Origin: Hydractinia symbiolongicarpus
Lineage: Eukaryota; Cnidaria; Hydrozoa; Anthoathecata; Hydractiniidae
Direction: 5' to 3'
NCBI RefSeq assembly: GCF_029227915.1
Contig: NC_079880.1
Location: forward strand, 8,335,501 to 8,399,500
Length of the DNA: 64,000 nucleotides
Of this stretch, positions 1 to 64,000 are shown in pieces. The notes under the pieces were generated by a model. It saw only the letters and a program-made list of their open reading frames with translations, searched no databases and had not been told where the DNA came from. A program made the position numbers and the translations under genes. Within the stretch, counting starts at the first letter, position 1; every line of letters starts with the position of its first letter.

Positions 1-66
1 CCAAAAAAATGGTTCTTCTAATTATCGAATGTTCCACTTATCCGGAATTCCACTTATCCCAAAAGA
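1..66. mobile_element. Fragment of a pogo/Tigger-like MITE
   Basis: The first ~65 bases match the inner end of two longer copies at 7,021-7,495 and 42,789-43,482: all share an 'aaaatggtt...gaatgtt' stretch followed by 'cttatccggaattc' or a close variant. It is a short end fragment cut by the window edge. No coding capacity. Confidence 0.5.
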
Positions 67-700
67 TTAGAAGATTTCTACCTCGTGGTTATGGAGTTTG
101 CTTAGCAATCACAAGGTTCATGGTTTGGTCCACAGCGAGGGCATGTTTAGCAAGTGGCTTTACCACAGCTACGGTCAACCCATGCAATGTGAGGAAAATT
201 GGGTAGGTATTACTAGTGCATACTGAATGTATACATTCTGAACACAGGACCCACATTGATAACAGTGTTTCCAACACCGAAGTGGCTATATCCTGCATAA
301 ATATTCGGAATAATAATAACAATAATAATGATTATAAGGGACTAGGAAAAATGGTTCCACTTAGTGAAACTTGCACTTATTACAGATTGAGCGTCGACTT
401 TAGTAAACATCAAGTGAAACTTCAATGGATCTACCTGGATAATAATTAACTCATATTTAACACTGTTTTTTTAAAATAACTTAAATCACAGATGTAAGTA
501 CTAAAATCCATTTTTTCAGATGTTCTGACTCATTTTGACCCTGAAATCCACCATTATCTCAAAAAATTGTAAATTGTTCTCTATCTTTGTGCAAAAAATC
601 AGAAAAACTACTGATCCAATTCTGAAAAAAATTGGTAAGGAACAAACGGACACACAGACACAGGTCAATTTATAGGACCTCACCTGTACAAGGTATTTTC
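67..700. other. No gene recognised
   Basis: AT-rich sequence with a short AAT/AAC-rich stretch at about 307-332. Short open frames at 9-449 have no recognisable domain and are probably chance. Confidence 0.5.
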
Positions 701-1014
701 AACAACAAACAAATTATTCAGCTGTATAGTAAGTTAGTAGAAACAGTATTGAGTGATCTTTGTAGTGATTAACTGCAAAATCCATACTTCTTTGCTAAAC
801 AAGAAAATGATGAAGTACATCAAGTTTTGGCTTCCACAGAAATATTAGACCACGATTGTAGTTATGATGTCAGGTTAAATCAAATAGAAATGGTAATTGT
901 CAGCAATGGAAATGTTATTGTCAGCACGCCCTACTTTTCTTGGGGACGATGAATAAATGGTTTGATACAGTCCTTAAACAAAATTTAAAGGTTAACACCA
1001 TTGTTTAACATAGG

Positions 1015-1149
1015 AATGAACCCCTTTACATTTTTCTGACTGGGAAAGCTCATTGTGGCAGATCATATTTAACAAATGCATTTTATCAATTAATGACAAA
1101 TATTATTGATTACTGTGAAAACATTGGTATGACTCGCCATGAAAATTGA
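1015..1149 (+). pseudogene. Decayed PIF1-like helicase fragment (Walker A region)
   Basis: Frame +1 from 1,015 reads NEPLYIFLTGKAHCGRSYL and then a helical stretch to a TGA at 1,147. PIF1-type helicases of Helitron and related elements have FLTG-x-A-GTGKS-x-L here, so the Walker A motif is present but degraded (GTGKS has become HCGRS). The flanks (about 720-1,000 and 1,500-1,750) look like further coding debris with stops and frameshifts. A mobile-element origin is inferred; the fragment is too short to name the element. Confidence 0.45.
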
Positions 1150-1424
1150 TGGGTTAAAAAAGTAACTGACAATGGTTTTATACTGAAAAATTTTTGCTTT
1201 ATTTTAACTTGTTTGTTTTTACTTTTTAACCCACTGTGAAAACATTCCTTTCCTGTGTTTTGTTGTTACCACCCACTGACATTTTAGCTAATAATATAAA
1301 TGAAAATACAATCCACTCTGAATTAAATATTCATGTGTTATATGTTTAGCATATCTGTGCCTAGATTAAGTGACACAAATAAATTATCACTTAAAAACAA
1401 ACTTTCAGAAGTTGAATTGATCAC

Positions 1425-1495
1425 CCCGTCCAACCCATGCTAGTATGGAAAACAGACATTAAGCCGAGAATGATGATGATGACGATAATGATTAT
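1425..1495 (+). mobile_element. 3' end of a LINE with (ATG)n tail
   Basis: The stretch CCCCGTCCAACCCATGCTAG, then 'gccgagaatgatgatgatga', matches the reverse complement of the 3' end of the LINE at 32,903-33,733. Only the last ~70 bases are present, as in a severely 5'-truncated insertion. It lies inside the helicase-like debris, so it inserted later. Confidence 0.6.
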
Positions 1496-1759
1496 AGATG
1501 AAGTGTTGATGGTTTCTACCACCAATTAAAGCAGCACCTGTTAACTCCTTGGTATTATGGCAATAATATCCCTGAAAAGGTCTATAATGGAGAAAATTTT
1601 TTAGTTGGCAGAACTAGAGTAATGTGGCCAAAAGATAAATATTCCTCAACATGTTTCACAATCTCAAATTAGTAATGCTTTAAACAAAAGCCAAAGTGAC
1701 ACTGGTGGACTTGCAGCAGTACCAATGATAAAAGAAAATTGAAGAGTTAATTTAAATGT

Positions 1760-2174
1760 AACCATTGAATATTGGTAATATAATGGGCAGGACAAGGGTG
1801 CTGACTCGCTAAAAGCGCAGTTTATTTTTCTCATTTAAATTTTGTCGAGAAAAAGAAATGTGCTATTTTGTTGTTGTACTCTCAGTTTATTATTTGTAGG
1901 ATTTTATTACAGCTATTTATGGAATAAATGATATAAAAAGTTTTTTTTAGAACTCTTCCACACTGCTCAATATTAAAAGAATTTAATCAATAATATTTAT
2001 CTCCTAGTAAACTGTAATATATGTTTTTTTCATTCGTTCAATCATTGGGCAATAAGTGAGTGCTGGTAAAACTATGTGAGGAAAAAATTTGATAGTGGCC
2101 CCCAGTGGAAACAATCCACTAACTATAGGTTTTTGTGATTTTCTGGGCTAGCCACTTTAAATATTTATTATTAC

Positions 2175-2211
<37 letters not shown>

Positions 2212-2750
2212 GGACTTAACAAAAAATTTGCTAATTTTTTTTAAATATCTTCAAATCTTAAATATGTTTTAGCTCCTGGTTAATCTTTGTCATTTAGGTT
2301 TTAAAACGTTTTTACTTGTAAGTTTTGTTTAATTAAGATTTTTACTGTGTTTGTTTTGACTGCTGTAAGGTTTTAACTGTAAGGTTTGACTGTAAAAAGT
2401 CTGCGAGAATAAGCTAGTCATTAGCCAAAAGGTATTAAACAAAAAGAATAGAATATCCTTTAGAGATTTCACTGGCAATGATTTCATGCCACAGTCATAT
2501 TTTTTTTTATTCTCAGTTTGGTGTCTCAAAACACTCTGCATAATTAAATGTAATTTATATCTACCTTTCTCCAGTGCCTACTATGTATGTGTTAGTTCCT
2601 TGTAAAGTGAGTGGGCCAGGATTACATCCCAATACACGAATTACTCTTGAAGATAGTTGCTCTAATTTGGGAATATTTTTAAGCATTTTTTGCTTATTAC
2701 ACAAGCGCTACCATTATGATTTCTCGCACGCTATCCGTTCTTGGACATTG
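1760..2750. other. Non-coding, with an (ATT)n microsatellite
   Basis: No gene recognised. A (TTA)n microsatellite runs at about 2,165-2,211. The stretch 2,700-2,800 is the presumed promoter or 5' UTR of the THEG-like gene. Confidence 0.5.
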
Positions 2751-2754
2751 GTCA

Positions 2755-2762
2755 TGACGTCA
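2755..2762. promoter_or_regulatory. Perfect CRE palindrome upstream of the THEG-like start
   Basis: TGACGTCA, the full CREB/CREM/ATF site, ends 38 bases before the ATG at 2,801. CREM-type factors drive many spermatid genes in vertebrates. Function here is inferred from position only. An inverted repeat (GTTTC TGGG GAAAC) follows at 2,770-2,783. Confidence 0.4.
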
Positions 2763-2800
2763 CTGATCGGTTTCTGGGGAAACTATGTAAATCAAAAAAA

Positions 2801-5800
2801 ATGGCTGCTGAGAAAAGTATGTTCATTTGATTTTGTTATCAATATTAATTACTATCTTTTTATTTGAGTTTTAACATACCTTTTTAAAATTATTTTTAGC
2901 TAAAGGAAAAAGGATCGATTCATTGGCACGTCCTAAACCCGTTACAGCTCAATTTATTGATGATCAGTGAGTATTGGGGTGGGCTCTTCTTAAATTTGAG
3001 TGGTATAGTGATTTATATTTTATGTGGTTGGCCATATTAATTTGAAGGGATATACCTTGTAAATTATGTCAAGGGCTTCAAGGGAAGTTATAGATTGTTT
3101 AAAGCTTGACCTTTCTGTTTGTCTAATTTCCAAACTAGACGAAGAAGATTGATAGAAGATAGATAGCTAGATAAATAGATGTGCCTCACAAATATTAAAG
3201 GATATACTTGACTTTTATTTCCAGAAGGATCCATGGCTGAGATAAGGGGTCCTAGATTTTAATGCTTGTTTTGAGCTACGCAGAGCCAATTAGTTCTAAC
3301 TTACAACTCCCTGTAACATCCCAAGCAGTGACCATCTCCCCAATTTCCCTAACATGGCATGGATAAACCCTGGGCTATGGTAACACACACTCACATATAT
3401 TGATTCACTGTCAGACAGAATCGAAACCCAGTATTCCGCACAAAGTGCAAAAGAAAGCTGCAGTACACAACACGATTCCAATGAGGCTCGATCCCGGGTT
3501 ATTCTTGGGTGGAAATGTAGATTAATAATAACTAGAGCTAGCTGGCTATAACCAGAGAAATTTGGATTGGTGTATAATAAATAGTTTAATAAATGGTTTA
3601 ACTAAAATGTTGTTAAAGAAAAATAAAAGTGATCTTTTTTTCTGTATCTAGAGAAGTATAAAATTATTATACACAGGTTAGCCTTTGTTTGATAACTGTG
3701 GTGGTTGTCAATCAAAAGTGTTTAAGGACAAAACTTAGACACAAAAACAATGTTAAAGTATAACTGCAGTAAAATGTTTTTTACATAACCAACTAGCTGA
3801 CTTAAAAAAAATTCAGATAGATAATGGCATGTGGTCTTTATTGGAAACTTAGCTAAATTACTGTTAAAAGATTATATTTTGCCCATTGTGTTGTTTATTT
3901 TTTAGTTGTTAGCAACAGAAATGCCACAAGGTGGTTGGACATGTTTATTAAAGAGTTACCCTGAGTGCCATTCGAAAAACTTAAAAACACTTTTTTTGCA
4001 ATGTTCTTGAAATATTTTGATTTTTTCTGGTTTTTAGGTTATAACAACTTTCCAAAATTTGGTACGGTCACCCTAGATCAGTTTCTAACATCATATTTGC
4101 TGTAAAGAAGTGAGGAAATACAAAAATATTTTTTTTTACCTGAGTATTTTTAATTTTACTATGAAATACCTTATCAGGGAATTGTAGAAATTTATATATT
4201 ATCATTATTTATTTTCGTGGATCAATTTTTAAAAAGACCGAAAAAGTATATTTTGCGAAGATTTGTTTTCGTGAATCAGTCTTTTTTCACAAAAACATCA
4301 TTTTAGGGAGTTTTGCGAAAAATTGTTTTTACAAACCTAATATTTGCTACTAAAGTTTATTTCAGATATGCTGGCAAGGCATTACTTTTATCAGCGAAAA
4401 ATTCGGTTTTAATTATTCAGCAAGGATTTATTTTCGCAAATTGACCTTTACAGGAACTTTCATAATCACAAATTTTTGAGAAGATGGATAAATTCACGAA
4501 ATTTGAGAAACTTGATATCCACAATATTTATTAAAATATTTTTATTGAATTATTATTAAAAAAACATCTAAAGCAAATGGCAGTGATTTAACTATAGAAA
4601 GAAAACAAGATACCTTGGTTATAGGGCCCAAAATTGTCAACCCTCTATTTCAGATAACAGAAGTAAAACACACCATTTTGTTATTCCAATTTTGTAAAAA
4701 TGCACACAAATTCTGTTATACAAGGTTGCATATAAACCCCAAACACCCCATATATTTAAGGATGTCTTTAGGCTACTTTCGAAATAAAATTGGTGATTTT
4801 TACTGAATTTCCCACACTTTCCACTACAAATTTTTTCTGAAATAATGCATGAGAAACAAGAAAAAAATGAAAGTGTAACGAGCAATATACATGCACACTT
4901 TAACATTCTTATCAATTTAGGCTGGGTGTGAAAAATGAAACTAACTGTGTAAAAGGGAGAGAGCTTTGTACAAAATTCAACAAATGAATAACTCTACATC
5001 AATGGAATTAAAACTTTTAGTAGCCACAAAGGGTAAATTCAATAGTATAAGGATGTTTCCATTGATCCATGTAAGTAAATAATGACAATATATAAGTTTT
5101 GTCCTCAAACACCTTCCATTTCCTTGACAACCACCACATTTATCAAACAAAAGCCAACCTGTGCATAATAATTCTATACTTCTTTAAAACAGAGAAAAAA
5201 TTTACTTTTGTTTTGCTTTAACAACATTAGTGTGGTGTTGTCTTTCTTTTGAAATCCATGAACCTACACATTGTTGTTTAACCATTTTTGATCTTTTGAA
5301 ATAATTTGGATAAACATGTGGCCCTTTTTGAGAATAGTTATTTCCTTCTGTTGATGTCATGGACTTTGAATATCAAATTAGAAATAAAATTAAAAAAGTA
5401 GCTTTTACACAACACAAAAACTTAGGTAGACAAGTTTTATATATCTAATTTCTTTTTACCACATCAATAACATGTTTTCTATCTTTTATTTTTACTGCGA
5501 TTGAAGAGAATTATTCACCGTCACATGATTTGATTATGAAACCATATGCATTTTATGTTCCATCACAGTCAAAGCCTACAACAACTTTAAAATTTCCAGT
5601 TTCCATGAAACGTAGATTGGATGAAATATATCCATATTACATTTAGTTTATGAGATTACCATGTGTTTTTGTGTTTGTCCAACTTGGTGTAAACTTGATG
5701 TTAACATTTTTAAGATTTCATACAATACGCATATTGATGTTACATTGTTTAATTTGCAATGCTCAACCTTACCTCACATAGTCTAGTAAAACGTAATGTT

Positions 5801-8307
5801 TGTTTTCATTTTGTCATCTCTTTAGTCGTTCAGTTTATTGGAAAAACAATATATCTAAAGACTGGGATAAAAGTGATAAAGCCACAAAATTTGGTAAGTT
5901 TATTGACTGTATATATATATATATTTTTACCGTGTGTTTTGTTTATATTAAAAGTTCAACTTGTTTTCTTTATAGCCCTGTCAGAAAGATTAGAGCAGTT
6001 AGTTTTGCCTAAGCCAGTGCATAAAGAGTGGCAGGGGGATAGGTGAGTTTTTTTACGTAATTTGTCCCTGTGAAACTTAGAACCTCATAACATTGCTAAG
6101 AACACTGAGTTAATTGGACTGAAGGCTTGATTTAAGTTAACCATATAATACCCTGCGAATAAAATATTTATTCTTGCACAAATGGGCGTATAAGAAACAC
6201 GACTTCTGCGTAGACAGTCACCATATTTTTTAAAAACCCAATTGACTTTAAAAATAAACTCATTTTAAACACCTTAAGGGAAGAAATTATTACGCAAGAA
6301 AAGATTGTGGGATTGACCGGAATTTGCAATCTTTTCTTTCGCAATTGCAAGAAAAAGAAAAAAAATTCGCAATCTGATTTTTCCCATTTCCATGCATTTA
6401 TTTCTGTCGTTGTTTTGCTATATGAAGGTTTACAAGGGAATTCCCTCAAGTATTTGTATCAAAAGAAATTTTCTTTTCAATTTTTTTTAATTCCGCAATT
6501 TATTGTTTTTTCGACCATAAATTCGCAATCTTAAAGTCTGCAAACTTTTCTTCCCTTAAGACAGTTTTAATATTTTCGACGTGTAGTTATTTTATTACTT
6601 AAAAAAGTTACAATACGATATCGAAAAATTGTTTTTTTTAAACGGCTGATCTGACACAGGGTTTTGGTTTTCTGGGACTCTTGCTTTTACAGACTACCAT
6701 TTGGTTAAGCATAAAAAAAAATTAAGAACTTATGAAAAATACCTGATACATAATATATTTCTTTAAAAACAGATTTTTCCTTAATTTACTTTTTACAGAA
6801 AGTAACAATAAATGCAGTTTTTACCCATCAGTATTGTAAATCATGCAATTTTGTACAAACAACGTGAAGTAAGTTCAGATTGTACTGTCGTGTTTCCATC
6901 TGGCCTGTGAATTATATTCTAAAAAGCTATGAAGTTACTGCAGTCACTCCGTTTCGCGTATTCGAATTATAATTCACAAATCTTTAGAAAAAACAGCTTA
7001 TACAAATTGATTTTAAAATACAGTTAACTCCCGGTAACACGAACCTCCAAGGGACCAGAGAAAAAAGTTCCACTTAACGAATGTTCGACTTAGGCGAAGC
7101 TCCCGGTAATTCGAACTTAGAAAAAATGAGATATTAGTTCGAGTCTATAAACTTTACAAATGTTACAATCTTGTAAGTTTTCGCTGAAGTTTCAAATAAT
7201 TCCAAAAAATTGTCGGTTTGACTTAAGCTTGTTGATAGTTCTTGTTCAACAACACGACTTATTAGATTGATGTATTTTTGAAGGCAGGCTCCGTTTTCAT
7301 ACCAGTATTCATTTTTTGAACATTCATTGTTTATTTAGACACTAAAAAGGCCAAGTTATCCGAAATAATTACTTAAGTGGGGATCAAAAAATGGTTCGAG
7401 AAAACTAATGTTCGAGTTATCCGGAATTCGAGTTAACAAGTAGTTTTCATAAGGAAGTATGAAGAAATGTCCAGGGGCCCGTAAAAAAAACAGCTCGCCC
7501 TTGTGTAAAACTATCTTTTGTTGGGTAGTTTGGAAGAAATATGGTTAAACGCACATTTATTTATTAAACAGTGAATGCAGAAAGTGAAATGCCATGCTTA
7601 TTTCCCTTGTGAACGCACTCGTTAAATAATATTTGATATAAATTTTTATGCAACAAAAAAGAAAGTAAAATATTCCATCATTACTGAGAAATGCAGGTTA
7701 CAAGAGCTAGGCTTAAATTTTATTTTTTAGGCCCTCACCTATGTGGTTAGTGAATAAATCTGCTTTAAAGGCTCAGCCATCGGAGAGATTGATCTCTTTA
7801 TCATCAGCAAAGCAACACCATCGCGAGTTTCAAGATGTTAAGCCTGTATATACTGTAGTAAGCAAGGCTGCTAAGAATGCGACAGCGAGTCAACGTGTTG
7901 AGATGTTAGCTCATCCAAAACAATATACAGAGTTGGCAATTAAACCAGACAGTGGTTGGGATTATAGCGAATGGGCTTCAGATGTTTCTCAAGCTGCTTT
8001 GAAATACGAGCCCTCTGGTAGAATTTTACAATTAGCCACACCTAAAGATCTAAACAAGGGTTACGAAGAATGTCGTCCAGTAATGTGGCCAGTGACAAGG
8101 GCTGCTAAAAAAGCTCTACCCAGTATACGCGTACAACAATTATCTAGACCGAAGAGTCGAAGTCAGTATAAAGAAGATTACGACTGTAATTGGTGGAAAG
8201 TCGCACCCGGTGCAAAAAAGGCCCACGCTTCGCCTCGTATTGAAGAACTAAGCACACCTTTGCCAAGAAAGATAAGATTGAAAAAACAGGGGGGTGTAAA
8301 AAGTTAA
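2801..8307 (+). CDS. SPMAP2: THEG/SPMAP2-like sperm microtubule-associated protein (5 exons, 264 aa)
   Basis: Exons: 2801-2816, 2900-2966, 5826-5893, 5976-6042, 7731-8307; all introns are GT-AG and the 795 nt keep frame to a TAA. The protein starts MAAEKTKGKRIDSLARPK and is a run of THEG repeats of the form R-[IVL]-x-x-L-x-x-PK: RIDSLARPK, RLEQLVLPK, RLISLSSAK, RVEMLAHPK, RILQLATPK, RVQQLSRPK, RIEELSTPL. Exon 3 carries the family motif RSVYW. THEG-family proteins are sperm proteins associated with axonemal microtubules; human THEG is longer (about 380 aa) with an N-terminal extension absent here. The first coding exon is only 16 nt; ATG 2,801 is the only start that joins in frame. Introns hold MITEs. 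A candidate polyadenylation signal AATAAA lies at 8,595. No signal peptide or membrane segment is seen. Exon joins are my reconstruction; family assignment is fairly secure. Confidence 0.85.
2967..5825. other. Intron 2 of the THEG-like gene
   Basis: About 2.9 kb of AT-rich sequence. At 3,295-3,500 is a possible SINE with a tRNA B-box-like stretch (GCTCGATCCCGGG). At 4,190-4,510 is a TTCG/GCGAA-rich dispersed repeat that recurs at about 45,470-45,660 and 54,110-54,240. No coding content is seen. Confidence 0.45.
6278..6555. mobile_element. MITE flanked by TTAA
   Basis: A 278-bp non-coding element in intron 4 of the THEG-like gene. It is bounded by TTAA at 6,274-6,277 and 6,556-6,559, with terminal inverted repeats GGGAAGAAA and its complement (TTTTCTTCCC). 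TTAA duplication is typical of piggyBac-type transposition, but known piggyBac ends start CCC rather than GGG, so the superfamily is uncertain. Inner sequence is rich in 'cgcaatc' repeats. Confidence 0.55.
7021..7495. mobile_element. Pogo/Tigger-like MITE copy 1
   Basis: Starts after a TA at 7,019-7,020 with CAGTTAACTCCCGGTAACAC, and contains the family's 'gttcgacttaggcgaagctc' and 'gagttatccggaattcgagt' blocks. Those blocks recur at 42,789-43,482 and in part at 1-66. The 3' end diverges after about 7,490, so the far terminus is lost. It has no transposase, so it is a non-autonomous element or a remnant. It sits in intron 4 of the THEG-like gene. Confidence 0.6.
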
Positions 8308-8309
8308 CC

Positions 8310-10270
8310 TTTTATATAACCTTGATATATGCTTTTATTTAATATGTACATCGTATTTTTTAATATGTATATTTTTTTAATTTTATATGATTTTAAATGA
8401 TTACAATGGAATAATATTATTACATATTCTTGGTTAGTTTTTATATTTATATATCCTTTTCTTCTATTCGCTGTGGGAAGTGTGCAGATCGGGACTGAAA
8501 CGAAACATTCGAATGATTATATGTAGAATTTTTTAATCCAAGGGTTTTTTTTCTGACACAATTTTCCGTATAAACCGGTAAAAAACTATCAGTTAATAAA
8601 ACACAATATCTTAGAGCAATCACCAATTGAGATATCGTTATGGTGAGTTAAATTTCTACAGTTTTTGTACTTTTTCGTTGCATTATTTGTCAATCAAAGA
8701 TGTTGCAAATATCAAGCTGCTAAATATGCCATCAAAGTGCAAGCTGTATCATCAAAGCTGATACAGCTTGTGAACGGATAATTTTGCGCTTGAATGATAA
8801 AGATCTTTTAAAGTTTTAAATACTAATGGCCGCATTGCACGAGGCTCATCAGAAATAGATTATAAGGAACCAATTTTTAAACAACGTCGACTCTCCCTGT
8901 GAATAAAAACACTTTGCTAATGGGTAAATTTGACTGCTTTAAATTTGCGCAAATTGTGTGGCTCTATCTAGCTCGTTCTTCTTAGTCTTAGTGTTTTGCA
9001 ACTAGCTATTAATATTTGTGTACTAAAAGTTCATTTAGTACTGGTCGGAATCACGAAATAGGCTTTAAAACCAACATAATTTGCGGTCACAGTAACATAT
9101 ACCATTTTGGTTTGTCCATACATAATTGTGTTTATCATTATAAATGCAATGTGTATACACTATTTTAATAGCTAGAATAATAGCGGCGCTGCACCTTTTT
9201 AAAAGAGTTATGCAGCATCTGTATCTCATAAGGTATGAGAAATTAAGAACTCGCCAATGCAGTAATTCCGCCTGGAAAAGTTCTCGCTAGTTCAGTTATT
9301 CCGCCTGGGAAAGTATGTTCTCGCCGAAATAATCAATTTTTCCAAATCGTGTTTTTCACTCATTTGCATCTTTTATTTTATACGCTAATATAAAATTATG
9401 TTAAGGCGTTAAAATACAACTCACTTAGACGGTTAATAAAAAATATTTCAAACAACAGAAAGAAAATTTAAACCCTGGAACAACTAACATATATACAAAA
9501 ACGTACTGAGAAAAAACAGACATGATAAAAAGTAGAATGATACAAATGTTAAAGCGTTTCGAAGACATATATGAAAAACACATTTTTATCGAATGTGGTA
9601 CGCTAGTAAAAATGATATAAAAAAAACTCTGTTGCTATGGGTGCTGCTATTGAAGATAATTTCAAGTTTGACAGGGGATAGAAAAACTTTTTAGCATTCA
9701 AACTGAGCTTAAACACTTTTGCGCACAAGAATGGGTAAAAAATAAGTGAAATTGGGCTGTTTTTCAATAGTTTAGGAATTAAAAATAAACTAAGAATTTT
9801 TTTTGAAAAAGTACATTTATTATAAAATTTGCATGTGAACATGTCAAATAAAACATAGTCGTGTTCCGTGACGACACCTTATTCTCTACTGTCAGAGTTG
9901 ACGGATTAAGAACCAAAAGATATTGACATTATTCTTCGTAAAGTCTAAAAAAAAAAAAAAAAAAAAAGACAGATACTTCTGACGATCAAACGAAATCAAA
10001 ATGGAGTTTAAACTTTGGTTAACATTTTTTACATTTCGAAAATAGTTTTGGGACGAAAGGAGATTCTATCGAAATGCTCTTGATTTTAATACTGACAACG
10101 AGCGACTTTCTTTTTTGAAATTCATGATTATTAATGTAAAAAATAATATTGTTGTCCAAAGTAAAACACGTGAAAGTTTTTTCCACAAATCTTCTATCAT
10201 TTACAAGGTATGTTTTTGTCTCATTTTAAATGTTTAATAAAAAAGTACAAGACTCTAACTACCTTTGTGT
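8310..10270. other. Intergenic region without a recognised gene
   Basis: Contains the 3' UTR of the THEG-like gene, a perfect 12-bp inverted repeat (arms 8,740-8,751 and 8,759-8,770) and a poly(A) run at about 9,949-9,967, possibly an old retroposed tail. An open frame at 9,603-9,842 (-) has no recognisable domain. A candidate poly(A) signal for the ZNF706-like gene (ATTAAA on the minus strand) is at 10,233-10,238. Confidence 0.45.
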
Positions 10271-11689
10271 TTATTCTTGTAACTCTGGTGGGAGTGGAGC
10301 TTTCGGATGTTTACTTTCAAAGTGCTGTTTGTACGTCTTAGGGTCTGGCATCTGAGACTAAACACAATGTAAATTAACATTAATCTCCTTTTGTACACAG
10401 AGCAATCCACTTTGTACACAGCACAATGAACTTTGCACAAAGAACAATCTACTTTGCACATAGAACAATGTACTTTGCACATAGACCAATGTACTTTGCA
10501 CATAGAACAATGTACTTTGCACATAGAACAATGTACTTTGCACATAGAACAATGTACTTTGCACATAGAACAATCTACTTTGCACACAGCACAATGAACT
10601 TTGCACATAGAACAATGTACTTTGCACATAGAACAATGTACTTTGCACATAGAACAACTTACTTTGCACATAGAACAATGTACTTTGCACATAGAACAAC
10701 TTACTTTTCACATAGAACAACTTACTTTGCACATAGAACAATCTATTTTGCACATAGAACAATGTACTTTGCACATAGAACAATCTATTTTGCACATAGA
10801 ACAATGTACTTTGCACCTAGAACAATCTATTTTGCACATAGAACAATGTACTTTGCACATAGAACAATCTATTTTGCACATAGAACAATGTACTTTGCAC
10901 ATAGAACAATCTATTTTGCACATAGAACAATGTACTTTGCACATAGAACAACTTACTTTGCACATAGAACAATGTACTTTGCACAAAGAACAATCTACTT
11001 TGCACATAGAACAATGTACTTTGCACATAGAACAACTTACTTTGCACATAGAACAATGTACTTTGCACAAAGAACAATCTACTTTGCACATAGAACAATG
11101 TACTTTGCACATAGAACAATGTACTTTGCACATAGAACAATGTACTTTGCACATAGAACAATGTACTTTGCACATAGAACAATGTACTTTGCACATAGAA
11201 CAACTTACTTTGCACATAGAACAATGTACTTTGCATAAAAAACAACTTGCACATAGAACAATCTATTTTGCACATAGAACAATCTATTTTGCACATAGAA
11301 CAATGTACTTTGCACATAGAACAACTTACTTTGCACATAGAACAATGTACTTTGCACATAGAACAATGTACTTTGCACATAGAACAATGTACTTTGCACA
11401 TAGAACAATGTACTTTGCACATAGAACAACTTACTTTGCACATAGAACAATCTACTTTGCAAATAAAACAACTTACTTTGCAGATAGAACAACTTACTTT
11501 GCAGATAGAACAACCTACTTTGCAGATAGAAAAATACTCTCCATAAATAAAACAACTTACTTTGCACACAGAACAACTGAATACAAGAGCAGCATTAGCA
11601 GCTTTTTTCGTGCTTGTACCTTTTTTCAGTTTCGCTTGCTTTTCAGCATTTTTTTGTTGTGATTGAATCTTTTGCTGACCACGAGCCAT
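10271..11689 (-). CDS. ZNF706: ZNF706-like small zinc-finger protein (2 exons, 71 aa)
   Basis: Minus-strand exons 11689-11561 (43 codons) and 10357-10271 (28 codons plus TAA), phase 0. The protein begins MARGQQKIQSQQKNAEKQ, the hallmark N-terminus of the ZNF706/SERF-like family, then a Lys-rich stretch. The single C2H2 finger is split by the intron: C-S-V-C ends exon 1 and Q-H-F-E-S-K-H in exon 2 supplies the histidines, followed by PLPPELQE. Human ZNF706 is 76 aa with the same layout. The ATG lies two bases after a 3' splice site (TTTCTAG), so a 5' UTR exon is expected further upstream. Family members are small nuclear/cytosolic proteins linked to stem-cell repression and to modulation of protein aggregation. 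The striking oddity is the 1.2-kb intron, almost wholly a 21-bp repeat built from exon 1's own end and splice donor. Both exons match conserved parts, so the gene looks intact. Confidence 0.9.
10390..11575 (-). repeat. 21-bp minisatellite made of an exon end plus its 5' splice site (~56 copies)
   Basis: On the minus strand the unit is TTGTTCTATGTGCAAAGTAAG and close variants (GTACAT, GTAGAT or ATAGAT in place of GTAAGT). The last exon-1 bases of the ZNF706-like gene, TTGTTCTGTGTGCAAA, and the donor GTAAGT form one such unit with a single difference, so the array overlaps the coding exon by about 15 bases and fills the intron. Units next to the exon are more diverged (ATCTGCAAA; 'ttatttatggagag'), while the middle is nearly uniform and partly alternates two variants. 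An indel near 11,236-11,250 shifts the register. Because 21 is divisible by 3, long open frames (YFAHRTM, CKVHCSM and similar) appear on both strands; these are repeat artefacts. Confidence 0.9.
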
Positions 11690-14600
11690 ATCTAGAAATA
11701 CACAAAACAACTAAGAAATGTAGACAGTTGCTTAACTTTCGTAATTCTAAAAAGCTTTATCTTTTTTAAATAAACTTTTGAAAACCAAAATATTCACTCT
11801 GATGCATTTATTTACTAGTTGATTAAGTTGTTCAAATACTCACTTAGTTAAGAAGGCAAATGTTCAAAGAAATGATTTGTTGACCCCAGTAATAAACTGC
11901 CTAGATGGAAAAAATAATTTTGATAACATCATTAACTCCTGTATTCTGAAACTGATTGTTTGGTCTCAATATACGAGGACAAAATAACCTGATGCCACTA
12001 CTTGATTTTTATAAAGCACAGTGCTTAGTTAAAATTAGTTACAATTAGCTTTCTTTGTTAAACTTCGAGTTGCTTTTTTCAGGCTTCCCATTTTGTAAAT
12101 ATGTGCTTACATGATAAATCACGTATGCCAGTTGACTACGTTACGCGATTGCATAGCATACCCAATTTGCTCTGGGTACGCAATTTTTAAAATGGCTATT
12201 TATTTCTCTAACAACGCACGTGCAAAGGATCATTTTGCGGTAGAAAAGTGGGGGAAGTTTTAAATTGTGAACCCCAAACATGATAATTGAGCGTCTACTG
12301 GTATAGCTACTCTCTCAACCTAACTTCCTTTTCTACTTGTCCGAAATAGTATGCAAGACTATACTGTCATTCTCATAGATTTATTGTTTATTTTTCAGGT
12401 CATCACAAGCAAATAGGCAAAAATATGACTCATTTTCAAATTAAAAAAAGTCTTAATCCACTTGGCTCAAATAAAATTTCAAAATTCATTCAGAAATTAA
12501 ATCCATGATAAAATGTCTGTTCCACTTGTACGTGCAGTTTTGCAGACTTGCTTTATTCGTGCTCCGTCGGCGTTCACCTCTGCATTATAAAGAATCGCAT
12601 GGCTGGATTTTTGTGTAAGACCTGGTTACCATTGACGAAGATTTATGTCTACATAGTTCTTTTAACTAAGTCAGTGAATTAGCTAGGATGGTCAGGTTGG
12701 CTATAAAAAGGCTTGCTCGTGGATTAAAAGGACCAGAATTATTCAATAATTCTGAGATAGTGTCTGACCAAGAAAACTAAACATTGCTATAGCATCACAG
12801 CATGTGGATTTATCGAGATAAGGAGGCCACCACACGACAAAGGTTTTTGACATTTTTCATAAGGAAATAATCTGTCAACGTAGGTACTCGGTTCCCTCCG
12901 TACCTCATGTAATTCAGGTACACGATAGGGCGTAGGAACACGATTGCGTACCCTAAAATGAGAAGCCTGTAATTTAAAAAGTAAAAGTACTAGTAGCATG
13001 TGAATGATGATCGGTTTTTTCAGGTTTTTAGCTGACCCAGATATCATGATTTATGTGGAAAAATCTAAAAAAAAATTACAAAGATGCATCATCATTTAAT
13101 TTTAATGACGTTAGCAATGACCTATCAATGCACAAAGAAATGTTTTAATAATTTTCTTTTGCTGTTATCTGCATTGTGTAGAGTTTGATTAAAATAAGGT
13201 ATAGAATTGTGCGATTTTGATTTGCAGATAACAATTTAAAAATATGGCTGACATCAGCAAAGTACCACGAATGTACAAAATTTATCTGTTGTCTCTATTG
13301 TGTAGAGCTTGAAATGCTGATCGGGAAAATATAGAATGCTGTCTTTCTGACAAACGGTTGAAGGGATATGGGGAGTTATAGGGTTTTTGATTGATGATGT
13401 CATTCACTGTCTGTTTCAAGCAGGGTGGGTTGACTCAGCTTTGGAAAAATAGTCCTAATTTAGTCTCAAGTAGTCATTTTCCACCCATTTTCATTTTACT
13501 TAGCCTTAACTTCACTAATCTTTATCCACTTAATTAATGTCAGACTAATGCATAGACCTTGTGCCGTAACATCAGAAAACAAACTTTTGTGGCAACTTCA
13601 AAGAAAAATGAACACATCAACTTCGCCTGTCACAAACAGATGGATACACTTATTATAGAGACTAATCAATAAGGCCCATGGAGAAATCTACTTTAGACAG
13701 AAGGACAATGGAAAGAGATTGTTTTAGATTTTTTGCTGACGTCTGCAGTGAAGATAAAAAATTGGGGAAATTTAGCTCATTTGTTGCATATAATGCATAG
13801 AGATTGTGTTTGACAATCGTATAATGAGAAATAAGGGGTTTTAAATTTTTGCTGTTGTCAGTAAAGACATGTCAAAATACAAGGAAAAAAAATTATTTAA
13901 CAAATATGTATACCCTTTGCCTTAATCATAGAGAGGAATTTTAGGAATAATGAAAAACCTTTGTTTGATATTTTTTCAAGAGATCTTAGGTACCATAGTG
14001 CTTCAAATAACAGGAAAAAGTAAAAACATGTAATTTTTGCCTTGCTTTCCCTTAATTAGACAAGACAAGTAAATTGATTATGGAAGTCAACTATGTAGCC
14101 TAACACATAGAACAAACACATAGAACAAAGAAATTTATGTGATACTCTACAGATTTTGAAAATAGGTCTGAAAGTTCTGAATTCCTTACATTTTCCACTA
14201 GTTTGGGACTTGTATACTTGCAATGCAGTCAAATTTTTAAGATTGTAATAGTGTGTAATGTTTTATCAGTCTTTTATCCCAAAGTATTTTTTTGTAGAAT
14301 TAAACATTCCACTATAAATAATTAATCAGAAAACATGTCTCTTTCGATTCAACCAAAGCCTAGTGTTTTTAAAATTCAAGATGGTAAAGATTATGCGATC
14401 AATTTTTATTATAGTCTCACTTAATTTACTTAATTTAACGCTTCTTTGCTTAAACTCAGGATTATGTAAACAAAAATATGAAATAAAAAGTTAGCTAACT
14501 CCTTCCTCTGGGTCTTAAGACCAATTTCGCTTGGCTTAAGCACTTATTGAAATTGAAACATTGATATCCTACTTGTCTGGGGCCCTGTGTGAATACGAAT

Positions 14601-15225
14601 TGGAAATCTACCTAGCTATAGCTATAGAAAACAACTTTTCTGTACTGGTGCCACCAGCTCTGCAGCGTCAAAATGGGCATATAAAAAGAGCAAGACCCGA
14701 TCTACGGGTGATACCCCAGATCGGATACCCGATACATTGACCCAGTAACCTCTACTCTGGCACATAATGATAATTGCGTAAAAAAATTAGGAAAACACAA
14801 GCGTGTTTTAATTAAAAGAAAACAAAATATGTAAAACTGCCTGTAACTTTATTCTCGCCAAACTATACATTTCATTTGCATGCCGAAAAAAAATAAGATT
14901 TATAACAACGAGGAGAAGTGAGGCATTGGGAATCATTAACCCGATTTCTAACTTTCCACTGTCCGATAAATTTCGGGTTATTTACTAAAAATGGCGGCCG
15001 AAGCAGTCAGACTGACGGTGCCAGCAGAGATGCGGGCATGCAGCAGAGGTGGCATGTGCTGTGCACTTATTTTTGGATCTTGATTACTTATATGCCCTGC
15101 TCTATTTAGTTAATTTTGCGTTTTTTTATCTAAAAGTTTCACCGATTTAGTTGCAAGATTTTTTTGGGGGTTCTTACTTTTTGTCGTGGCGGCAGCAGTT
15201 TTCCGCCCACCCCAACTTAGCTAGC

Positions 15226-15272
15226 TATATATTTTAATTCAATGTCTGAAAAACATTGAATTAAAATATATA
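15226..15272. repeat. Perfect 20-bp inverted repeat (hairpin)
   Basis: Arms 15,226-15,245 and 15,253-15,272 are perfect reverse complements (TATATATTTTAATTCAATGT), with a 7-base loop. It is very AT-rich. It could be a MITE remnant or a cruciform; nothing shows transcription. Confidence 0.6.
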
Positions 15273-15727
15273 ACATTCACATGAGCTAATATTTACTATT
15301 TAAGAAAAAAACATGTTCATAAGTGGTATTTGATGTTTGAACGCTAAGAAAGTTTAGAAGAAATGATTCTAAACCTGTGCAGCTAGCTAAAAAGGATGAT
15401 TTAGGAAGGGCCACCCCCTCCCTCCCTCTAGCGAGTAGCTGAGTAACATGGTCTGTATAGCTACATGATAAATTCTTAGCATTTAGCTAGTACAACAGTA
15501 AAATTTTTCATTTTTCCACTTACGATAAGCATTATTTACTTTGCACTTCGCGTTGCTTCACACTTGGAGATTAAACGTTTATTGTCCCAGAGACCAACAA
15601 TTAATAATAAATAAATGTTCTTTGTTGAGAATCAAATATGTATGTGCAATGATAAATATTTACCTATGTACACACACTATCCGGCTAAACTATCTGAGTT
15701 TATCACTAACATATTGCTGAATGTATA

Positions 15728-15855
15728 GTTGTAGTGGGTTCGTCTGCAGCTCCCAGTTCTTGGGACCGTAGATTAAATCTTGCTCGCTGCCTGGCAGTAT
15801 GCTAGTGATGAACAAAGTAGTTCTTCTTCAATATGAATTAAAAATAAAGTTAAAT
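15728..15855 (+). repeat. SINE-like dispersed repeat, copy 1
   Basis: The stretch 'cccagttcttgggac...attaaatcttgctcgctgcc...agtagttcttcttcaatatga' matches a second copy at 61,505-61,615 on the same strand. Both hold a weak tRNA B-box-like segment (AAATCAAATCCTGC in copy 2). A tRNA-derived SINE is likely but no clean A box is visible. Confidence 0.4.
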
Positions 15856-16077
15856 CCTAAAAGCTGGCACATCGAGGTGGCCTGAAACAATGGGAACTGG
15901 AACAGTGCAATACAGATCGTTTTAAAACCCTTTAAAATGGGCTCTTAGAAAGGATGTTTTTTTACTGAAAATGCCAAGTTGCCTTGCATATAACTATATA
16001 TACTAAAACTACTAAGAGTCACTGTTAATAAAAAGTTTTTTTACGGTTCCAAAGCCAGTGAATGCAAGTGAAACACT

Positions 16078-16281
16078 TTGCATAACACAGTGGTTGCACA
16101 ATATAGGTACACTGGATTAAATGTGGAAACATTTACATTTGGAAAAAATAAAGTTGTAGGCAAAGATCACTTCTATCCTCGCTGCATAAAAGATGATTTG
16201 AAAGGATGCCTACCAGTTTTCACTCAAGTAGCTGTGCCAGCAAGATCTACTCTGTATCTAGTCCAGCAAATGGTATGGTGA
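16078..16281 (+). other. Unidentified open frame fragment
   Basis: A 67-residue frame containing DHFYPRCIKDDLKGCLPVF. In another frame just upstream, PVNASETLCITQWLHNIGTLD also looks coding and ends in a stop at about 16,115. Two adjacent protein-like pieces in different frames suggest a decayed coding sequence, perhaps from a mobile element. I do not recognise the family. Confidence 0.2.
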
Positions 16282-16745
16282 ACCATTAACATGGAAAGAG
16301 CTAGTGTTTGGAGCAGTTCTAACTATATTTAATAGAAACTGGCAAGAAGGTGCAAGTAATAGCTATCATAAATGCTGTTGTGTTCTGCTGTTACAATGGA
16401 GTGGTGTTTCTTGCATAGGTTCATGGGTTTAAGAAAAAAACTGCAAATTGACGTTTCTTGTGGCAACTAGAGTATAACCCCTTAACTAAGGTATAAAAGA
16501 GTGACTGGCTTGAAAAAGGTAAAAAAATCAAATAAGTGCATTGGAGTCATCATCAAATTAAATCTTTCTTAAGTTGCACTAAATCACAAATCCAATTATA
16601 CCTCACCACAAAAGATAAGTCAAATTTAAAACGGTTAGTTCACAAACACAGTATAAGGTAATTGAGTCACAAAAATACCGCACATATAGTGGGGTATTTT
16701 CATTTGACCAGTTGGGTCTAGAGCTATACTTTCAATATTTTGTCT

Positions 16746-16750
16746 GAAAG
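16746..16750. other. Target-site duplication GAAAG (left)
   Basis: GAAAG directly before the 5' LTR is repeated at 24,227-24,231 after the 3' LTR, proving integrase-mediated insertion of the whole unit. Confidence 0.9.
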
Positions 16751-17394
16751 TGTGCTGCAACATGAACATTTATAAAGACAAAAATTTCTCCTCATCTTTT
16801 TCCACCATTATCTTTTTTAATCACATTTATTTTTTATTATTATGGTCCCTAGGTAATTATATTCAATTGATTATTATCAAAAAATCATGTATGTTATTTA
16901 TATTCCCTTAGGTCATTATTTTATTTTATTTCTTATGCTCATCTGAGATAATTGCTGTAATTTTTTATGTAATTATTCACTAGGCAATTATTTTTGTTTC
17001 AATATTTTTATATAAATAGACACACTTTTCTTCACATCAGTTGTAACATGAGTTTCAAAGAGTACATTTATGATCAAAGTCAATTTTATAACATTTGTCA
17101 AATCAACTTCAAACAAGTTTAATTTAAAATTTATATGCACTGGGTACACTCAGTACTATTTACACTGACTACCTGGTAAGTTTTGTTTTGTTTCAGTGTC
17201 AGCCATTTTTATTTCTTAAGTGTGTCTTCTTAGGTTAAGTCAAATTTAATATTTCAAACTCAATATTATTGTCACTCTAGAATTTGTCAGTTCAATTTTT
17301 TAGTTTATTTAAAAATTTGTAAAAATTTATTTTAGTTTGAACATATTCACAAGTTACAAACAAGTCAATTCTCAATAACCCAGTCCGCATTACA
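16751..17394 (+). repeat. 5' LTR of the BEL element
   Basis: 644 bp, TG...CA. Compared by eye with 23,583-24,226 I find no difference. It holds a TATA box (TATAAATA, 17,011-17,018), so transcription probably starts at about 17,040-17,050. A donor/acceptor-like pair (GTAAGT...TTTCAG, 17,176-17,196) spans only ~21 bases, too short for an intron. Confidence 0.95.
17011..17018 (+). promoter_or_regulatory. TATA box of the 5' LTR
   Basis: TATAAATA in the middle of the LTR, where the U3/R boundary would be expected. The 3' LTR carries the same box at 23,843-23,850. Confidence 0.6.
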
Positions 17395-17462
17395 TTCAAA
17401 CAGAAGTCAAATTATTCAAGGTGTTAATACCAGCAAATGAAGCTGTTGATGTGTAACGTCCA

Positions 17463-20400
17463 ATGACAACACGAGGAAACAGGATCAATTATAATCTACT
17501 GAACAGTACAGGTCAAGTCGTTCCCCTCGAGGAAGAAGTTACTGCTCAATTCAACAATCTTTCACTTCACGAGCAAGCCAGTCTTTCGTTATCACGTACA
17601 ACAACCACACCAACCATGGCTGAACCAAGCGATGATGCTATTGACATGATGGTATTAGCCCAGGACGCAATGGACATCATCGACGAAAGCCCTATCAAGG
17701 ATCTGGGTGCAGAAGAACTAAACATCATCATTACCAAGCTGGAACAAATCAGAAGCTCCATTCGTAGAAAAGAGGTCAAAGTCAACATCCAAAGGGAGCA
17801 GCTTGGAGAGGATACGAAGATCTCAGTCAATCAAGCTATCATCTCGATAAAGGATTTTATAAAAACGGTGAACGATATGAAGACAAAAGCAAGGCTTCAA
17901 CAGCAGATGGTCACCGTAAATGAAACTAGACATAAAGAGCAAGCCGTCACCTTTCTACTCAAATGCACCAATGCAGCCATCAAAGAGCTAGAAATCATAT
18001 TCAACCAAAACGTTAAGACAGTTGACTCAAATGAACTCTTACAGTTGAGAAAAGATCTTCTGTCACATAACACCAAGCTAGACAAGATCAAGGACAACTA
18101 CAAAGAATGCCTTGAAACTACATCAACCAATGCTGGCCTGCTAACCGATATAAAAAAGACTGGTGAAAACTACATGCAGCTCAATGAACTGAAACAAACA
18201 TTTGTCAGCAACTTAAGTTCGGAGATACGTAAAAGAGAGCTTAACAAACATGCAGACTTCAAGAAATCGAACCTCAACATCAAACAACAGAAGTTCTCCG
18301 GATATGATTCAAACATTGACTACTATACATTCCGAAGCAATTTCGACAAAATGCACCTGTCAACAACACCAACAGAACTTCTGCCAGACTTGCTACGAAA
18401 CAACTACCTGGCAGATCCTGCACTAACAATGGTCAAAAACATTGACAACATCGATGACATATGGAAACGTCTCAAAGAGTCGTTTGGTGATGCCAAGGTA
18501 ATGATGACACAAAAATTACAAAAACTGAAGAATCTTGACTTCAACAAAAGGGATCCCGAAAGGCTCATTTCTAGCATGAGCACACTCATCAGCCTAATGA
18601 AAGAAGTTGCAACGCTAGCTGAGAAGCACAAGATAGAAGAATACCTCTACTACGGCGATACAATCACAAGAATCCATCAACTCATTGGTGATCGACGCTC
18701 AACCACCTTCCTTGAACACAACTGTGAAGACAACCTCAGCCCAAAAGAAACTTGGCAGAAGTTGATTGACTTTCTCAGCAAAGAGAGGAAAGTCAATGAG
18801 CAGAAACGTCTCCTGATCTTCAAGCAGTCTGATGCACATAAGAAAGAAGAAGCGAAGCAGTATGGAGGCAAACGAAGCACCTTATGCCACTGGAATCAAG
18901 ACACAAGCGAACCAAAATGCTGCATCTGCAATTCACCTGACGGAACATCAGACCACATCTCAACAAACGGTCCAAGAGGAAGCAAGATCATGCAATACTA
19001 CACATGCAAATCATTTGTTTTCAAATCACCTGCTGATCGACTCGAACTTCTTCAACAAAAAGGTTTCTGTATGCAATGCTTGTTCCCTGGAGCAGACGCA
19101 TCCTTTGGAAAACATGCTGAAGGAAAGTGTCAACGTGACTTTGTATGCACTCATCCATCACACCAGAGCGACATCGTCAAAAGGCATGTTCTGGTATGCG
19201 AGGACCACAAGATGTTACAGACGAACCAACAACTCGTGCAAACCTTTGTCAAACGATTCATCAAAAACCCAGCTTTACCATCATTTGCAAAAGACATCAA
19301 GCTGTACAAAGCAACTAATCAGCAATGCAATGATCGTGGGGTGTATCTTCTACAAGAAATCAAAATCAACGGCAGCAACCTACTCATCTTCTACGATACC
19401 GGTTGTAGTGATTTTGTTATTAGCAAGAAAGGCATCCAGCTACTCGGAAGCAGAGTCAAGAAGATAACATCCGAACCAGTAACCATCGGAGGTGTCGGAG
19501 AGTGTCAAGCGGAGTCGGATGGTGTCTACAGCATCACAATCCCGTCACATGATGGCCAGGAAATTGTATTTTCTGGACCATGCCTTGATCAAATTACGTC
19601 CAGATTCCCAAGTTATCCGCTGCATGACGTTGAGAGGGACATCGTCGACTTTCACATAGCAAAAGGAAGAACAAATCCACTTCCGAAGCTTCCACCAACC
19701 ATCGGCGGAGAAGTACACTTGATGATTGGGATAAAGTACCTTCGTCACCACCCACAGATGGTAACCCAATTACCATCTGGACTTACATTGTATGAATCAA
19801 AGTTTATAAACTCATCAGGAGGAAGAGGCGTTGTTGGTGGTCCACACTACAGCTTCACGAAACTGCATCAACATTTTAACTCAACCATGGCCACCACTGT
19901 CTTCTCAAGTCAATACAACATGATGAGGAATCAACCAAACGTTCCACTCTTGGGATACAGTCAGTCACACAACCTGAAAGACCTACATCCATCAAACCTC
20001 ACAGATGCATCAGTCCACATTTCAACTACGATGAGGGTCTTCGAGGAGGTTGAGGCTTCAGGCAGTGAAATCGTATACCGCTGTCCAAACTGCAGAGATT
20101 GCAAGATGTGTAAGCATCCGTCAAACGAAATCATCAGCTGCAAAGAGGAAGTCGAACAAAGCATCATCAACTCTTCAATTACAATAAACTTCAAAAACAG
20201 CACCGCTACAGCACTTCTTCCATTTGTTGCAGATCCAGAAACAAGACTTGCCAACAACAGATACAAGGCAATGAAAGTCTACATACAACAAGTTCGTAAG
20301 CTCAATTTACCAAAGAATCAGAAGGACAAGCAAGATGTGCTTGAATCGGAAGCCAAGTTGCATCAGCTTGGTTATGTCAATTACGTGCGCAACCTTCCCC

Positions 20401-21350
20401 AAGATATTCAACTGCAACTTCAAAACGCAAAGATGCATTACTTCATTCCATGGCGAGCGGTTTGGAAATGCAACTCATTCAGCACTCCATGTCGTATCGT
20501 TTTCGATGCATCTCAGCCAACTGCATCTGGATTCAGCTTGAATGATGTTTTAGCCAAGGGTACGAACAATCTAAATAAACTGCAAGAAATTCTCATCCGA
20601 TGGTATACCCGACCAGTTGCAATACACACTGATATTAAGAAAATGTATAACACAATCAAACTCGACAAGACTCATTGGTGCTACCAACGCTACTTGTGGG
20701 AAAGCAACCTCACGCCAACAGTGGAGCCAGAAGAGAAGGTCATCACAACCCTTATCTATGGGGTCAAGTCATCAGGCAATCAAGCAGAATACGCCCTACG
20801 TCAGACATCTGAAGCACAAACGGAACAATACCCAGAAGTTCACCAAATAGTGAAAAATGACATCTTTGTGGACGACTGCGTATCTGGGGAGGACGACATA
20901 GAAAGCGCCTACCGACGTGCTGACGAACTAGAACTTGTCCTCAACACTGGTGGTTTTCAACTCAAAGGAATCGCATTCTCCGGAGAAGACCCACCAAGCA
21001 CACTCAGCGAAGATGGAAAAACAATCCATGTTGGGGGCATGGTATGGTTTGCAAAAGAAGACAAGCTTGCACTCAACATTGGTGAGCTAAACTTCAACAA
21101 GAAAGTCCGTGGGAAGAAACCGGAAGCAACAATCAACCTAATTCCTGCTAAACTCACTCGAAGACATTGCGCATCAAAGGTGGCTGAAGTTTTCGATATC
21201 ACAGGAAAAGCAGCACCAATTTTGGCAGCGATGAAAATTGACCTCCAAGAACTTGTTCATCAAAACTTGACTGGGATGACATCATTCCAGACAATTTGCG
21301 TCCAATCTGGGAATCAAATTTCAAAGTTATCAAGGAGCTTGGTACCATAA
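17463..21350 (+). CDS. BEL gag-pol, first part: Gag, protease, reverse transcriptase, Pao domain (frame-broken)
   Basis: 1,295 codons from ATG 17,463, the first start after the 5' LTR in this frame. Gag occupies about residues 1-470, including a DUF1759-type segment (QQKFSGYD...FRSNFDKMH) near 275-420. Cys/His-rich clusters follow (C-x2-C and C-x2-C types, about 480-590). The retroviral-type aspartic protease has its active site DTGCS at residue 645. Another zinc cluster (CPNCRDCKMCK) lies near 880. RT spans about 935-1165 with catalytic FVDD at about 1135-1138, then the Pao/peptidase A17 domain (LTRRHCASKVAEVFD) at about 1220. The frame then runs into unrelated residues and stops at 21,350, whereas pol continues in the -1 frame from about 21,270. 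This is a break in a polyprotein that is normally one frame. Products would make the particle, process it and copy the RNA. Confidence 0.9.
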   Translation: MTTRGNRINYNLLNSTGQVVPLEEEVTAQFNNLSLHEQASLSLSRTTTTPTMAEPSDDAIDMMVLAQDAMDIIDESPIKDLGAEELNIIITKLEQIRSSIRRKEVKVNIQREQLGEDTKISVNQAIISIKDFIKTVNDMKTKARLQQQMVTVNETRHKEQAVTFLLKCTNAAIKELEIIFNQNVKTVDSNELLQLRKDLLSHNTKLDKIKDNYKECLETTSTNAGLLTDIKKTGENYMQLNELKQTFVSNLSSEIRKRELNKHADFKKSNLNIKQQKFSGYDSNIDYYTFRSNFDKMHLSTTPTELLPDLLRNNYLADPALTMVKNIDNIDDIWKRLKESFGDAKVMMTQKLQKLKNLDFNKRDPERLISSMSTLISLMKEVATLAEKHKIEEYLYYGDTITRIHQLIGDRRSTTFLEHNCEDNLSPKETWQKLIDFLSKERKVNEQKRLLIFKQSDAHKKEEAKQYGGKRSTLCHWNQDTSEPKCCICNSPDGTSDHISTNGPRGSKIMQYYTCKSFVFKSPADRLELLQQKGFCMQCLFPGADASFGKHAEGKCQRDFVCTHPSHQSDIVKRHVLVCEDHKMLQTNQQLVQTFVKRFIKNPALPSFAKDIKLYKATNQQCNDRGVYLLQEIKINGSNLLIFYDTGCSDFVISKKGIQLLGSRVKKITSEPVTIGGVGECQAESDGVYSITIPSHDGQEIVFSGPCLDQITSRFPSYPLHDVERDIVDFHIAKGRTNPLPKLPPTIGGEVHLMIGIKYLRHHPQMVTQLPSGLTLYESKFINSSGGRGVVGGPHYSFTKLHQHFNSTMATTVFSSQYNMMRNQPNVPLLGYSQSHNLKDLHPSNLTDASVHISTTMRVFEEVEASGSEIVYRCPNCRDCKMCKHPSNEIISCKEEVEQSIINSSITINFKNSTATALLPFVADPETRLANNRYKAMKVYIQQVRKLNLPKNQKDKQDVLESEAKLHQLGYVNYVRNLPQDIQLQLQNAKMHYFIPWRAVWKCNSFSTPCRIVFDASQPTASGFSLNDVLAKGTNNLNKLQEILIRWYTRPVAIHTDIKKMYNTIKLDKTHWCYQRYLWESNLTPTVEPEEKVITTLIYGVKSSGNQAEYALRQTSEAQTEQYPEVHQIVKNDIFVDDCVSGEDDIESAYRRADELELVLNTGGFQLKGIAFSGEDPPSTLSEDGKTIHVGGMVWFAKEDKLALNIGELNFNKKVRGKKPEATINLIPAKLTRRHCASKVAEVFDITGKAAPILAAMKIDLQELVHQNLTGMTSFQTICVQSGNQISKLSRSLVP

Positions 21351-23539
21351 AGTTCAAGCGTGCCATAGTACCTGAAGATGCTGTCAGTTTGAAGATTGAA
21401 ACACTTGACTTCGCAGATGCCAGCCACTCAATGGTTTGTGTCGCCATCTACGGAAGATTTCTCAGACGTAATGGGCAATACTCCTGTCAACTCCTCTTTG
21501 GCCGAACAAGATCTGTGCCAAAAGATTTCACCCAACCAAGGGCAGAATTGTATGCTGCAGTTATCAATACTCATACAGGAGAAACCGTAAGACGCGCTTT
21601 GAAAAAATGGCATCAGTCATCAATAAAGTTCACTGACAGCCAAATCGTTTTACATTGGATTGAAAATGAAGAGAAGCCTCTTAAGCAGTATGTACGAAAC
21701 CGAGTTGTAGAGATTAGAAGATTCACAAAGAAAAGTCAATGGTTTTATGTAAACACCACCAACATGATTGCAGATATCGGTACCAGGAAAGGGGCAACCA
21801 TCAAGGACATATCTGAATCATCAACGTGGATCAATGGATTTGACTGGATGCGGGGAGATCAATCTCAATTCCCTGTCCTGAGCGCTAGAGACCTATGTTT
21901 AAATGATTCGGAAATCAAGGAAATCAGCAAGGAGACTCAAACTTTCTACGTCACCAGGAGGGAAGATCAAAGATTTTCAGAGCGATACTCATTTTCAAAA
22001 TACCTGATTGACCCAAATCGCAAGAACTTCCACACTATTGTTCGAATACTTGCTTACGTCATTAAATTCTGTGATGCAATCAAAAACAAGTGCTCATCAA
22101 CCATTAACTTTGTCAAGTCAATACATCTCACTGAAGCAGAAATTCACCTAGCAGAATCGTATTTCTTCAAGAAGGCAACTCAGGAGATTCTGCATTTCGT
22201 CGAACCACGTAAATACGAACCCATCTCAACACTAAAGGATGGAATTTTGATTTACAATGGTCGTATTCTGTCAAGAAACAATGCAACAATTGTTGGAAGA
22301 TTCACTGAAGCCATGTTGGACTTGACTGCATCAACATTTTGTGTTCCATTGGTTGACAAAAATTCGCCTCTTGCATTCAGCATCATCTATGATGTTCACT
22401 GGAACAGCAAATCAAGCAAACATGCTGGGATTGAGACAACCATTAGGGAGGTCTTAAAGAAAGCCTATGTCATTGATTGTCGTCCATTAGTGAAGATGAT
22501 CAAGAAGTCGTGCATCAAATGTCGCCTGATCAACAAGAAACAAATTCAAGCCATTATGGGCCCGATTCCTACATCAAGCATGACCATTGCACCTGCGTTC
22601 TATAACACTCAATTGGATTTGAGTGGTCCTCATCAGTCATTCTCACCATCTCACAAGAGGACCACAGTCAAGATCTGGCTTGTTGTGTACTGTTGCTGTT
22701 CAACTTCAGCTGTGATGATCAACGTAATGGATGATTACTCATCGACAGCATTCATACAATCCTTCACCCGCTTTTCTACCAGATATGGCTTTCCGAAGAA
22801 AGTGTTCTGCGATGAAGGTTCTCAACTCGTTAAAGGATCAAAGACCATGAAGCTGAATTTCACAGATATAAAAACACAAATGTTTCGAGAACGAAGCGTG
22901 GAGTTCGAGACATGCCCTGTCGGTGGCCACAACGTTAATGGAAAAGTGGAGAGGAAGATAAAGGAAATCAATCAATCCTTAGAAAAAACAGTCACCAACC
23001 AGAGGTTTTCCATCCTACAGTGGGAGACACTGGCATCTATTATAGCAAACACAATCAACAACCTTCCGCTTGCTGTTGGCAACGTTGTCGAAGTCGAGAA
23101 CATGGATCTCATCACCCCTAACAGGCTCATTCTTGGACGAAATAACAATAGAAGCCCTGCTGGAAATCTAATTGTTTCTGACAATCCATCCAAGCTCCTG
23201 AAGACCAACTCAAAAATTTACGACGCATGGTTCGAAAATTGGTTGCTAAGCCACGTTCCAAAACTGATGCAACAAACCAAATGGTTTTCACAAGATAGAA
23301 ATCTTCAAGTCGGTGATGTTGTGTTATTCACAAAGGTTGATTCAGCCATTTCAAAAACCTACACCTACGGAATGGTAAAGTCGGTCGAGATTAGTAATGA
23401 TGGTAACGTAAGACGTGTGCTGGTCGAATACAAAAATCAAAATGAAAACGTCAAGCGCGAAACTTTTCGTTCGGTACGTAGTCTGGTTCTGGTACATGCG
23501 ATCAATGATCCTGATTTTTTCAAAGAATTGTACGATTAA
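21268..23539 (+). CDS. BEL pol, second part: RNase H, integrase, DUF5641
   Basis: Continues pol in the -1 frame; there is no ATG near the junction, so it is not an independent gene. RNase H: DFADAS at the start, QPRAELYA and FTDSQIVLHWI (about residues 42-130, counted from 21,296). Integrase: HHCC-type zinc region (H..H..C-x2-C, about 370-405), then the catalytic triad D441 (LDLSGP), D506 (FCDEGSQ) and E552 (NGKVERK). A DUF5641 segment (LQVGDVVLF) closes the protein at about 670-740. All catalytic residues are present. The stop at 23,539 lies 44 bases before the 3' LTR. Integrase inserts the cDNA; RNase H removes the RNA template. The element could move only if the frame break is bypassed or if enzymes come from a sister copy. 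Confidence 0.88.
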
Positions 23540-23582
23540 ATTCAAAAGAACTCCTCAAAGAAATTTTTGCCTTGGCGGGGAG

Positions 23583-24226
23583 TGTGCTGCAACATGAACA
23601 TTTATAAAGACAAAAATTTCTCCTCATCTTTTTCCACCATTATCTTTTTTAATCACATTTATTTTTTATTATTATGGTCCCTAGGTAATTATATTCAATT
23701 GATTATTATCAAAAAATCATGTATGTTATTTATATTCCCTTAGGTCATTATTTTATTTTATTTCTTATGCTCATCTGAGATAATTGCTGTAATTTTTTAT
23801 GTAATTATTCACTAGGCAATTATTTTTGTTTCAATATTTTTATATAAATAGACACACTTTTCTTCACATCAGTTGTAACATGAGTTTCAAAGAGTACATT
23901 TATGATCAAAGTCAATTTTATAACATTTGTCAAATCAACTTCAAACAAGTTTAATTTAAAATTTATATGCACTGGGTACACTCAGTACTATTTACACTGA
24001 CTACCTGGTAAGTTTTGTTTTGTTTCAGTGTCAGCCATTTTTATTTCTTAAGTGTGTCTTCTTAGGTTAAGTCAAATTTAATATTTCAAACTCAATATTA
24101 TTGTCACTCTAGAATTTGTCAGTTCAATTTTTTAGTTTATTTAAAAATTTGTAAAAATTTATTTTAGTTTGAACATATTCACAAGTTACAAACAAGTCAA
24201 TTCTCAATAACCCAGTCCGCATTACA
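23583..24226 (+). repeat. 3' LTR of the BEL element
   Basis: 644 bp, same length as the 5' LTR and apparently identical. Followed by GAAAG (24,227-24,231). Its TATA box (23,843-23,850) points toward the OXR1-like gene, whose coding start is 1.1 kb downstream on the same strand. Confidence 0.95.
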
Positions 24227-24231
24227 GAAAG

Positions 24232-25300
24232 AGCTCTAAGGAACGAAAATTATTTTTTTTTTGATTCTGTATTTTTTAAAAGGATGTCAGTTTTCTTTGA
24301 TTCAAGTTAATTTTTTTTAATTGGACATCTTTCCATTTTCTCTTGGACTTTAGAAAACACTAAACAACTGTATCAGTAAGTTCAACCTATAAATCATTCT
24401 CATACAAGTCATACCTTTATAAAGAGCTCCAGTGTAATTAATTGTAATTTCACAAGAAACTTCCAGTTCCTTTTTTATCAATTGGCTTTTTCAAATCGCA
24501 GTAATTGGTCATTCTTGCAAAATTTTTTGGAACTATTCATTCCACACAGAGTATTAAAAAATAAAAAATCTATTATTAAGGTACATAAAACTTTGTCCTA
24601 CCCATTACTGCACACTATGATTTCTAAGATATAAACAGGAGAAAAAATCTTCTGTACATCGTTACAGACGATCTGTGAGAATCATCATCAAAAAAATGAG
24701 ATCAAATTATTATTTTTGGTGTGTCTTACTTTTCCTGCTATTTATTTATTTTGATATCCTCTTATTTATAGATGTGCTTCTTATTTTAATGTTTTTTGTG
24801 AAGTCTTGTTTAAAAAGCCTAAATATAAAAATCTAACTATATAGTCGCTAAAAAGATTTGTCATCAATGTTGCTATACATGTGTAACTGAAAACAAAGTT
24901 TTAGAAAAGTGAATATTCTAGTAAATCTATTGTTTTCATCCAGGTCTGTAAAAAAGTTAATTACTATAATTACTGTGATTTGATTGGCTTATCTTGACCC
25001 TCTTTTTATCTCCCCAACTATTAAATAGCCAAAGATATTATCAATCATTGCCCATTAATGACAGTTGTAGGTGACGAAACGTAGCTCAAAGGTAACCCGA
25101 GGTATAAAATGGCCAACATCATTTTATACCTTTGGTTCCCTTTAAATAGTACTGCTTGATGATAATATTTTATTATTTAACAATCAGATTTACATTGTCA
25201 TTTTAGGTGTAAAAAGAGAAAAACATTAATGTGATGAAAACACAAGTTTTTGTTGTTCTGTCTGCATATCATATTCACTGCATGAAGAACAGATGAGAAA
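24232..25300. other. Upstream region of the OXR1-like gene
   Basis: AT-rich, no exon recognised. An imperfect inverted repeat at about 25,093-25,142 (GGTATAAAATG / CATTTTATACC) recurs in part at 30,150-30,175, suggesting a MITE. The promoter and 5' UTR of the OXR1-like gene probably lie here. Confidence 0.4.
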
Positions 25301-28300
25301 ATGCGGCTAGTTCAGCCACCAAATACATCAGTGTATGATGTTAGTAAGCTTGTTCCTTATTATTAAAGTTCTAGTAAAATTGACCCACTTAATAGCATGA
25401 CAGTGAATTTTGGACTTATAGAAAAAAATTTTGATCAGGAGTTTTATAACTTACATCTACTATTGGGAAAAAGATAAAAAGGTATTGAAGTTTGAAGGTT
25501 TTTTATTGACTTTACCAGCCTATTGGGCCTGAAGCGGGTAGGTTAAACTAGATGTCAGAAATTGGCCTCAGTTATTCTTAAATTGTCCCTGCAAATACAA
25601 TGCAATAGTTTCATTATTCATTTAAATATTTAATAATAATATTGATGTTAACCCTTGTAATGATTAAATTTTAAGTGGGACAAAAGTATGCTCTTTAATA
25701 AAGCCTGGGTTTTGGTAAGTTTAATCACAGAGAAACATATTTTTAATCTGTTTTTGGCATGAAATGTCAGCCTTTTTAATTGGTTTAGTTTAACAACCTG
25801 CAGAGACAAATTTTTTGTGTATATTTAAAACCTAAGCCACACAATTCTCAAAAATTTTGTGATGTATTAAATAGTTGTCTTTTATAAATATTCCTCCCTT
25901 CAATCATTATTTGCTCAGGTGAAGTCCTCTGACACTGTTGCAAGCATTGCACTACGTTACAACACCACACCAACAGAACTGTCAAGACTGAATCACTTGT
26001 CAAGCTCCTTACTTTATCCTGGACAGGTGAGGCGATCGTATATATTATTTTTTCAAAGAACATGGAATACTTTATTATGATTAATCTTAATTTCAAATTA
26101 AAACTACTAAATACAGGAAAGCTCTGTTGTATTTTTATAAATTCTTTTTATAAAAGTCTGTTTGAGTATAATATGCAGAATATGATAATCTTTTCTTTGA
26201 AGAAATATAGTGTGTTGATCTTTTCAGCAATTATGCAGAATCTGAGGAATTCTTGAGTATTAAAATTCTAGCTTTAACACATTAAATTTATTTGATTATG
26301 TATTGATCTTAAATAAAAAAAATGGAGGGGGTGTAGTGAGTTGACCTAAATGGCTCATTCTTCATTTGTTGACGAAGATTGGACAGATCTACATTGTAAC
26401 ATCTTTCAGGAAGAACAGTTTCATGAAAATGTGTTTGTACACTCTGTACAGTATAAGTGCCAGGAGAAATTTACATCATCACAAGAAAATTGTCTTAAAA
26501 GCAACACTCCATCATTGGTTGAAATATACAATGAGGAGCAAAAGATTTACTGGAGGCTTGGAAGCTGCTTTAAGGTCTTGCTTATTTTTTTATCATCCAC
26601 AACACTCCCACATTTTTGCTGATATTAATTTCACTGCAGAAGAGACTTAAGCCTCTTTTTTGCTTACAAAATTGTATTGCAAAGCTTAGGGTAATGGATT
26701 TATATAAATTTATTGTTTAATAAAAAACTATGCTAGAATAAAAATCTTACTAAAATCCTCCTTATATAAATGCATTTAGCCTAGAAAAATCTTACTGGGT
26801 CCTAGAGAATCTCCCTGGTCCCTAGAAATTTTCACTGTGTCCTAGAAATTCTCACTGGTTTTTAGAAAATTACATTTTAAAAACTAGTCCATAAGCCCGT
26901 AGAAAAAAAAATCCACTTAGGCAGAAGAATTTTAGAAAAGATATAGGTTGTTTTGCTAACCTCAGTGCGTATGTTTTTAAATTTTGTTTACCCATTGCCT
27001 ATAATATGTGGAGCGTGAAACACTGATGAGGAAAATGTATAGCATTATGTACTTCTGACAAACTGTTACAGATATATTTGGGTTTTTTGATGACATCATC
27101 AACCTGTTTGTTTGGAAATGGGTGTCTTGTTTTAGCTTTAGGAAATTGGTTTTTGTTCCCAGATGGTCCCCATGCAATTATTTCTTAAGCCTTAAACTTA
27201 AATTATTGACGTCTAACTAATGTATGAATGGCAACAACAAGACATAAAAACATTCTTTTTGTAAAAATTTACGGACACATGGAACCTTTGTATTATATAG
27301 ATTGTGAAAGTGGAAACAAATTGAACATAACTTTAATATCCATTTTTATATTGTGCTTGCGTTGCAATATATATAATAAGCGTCTTTTGCAAAACCTTTT
27401 TTTTTGTTCATGATTTGAAGTTAACCAAAAAATGTTTGTGCCAGCCAACTGTATAGTAAACAGACAATTATTTAGAAAGGTTTAATTACATATTTTTCAC
27501 TTTTACATTGAATGAAAGTGATACTGAACAGTGACGTATCCAGAGTTTTTTTTGGGACTATCGTTTTCTTATATCCAACTTCAAATTTTTGCTTAGATTA
27601 GTATCTATGTGAGGCACCACCATTGTTGGTGCAGAAGGAGAAATTTTGGATTTTGAGGTCCCTAGATCGCCGGAAAATGGCTTTGCGGCACTCAAAACAG
27701 CAAAATTTTGTACAATTATTACTTGCATTTTATTACATAATTTTATATATTTTTCGTTTTTAGTCTTTGTTGCTGATAAATACCTGTTAAAACTTTCTTC
27801 ACAGAATTAATACTTACAATAAAAACAAATAGGCCACCTGTTAGTTCCCTGTTTTTTATATGATGGTGACACAAAGTCTGTTCGTTGTAGATTTATTTGA
27901 ACCTCTTCAAAGTCATATTCCATACTTTTCTTCACTATTTTACAGTAGTGATGGTTTATTAAACTCACAAAGGAAAAAAAAACTTGCACATGTTTCATAA
28001 CCTGTGAGGGAGTCTGCAAACTTGCGAAGGAAAGGAGAAAATTTGGACGTATTTCGAAAAGGTTTTTAACCATTTACCATATGGAGGCCTCAAAATTGTG
28101 ATTACCAACCTTGTCCACAGTACTGTATTGATTTCGACGGGAAACTCTTTATGAGCCTACGTTCACAGACGTAGCGTTGGGTCTATAACACAGACTAAAG
28201 CAATCGTTCACTCGATTTGTTTTTAAATGGCCGAGTAAAGATGGTGGTAGGCTTGTGAATTCAAAACACTCAAATATTACAAATGTGATTGCATGTATGT

Positions 28301-31300
28301 CACATCCAAGCAGTTTATTTCTTTTGAAGGATCGCAAATTTGATGAAGAAAAACATGCTACTTAGAGTTTATATTTACTTAACTTACTAGTTTTTTTTTC
28401 TTTGCATTTTTTATTTTTTTGGAACAAGAATTGCGGATCCCATACCGGTAAACCGGTAGCAAAACCTCTCTGGATACGTCCGTGCTGAAATGTGGACTAC
28501 TGTTCACAGTGTATTGTCTTGTTACGGCTATGGTCCATTTACTTTTACTAAAAACACCTAATAAAACCCTGCCCCTTTTGTAATCACCCACATTATACAT
28601 TTTAATAATTGGTTAGTTCATTGCAATAGCAATAGCATGAAATTTTTTTTAAAGCGTTTTGCTATTTTACTTATTGGATTTAAAAGGTTCAGTTGATAAT
28701 CTAAAAATGGACATGACATGAACAAATTAAGGTCACCTGAAGAGTATATACCATATTCATAACATAACAAAAATAATTAGTTTGTCTTGAGTCTTTTTAA
28801 ACTTTAAATATGTGGAAGTCTTTAATGTCATGAATAGACCATTTCTTCTTTTTATATGTCAACTTGAATCTTTCTTAAAGTTTTCATTATTAAGTTTTAA
28901 ATGAGATAATTACTTTAAAAATAAAAGAAATAATAAAACGACATAGAAAGCTTAATTAGGGATGTTGAATTTCTAAATGTCCACAGATCTGTTTGAAATT
29001 AAAATCTAGCTAGACATAAAATAAACTTGTGATAACACTAAAGGTGAAGAGCAAATCACTACATCCACAATTTGACAAATATGTAAGTCACAGTTCATCG
29101 TAGTTTTGAGTTGTAAATATTGTTCTACTTTTTTAAAAAATTAAATCTTGATAATTAAAGACAGTTTGGTATAAATTTAAATTCTTGTTTTACAAAAAAT
29201 GATATTTTCAAAAATAGGATTAAAGACACTTATTGTAAAAACATTTATCTTAATAATGGTTGGCCAACTTGTAATTCACTTTGAAGACAACCAATATACA
29301 TTTTTCTCCTCAATATTTCATGTGCATAAGTAATATTTCCGTAATTTGTTATTATTATATTTATTACTAGTCGATAAGGCCGGTGAAAAAATTCAAATCA
29401 GGAGAACAATGGAAAAGAGAACCATAACTTGAATTTTAATGACCTGTTAAGGAATGACCTGTCCATACACAATTTTTTTTCAGAAATTTGTTTACACGTT
29501 GCCTCTATTGTGTAGAGCATGAAACATTGATAAAGAAAATGTAAAGGATCATTACCCAATTCAGTCCCAGGTGGTCCCTACCCACACAGTGAGATATTGA
29601 ATACATCCACTTTGCCTGCTACAGACAGACTCCTCTATTACTCTCTGTATTATTTTACAGACTGGTTAATAAGGCCCGTGGAAAAATCCACTTAGGCAAA
29701 GAAAGAAATAACAAGATTTTTTCACAATTCTTTTTAGTACCTGTATTGTGTGGAGCTAAAACACTAATTAAATTTGTCTATAGGATCGCGCGGTTTGGTC
29801 AGCGGTTGAGGACATATATACGTTTAAAAATTTTGGTGACATCAATTATAAAAAAATATTTTTAAGAAATTCGTATACCCGTTGCCTTTATTGTATAGTT
29901 CTTGAAATGCTGATTAAGAATGTACTTTTCAGTCATCAGTAATTTTAAACATGTTCAGGGATGTGCCCTTGACAGGTTCAAAATTACTGATTACAGAAAA
30001 TGTCAAAATTTGCTATTACTTAAATATGACATCACAATTTATGCAACAATTAAATCTGCAATTCTTTAAATGTGAATATCTTAAGAACGAAAAAAGCTTT
30101 TTAAAAAATTTAAAAAGACTTGTTTTGAGCTCTATAATAGAAGTCTGACATCATTTTATACCTTGGGTTCCTTTAAAACTTAAAAGTGCTATGCAATGGC
30201 TTCACTGATCTTCACTAATACTGTCCTTTGACGTTAATATTGTTTTAACGTCAAAGTTTGGTAAATTACAGAACAATTTTATAGTCAATGTGTTATAGAT
30301 TTTGTGGAAGAAAATTGTAAAAGTATAATTGACTTTGCAAAAGTCACACTCAGACAAACAGAAGCTTCGTATTATTATAAGAGATTGTCTAAATACTAGT
30401 TCTGATGTTTTTATGCACAATGTTTTTACCTAGCAATTTTATGCTGATTCTATCTTTTTTTATGTCGAGGTGAATCTTTCTTTAAGTTTTCATTATTAAG
30501 TTTTAAATGAGGTATTTACTTTAAAAATAAAAGAAATAATAAAACGAAATAGAAAGCTTAATAAGGGATGTTGAATTTCTAAATGTCAACAAATATGTGT
30601 GTGTGAATTAAAATTCAGCTGGATAAAATTAACACTAAAGGTAAAGAGAACATCACTTCATACAAACATGTCATATAGTTCTTGGTAGTTTTGGGTTGTA
30701 AATATTGTTCTACTTTTTTAAAAAATTAAATCTTGATAATTAAAGACAGTTATGGTATAAATTTAAATTCTTGTTTTACAAAAAATGATATTATTTTCAA
30801 AAATAGGATTAAAGACACTTATTGTAAAAACATTTATCTTAATATTGATACTATTGATTCTATTATTGACCTGAAGTTGTGTTCTATTTCCGCAGTAAAA
30901 TTTATGTTAAAAAAAATCACCTTTGTTCCAGCTATAGCTACCCTAAACATTTACATAAATGATTTAACTAGCAGATAAATACATAAGTTTTTCTGAAATC
31001 TACACTGAAAATTATGCAGAAAAGAGGTTCCATGTGTTAAATTTTAAATAACCTGTGCCACAAGCTATCCTGAATTCCCCAATAGGGGTGAAATGTAGGG
31101 CATAGGGCATTTTTCTTTGAAAAAAAAAACAAGAAATATTTCAAACACAAAAAATGATAGTTTTTTGCCATTTTTTTTTAAAAATGGCACATCATTGCCA
31201 TTAAAGCAGCAAAAGTTTAACCCGAGGGCTGTTTATATAAGAAAGGGCTAGCCTGTTTGTCAGGCTAGCTCTATAAAAGAGCCAGCTTAAAATCACAGGC

Positions 31301-34300
31301 TGGCCACAGACACAAAATCACAGACGTCATAACAATAAAGTCCATTAAAATCTTTTTTTTGAAATAACAAAATGGTCCCTAACAACATCAAGAATAAAAT
31401 CAGTATTTTAACGATGAGATTTTAAAAAATATCACTGCAGTAGCTTAAAAGAATCTCCAGATGCCAAAAATGGAAAACTTCCATCACAACATTCTACAAC
31501 GTGACAAAACGCAGAAAATCTCTTTTAAACACCGTCCAATCTTTTCCACAATTTGGTTTCTGAATTACATCGATATATCTCTGGACCTAGCCTGGAGACC
31601 CCACATAATTTTTCTTGCCACTGGGAAATCGGGAAAATCACACTGGGTCTAACGATTTTCCTGTGATAAGAATAATGACTGCGGTTTTTGATTGGTTAAT
31701 TCTGTTGTTCTTTGCTCACATGATCAATATCAGAAAATATTTTGTTGTGAGCACGAATGGCCTCACTCACCCGAACAAATATCATTAATCCTTGTATTAT
31801 TTAAGAGGGTAAAATGTGACCATGCCTACTTTGTGCTTATTGGTTGATTGTAATTTAGGGTTTGCTATGGGATGGATTCAAAATTCATGGATTTGCTTTG
31901 ACACTTGTTCGCATCTAAGCTTTTGTTTGAGAGAAACTGAATTTGATATCCTCAAGGAAAGCTTAGTTAACTAGGTTACTCTGGAGTCTGTATCATCGAG
32001 CTGTGAAAATATCTAACTATGTTAATGGTGATCAAGCCTATTTTTTAGTTTCTTTTTGCATGAAAAATATGAACACAGTTTAAACAACAAGGAAGTAATT
32101 TTTAGTAATATGCTAGTATCAACATTAAAGTTAAGTGAGGTATTGGCCGCCTTAAGTGAAGTATTTTAACAATTTCTACAGTTATTTACTTACTTGTTTA
32201 TGTTAAAATGCAAATAAATGTCATAAAAAGTAATGAAAATGAACACACAAAAATCCCAGACTTAATATACTCGAAATAAACGAAGTAGACAGCTTCGTTA
32301 TACAAAGAACTCCGATTAATTTGATCTTTGAGAATTTAGAAAAAAATAAAGATATTTGAGCATTTCTGTATAAATATATATTTTAATCTGAAAAAAAACA
32401 GTAATAAACAGTATAAATATGTTTATGTGACACTACGCGTTCTGTAGAGATAGATTTATCAATATTATTTCACGCTAGTTTCTATATTGTCCAAGATGAA
32501 TGTTTTGTTTAAATGACTTATAGTTATTCTTGTCCTACATGGACTATGCAGTGACAATACAGGACTATTGAGCATCTGTAAATATATATTATTATTGGTT
32601 CTGTTTTATCAGCAGCTGTGTTTGCATTAACATAGCTTGTGCTAGTAGCTCCATCAAACAAGTTTTTTTCCAGCTGAGATCTCCAATCTTGGGAGCTTGC
32701 CTCTCCATATAAACAAAATTTTAAATTCTATTGGAAATAGCATTTAAGCAAAATTTTGCAAACAGGCTTGTCCTGCTACCCAGCTGGCTCAGCATCCATA
32801 TAAACAGCTTCTTAGGCAGATGTGTAGAATGGGTGATTAATGTTGAAAATGCGCTAGTTTGGGGGTGCAGTATTCTTTACGCAATTTAGATGTGCCAACT
32901 CATCATCATCATCATTCTCGGCTTAACGTCCGTTTTCCATGCTAGCATGGGTTGGACGGGGTATATTAATGACCCTCTTCCAATCTGATCTAGACTGTGT
33001 TAGATCTAAACTCAACTTCCTCTCTATCAAGTCTGTCCTTATAACCTCCTGCCAAGTCTTTCTCGGTCTGCCTCTGGGCTTTGCCCCAGGAACTATCAAG
33101 TCTCTACACTTTCTTACCCAATTATCTTCCTCCATTCTTTCCAAGTGCCCCAGCCAATTCAATCTTCTTATCTGGATAACATCTTTAATTCTACAGAGAC
33201 TTAGCCTGCTTCTTAGCTCATCTGAACTCTTTCTGTCTCTCAGACTGGCATTACACATCCACCTAACCATTCTCATATCATTCCTTTCTAAACGGTCAAG
33301 ATCTTCCTGCTTCACTGCCCATGTCTCACTACCATACAACATAACACTTCTTACACAGGCCTCATACAACCTACCTTTTACCTCAATTGACAGGACTCTG
33401 CTAGTCAATAAAGGAAGTAACTCTCTAAACTTTTTCCAAGCAGAACCTATCCTGCAAGTAACACTTCTTCCAACACCCTTTTCACTGCCCAACATATCAC
33501 CTAAGTAACAGAAGTTCTTAACTATCTCTAACGAGCCACTGTTGTACATCATTAAAGCTGGAAATACTTCATTCTCTATAATCTCACCTTTGCAACGCTT
33601 GCATACAAACTGTATGCCAGCTCTTAACCTTCCACTAATACTACTGCACTTCTTATGTACCCAATGCTTGCAAGTCTGACAAAAAATTGAGTTACTACCA
33701 ACCCCTTTCCTGCAAACTCCACAAGGCAACTTTCCAACTCAACTCAAAGATTTTATAATTAATTTATAATTTACCATTCAGCATAAAACTATCTTAGGTA
33801 TCAGTCTGTGCTTGCACAAGTTACGATATCCTAGATAAACTATTTCAATAATAATGATAAAATGTATTTTTGTGATGGAACTTTTGGCGAAAATTTGGTT
33901 TTTTATATCAAGTGTTCTGAGGAATTATTCGAAGGAAGCATCTAATATTATCTATTATTATCATCACCATCATTGTCCTCATCAACGTCACTTTCCTCAT
34001 CAATGTCATTGTCCTCATCAAATTGAATTTATCTCTAATCTGTTGTTATTATTATTGTAACTGCTTTTATTCTTTATTTATCATCATTACTTGTATTTGT
34101 TATTTGTTTATAAAACACTATTCTATCTGCGTATTTAACACAGTTAAAAGAATGTGAAAGGATTTATTATATCTGTGTGTCTGTGGCTGTCTGTCTGTCT
34201 GTGAGTGCAAGATATCAGCTAAGAATAATGACAGGTGAAATTTTATGTATTTTCCACAGGCAATTAGACTTATAATAATACGCCAGTTCTGTCTGTCTGT

Positions 34301-37300
34301 GACTTTTGCAAAGTGGATTATATTCTTCACAATTTTCTTACACAAATTCTTTAAAACATCGCCTATAAAATTGTTCTGTAATTTACCAAACTTTAACGTT
34401 AAAATAGTATTGACGTCAAAGGAAAGTTAATTAAGATTAGTAAAGCCATTGCAGTGCACCTAAAATTTTGAGGCCAAATAACTTGGAAACGAGTTGGTGA
34501 CGTCAATGATTTTTCACCGCGTGGGTAACTAGGGACCACCTAGGATCAATTTGGGTAATTTTCCCAAACCCGGATCCCCGAATCCGTTTCGGAATGGACG
34601 GGTTGATGACGTCATCAAAAAACCTTTAAACCCTAATATTTTTGCAATCGTTTCTCAAAGGTACATCATCTTATACATTTTCTTGATCAGCGTTTTAAGA
34701 TCTATGCGATGGAGGCAACAGGTATACTAATTTCTAAAAAAATATTTAGGGTTTTGACGGTTCTTTGCTGACGTCAGCAAAATTTTTAATCCCTGATATC
34801 TCATTAGGCGTTCGTCGAGAACATATGATTCTGTACGTTATTTTGACCAGTGTTTCAACCTCTACACATTACAGACAAAGAATAAACAAATTTCGCAATG
34901 TTTTTTTTATCTGCACTGCACTGGTGACGTCAGCAAAACATCTAAAACAACTTTCTTTTTATTGACCTTTTGCCTAAGTGGATTTATCCACGGGGTTTAT
35001 ACACTAGTAGTAATAGAATCAAATTCATACACCTTTAGTACAACACAAAAAGATCCTAATGCCACCCATAAATTTTTGTTTGTGTCAGCACTTCCTTGTC
35101 GTGTCAGCAGAAGCTTGAAATTTGTTCAATATATCTATCTGCCTAAAGTTTACTTACTTTAGTTCTATAATGAATTTTAACATCCATTTTAAAGTTTCTG
35201 ACAGCCAAATAAAAGTTTTTAACAAACTTTCACTATAATTACCTATTTATTTTGCAGGTATAAACTATGTTTAAGGCGTTTTGATTTTTTTTGCCTAAAA
35301 TAAAAAAATAAAAATTTTTTAATAAATGCCATCTCTCTTTTTAACGCCTCTCTTGAAGGAGGTCCTCAAAATTGAAAAAAGTTATTAAATGCCTCAGGAA
35401 TTTATTCAAACATTGCAGTAACCTAAAGCAGTGTAACATAGAATTATTTGTTTAAACATCTTTTCCAATTTCCTGTTGAAGTGAATACAACCATTGTGAA
35501 AGGATTTATTTAGCTTTCAAAAATTATTCTTACTGTCTGTCTGTGTGTCTGCGGCTGTCTGTCTGTGAGTGCAAAATATCAGCTGAGAATAATGACAGGT
35601 GAATTTTTATGTATTTTCCACAGGCTTACAACTAACACTTTTATAAAACTTTTACATAGTTTTGGAGTAGGTGGGGTAGGTTAAAAATACTTTTAAAAGT
35701 TATAAATTACAGCTTAAGCCACCATTATTACCTTTAAACTTTCCTTTAAATTTTTTTCTATTTTATCTATTTGATGATTTCGTTGAAATATAGCTGAAAA
35801 CCTGAAGATGGAAGAAATGACTAGAAAACCCTGGAATCCGAGTAGTATTTTGATTTGGAATTTTACAAATATTTTTAAACCATATTAAATTGTGGTTGGT
35901 CATCAAGCTACACAGAATTGTAAATTATGAGATTTCGACAGTTAAAAACTTCAAAATTATTTCTTAAAGGTTTAAAGCTTCATTGTAAAGCTTTACTTTT
36001 GTTGAGCTGAATGGAGTATTCAAGCATAAATATTTTTTTCTTTGCTCACTCATGTGCTACTCACATTATGCTCAAAGAGAGGATCATCCTTAAAAGAGCT
36101 GGTGCAGTGTTTAAAGCTGTGTTCTAACCTTCTGCTTTATGTTATTAAGGATAGTCTTTTTATGTGAGATACACTGATATGGTTGTTGGTAGTGTAAGCA
36201 GTCATTTAAATGAAAGGATTATGCTTGTGTGAAAGAGGCTTAATTGACAAATGTAAACAAAACTTTACCAACATGAGCATGTTAAAATACTGCATTGATT
36301 CGAAAATATTGCATCAAGTATTACCTTCTTGTTGTGATACAATATGGAGTTGTCAGGTAAACAGTGTGTCTATTTAGTCATTTGTTGTCAGTCATTTTTC
36401 TCACAGAAATATTCTCACCTAAAAATCGAATGAAAAATTTAAAAAGAGACTGCTAATTTTATATACCGTATTGACATCTTTTTAGTTCTTTTACCTTGTG
36501 CTGTAATGTCAAAAAGACAACAAATAAAACATGCTATTTTGAGTGCTGTAGAAGAAAATTAGCACATGCCTAGCGCATGCCTACATACACAGTTAGCATG
36601 TTATTAGAACAGACTAGCTGTAAGGCTAATGAAAAAATCAACTTCAAAATAATTAGATGTCGACAATGTGGAGTTTTCGGAAATTTGTTTAGCCATCGCC
36701 TCTATTGTGTACAGCAAAAAAGGCTGATCAAGATAATGTGTAGGATCGATTGACTAATTTTAGCCTAAGTTGGCTGATATTTACTCCTATGGGAATTGGC
36801 GTTATTTATTTCTACTTGTTTTAAAGTCATTTGGCCTTCGTAATAAATACAGTGCAATGCAATTTTCTAATTTTAATAAGTGACGTCAAACTAATGTACT
36901 ATTGTTGTGGTGTAACAACAAAATAACTAATTTAACTTTCGACAACCAAGACATGAATAACCATCATTACACAGTTATTATAAGAGACCAGTTGTTAGAC
37001 CATGGAAAAATTCCATGCTTTCACCTGTCATATAAATCCTTGGTGCCACTACTTCATGCATCCTTCGTGGAAAGTAACAATTCTGCTACTATTTTGAACA
37101 AAATACAGCTATTATTATAGAGATTTGAGTAGCAATCTACCAGAAAGTGTAGCGGGAAACAATGTTAAAGCTTTCTTCTTATTGATCTTACTTTTTATTT
37201 AATAAAGTGGTTGTAGTGTTTCGTAGTTATTTGGAAGACTGTTGTTTTATTCAAACGTTTGTTGCAATATACTAGGCAATTCAACATTATGTTCTGCAGA

Positions 37301-40300
37301 TTCCAAGGTTATAACAAATTTATTGGAGCAGTCAAATCTGTTGTGCAATTTTTATGATTCAAAAAAAGTTTCTGATTTTCTTTGATTGACGGTACACAAA
37401 GCCTATATTAAATTGACACATAACTCTTCATCAGTTACTCTATTATATTCATGGCAATTAATATTCAATTAAAAAAGTTTAAATCGTCCATGTGTTTATT
37501 ACCGAATGACTGACTTTTTTTGATATATTATTAAAAGCTCTCTTTAGGAAGAACAGTTAAATGGCACAAGTGTTTTAAAAACTGTCAGAAAACTTCTTTA
37601 GCTTGTGCTTAAAATTTTTCTCTCTCCTCCATAGACACTGTTTGTTCCTCATAAATCTGATCATAATGAGGAAGAATGTACAGGTAAAGAAACGGAGCAA
37701 CTGGTGACAATTGGGAAGCAATCTTCTGATTCAATCCTAATATCAACTCCTCACTGCTCATCTCCATCAAGAGAAATGGTATGAAATATACACAACTTTC
37801 ATTTTTTTAGCTTCGTATTTTGATAACAGAGTGGTTTAAAACAGTTACTTAAAATTTTTAAGACGATGGAGTTTTGTTTTTTCTAGAAAAAACTTTAAGA
37901 TATGTTTGGAAGGTAACATTTTTGCATTATTTAAGTTTCTTTTAAAATTTTAGACATTTAGTCCAGATCAAAATCTCGAACATTTGCTAGGCTTAGACTA
38001 TCAACATTCCTGCACAGATGAAATTTCTGCAAAGTATTTGAAAATTAAATCGAAGTACATCACTGATGGACAGGTAAGTCCAAACATTGCTGCTCTTTTT
38101 TATATTTCTGGTAAAATAATTTTTCTTAAGCTTTTCAAAATGAAACTTTCTTTTTATCAGAGCAGAATAAGTAAAATCTTGTGATGTAAACCTAAACCGA
38201 CCGTGTCATGGGATACAGTTTAAAAACCTGGAGCAGCACTTAAAAAAAAACTTTTGTAAGAAATCATTTTTGCTTTTGCTGGGTTGTTTTCTTTCTTAGT
38301 ATCTCTCATTTGATGTAAATAAGGATATTGTGTTGTCAACTTCAGAATTTTTGAGGTTTATTCTTATCGAGCACTTTTATTTTTAGGGTGTTGTGTCTGG
38401 TGTGCTATTGGTTACTCCACAAACAGTAATGTTTAACCCATGTGTGTCAGACCACTTAGTCATTGACAGAGGACGAGATTGTTATGTTGTACGTCTTTCT
38501 TTAAAAGCTATTTCGAGACTTGCGTTTTTCGAAGATATTGCTGCTATGGTGACTGGAGATATTTCAAAACAATTGTATGTGGATTTTTTACATTATCATG
38601 AACTTTGTTAGGGAAATAAGTAGGTCACTTTCTACTTAACAAAGTTTATGTTAAGTTTTCCACCAAGCAGAAGCTTACCATGTGAAGAAAAAATTCTCAA
38701 ACTTCAGAACTAAAAAGCTTGATAACTTTCTTAGTGTTATTTTCGTCATAAGCAACTGATACAGACACATAAAAATTAATAAAGTTAATCGATTTGTCCC
38801 TGCATGTTTTTTATACTGGAAATGTTTCATTCTCAATCTATAAATTTATATTATGGTATTATCACAATTAATTTTTTAGCGAAAAATACAATTTAAGTGC
38901 AAGTCTATGAGGAAATAGTATTTCGACTATGTATTTTGTTAAATTTGTGTCCCAGTAACGTAAAAAGTAGGGGTTATTTTGAACACAATTTGCTGACATC
39001 AATTTTTATTTCTTATCTCTATCTTCAAAAAGCTTTATAGCACTAAAACATTTTGCAGAAGAAGTTGAGCCAGCATGGGTAGAACGTACCAACCCTATTT
39101 TACAAATACTAATCGTAAAATGTTATTTGTAATTATATAGTATTTTCTCTTTGATTGTGTACTCATATCTTCGATGTTATTAATTCTAATAGTTGATGGA
39201 CTATAATGTGTCCAAACATGTTAAACGATGCATAGTTTATCTTGCAACTGTTGATGTCACTAATACTTATATTAAAATATTTTAATTTAGTCATCCGAAA
39301 CAAAGTTTTTCCACTTTCACGTTTAATTCTTTACCCAAGCCTGGTACGATAATATGTCAAACAACAGGTGAAGAGTTTAAATTAACCTCTGCACAAAAAG
39401 AGGACGAAACTATACAACGAGACTTACAAATGCTTCATATACAACAGTCACGAGAAAAAAATTTGTACAAAGAAACTGAAAAAAAAGAGGAGTGTATGAG
39501 ACAGGAGGTTAGTGCTGATCAAGGTATTAGCAGTCTCGGTGGAAGCATTTCTACAGATCATACAATCACAGACGACACCTTAACCTCAATAAATTCGCAT
39601 TTATACCGACAGCGACACAATGATGAGGATACTCATGAGTCTGAGGATAATCATCATGATTTGTCATTGTTTATGGAGCAAAGTCACGAGTCGAGTACAC
39701 CAAAACATAAAGCAAAACTTGTAAATAAAGCACTACACACACAAAACAACGAACATTTCTATGATGGCGAAACTTCGCCACATAGAAATAAGTTTACCAA
39801 TGTCAATGTTTTACAAGATAAAAGAACTCTTGTCTCTCCAAGCAGCGATTTGAGTAAAGATAGTGGCATTTCAGAAATAAATACAACAAACTTTAGTCAA
39901 CATGACTCACAAGATAGTGATATTGTTGCGCACCCGCCTCTTGCGAGTAGGAGTTCATTGAGCAATGAAGCGAAACAGTGGTTGGGTAATCGAGGCATTC
40001 GTCTTTCCTCTATGTCTTCTGATAATATAGCAACATCTTCTCAGCAAGGTAAACGAAAGTTTTGTTAATGTTGCTAGAGACTAAAAAATTAGGTAACGTG
40101 CAATTTGTTTTTTTTAGTGTAGAAATAAAGAAAATGGATAATGTTTTTTTTGTTTGTTTTCCGAAATAATCTGAGTTATCTAAGCCTATAAAGGCTAAAA
40201 ATATGTCAGCTGTAATAACATCTGCTTATTGTATTCTCATCTTCAGAGGATATCTCGGAAGAAGTTTTACCTCGACCAGCTAGTAAATACGATGACGACT

Positions 40301-43300
40301 TGATATATGTAGCTATCAAAGTGCACAAGAACTACTGGCATACCAACAGAACGAAACAGAACAATGTGATGGGTATCCCACCCAATCGAGACCAAAAACG
40401 TAGACAGCATTGGTTTGCTATTCCAAAGGAGAGGTGGGCAAACTTTTTATGTCTACTTGGTTCTGTTGTTGTTCATTTGTTGCTAAATGAGGTGAATAGC
40501 AGAGAAGTATCGTCTTCCCTCTCTTTCACGTTTTGCTTCAAATTAAAAGTAAACAATTAGTGTAGTAGAACTTTATATGTGAAAACTTTTTCATTCTTAT
40601 TCTCGTTCGTTGGTTCGTTCGTTCATTATTTCATCTTTTCATTCGCTTATCAATTTTTTCGTCCATTTTTTCATCCTTCCATTCACTTATCAATTTTATT
40701 GTCCATTTTTTCATCCTTCCATTCACTTATCAATTTTTTCGTCCATTTTTTATTTATTTATTTGCTTACCATGTTCAACCAAAGAAGTTTTTTTTTCTTC
40801 CATTTAAACCAACTCTACTTTGCATGTTTGTTCACTTGTCTCAAAAGTGTAAACACGTTTGAAGCTACAAACTTCATGAATTCTAAACTGTTCATCATGA
40901 CGCTACTTGCGTTCATTCTTGATTACATTCTGGAAAAGCCTTCACGGTTGAGAATTCAATTTCGGTTAGTGGCATTTTTTGCCACTTCAATTTACAGGGA
41001 ACTCAGATAAATGCTTAGACACGTGTGTTGCCACACCATAAATAATACTCTACTTAATAGATATGTTATCACGCGCGCCCTGGAAACATAATATACCTAG
41101 ATTTTGTTTACAGTGTCTTCAGCTTACTGATAAGGCCTTCGCTGTTTTTTTCTCATGTGTGTTCATCTTTTAAAGTCGTTTACATTTTTTATTTTAGAGT
41201 GGATCAATTTTACGGTTTTCTACTTCAATGGAGTCCTGATTCTGATGTGCTTTTAAGTAATGCTTCAACTCCTCGTTCTGAAGAATTCCACGATACAGAA
41301 GAGGTTTATTCTTTTTATATGCTATCTTAGAAGGTTGTTTTTTACTCCGGAATAAAACAGCAATTTCGATTCTGCTGATTTTTTATTTGCTTGGGTAGAA
41401 AGTTTTTTTTTATCAGTGGAAATGAAAATGGTCGTCCGTTTTTGACTTCCGTACTAACTAAATCAATCAATTTTATAAACTCGTTACATTTCAGGGTGGG
41501 AATCAGTCTGCTTCACAGTCAGTATTTGATATTTTGGAACAGTCAGCATTTTTCTTTTACAGGGCTTAAACATAGTAGATGACGCTTTTGCTAACTCCCC
41601 CGCAACGTCGCTGGGATACGAGGTATGGTTACTTTTTTTGTAAAGTTCTTATTTGCTTGAATACTTCCATGACAAAAAGTCTATACAAATAAGAGTGGCC
41701 ATGCGACAAAAGGTGTTTAAAAGAGTACCAAGCTGGCCTGCTGTCTGTTAAGAACGCTGATACGTGACCTGGTTGAAATTGTAAAGGCTTTTGTACAGAC
41801 AATATCCAGAGTTTGAAATTAAAACATTTTATTTGAGTGTCTTTAAACAAAATTTGTTCCACCACAAGCGTTTTTATCAAAAGTAATATTCTTGTGAAGT
41901 TGGATGCTTAGAATGAGTTTTAAATAGATTTTAAGTTAAAATAATTAGGAGAAACCAAGTCAGGTGTAGTAGAAACCAGGTCAGGTGTAGTAGAAACCAG
42001 GTCAGGTGTAGTAGAAACCAGGTCAGGTGTAGTAGAAACCAGGCCAGGTGTAGTAGAAACCAGGCCAGGTGTAGTAGAAACCAGGCCAGGTGTAGTAGAA
42101 ACCAGGCCAGGTGTAGTAGAAACCAGGTCAGGTGTAGTAGAAACCAGGTCAGGTGTAGTAGAAACCAGGTCAGGTGTAGTAGAAACCAGGTCAGGTGTAG
42201 TAGAAACCAGGCCAGGTGTAGTAGAAACCAGGCCAGGTGTAGTAGAAACCAGGCCAGGTGTAGTAGAAACCAGGTCAGGTGTAGTAGAAACCAGGTCAGG
42301 TGTAGTAGAAACCAGGTCAGGTGTAGTAGAAACCAGGCCAGGTGTAGTAGAAACCAGGCCAGGTGTAGTAGAAACCAGGTCAGGTGTAGTAGAAACCAGG
42401 TCAGGTGTAGTAGAAACCAGGTCGGGTAGCGTTGCAGTAATTATTTTATCTGGTTTCTAATAACGACGGTCTGAGTTTTTTTTCCTCATCATCATCACCA
42501 TCATCATCATGGAGTTTTCCAACCTTTAATTTAAAAGTGTTTATTTCAAGATGGATTCTGCTTGGAACATGTTTAACCAGCAGAGTCTTGTCGACTGAGA
42601 TAAAAGGCAGGTTGTATGAGACCTGTGTAAGAAGTGTTATGTTAAACGGTAGTGAGACAAAGTTAGTGAAGCAGGAAGATCTTGACTATATGGAATGATA
42701 TGGTGAGGTGGATGTGTAACACCAGTCTGAGAGACAGAAAGAGTTCAGATGAGCTAAGAAGAAGCAGGTTATATATTTGTATCGTTGGATGGTTAACTGG
42801 AACCTCCAAGGGACCAGAGAAAATAGTTCGACTTAACGAATGTTCGACTTAAGCGAAGCTCCCGTTAATTCGAACTTAGACAAAAATGAGATATTAGTTC
42901 GAGTTAAGGCAATTTTTTTTTCAGACTCTATAAAATTTACAAATGTTACAATCTTGAAAGTTTTCACTGAAATTCCAAATAATTCCTAAAAAGTTTGCAT
43001 GTCGGTTTGACGTAACAAAAGTATATTTTAAAAAAACAGAACTTATAATTTAAAAGAGGACTGTAAGAACTTGTAAGAATTTTTTCTAACCTTCTCTTCT
43101 ACTTCTCCAGCCATTTGTAGGATCAAGACTTTCAGCAAATTGAAGAGCCTTCTTTTTTACCATATTGTCATCAAAAGGAACATTTCGCCTCTTTTGTAAT
43201 GAGAACCTCTTTTTCGAAATTCAAAGCTACATTACATACCAGCACTCATTTTTTGAATATTTATTTTCTACTTAGACACTAAAAAGTTCGAGTTATCTGA

Positions 43301-46300
43301 AGAAATTAACTTAAGGGGGACCAAAAATGGTTTAAGAAAACGAATGTTCTAGTTATCCGGGGTTCGAGTTAACGAGTAGTTTTTATGAGGAAGTATTAAG
43401 AAATGTCTAAGGGACCGTAGAAAACAGTTCGACCTAATAAAATTTCCAGTTAACCGGTGTTCGAGTTACCGGGAGTCTACTGTATAAAGAAATTGAATGA
43501 AAGATACGAACGCGATAATGAACAGAAAACTTTGATTTAAAACATGTTTTACCTTAATAATTTTCGCCAAAGTTACGCGCTTTTTGGATTTTGACCAAAT
43601 TAACAAAATTTTTGTTTGTAAAAATTAACATCCGCGAAAAAATTGCCAGTGCTTTGCAAAATTTTATCTATGATGAGAAAAAAAAGCAGCTTTGTTTATT
43701 CTTGTTGACACAGAGGAATAAATGGAAGGCTGACAAACATGACAAAGGACTATTAAAAGTGTACTTGTTTTTAGTGAGAATAATTTTCAAAAATATTTTA
43801 TAACGCCATAATACCTGCGAAATGTAATGACGATATTTAAAATATTTTTTTTTATGAAGACCACTATTGATGAAATTTAACTTTCGTGTTACGTCTCGAA
43901 TTAACCTGAAGCAATGTTGGTGTGTTTTCAGAAAGAAAGAAAAAACCTGGGGATGAGGTTGAACTACAACCCTTCTGATCCAAGCTATGGTATTGTACAA
44001 GAAAGTCATTTTGTGGTCAAATTATTTCTAACTATTTTAAAAGTTTATGTTACGTAAACAACTGTGGTATTGGATCGCCTTCTAGCTATTGTGTTGAAAA
44101 TGTCAACTTGCCAACATTAGCTTTCTTAACAGGCTATCGAGTATTAGCAATATATGTAACCACTGCAACCATAACTACGACGTACGTCAGCTAATAGCGT
44201 CGGAATATTTAATGCAAATAGATTATTGATTTAGTAATGTGACATTTAGCTAGCTGTTGACGTTCGAAAACCCAATTTCTTTTTCTTTCGCGCAGCAAAA
44301 AAAGTTGTTTATTGCTGTGTTCACTGTATTTATATGTTGCCTATTATATTCTTTGCTTTTACAGAAACTAACTTCAGAAGATGCAATTGGCATGAAAGCA
44401 CGTGTGGGGAGTCTAAACAGCTGTGCAAGTAAAACATCTTTACGCAGGTAAATAAAAAATTTTATTCTCTTTTTTGATCGGAAATTTCGTTTCCAAGAAC
44501 GTTTCCGTTCTCTTTTATAATAGCCGAATTTTGTCTATCTCTGCGCAAAATGGTACCTCAAGTAGCGAGACACACAAAATGCGAACTCGTGCATTTATCC
44601 ACGGCCCCCGACTAGTTCTCTTTTATAATTCTTTAAACATTTGAACACAATGTCGCATTGCAACAACATTCCAAAGTGAATACTTTGTAGTTATTCGAAC
44701 TCTGATGCTTCAATCGCGGTCTTGTTTACACTGCCGACAATGTTTATGAAAGAAGAAACATTGTTTTTTCAATAAAGGAAGCTAAATACGCAACAAATCA
44801 CAAATCAGCTTTCTCTTGTGTTGCAGTTGGAGTTATAACTCAAATAATGAATTATTGATACTGTTTAATTGCCAACTTGAATTAAATGGTTGACAGGGAA
44901 GTGAATTCCAGCTTGAAATGTTAGTATGTGTGAAAAATTGAAGAGGTTTCTGTATGAGTGTTGAAATATTGATGAGTTCTTAGATGTAGGCGGTTTTATT
45001 CGGTTTACATAGAGTAGAGCTACGTGATTTTAATCTAATCGACATATTTGATAACAAAAAATAAAATTTAGACTACCGAAGTGTTTTTTGTGTGTGTAGT
45101 CTTAGCAACTGAGACATTTTTCAAACTTAACGATTTCCTAAGATGAGAGAGCTGCAGAAGGGCTTTATTTTTATCTTGCTAAGAAAAGATCAGTTATTAT
45201 TTTTGTTGCTGAACACGTCACCGCATTTTCGACAATTATTTGAGAAATAAATCACGAAGTTTTTTAAAGAGAAAGTACTTAAAGAGAATTACTACACAGA
45301 AGAGAGTTGTATATCATAGCGTATAAAGAATTTTTTATCTGACCCGTGTTGAAAGTCATCAGTTTATGTTAACCACTTCCATGGAAAGGTGCACGATGTT
45401 ACCGTTCGAGTTGCAAATGTTCGGCTTACCACCATCATTAAAATCGAACAAATCGCCCTTGCATCGAAGGACACGTATATTTTCTCGAAGAAAAAAAATT
45501 AGGTACTTGTTTTCGAAATAAAAATGTTCGCAAGTAAAAGTAGGGAAGAAGAAATTTGGATTAAAAAACTTAGAAACCTAGATTTAGAAAAATGAGGATT
45601 TCCGCGAACTGATTTTTTAAAGTTTTTTTGCGAATCTCTCTCGTACTTTGTTCTGTTTACATTAAAGACAGGACGTTGTGTTTTAAACGTTTATTGTTCA
45701 CCAACAGCGTGTATTTCATTCTTTTTTTAGTCTCGGTGACGATGAATCACCTGATTTGTTAGCTGATTCACAATTGCTGACAAAAAAGCAAGTTCGAATG
45801 GTTAGTACAGCCTCAATCTAGAAAATAAATATACTGTTAAAAAAATGAAACTTAAGGCTTAAGCGTTCGAAAAGTGAGACACGTGGAAATACGATATTTT
45901 ACCATCCCATTCTGTCATTATAAAAGTTTACATGGCTTAATATGGTGTCTTGTTGAGGTTTTGTGGTAGTTTCAAGCATTGTCTTTTATTATTAGCGTTC
46001 TTACAACTGTTATATATAAAAAAAACTCCCAACCACTCAAAAGGTTATATTTCGAGTAGGGAATTATCGAGAAGACACGTTGATATCATTCTTTGATATC
46101 AGTCGTTGTAAGATATTTTTTGCAACTTTATTCTATATTTTTTTCAACTATTTATCTGCATTACATCTAGTTGGCGCGCAGGTTACCTTCCCGAACTGTT
46201 GGTCATAGCTGGGAACTTGTGTACAGCACACATCTTCACGGTATCAGCTTGTCAACACTGTATAGAAACTTTCAAGACTACGACACTCCCGCTGTGATTA

Positions 46301-48631
46301 TTGTCAAAGATGAAACACAAAAGGTATGAACTTTAGATTTTATTTTCAGTTGATGTTTTATTTTTTTTTAGGACACAACTTTTGTAATCAAAACTACTCG
46401 ATATATACTGCTTAACTAAGATTTAAGGACACATGAATTTTAAATTTTGTAAAGCAATCAGAACAGGTCAAAAAATTGTTTTTTTTAAGAATAATTGAGG
46501 TTGATAATGCTGGCTTATAAAAATCCGTGTACTTGTCTTACGATCAGAATAAGGAGATTCATTCAACTTTTTATTCTAATGTGTTATTTGAATAATCGAG
46601 GCACCTATCTTAATTATATAACTGCTACTGTAAGTAAGTGTAGCCTTCTGAAGTAAAAAAAAAGTTATTTCATGCCTTATTTACACAAAGTTTATCGTTT
46701 ACTTTGGTTTGCTGAAGTTCTGATATAGTTAGTCAAACTGTGTATAGTTTTTCCATTTTTCCTCTATATTTCGGTGCGTTTCTTTTGGAACACTAGTATA
46801 ATTTTTCCATTTTTTTCCTCCTTAGGTCTTCGGTGCGTTTCTTTCGGAACCAACAGTATAATTTTGCCATTTTTTTTATTAGGTCTTTGGTGCGTTTCTC
46901 TCGGAACCACCAAGAGTGAGCGATGGTTTCTTTGGTAATGGTGAGAGCATGTTGTTCACTTTCAATGAGCAAAACAAACTGACGGTAAGCTGTGCTCTTT
47001 CAATGAACACTCTCTTTGCATTTCATTGTAAAATCTTCTCCTGGTCTGTTGTGAACACGTGAAACATGAACTCGCATTTCATTGTAAAATCTTCTCCTGG
47101 TCTGTTGTGAACACGTAAAACATGAACTCGCATTTCATTGTAAAATCTTCTCCTGGTCTGTTGTGAACACGTGAAACATGAACTCGCATTTCATTGTAAA
47201 ATCTTCTCCTGGTCTGTTGTGAACTCGTGAAACATGAACTCGCATTTCATTGTAAAATCTTCTCCTGGTCTGTTGTGAACTCGTGAAACATGAACTCGCA
47301 TTTCATTGTAAAATCTTCTCCTGGTCTGTTGTGAACTCGTGAAACATGAACTCGCATTTCATTGTAAAATCTTCTCCTGGTCTGTTGTGAACACGTGAAA
47401 CATGAACTCGCATTTCATTGTAAAATCTTCTCCTGGTCTGTTGTGAACTCGTGAAACATGAACTCGCATTTCATTGTAAAATCTTCTCCTGGTCTGTTGT
47501 GAACTCGTGAAACATGAACTCGCATTTCATTGTAAAATCTTCTCCTGGTCTGTTGTGAACACGTGAAACATGAACTCGCATTTCATTGTAAAATCTTCTC
47601 CTGGTCTGTTGTGAACACGTGAAACATGAACTCGCATTTCATTGTAAAATCTTCTCCTGGTCTGTTGTGAACACGTGAAACATGAACTCTATTTTTTTTT
47701 AATTGTCAAGAAAGTTCGGCTCAATTTCGGTTATGACATTCAGTCACATTTAGAAAAAATTCAATTTCATTTTATACAACTGATCGCGCAAACTTGTGGC
47801 CACGCTTACAATCAACATTTATATCTCTCCAATCTACTTTTTTTTTTTGTCTCCATCCACATCGGGTATTCTACTTTACAATTAGAGGGAGAGCATATTT
47901 TATTTACTTTCGAATTCGAATTTTATTTCGCAAAATAACTTGCAACTTTTTGGTTGACGTTTCTTGTGGGAAGTCTGAAAAGTCGGGCTTATCCTCGGGT
48001 TTTACTAAATGAATCAAAAAAGGTGATAGACGATCAATCGTATTCTAGTTTGACAAAGTTGATTGTGTAACGCCCGTTTACTCTCCACCATATACGTATT
48101 TTATTGCATTAATTTCTCCTTCTTCTTTTAGCCCTACAACTGGACTGGTGAAAACAACTTTTTTTTGAAAGGTTCAAAAATAAGTCTTGCCATCGGCGGA
48201 GGAGAGTATGTAACCTTCTATCTATCTGTCTATCCAATAGTTTGATGTCAATGTTCCGTTTGCTGTTTATATATAGCTATATGCTTTTATTTGTAGCTAT
48301 ATGCTTTTATATGTAGCTATATGCTTTTATATGAAGCTATATGCTTTTTTATGTAGCTATATTCTTTTTACCTACAGCTATATGCTTTTTACATTAGCAT
48401 ATCTTTTTTGAAATACTCGGGACCAGTGTGGAAAATAACGAGGTTTTTTATTCTATCTATAAGAGATAATTTCTTCACACTACTATTTTTCATAGGGGCG
48501 TGTTTGGTCTTTGGTTGGACGAAGATTTATATCGTGGTCGAAGCCATTCATGCAAAACATTTGGAAATGAAACACTGTCAGGCAACGAAGATTTCATATG
48601 CAGTGGATTAGAGGCATGGTCCTTTGTGTGA
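25301..48631 (+). CDS. OXR1: OXR1/NCOA7-like TLDc protein with LysM domain (15 coding exons, 775 aa)
   Basis: Exons: 25301-25339, 25919-26026, 37635-37778, 37954-38073, 38387-38574, 39291-40048, 40247-40433, 41198-41303, 41563-41622, 44365-44447, 45731-45800, 46171-46323, 46883-46984, 48132-48205, 48496-48631. All joins are GT-AG and the 2,328 nt keep frame to TGA. A LysM domain (YDVKSSDTVASIALRYN... to PGQTLFVP) covers about residues 11-54. A GRAM-like block (GVVSGVLLVTPQTVMFNP) is at about 138-200. A long Ser/Asp-rich exon follows, then the family block HWFAIPKERVDQFYGFLLQW (about 503-525). The C-terminal TLDc domain (about 620-775) has LPSRTVGHSWELVYST, VFGAFLSEP, GLWLDEDLYRGRS and ends LEAWSFV. 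OXR1/NCOA7 proteins protect against oxidative stress, and their TLDc domain binds the V-ATPase. Human OXR1 and NCOA7 are about 870-940 aa. Exon 1 is the least certain: its donor GTTAGT is acceptable and an in-frame stop lies upstream at 25,283. Confidence 0.88.
26350..26574 (+). CDS. Possible alternative first exon (75 codons) of the OXR1-like gene
   Basis: An ATG in good context (aaATGG) opens 75 codons, MAHSSFVDEDWTDLHCNIF to WRLGSCFK, with coding-like composition. It ends at AAG|GTCTTG in phase 0, the phase of the next exon at 37,635. OXR1 and NCOA7 genes in other animals use alternative first exons that drop or replace the LysM region. The donor is weak and the sequence matches nothing I recognise. 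It may instead be a chance frame. Confidence 0.3.
26890..27215 (+). repeat. Dispersed repeat family A copy
   Basis: Begins 'agcccgtagaaaaaaaaatccacttaggcaga', then the blocks 'tttgtttacccattgcctataatatgtggagcgtgaaacactgat' and 'tttttgatgacatcatcaacctg'. The same blocks occur at 13,080-13,900, 29,375-29,910, 36,605-36,900 and, reversed, 34,440-34,990. Non-coding; presumably a SINE or MITE. Confidence 0.55.
28852..29262 (+). repeat. Direct duplication, copy 1
   Basis: About 400 bp (from 'tcttaaagttttcattattaag' to 'cacttattgtaaaaacatttatc') recurs at 30,455-30,845 in the same orientation with scattered differences. Non-coding; either a dispersed element or a local duplication. Confidence 0.65.
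29375..29910 (+). repeat. Dispersed repeat family A copies
   Basis: Two or more partial copies in tandem, each with 'aaggcc(cg)gtgaaaaaatcca' and 'ttgcctctattgtgtagagc'-type blocks. Same family as 26,890-27,215. Confidence 0.5.
30225..30420 (-). repeat. Dispersed repeat B, inverted relative to 34,255-34,430
   Basis: The stretch 'aacgtcaaagtttggtaaattacagaacaattttata' is the reverse complement of part of 34,340-34,425. Non-coding dispersed element. Confidence 0.5.
30455..30845 (+). repeat. Direct duplication, copy 2
   Basis: Second copy of the 28,852-29,262 segment, 1.6 kb downstream, same orientation, diverged by small indels and substitutions. Confidence 0.65.
32903..33733 (-). mobile_element. 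5'-truncated LINE in OXR1-like intron 2
   Basis: The 3' part of a non-LTR retrotransposon, antisense to the host gene. It ends with the family's terminal sequence (ACCCATGCTAGCATGG...GAATGATGATGATG) and an (ATG)n tail. The host stretch CCAACTCA occurs at 32,895-32,902 and 33,734-33,741, a likely 7-8 bp target duplication. Truncation at the 5' end is typical of incomplete reverse transcription. Related fragments are at 1,425-1,495 and 42,541-42,780. Confidence 0.75.
32923..33729 (-). pseudogene. C-terminal part of a LINE ORF2 (268 codons)
   Basis: Open frame of the truncated LINE. It begins with a PHD-like Cys/His cluster (CGVCRKG...FCQTCKHWVHKKCS...CKRC), then the post-RT region seen in many invertebrate LINE proteins: YGSETWAVKQEDLDRLERND, then a segment with LRRLNWLGHLER-like residues (RRLNWLGHLERM) and KPRGRPRKTW. 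Reverse transcriptase and endonuclease are missing, so the copy cannot move. The undamaged frame suggests a young insertion. Confidence 0.75.
33955..34030 (+). repeat. TCATC-rich short tandem repeat
   Basis: Imperfect repeats of an 18-bp-like unit (cctcatcaa/tgtcattgt). Non-coding. Confidence 0.5.
34150..34255 (+). repeat. Dispersed repeat C, copy 1
   Basis: The block 'gtgaaaggattta...tgtctgtctgtctgtgagtgcaa' followed by 'aataatgacaggtgaa' recurs at 35,490-35,635. It contains a (CTGT)n stretch. Confidence 0.55.
34440..34990 (-). repeat. Dispersed repeat family A, reverse copy
   Basis: Reads on the minus strand like the 26,890 and 29,375 copies, ending at 34,965-34,990 with 'cctaagtggatttatccacgggg'. 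This is one of the longest copies, with 'gatgacgtcatcaaaaaacc' and 'gctgacgtcagcaaaa' palindromes inside. Confidence 0.55.
35490..35635 (+). repeat. Dispersed repeat C, copy 2
   Basis: Second copy of the block described at 34,150-34,255, same orientation, few differences. Confidence 0.55.
36605..36900 (+). repeat. Dispersed repeat family A copy
   Basis: Contains 'ttagccatcgcctctattgtgtacagc' and the following family-A block. Partial copy. Confidence 0.45.
40615..40760 (+). repeat. 40-bp tandem repeat (about 3 copies)
   Basis: Unit 'cttatcaattttttcgtcca' plus 20 more bases (ttttttcatccttccattca), preceded by a short GTTC/GTTCG run. Lies in the OXR1-like intron after exon 7, about 180 bases past the donor. 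The open frames across it are not genes. Confidence 0.75.
41951..42424 (+). repeat. 21-bp minisatellite (about 22-23 copies)
   Basis: Unit GTAGAAACCAGGTCAGGTGTA, with two variants (GGTCAGG and GGCCAGG) arranged in blocks. It lies in the OXR1-like intron after exon 9, about 330 bases past its donor. Each unit includes CAGGT, but no GTAAGT-type donor. Confidence 0.9.
42541..42780 (+). mobile_element. LINE fragment (same family as 32,903-33,733)
   Basis: Reads, with stops and gaps, like the region around YGSETWAVKQEDLDRL of the LINE at 33,150-33,430: 'aggttgtatgagacctgtgtaagaagtgtt', 'gcaggaagatcttgac', 'agagacagaaagagttcaga'. A decayed, sense-strand piece in the OXR1-like intron. Confidence 0.65.
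42789..43482. mobile_element. Pogo/Tigger-like MITE copy 2
   Basis: Ends at 43,482 with GTTCGAGTTACCGGGAGTCTACTG followed by TA, the classical pogo-type terminus (its complement starts CAGTAGACTCCCGG). The start at about 42,789 lacks the outermost bases. It shares inner blocks with 7,021-7,495. No transposase frame is visible. It lies immediately beside the LINE fragment. Confidence 0.65.
44530..44625. repeat. Dispersed repeat fragment
   Basis: The block 'gagacacacaaaatgcgaact...tttatccacggcccccgactagt' is related to 60,215-60,305. Non-coding, in the OXR1-like intron after exon 10. Confidence 0.4.
46741..46915 (+). repeat. Threefold tandem copy of the exon-13 acceptor of the OXR1-like gene
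   Basis: A unit of about 60 bp, made of a pyrimidine tract, AG and the first ~27 coding bases (VFGAFLSEP), occurs at about 46,741-46,800, 46,801-46,860 and 46,861-46,915. Copy 3 is the real exon start (46,883). Copy 2 keeps a fine acceptor (cctccttag, exon side at 46,826) but would read V-F-G-A-F-L-S-E-P-T-V and then stop. Copy 1 has lost its AG. Confidence 0.85.
47019..47688 (+). repeat. 56-bp minisatellite (about 12 copies)
   Basis: Unit 'gcatttcattgtaaaatctt...gttgtgaacacgtgaaacatgaactc'. It starts 34 bases past the exon-13 donor of the OXR1-like gene. Units differ mainly at one spot, CACGTG versus CTCGTG, so about half carry the E-box palindrome CACGTG. Confidence 0.9.
48268..48395 (+). 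repeat. 20-bp tandem repeat (about 6 copies)
   Basis: Unit TAGCTATATGCTTTTATATG with length variants. Fills much of the last OXR1-like intron (48,206-48,495). Confidence 0.8.
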
Positions 48632-49067
48632 AAGAAAGATGATCTCAAGTCAGACGGGAAGTTGCATATCTTGTGGAGACGAAAACGTGATTCAAATCGT
48701 AAAGTTAAAATTATTTCTTTCTTAACAGACCGTCGTTAAGAATATCGCGTCACGTCGTCGACATCTTTTTCATCCGTTGAATTAAATACACGACACGAAT
48801 TTCAACGTTTCTTTCATAACCACGAGGTTTCCTACTTAATCTTAAAACGTGTGGTGAGCTGAAGAACTTTTATGAATTGTTGTCTGTTTTGATGTAAATT
48901 TTCTTTAATTTGAAGTAACCTAAGAAAATCATTTTTTGTATATAGCTATATGCATATATAATTCTAATACTCCCCAAATTTTTTATTGTACAGTTTTTGA
49001 CAGTTAAAATTGGTTTCTTTGGGCAGAGAGTTGAAAGAGAAAACCATTTTTGAACGTCGCACATATC

Positions 49068-49073
49068 AATAAA
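49068..49073 (+). terminator. Candidate poly(A) signal of the OXR1-like gene
   Basis: AATAAA 437 bases after the stop at 48,631. I noticed no closer canonical signal. Inferred from position only. Confidence 0.35.
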
Positions 49074-50147
49074 GGATACATAAACACCTCATTTTAAAAT
49101 TCTTTCTCACATCACTTCTGTTTGCTCTCAATCTTCGAGATGAATTGTTTATAGAGAATTATTTTTACTTATATTTCTTTGATAAAGTTCCATACAATGG
49201 TTTATTAGGGTCGGGTTATACTGAGGGAAAATATTAATTTTTTTGCTTAATAGATAAAGCTGGTTTTCTATTTGTCGGTTTTACGAAATAGTATTAAAAA
49301 TGTAATAATAAATAGAATATATGTTATTGTTTGTAAGTGTATGTTCTGTTAGACATCATGACTACAAAGTAGTTCAGATTCAACCTCCCAGTCGAAGTTG
49401 CATACCTGTTTTAATGAAATTTGATACAAACATTCAAAAGAAAATTTATCTAAAAAATTTAGAGTTACAATAAAATAAGTACCAGAATACGAACACTGGT
49501 AGCAAGATAATTTGCAGTTAGCATAAAAAATGAGCCCACAGTAGCTAATGATAGCGAATGCGACGATAGATATTGACAATCAATCACAAAAAGGTTTCAG
49601 AGGGATTAATAAGATCAAAATTTTGACGCAGAAGAAAAACGAAATTAATGCGGTACTGTAAAAAAAACTTGCCATAATTCGAATTTTGGGTGTGAAGCTA
49701 TATAGAGATTGGACTTTGACTTTTTTTTATGTGACACAAATTCAGTTTTGATTATTATATTAAGCTCGCTTTCTTTTACTGTGCCAAACTTTGTCAAAAG
49801 ACGAAGCAGCAATTTGGTTTAAAAAATCTCATTGTACTGTGGCAGGTTTGTAGAAGACTAAGTATTTTTAATTTTGTTGACCGAATGTGACCAAATGTAT
49901 ATAACATTTAACGGTATCAAGGTGACAAAAAATTAAGATTTGGACCAATTTTTATCTAAAACCAATCTTTTTAAATTTTCGGACCAATTTTGTTGACAGT
50001 GACTTCACTCAATTTTTGAAACCTCTGTTTATATGGTTGCTTAAAATTCAACTGACGCTGGATGGCTTATTTTCTACACTTTTAGCCTCGAATGTTCTTC
50101 CAAAAATGTTTCGAAATTAAATTTATTTTTTTAAATAAATACTGCAA

Positions 50148-50300
50148 CCTCGTCCCCAGGGTCTTGAGCCTTCATTACGGAGTTGTGAAATTCATTAAAA
50201 AGGCAAAATTATCCACTCTCGTCCTCAGGGTTTTTTGTCTTTCTGATATGAGAGAAAACTTTCATATCAAGAAGGCAAAAACCCTGGGGACGAGAGTGCA
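50148..50300. mobile_element. Palindromic MITE
   Basis: 'actctcgtcctcagggtttt' (from about 50,215) pairs with 'aaaccctggggacgagagtg' ending near 50,300, around a short centre with 'gatatga/tcatatc'. A related end (CCTCGTCCCCAGGG) lies at 50,148-50,165, and 'cctggggatgaggttg' recurs at 43,948. Foldback element. Confidence 0.55.
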
Positions 50301-51107
50301 AAGTTATCGTCATCATCAATTATATGAAGTTCTACCGATATTTTACATGGCTTTTTATAACGTTCCTTGCGGTGAAAGTCAACATTTGCATTAAACTCCC
50401 TTTAAAGTTGGCATCTATTAGAGGGGGCATGTATTGTAAAAAATCATGAGAAAAAGTAGTAAGATGATGAGGTGGGTAATAACAGAAGCGTTTACTCGAA
50501 CCATTACTAAAACATTCTAGTTCCTCAGAGCTCTTTAAGATAAACCCCAAAGTATAACCTTGGACCCACCTGGTCACATGGTGAAAATACACCACTATGT
50601 GGGCTCGATTGTCTGATGGCTTGGTTGAACACCGTTTTTCTTTTGACTTATCGTTTGCGAGGATGAACTGGGTTTATGATTTGAAGTGTCTCTTCCGAAC
50701 GCGGAAAAATGTCGCTTTTTAAGAATTACGAGGCTCCAACGGAAAAATATGTTCCTAGGCTAAAATACACGGAAAGTTTAAACGGACTGTTTAAATATAA
50801 GATAAAAAAACTTACCGTGTAACCAGGAAAGATATACAACTTTTTTTGGTTTTATAAGTTTTTTTAAAAGTTGGATATATTCAACTTTTGCTAAGTTTTT
50901 TCTATCGGAATTAACAGAATGATTAATGAGCTATTGTTTCTAACAACCAGTGCTAATCCGCTTTTTTTCTTCTACCATTATCCCTACTGCTGCTACAGCA
51001 ATATCCGCAATGGAAGATATACGTATTTATTCTTTGGTATTATTGGTGAAGCACTTTCTGTTCCTCGTTTAAATTCGTGCGCTATTATTTCAGACACCGC
51101 AGTGTCT

Positions 51108-51787
51108 TAAGTTCCACCAAAAGTGAAGCAAGAATATGTACAACAGACAACAAACAAAAGTGAAGCAAGAGTATGTACAATAGACAACAAACAAAAGTGA
51201 AGCAAGAGTATGTACAATAGACAACAAACAAAAGTGGAGCAAGAGTATGTACAATAGACAACAAACAAAAATGAAGCAAGAGTATGTACAATAGACAACA
51301 AACAAAAATGAAGCAAGAGTATGTACAATAGACAACAAACAAAAGTGAAGCAAGAGTATGTACAATAGACAACAAACAAAAATGAAGCAAGAGTATGTAC
51401 AATAGACAACAGACAAAAATGAAGCAAGAGTATGTACAATAGACAACAAACAAAAGTGAAGCAAGAGTATGTACAATAGACAACAAACAAAAATGAAGCA
51501 AGAGTATGTACAATAGACAACAGACAAAAGTAAAGCAAGAGTATGTACAATAGACAACAGACAAAAATGAAGCAAGAGTATGTACAATAGACAACAAACA
51601 AAAGTGAAGCAAGAGTATGTACAATAGACAACAGACAAAAATGAAGCAAGAGTATGTACAATAGACAACAAACAAAAGTGAAGCAAGAGTATGTACAATA
51701 GACAACAAACAAAAATGAAGCAAGAGTATGTACAATAGACAACAAACAAAAGTGAAGCAAGAGTATGTACAATAGACAACAAACAAA
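51108..51787. repeat. 37-bp minisatellite (about 18 copies)
   Basis: Unit GCAAGAGTATGTACAATAGA plus CAACAAACAAAAGTGAA, with A/G variants at two places. It lies ~320 bases beyond the DLG5-like stop. Because 37 is not a multiple of 3 and the minus strand has no stop in any register, all three minus frames stay open for about 700 bases (LLFVVYCTYSCF-type strings). These are not proteins. Confidence 0.9.
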
Positions 51788-52101
51788 TTGTTTTGTTAGT
51801 AATTTTACTATTAAAAAAAAATCCGCCAAAATAAATTGTGATTTTAAAACTTCACATAAAATTCTGTCTTACAAAATATATCTTTAAAATATGAAAAATA
51901 TACAAAAATATAATGAGATGTTTTTATTTTGCAAAGCAAAGACGTCAAAAACGCGAAGCTAAGTCTTTTCAGAAATGAGTCGTACCTTTTTTCCTACCTT
52001 CACCGAATTACGTTATTATATAGTTACTATATTTACATAACAAATCGACCAGCGATTTTTACGGTAGTCGGTCATAGAAAGAGAGGCCAACAACGTCATC
52101 A

Positions 52102-52107
52102 TTTATT
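52102..52107 (-). terminator. Poly(A) signal just after the DLG5-like stop
   Basis: On the minus strand the stop TAA (52,110-52,108) is followed at once by AATAAA. Use of it would give a 3' UTR of only about 20-30 bases. Other signals further downstream cannot be excluded. Confidence 0.4.
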
Positions 52108-55100
52108 TTATCCTTCCACAATCCACATTGTTCGTTTTTGTTGGTCCTGTACACACTCAGCGATATCTTTACACACACTGTGTAGACTGTGACAGTTTAA
52201 AAAACCTAGAATGAAAAAAAGGAGAGTTAAAAATTGATTAGTAAAAACCTGATCATACCGTATGGAATCGAATACGAGCCGATTTACATTTTAGAATTTC
52301 CTGTTTCAAAACAAAGTGTAAAAGAATGTGATAGCTTTCAAAAGGACATATTCAAAATGCGATGTCTGACCGTTAAAAATGTAATTCGCTTTCAAGGATA
52401 TATTCAAAATGCGACGTCTGACCGTTAAAAATGAAATTCGCTATCAAGGATATATTCAAAATGCGACGTCTGACCGTTAAAAATGTAATTCGCTATCAAG
52501 CATTTTATTTTGTTCATGACGGTGGGGCCTGTGGTACATTTAAACATGTGACAGAAGCTGTGGTGTGGGGATGTGGTGCATGTAAACATGTGACGGCAGA
52601 TAGGATAACAACACTTACAGGTCACGTGACTTTTACAATCTTTTTCCACCTTTAGATACATATCGTACAAGTCTTTTGCTGTTTTTGAGCTGATCTTGTT
52701 GAGAATATAATGACCTTCCTTCATCTCCCTACAAAAACAAAAACGAAAAGTTCAAAGACGGACACTTCACGACAATATAAAGTTTCCTATCTTCTCAGTT
52801 GTACACAAAGATATTTTAAATTGTTGTAACTGTCCCACCCTTCTTCTCATTTACCGTGTATTTCTTTGGAGTGTAAAAGCCTCGACTCAGTTCTCACAAA
52901 ACATAAAGAGTCTGACGTATTTACAGCAATACCCTTACTGCTTACCCGTAACTTTGGCTAAAAAGTTAAAAAACTACATATGTTATGTTTCACATAAAAC
53001 ACACAAAAAACATACTTGATATGTCTTGGTGATTTGTACTTGACAAAAATGACGATCGGATGAAGTTGAAGAAGTGAGAGTTTCTCCATGGCTTCTACAT
53101 TTATATCCAGTAAACAATGTTTAGACTGAAAAACACAAATACCATAAATCATTTCAGCAAAAAGCGCGTTAAAATGCACAGCAACATCGACGACGACAAA
53201 AAACAACTTCAACGACCGTAATAGCAATATCAACGACGATAAAAAAAACAATGACGACAATAAAAAAAACATTGACGACAATAAAAAAAACATTGACGAC
53301 AATAAAAAAAACATTGACGACAATAAAAACAACATCGACGACAATAAAAAAACATCGACGACGTCGACAAAACAACATTAACGACGACGATAAAAACAAC
53401 ATTAACGACGACGATAAAAACAACATCGACGACGACGACAAAAACAACATCTACGACGACGATAAAAATAACATCAACAACGACGCTAAAAACATCATCA
53501 GCGTCAATAAAAAACAACATCAACGACGATAAAAACAACACCGACGACGACGATAAAAACAACATCAACGACGACGACAAAAACAACATCAATGACGACT
53601 AAGACAATATCAGCCTTTAAAGAGATTTAAGCATCCCATATTCACCAACATTTGACTTGGCCACCTGACGAAATACTATCCGCTTATAGCAAAAATAAGC
53701 GACGACGAGGTTCCGCACCTCAACACAAACTTCACTTCAATAATATGAAATATTTTTAGGTGTATTTTCACAAGAAAGTTTCACCGAAAACAAACTTAAA
53801 CACTATCATTGACAGACGTTATGCGTGTCTACCTTTCCGTAGATGACATTCTTGATTGCTTGTGGTGTGACACATTCGTAACGATCCCCTTTCTTTGATA
53901 ACTTGTAATCCACATACGTTCCATCGATCACCATAGTATCCATTGTTTCTTTCGTTGACTCGCTTATCTCTTTAAATAAGAACAAAAATAGAGTTACCAT
54001 CACAGATCAATTAGGAGCCAGCCACCACACTTCGTCATTTTCAAAAGTTTTTGCCAACTTCGTGAAAAAGAAGTGGAAGACTATTCGCAGAAAGGTCTAA
54101 ATTTAAATTTTTCTATTTTGAAAATGATGATTCGTTTAACGAATCCATAAATTCCAGTTCGGAAAATTCGCGAAATTTAATTTCCGCAAAATATTTGAAC
54201 TCACTAACTTCGTGAAAATTTAAATTATTGTTCGAAAGATTTCTCGCGGAAAGGTAACACACTCACCCGGTAAACATCTGGCGAAACTGTTACCGTATTC
54301 TATAACAAGTTTGTCACATATAGGTTCCGCCAGAGCGCCTATCACAACGACTGGACGAGGATAGTTTGAGTCGTATCTCTTTACAAACTGGTAAGCTGTG
54401 AAGTCATCTAAAAACAACAACAAAAAACATGTAAACGTTTTGCCGCACTGACACAGTTGTAGCTGTTCTCCTCCCCACAACTTTCGACTACAACATATGT
54501 AAGGCCATGGCAAAAATTTTCTGTGCGCTGAACAGAAAGAACGTAGACTAATCAAGGAATGGCTAATATGACGGAAAAGACCAAAGTAGATACAACCTTC
54601 AATATTGTAGTCTACACTGCATGCAATGCTTCCTCTTCTCACAACAGCCAATATGGTAGCTACAATAATGCAACTAGAAAAAGCCATGTGTTTTCTCGCT
54701 TAGCCAGTAGTTACCTGTTAAAAAAGCGAGCGATGTTCCACTGCTAACCGTGCTGGTTATTTCCATATCAACCTTCGAGTCACTGCTTTCTCTCGAATGG
54801 TTGATAGCATGATGCGAAGATCCCTTTTTGCTTCGTCGAAACAAACTTTTGCGGCCTTTTAACTTGTCGTCGCCGTATGTCGAAGAACGTCGCAACAACA
54901 GTTCTTGCTCAGCTCTAGAAAAAAAGAAGCAACTTACAATAACAACTTATATTTTTTTAGTTTCTTCTCATAGCCGGGTAGTCACCTGATACTTTTTTAA
55001 CCAATCACACGACAATAACAGCCGAGGAAAAGCCAAACTCACTTTCTACTGCTGGGAATCTTTCCTTGAACTTTCTTATATTCGTCACTGTCTGGGTTGT

Positions 55101-58100
55101 CTGTTATAATAGTAGCTCTCCATATACCAAGTTGGCCTTTATACAGTGTTTCTGTAACATGTAGTATGTCGCCTTTGCGGAAAGCGAGTTCACCTTTGGA
55201 TGGGTGAGTGCGATCAAACAATGTTCTGGAAAGAAACATCAAATTTATCATCGGTGTGTCTCATCATAGGACTTAAGACGAACTTTAGGTGTTGCCACAC
55301 AGAGAAGCAAAACTTGTACTGAAAATTCCACAAATCAGCACACAACAACTATCAAACTGATGACCGAGCAATTTGTTTTTGTTTTCCAGTGTGTAAAAAC
55401 AAAACTTACCGGACATAAAGCGAATCACCAGGTTCATTTTGAGCTTCGATGTAACCTAAACACAAAACAGATACGAATTAAAAGGGGAAATATAATTATA
55501 AAGAAGACTTCTTCAAACGTATATTAAGTGTGACCACTCACCTGGTGGATTGTATTGCACTTGAAAATCAGCGACTTCTGTTGGTTTACCAAGTTCCAAT
55601 GTGGCATCTTCCAAAGTACAGCCTTTCATATCTTTCGCATTGTACTAAAATATCAAATATTCACTTTTAAACAAAAATAGAAGAAACATCACTCGCCCCT
55701 TAACATCTAACACGCTTTTAAATAAGCAAGAATAAAAATCAATTTGCCAGAATGGTTATCTTTCGTAGCAATTTTTCAAAACATACAAGGGCGGTGTCAA
55801 TAATTTTTCAATATCCCCAATCCATCTACACAGGAAAATCAATGTTTGTTAGACCCAATTTGCGCACATTAAAAGGTTGTGATAAATTTTTTAGGATTTT
55901 TTCAGTAAAATCTGTGTCGTTACATGTTCTTGAAATGAACCCAGAAGTTATGAGGTCCGGTGTCCGATACAATTTTGCAATAACTACAGAGAAACGAAAT
56001 CAGCTTTAAAAGATGATCTGCGAAAATCACGATAAAAACTTAAATGCAACAGACCTTTAGGATTTTGTCTCCACATTTCAAACCAGATTGGTGGCCAGCT
56101 AAACTGTCTTTTTGAATGTCGGAAATATAGATACCAAGCGAATTACCGCCAATTATTCCAATACCAAGCGGTTCAGAGGGCTGTTCCCGATCGATGCGAA
56201 TAAATCTTGGTTCTTCTACAGCGTCACCCTCGGGAATTGGAGTTCTAAGGAAAACACGATCCAAGTTTTCAAATAGTTTCACATACCTTTAATAGGTGAA
56301 AAAAAGTGAAAGAATGAGAAGTTGATAAACTTTAATATAACCAGTCATTGACATTTTTTTCAAAAAGAGTTGCATTCAAATATTACGTGAAAAATAGTTG
56401 TGATAATTTTTCGAATAAAAAACTCACCGGTAGTAAAAAACTCACCGGTAGTAAAAACTCTCGGTGGCAAAATAAACTTAAACGTAAAAAATATTTTACG
56501 TTTTTTGTACGCCAAAATAATCAGTAGAAAGTGTTCAGAACAGATTATAAAAACACTGCGCTACTCTATCGAAGTGTTAGCTACTTCATATCTTTTTACG
56601 AGTCAACTGAATATTTTACTGGTTAATTCTCTTTAGAATCCGCCAACTTTATTTTGAACGAAGATATTGCTCAGCAGTTGCAACAGCACTTACATTTTGA
56701 TATCGTTCGACGTAAGTTTAGAGTGGTCTGAGCATGAGCTTGTATTCGAATTTATTCGCACGTGTATAGACACGGGAGTTCCAGGCGCGGTACATCTCAG
56801 TAAAGGCGAGCTTAACGAAGCTGCTGTGACATTTTTATGCGGAGTGCAAGGTGTAGACTGGGCACTGCTAAAAATAAAGGTGCAAACACACTGTGCAACT
56901 TACGTGCATAATATATAAGTGGAATACTACATGATAGCTAAACACAAAAAAAAACAGAATTGCGAAGGAGGGTGAAATTATGAGTGGCATAGTAAACCTA
57001 CTATAAATAACTTGGCTAAAACGCTATGTATCCTGACATATATTGTTTATCATTATTGCACTTGAAATTTTTGATGAAAGTATAGAACTTAAACTTTAAA
57101 CCGAGAATATAAGTGTACATAACTTTGTGTAAACTATGCATAAACTCGAATTTATACCTGACACTAGTCTCCACAGCTTCTTGCATCTCTAAAAACAAAA
57201 AAACAATTACGGGTTTTTAATTTAGCAAATCGAAAAATTGAACTTTTTTACGGTTTTATTTTAGCGAAACAACGGTTCCGCATATTTGTTTCGCGCGTAA
57301 ATTGAGCTAGCAGTTATCGAAAAAGTTAATTTTGAAAAAAAACTAACGAACTTTAAACTTATTTCAAACAATATTCTATTTAAGTTCATACACACTCACT
57401 GAGAGGGTTGTATTGCACAATATGAACAACACAAAAAGTTCACACACACTCACTGAGATGGTTGTATTGCACAATAACAACAACACAAAAAGTTCACACA
57501 CGCTCACTGAGAGGGCTGTACTGCACAATATGAACAACACAAAAAGTTCAGACACACTCACTGTGAGGGTTGTATTGCACAATAACAACAACAGAAAAAG
57601 TTCAGACACACTCACTATGAGGGTTGTACTGCACAATATGAACAACACAAAAAGTTTATACACGCTCACTGAGAGGGCTGTACTGCACAATATGAACAAC
57701 ACAAAAAGTTCAGACACACTCACTGTGAGGGTTGTATTGCACAATAACAACAACACAAAAAGTTCAGACACACTCACTGAGAGGGCTGTACTGCACAATA
57801 TGAACAACACAAAAAGTTCTGACACACTCACTGTGAGGGTTGTATTGCACAATAACAACAACACAAAAAGTTCACACACACTCACTGTGAGGGTTGTATT
57901 GCACAATATGAACAACACAAAAAGTTCACATACACTCACTGTGAGGGTTGTATTGCACAATAACAACAACACAAAAAGTTCACACACGCTCACTGAGAGG
58001 GCTGTACTGCACAATATGAACAACACAAAAAGTTCACACACGCTCACTGAGAGGGTTGTATTGCACAATATGAACAACACAAAAAGTTCATACACATTCA

Positions 58101-61100
58101 CTGTGAGGGTTGTATTGCACAATAACAACAACACAAAAAGTTCACACACACTCACTGTGAGGGTTGTATTGCACAATAACAACAACACAAAAAGTTCACA
58201 CACGCTCACTGTGAGGGTTGTATTGCACAATAACAACAACACAAAAAGATCACACACGCTCACTGAGAGGGTTGTATTGCACAATATGAACAACACAAAA
58301 AGATCATACACACTCACTGTGAGGGCTGTACTGCACATTATGAACAACACAAAAAGTTCATACACACTCACTATGAGGGCTGTACTGCACAATATGAACA
58401 ACACAAAAAGTTCATACGCACTCACTGTGAGGGTTGTATTGCACAATATGAACAACACAAAAAGATCATACACACTCACTGTGAGGGTTGTATTGCACAA
58501 TAACAACAACACAAAAAGTTCAGACACACTCACTGAGAGGGCTGTACTGCACAATATGAACAACACAAAAAGTTCTGACACACTCACTGTGAGGGTTGTA
58601 TTGCACAATAACAACAACACAAAAAGTTCACACACACTCACTGTGAGGGTTGTATTGCACAATATGAACAACACAAAAAGTTCACACACACTCACTGTGA
58701 GGGTTGTATTGCACAATAACAACAACACAAAAAGTTCACACACGCTCACTGAGAGGGCTGTACTGCACAATATGAACAACACAAAAAGTTCACACACGCT
58801 CACTGAGAGGGTTGTATTGCACAATATGAACAACACAAAAAGTTCATACACACTCACTGTGAGAGTTGTATTGCACAATAACAACAACACAAAAAGTTCA
58901 CACACACTCACTGTGAGGGTTGTATTGCACAATAACAACAACACAAAAAGTTCACACACGCTCACTGTGAGGGTTGTATTGCACAATAACAACAACACAA
59001 AAAGATCACACACGCTCACTGAGAGGGTTGTATTGCACAACATGAACAACACAAAAAGATCATACACACTCACTGTGAGGGCTGTACTGCACATTATGAA
59101 CAACACAAAAAGTTCATACACACTCACTATGAGGGCTGTACTGCACAATATGAACAACACAAAAAGATCATACACACTCACTGTGAGGGCTGTACTGCAC
59201 ATTATGAACAACACAAAAAGTTCATACACACTCACTGTGAGGGTTGTATTGCACAATATGAACAACACAAAAAGATCATACACACTCACTGTGAGGGTTG
59301 TATTGCACAAGAGCTGTTACAGTGTTAGCAACAGAAAGCTGATTCATAATGGATGCTGCTTGATCAGAATTTGCTGACCTCAAGTTGATGCCATTATACT
59401 AAAAGAAAAAGAACAGTTATTCAATGACATTCAGAATACAGCTCCATTGATATGGAAAGTTATGGGGATCAGGTGTGGTGATTAGATGTTTTCTACTGGA
59501 TTTTACATTCAAAAGTTTATCAGCACCTGACACTTTACTACAAGCACGTTTTCACAATTATTACGAAAACTTTTCCTTCAGAAAAAAAAAATAAAAAAAA
59601 AAATTATACTGGCCCTTCTGTTAAATTTTCTAGTTTTGAACCCGATTTCTTGCCTCTCTCTCTTTCTCTGTTCTTCTACTGCCTAACTCTCGTTTATATA
59701 ACAAAGAATGTTAACATGTTTAAACCAACCTCCAATAACTGATCACCACATCTTAATCCAACCTTAGATGCAACACTTCCCTCATTAACACCCACCACAA
59801 AAATACCATTGGATTGACCTTGCCTAATGATAATACCCAAAGGGTTTTGTCCCTTCTCAATGATTGTTTTACGTGGTTTCTCTTCTTCACTATACAAAAA
59901 ACAAGATTTTGCATTACTCACTATAGCAGCCAAATCAAAATATGATATTTTTGGCAGAAACACTAGAGCTATAAAAAAGGTACAGTTGGTTTTTGTTTTG
60001 TTTTTTTGTCATGGATTTTTTTTATGTATAAAAGATAAGAATTTAAATGGTTGATTTCTGTTATCAATCAGTAAACATCTTTTCAAAAAAACACGCATTT
60101 TTGTTTTTACCCTCCATGTTATTTACACCTCATAATATCCTGAACATTAAAAAACATTTTAGATAGACAAACATCTATATTATAATACCCGCATACGTCT
60201 GTCTGCCATGCCAAAATGTTACTGAAAGTAGTGAGACACACGTAACGCGGTACAAAAGAACAGGCGAACCCGTAGATTTTTCCATGGGCCACCAACTAGT
60301 ATATTAATAATATCACAACAAAGTCTTACACTTTGGTTTCAATACTGCTTGTCTGTTTAGATTTCTTGGTTTCTTCCTTTTTCACGTCACTCACTTCCCT
60401 TTTGTTTTCGTTTTTTTTCTGTTCCTCCAGATGAGTGTATGGCTCCTCAACAAGTGGTTCAATTGGATAAACAGACAAAGTGGCTCGGTCAGAAAACTCC
60501 GAGGAGTTTAATGACCCCAGCGAACTATGAGATCGATGAGAGAAAGAAGGCAAACTAGTAATGGAGGAGTGCCTATCGCCAGGATCTCGTGACAGTCGTC
60601 TCCCACCAATCGTCATGTTTGGATAAAGGCGAGTAGCCCTCAGTACTTTATTTGACCTAATTCCAGTTGAATTAATTGATGTGACTGAAGCAGTGGTACT
60701 TGAAGGCTGACCACTTGTACGGGGATTTTGAATCTCTAAGATGCTGTCATTTAGAGTGGGTGTTTTCTTTAATAGATGCGAATGTCGACCAACACTTTCA
60801 CTGCTTCCAACACTTTGTTTAGAGCTGCTAGGTCTTACTCGAGTCTGCCCTGAAACAGCATCGTTGGAGTGAATTTGGATAGTTTGCAAGTTGTGTGTTG
60901 CAGGATCATTCTTGCTAGTGGATATAAATGATCCATCTCTGCAAGTTTTTAAGTCATCCATTGATTGGTGTGTTCTTTTCATATCATTCAGTCCACGTCT
61001 TTTTTCTTCTTCATACAAATCACGCAAGATTTTTTGGATCTCGTCATCTGACATCCTTCCTATAAATGAACTGCCTGCTCTATTGTGAGAAACCATACCA

Positions 61101-61372
61101 TCAATAACATAGTTTGAATGGGAACTTGTGTGAATTGGAGCAGATGGTGCACGAGTATGAACAACCGAACTGGTCGTTATAGCATTAAACAACTTTTCGT
61201 TTATGTTGTGGGAATGAACTTCTAATTTGTCATCATCAATAATTTGGGCAAGGCTGCGTCTCGAAGATGTTGTGCTAACACTGGGCTTTAAAACTGTCAA
61301 ACTTAAATTGCTTGTTTTCAAAAGCTTTTTGGCTTCTTCATATGACATGTTATCTATAGACTGTCCATTTAC
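52108..61372 (-). CDS. DLG5: DLG5-like scaffold protein, C-terminal part (14 exons, 901 aa; 5' end outside window)
   Basis: Minus-strand exons: 61372-60330, 59889-59730, 59398-59290, 57188-57158, 56286-56055, 55644-55542, 55455-55410, 55225-55043, 54917-54715, 54407-54267, 53969-53833, 53125-53016, 52728-52619, 52205-52108. The 2,706 nt keep frame. Order by window residue: end of a PDZ (VNGQSIDNMSYEEAKKLL), Ser-rich linker to ~347, PDZ (NPLGIIIRQGQSNGIFVV, ~350-437), PDZ (EPLGIGIIGGNSLGIYI, ~470-560), SH3 (GDSLYVRTLFDR, ~567-636), basic hook, guanylate kinase domain (~704-901; YVDYKL, KHCLLDINVEAMEKL, HPIVIFVKYKSPRHIK) ending TMWIVEG. DLG5 is a membrane-associated guanylate kinase at cell junctions, acting in polarity and Hippo/Wnt control. 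Its kinase-like domain binds proteins and is not catalytic. N-terminal CARD/coiled-coil and first PDZ exons lie beyond 64,000. The intron after the 59290 boundary is filled by a splice-site minisatellite. Confidence 0.93.
52339..52500. repeat. 53-bp tandem repeat (about 3 copies)
   Basis: Unit 'ttcaaggatatattcaaaat' + 'gcgacgtctgaccgttaaaa' + 'atgaaattcgcta', with few differences. Lies in the last DLG5-like intron. A further short duplication ('aaacatgtgac...ggtgtggggatgtggt') sits at 52,530-52,600. Confidence 0.8.
53180..53605. repeat. GACGA/ATAAAA-rich minisatellite
   Basis: Degenerate tandem units of about 21-27 bp built from AACAACATCAACGACGACGA and TAAAA, including a run of near-identical 21-mers (TTGACGACAATAAAAAAAACA) at 53,244-53,335. 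It lies in the DLG5-like intron between the exons at 53,833 and 53,125. Open frames here are repeat artefacts. Confidence 0.85.
57380..59310 (-). repeat. 54-bp minisatellite carrying an exon end and 5' splice site (~36 copies)
   Basis: On the minus strand each unit contains TTGTGCAATACAACCCTCAC-A|GTGAGT, that is the last 21 bases of the DLG5-like exon 59,398-59,290 (…VQYNPH) and its donor, followed by the first 27-33 intron bases. The array begins at that exon and fills most of the intron to 57,189. A 14-unit block (57,737-58,492) is repeated almost exactly at 58,493-59,248, a 756-bp higher-order repeat. As 54 is divisible by 3, both strands show open frames of about 650 codons (NNNNTKSSHTLTVRVVLH and LFVLFILCNTTLTVSVYE); neither is a gene. 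In the exon's own frame each unit has a TGA shortly after the donor. Confidence 0.93.
60200..60305. repeat. Dispersed repeat fragment
   Basis: 'gtagtgagacacacgtaacg...cgtagatttttccatgggcc' resembles 44,530-44,625 and the ends of repeat family A. In the DLG5-like intron just past the exon at 60,330. Confidence 0.4.
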
Positions 61373-61379
61373 CTAGAAA

Positions 61380-62199
61380 AGCAATTGATAACCTATTATA
61401 TTTCACATATTTATTGCAATAAACAAAATACGAAGTCATAAAAATTAACACTTAAATCTTAGAGACATGGGCAATTTTATAATAACAAAACTAATATATT
61501 GCCACTCTTAGTTGGTTCTGCTGTGTTCCCAGTTCTAGGGAACACAAATCAAATCCTGCTTGCTGCCAGAATATGTTAGCGTTGCACAAAGTACCTCTTC
61601 TTCTATATGACTATACTGATCATGAAATGTCTGGAGGTCTAATCAGGCAATCAGGGTGAATAATTTGCCAGTGAAGAATAGACACGCGGATGTGCTATGA
61701 AAAACTTTTATCTGCAAGCAATCCAAGATGTTGCATATGCATGACCTAACTGCACCATGTACCAGTTTTTACATGCAATGCAAAAAAATATGCTAGAACT
61801 GAGTCTTATTTCGTTGCACATTTCTCCAACATACTTTTTGCAACATTTATGTTTTTGACAATCAAAATGGTTTAAAATATTTCTCCATGTGACCTTACAT
61901 ATTTAAAAGTTTGTAAAAGTTTATTTACTGTACCAAGAAGATAGAAATTTTTTTTAAGGGAATTGAAGTGGTTTAATTTTGTAAATGACCACAAACGAAA
62001 TAAGTCCACAGGTTTAAATCAAAACACAAAATCTGCGAAATCCCCTAAAATAAAGTTTCTCCCTGAGTTTTAATATTCATTTGTATGCCAAATTTTAAAG
62101 TTTCGTATCTCTCAGAACAATGGATATTGGCTATTACGCTAAACTATCCTTATAAATTTCTATGGAATCGGGAAACTATAACTGACACGATTATGATTT
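61380..62199. other. DLG5-like intron, no exon recognised
   Basis: AT-rich sequence upstream of the first DLG5-like exon in the window. Apart from the SINE-like repeat I see no exon carrying the first half of the split PDZ, so it must lie beyond 64,000. Confidence 0.5.
61505..61615 (+). repeat. SINE-like dispersed repeat, copy 2
   Basis: Matches 15,728-15,855 ('cccagttctagggaac', 'atcaaatcctgcttgctgcc', 'agtacctcttcttctatatga'). In an upstream DLG5-like intron. Confidence 0.4.
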
Positions 62200-62200
62200 A

Positions 62201-62234
<34 letters not shown>
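62200..62234. repeat. (ATT)n tail of the LINE
   Basis: About 11 ATT units; read on the minus strand a (TAA)n 3' tail. A similar stretch at 2,165-2,211 could mark another LINE end. Confidence 0.6.
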
Positions 62235-62236
<2 letters not shown>

Positions 62237-62481
62237 CATATTTATACAGGTTTACATCTTCAGTATGATATAATATATCTGCACTGTTATCAACAAGTGA
62301 CCTGTTAAAACAAAAATAAACAAAGAGCCAATAATTGTTTTTTGTTTTTAAATAATATTTATAAAATTATGAATGTTAGAAAAAAAGAAAGAAAAGAAAA
62401 TAAGAATCAAATAGCAGACTAATTAGCAAAAATGGGAATTAGAAAAAAATTGAGATTAGGATTCAAACTAAGGTAATAGAC

Positions 62482-64000
62482 CTAGAACTCACTTTGTTTC
62501 AAAAACTTTTCAAAATTTATCATACTCTTTTCTCCCCTGATATTAGAGGGGAGACTATTAAAAACTAAAGCTCCTTTATAATACGTAAGATTCCGACCAG
62601 CTTCCGTCTTGATGCTAGGTAAGACTAATTTATATCTGTTTCCTCTGGTACTAATCGAATGGCTAACCAATTTGTAATTGCTGTCAACAGTAATATCTTT
62701 AACGGCTTTGAACACATCAATCACTACTTTCCATTTTCTTTGAGTGACAAATGTTGACCAATTCTTGCGGGTTTTGATGATGTGCTTAGCTCTTTTCAGT
62801 AATGACTCAAATTTTCCAAGCCATGTTTTACTCATTCCACCAAATATGTCGTAGCAGTAAAAGAACAGTGGATGGATCATTGAGTTAATGATGGTTTCAG
62901 CAACATTTGGAGAAATTTTGTAACGTATTTTATATAAAAGTTTGATGTGTGAGGTATACACTTGTATGTTTTTTTAAGGTGATAGTTCATGTTAAGGTGA
63001 GTATCCAGTTGAATCCCAAGGTATTCGTAATAATCTGGTTGGTTTATATCATTTTGATCGATCACAATACTGACAGAGGCTTGTGGTTTTCGGGACGCAA
63101 AGACGACAAATTCTGTTTTGCCCTTTTCTGGATCAAGATTTAGACAATTTTCCTTCATCCAATCGTGAATGATATTTGCATCCAAATTTATGCAATGTTC
63201 AATTTCATCTAACAACTTGCTTGATGAATATATGACTGTGTCATCAGCATACATTAATACTCGACAGTGTTTCAATTGGCACGGTAAGTCATTGATAAGA
63301 AGAATAAATAGCAATGGACCCAGAATGGAGCCTTGGGGTACACCATGCATCATATTTTCAGGATCTGAGTATGCTCCATCAATGAAAACAGGTTGACTTC
63401 GATTAAAAAGATAACTGCTTAACCAATCATTTTCAGTGCTAGTAATACCATAAAAAGGCAGTTTCTGGAGAAGGAAGCCATGGTTTACGGTATCAAAGGT
63501 CTTTCTCAAATCCATGAATAGAGCTTTGGTTGTCTTACTTTTATCCATATTGTATCTTATATCGTCAACAAGTGACTTAACCGCTTCACATGTAGATCTT
63601 TTTCGTCGAAAACCATATTGGTGCTCACTCAATAGATCTTGATTTTCTAAATAGATGACTTTAGACAACACATTTAGTATGGAAATGGGTCGGTAGTTAT
63701 CTATGTTTGAACGATCGCCAGATTTATGCAATGGTATTATTTTTGCAGATTTTTCATGGGTTGGAAATGTACCAGTTTCCAAACTCTTGTTTATTAAGAA
63801 CATGACAGGTTCAGCTAGATCGTTTGAGATGTCTTTAATTATCCTACCGTGGATAGTGTCAATACCAGCAGCTTTAGCTGTTTTACTCGATTTTAGTACT
63901 CTATTCACCTGATTAATTGTCACTGGTTGAAATTTAAATGATACATTCCTTTTATTAATCGTGCGTATATGATTACGTATGTTGAACAGTTTCCAAGTAA
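62482..64000 (-). pseudogene. LINE reverse transcriptase, frameshifted
   Basis: RT blocks in order on the minus strand: KSAKIIPLHKSGDRSNIDNYRPIS, YGFRRKRST, KALFMDLRKTFDTVNH, GVPQGSILGPLLFILLINDL, and the catalytic MYADDTV (about 63,239-63,253), then the thumb region. The frame breaks near 62,945-62,975, next to an A7 run; the C-terminal part (KLLYKIRYKISPNVAETI to the stop at 62,482) is in another frame. Ten or more residues usually present between SKVI and LENQDLLSEHQYG are missing near 63,650. The frame is still open at the window edge. Such damage makes the copy inactive, although the catalytic motif is kept. Confidence 0.8.

Follow-up and report, generated by a model that had tools for sequence, protein, structure and literature searches.

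A minisatellite that most probably grew out of an exon-intron boundary of an old intron fills nearly the whole intron of a ZNF706 gene in the 64-kb stretch of DNA analyzed here (64,000 bp, hereafter the window), a reading to which we give a probability of roughly 0.86. Minisatellites at exon-intron boundaries are known in amphioxus as "mirages," as described in the accessible parts of two reports (PMC3087553, PMC3902484), and the present array would belong to this known class. In the scenario that we propose, an ancient intron separated the CxxC half of the ZNF706 zinc finger from the rest of it, and in this lineage a 21-bp stretch reaching from the final 18 bases of the exon into the donor would have been duplicated into the intron, likely by slippage between an exonic and an intronic copy of AGTTGTT that lie 21 bp from each other. 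Unequal exchange would then have multiplied the 21-bp unit, including two or four units at a time, the exon copy being held fixed through selection on the ZNF706 protein. Exon 1 would still work because the first donor is used, closing an exon of normal size (probably 131 nt), with the decoys more distant and most of them weakened.

The ZNF706 gene and its 21-bp array

Two coding exons on the minus strand form the ZNF706 gene, with a joined product of 71 aa that matches the Pfam families SERF-like_N (E 3e-8) and zf-met (E 4e-5) and retrieved 817 proteins (E <= 1e-3). Coding exon 1 (11561..11691, minus strand) carries its ATG at 11689 and probably extends over 131 nt, from an apparent acceptor (TTTCTAG), read from the sequence only, to the donor. 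Exon 2 (10272..10357, minus strand) begins with TCTCAGATG and encodes SQMPDP...PPELQE before the stop, with the same residues in the database entry P0001. A sequence-only reading of the window had placed the limits of the exons at 11561 and 10357; the minus-strand reading of the open reading frames (ORFs) bears this out, with an intron of 1203 bp in between (10358..11560, minus strand) that runs from GTAAGT, the donor G being at 11560, to TTTAG, and whose position is conserved in relatives.

The join of 11561 to 10357 appears supported by P0001, a 97% identical protein in which CSVCK-SQMPDP is uninterrupted in one ORF of a 1689-bp contig. This entry probably represents a transcript, from the same species or from one very close to it. 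Indeed, the entry P0121 (97%), which matches a THEG gene of the window, continues upstream of the residues RPSP, unlike the window's ORF; P0121 therefore looks spliced, and P0001 is probably a transcript too. ORF calls on genomic DNA are also found among the database entries, as the THEG entries P0122 and P0123 have other residues before the shared RPSP, like the window's ORF. The exon of this THEG (sperm microtubule associated) gene lies at 7717-8307 (plus strand), with closest named relatives in Clytia and Hydra, and in the THEG tree, which has 26 rows, the window falls together with P0121 into a supported group of 15 rows that includes Hydra and Clytia; the DNA is thus most likely that of a hydrozoan.

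Almost all of the ZNF706 intron is minisatellite. Tandem Repeats Finder reports 56.8 copies with a period of 21 and 89% matches at 10390-11576 (minus strand), in agreement with the about 56 copies noticed earlier. The terminal bases of coding exon 1 and the GTAAGT donor together make up the first copy; its exonic part comprises 18 bases (11561..11578, minus strand) that encode the conserved CxVC-K. The observation that the array repeats its own exon end and donor is thus confirmed. Parsing from the exon copy yields 60 segments, 53 of which are full and ungapped with the exon copy included, and unit counts refer to the 52 full intronic units, which exclude the tail segments as well as units 2, 3, 16, and 17, all four degenerate. 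When the last 16 exon bases are compared to these 52 units, 15 match in 44, 14 in 7, and 13 in one.

The unit had initially been described as the last 15 exon bases plus GTAAGT, with one difference. It does span the junction, but units of the AG type match back to 11578 and take in 18 exon positions; similarly, a single difference from the exon copy holds for 7 of the 52 units, whereas the commonest type, CA (19 of 52), shows three and a weakened donor. As in mirages, the repeated unit thus covers the exon end and the splice site, with up to 18 exon bases and the donor. Degenerate stretches with indels are found in the first ~42 intron bases past the donor and in a pair of units at 11263-11227. 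A reading of the 30 nt that follow the donor as a decayed unit (p 0.05) was not kept, and the 29 bases that precede exon 2 cannot clearly be assigned to the array.

Turnover of the repeats is visible within the array. Among 40 contiguous units, similarity peaks at lags of 2, 4, and 8 units (0 of 500 permutations in each case), and lag 6 gives p 0.028. None of the 6 edge units has an identical partner, against 6 of 46 inner units that lack one, the edge being three units per side, a width picked after looking. The interior is thus concerted and the edges divergent, as expected of a mirage, and this combination is the usual sign of unequal exchange. As a candidate seed of slippage, two direct repeats AGTTGTT are located 21 bp apart (11551..11578, minus strand), the first in the exon (11578-11572) and the second in the intron (11557-11551), although the intronic one may be a decayed copy rather than the seed.

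Further boundary arrays in the window

Twelve minisatellite arrays were picked in the window, excluding shorter or low-copy rows, and they occupy 6119 of 64,000 bp. The motif GTRAGT is present 25 times in the array at 57382-59310 and 11 times in the ZNF706 array, and in none of the other ten. The former (57382..59310, minus strand; 54-bp unit, 35.7 copies) is a second putative mirage, which spans the donor of a DLG5-like gene (G at 59289). The PDZ exon of this gene (59290..59398, minus strand) ends with ...LVQYNPH, and the array takes its first copy from the final 21 bases of this exon, its unit opening with these bases followed by GTGAGT. The best solved match of the joined exons is the PDZ domain of human DLG5 (1uit, E 4e-22), with an alignment to its residues QYNPH. 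The DLG5-like intron measures 2101 bp up to an acceptor at 57188, as judged from the letters alone, and it holds the 9-mer of the authentic donor 18 times, the authentic one included; use of a decoy would lead to an immediate stop.

A third putative mirage (46742..46907, plus strand; 57-bp unit, 2.9 copies) repeats a 3' splice site and the start of the following exon, here a TLDc exon (46883..46984, plus strand; VFGAFLSEPP...) that matches Pfam TLD when the exons are joined (E 1e-11), with a match to PDB 4acj as well (E 2e-14). In copy A the AG is lost. Copy B, by contrast, kept TTAG and 27 of the 31 exon-side bases and forms a decoy acceptor, followed at 46826 by an exon-like start, whose use would lead to a stop. 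Both the DLG5-like and the TLDc junctions were found by looking near arrays. Two more arrays, at 47018-47689 and 48261-48409 (plus strand), start 33 and ~55 bp past the ends of TLDc exons, of which the second end is predicted, and by eye neither exon end is repeated. We would give even odds that boundary-spanning minisatellites are common and recurrent in this genome and no quirk of amphioxus, junctions acting as seeds, with the exon copy protected and the intron side free to grow.

Elsewhere in the window, identical rows of short repeats at 16989-17328 and 23821-24160, 6832 bp apart, flank the long ORFs 17457-21350 and 21242-23539, a layout as in LTR retroelements. Such an element would probably be of the Bel/Pao type.

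Decoy donors and the function of the array

The ZNF706 intron holds 169 GT sites. The 9-mer of the authentic donor, AAAGTAAGT, occurs 11 times, once as the authentic donor and ten times as an intronic decoy, and AAAGTACAT occurs 27 times; the repeats thus carry splice signals. When ranked by their pairing energy with the end of U1, 12 sites, authentic included, are at least as good as the authentic donor. The sequence-only reading had stressed the choice of one donor among many near-identical ones, which describes well the ten decoys identical to the authentic 9-mer but not most units, in which the donor is weaker or lost. Among equal donors, proximal ones often win. For the first donor to be used, exon definition or a first-come commitment would then be required, exon 1 measuring 131 nt from its apparent acceptor.

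We regard as unlikely an alternative in which a role in splicing or expression maintains the array, the decoys being selected against or structured. Changes from the exon copy do concentrate in the donor columns (96 of 312 cells, compared to 61 of 780 exon-derived cells, 49 of these at one column), and in the CA form the weakened donor is covered by a small predicted hairpin, with 30 of 200 shuffles folding at least as well. However, few independent changes lie behind these counts, and the DLG5-like array is devoid of such a pattern (11 of 210 donor cells and 40 of 665 in the exon part) and retains 24 of 35 decoy GTGAGT. Selection against decoy donors, suggestive in ZNF706, was therefore not kept as an explanation, since it is absent in the DLG5-like array and comes down to few events. 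The whole ZNF706 intron is more stably folded than all 30 of its dinucleotide shuffles (-335.8 vs. a mean of -288.8), but a segment of 30 units is equalled by 21 of 60 column-permuted arrays, so a special RNA structure was rejected as well and the stability looks like a property of the repeat. No match to Rfam was obtained at the gathering threshold. Neutral growth of the array is most likely.

It appears very unlikely that a dispersed satellite landed in the intron and came to resemble the exon end by chance or later conversion. The window is admittedly rich in minisatellites, as illustrated by the arrays that were picked, and outside the array the CA-type unit matches the junction with 3 mismatches and other places of the window with at least 4, a thin margin of just one over unrelated sequence. 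On the other hand, the 55 matches of the unit pattern in the window (<=3 mismatches; shuffle mean 0.28) all fall at 10408-11576, i.e., in the ZNF706 intron or the exon end, and the AG-type unit, in any rotation, has its best match outside the array at the exon junction, with 1 mismatch against at least 4 at non-junction places of the window. Moreover, the exon residues are ancestral, as detailed below, and two other arrays of the window match their own exon ends.

Even more improbable is a coding array, in which intron retention would add (V-x-C-S-M-C-K)n to the ZNF706 protein. The unit length is a multiple of 3, the frame is open from exon 1 through 247 intron codons until a stop at 10817-10819, and four decoy donors (intron offsets 63, 84, 126, and 231) keep the frame without a stop and would add 21, 28, 42, and 77 residues; the other six identical decoys are out of frame, three of them beyond a stop. 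Against this, a frame shift is present near 11243 and a stop precedes exon 2, P0001 and the aligned full-length relatives show the spliced form, and no such protein is found in the best 120 of 403 matches, a set limited to proteins of about 41 to 131 residues.

Age of the intron and known boundary repeats

An alignment of 26 ZNF706 proteins, that of the window among them, shows no variation in the two cysteines of the exon end or in the valine between them, and the exon end is therefore not a product of the array. Intron positions were read without genomes, by a search with exon 1 and the first intron codons that matched 403 proteins, of which the best 120 were listed. Break counts cover the 77 proteins newly listed among these. 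As many as 70 of the 77 break at the same residue, CxVC and one residue being followed by V (58, GT) or A (12), whereas 4 break at the cysteine with other residues and 3 are unbroken. The same-residue break is also seen in P0264, P0272, and P0279, which resemble named fish proteins. A few relatives carry L in place of the V between the cysteines (CALC), and P0258, which by eye breaks as CAVCK-A with no extra CxxC, was counted so. The set is redundant, with at least 12 near-identical members (P0246 to P0261 in part); several relatives sit on contigs of 0.4 to 3 Mb and are therefore genomic.

Twelve read-through ORFs (P0223, P0227, P0229, P0231, and others) continue with CK-A instead of CK-V, suggesting a GC-AG intron in one lineage. 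Unbroken full-length ZNF706 ORFs are present on some large contigs (e.g., P0026, P0036), and the intron at this site may be absent in some lineages. ZNF706 loci were also sought in viral_contigs and genome_contigs, and none was confirmed there. The "ena" entry P0205, of the highest identity among those listed (93%), reads CSVCM-VCIIGY at the break. In the readable intron stretch of 74 broken relatives there is no run of CxxC units, a single extra CxxC occurring in P0228, P0234, and P0243. Each read-through ORF covers a short intron stretch (six codons in P0205), which is compatible with an array further in because the window's own intron is degenerate just past the donor.

The earlier proposal that the coding sequence is ancestral and the array derived has gained from these comparisons: the ZNF706 coding end and the intron position appear ancestral, and the array derived, because the exon residues are conserved and relatives break at the same residue. 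Since the position of the intron is old, an ancient intron has expanded and was not born by duplication. The least probable reading of all, a new intron born via tandem duplication of exon sequence (Rogers model), could invoke the exon-derived units of which the intron consists, an 8-base match to the unit (shuffle p 0.02 to 0.03) within the 29 bases that precede exon 2, the fission yeast case with a 24-bp unit published in the available part of PMC4974935, and the unbroken ORFs on large contigs, but it was rejected in view of the intron position conserved in relatives, fish-like ones included, and of a duplicated unit without a clear acceptor. The unit does not supply both the GT and the AG ends, as the TTTAG acceptor lies beyond the clear array, and an acceptor derived from the array was discarded with just the 8-base match in its favor.

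The original paper on mirages is reportedly that of Canestro and others in 2002. In amphioxus, the available text of a later report names Adh3, the globins BflGb6 and BflGb9, troponin C, and PGBD5 as genes with mirages (PMC3902484). No cnidarian mirage was found in the literature searched, where coverage of subscription journals was thin, and the accessible portions of PMC12783039 and PMC2883569 describe no boundary-spanning array. Mirages would thus be extended from cephalochordates to a likely cnidarian, with three in 64 kb, two of which have dozens of copies, and their origin and spread therefore become testable across animals. The ZNF706 and DLG5-like introns also offer ready-made natural constructs to study how one 5' splice site is picked among 11 to 18 identical donors, and the ZNF706 case would illustrate the lengthening of an intron with its own exon as raw material.

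As far as the portions of these reports at hand go, the globin mirage of amphioxus presents the same pattern of unequal exchange, edges vs. interior (PMC3087553). The ZNF706 and DLG5-like arrays differ from amphioxus mirages by their likely hydrozoan rather than cephalochordate host, by their copy number (about 57 and 36, against 6 and 3 in the two BflGb6 haplotypes, the sole figure compared), and, for ZNF706, by an intron of which nearly all the length is array. Human internal tandem repeats in segmental duplications are likewise boundary minisatellites that alter gene structure; in the part of that paper available they average four 30-bp units and are considered a source of coding repeats or of new introns (PMC2812944), whereas the ZNF706 array enlarged an intron that was already old and left the protein as it was. 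Similarly, in the intron gain via exon tandem duplication outlined in the accessible part of PMC4974935, duplicated exon sequence becomes intron, but the ZNF706 array has no AGGT unit giving both ends, and its intron would be older than the duplication.
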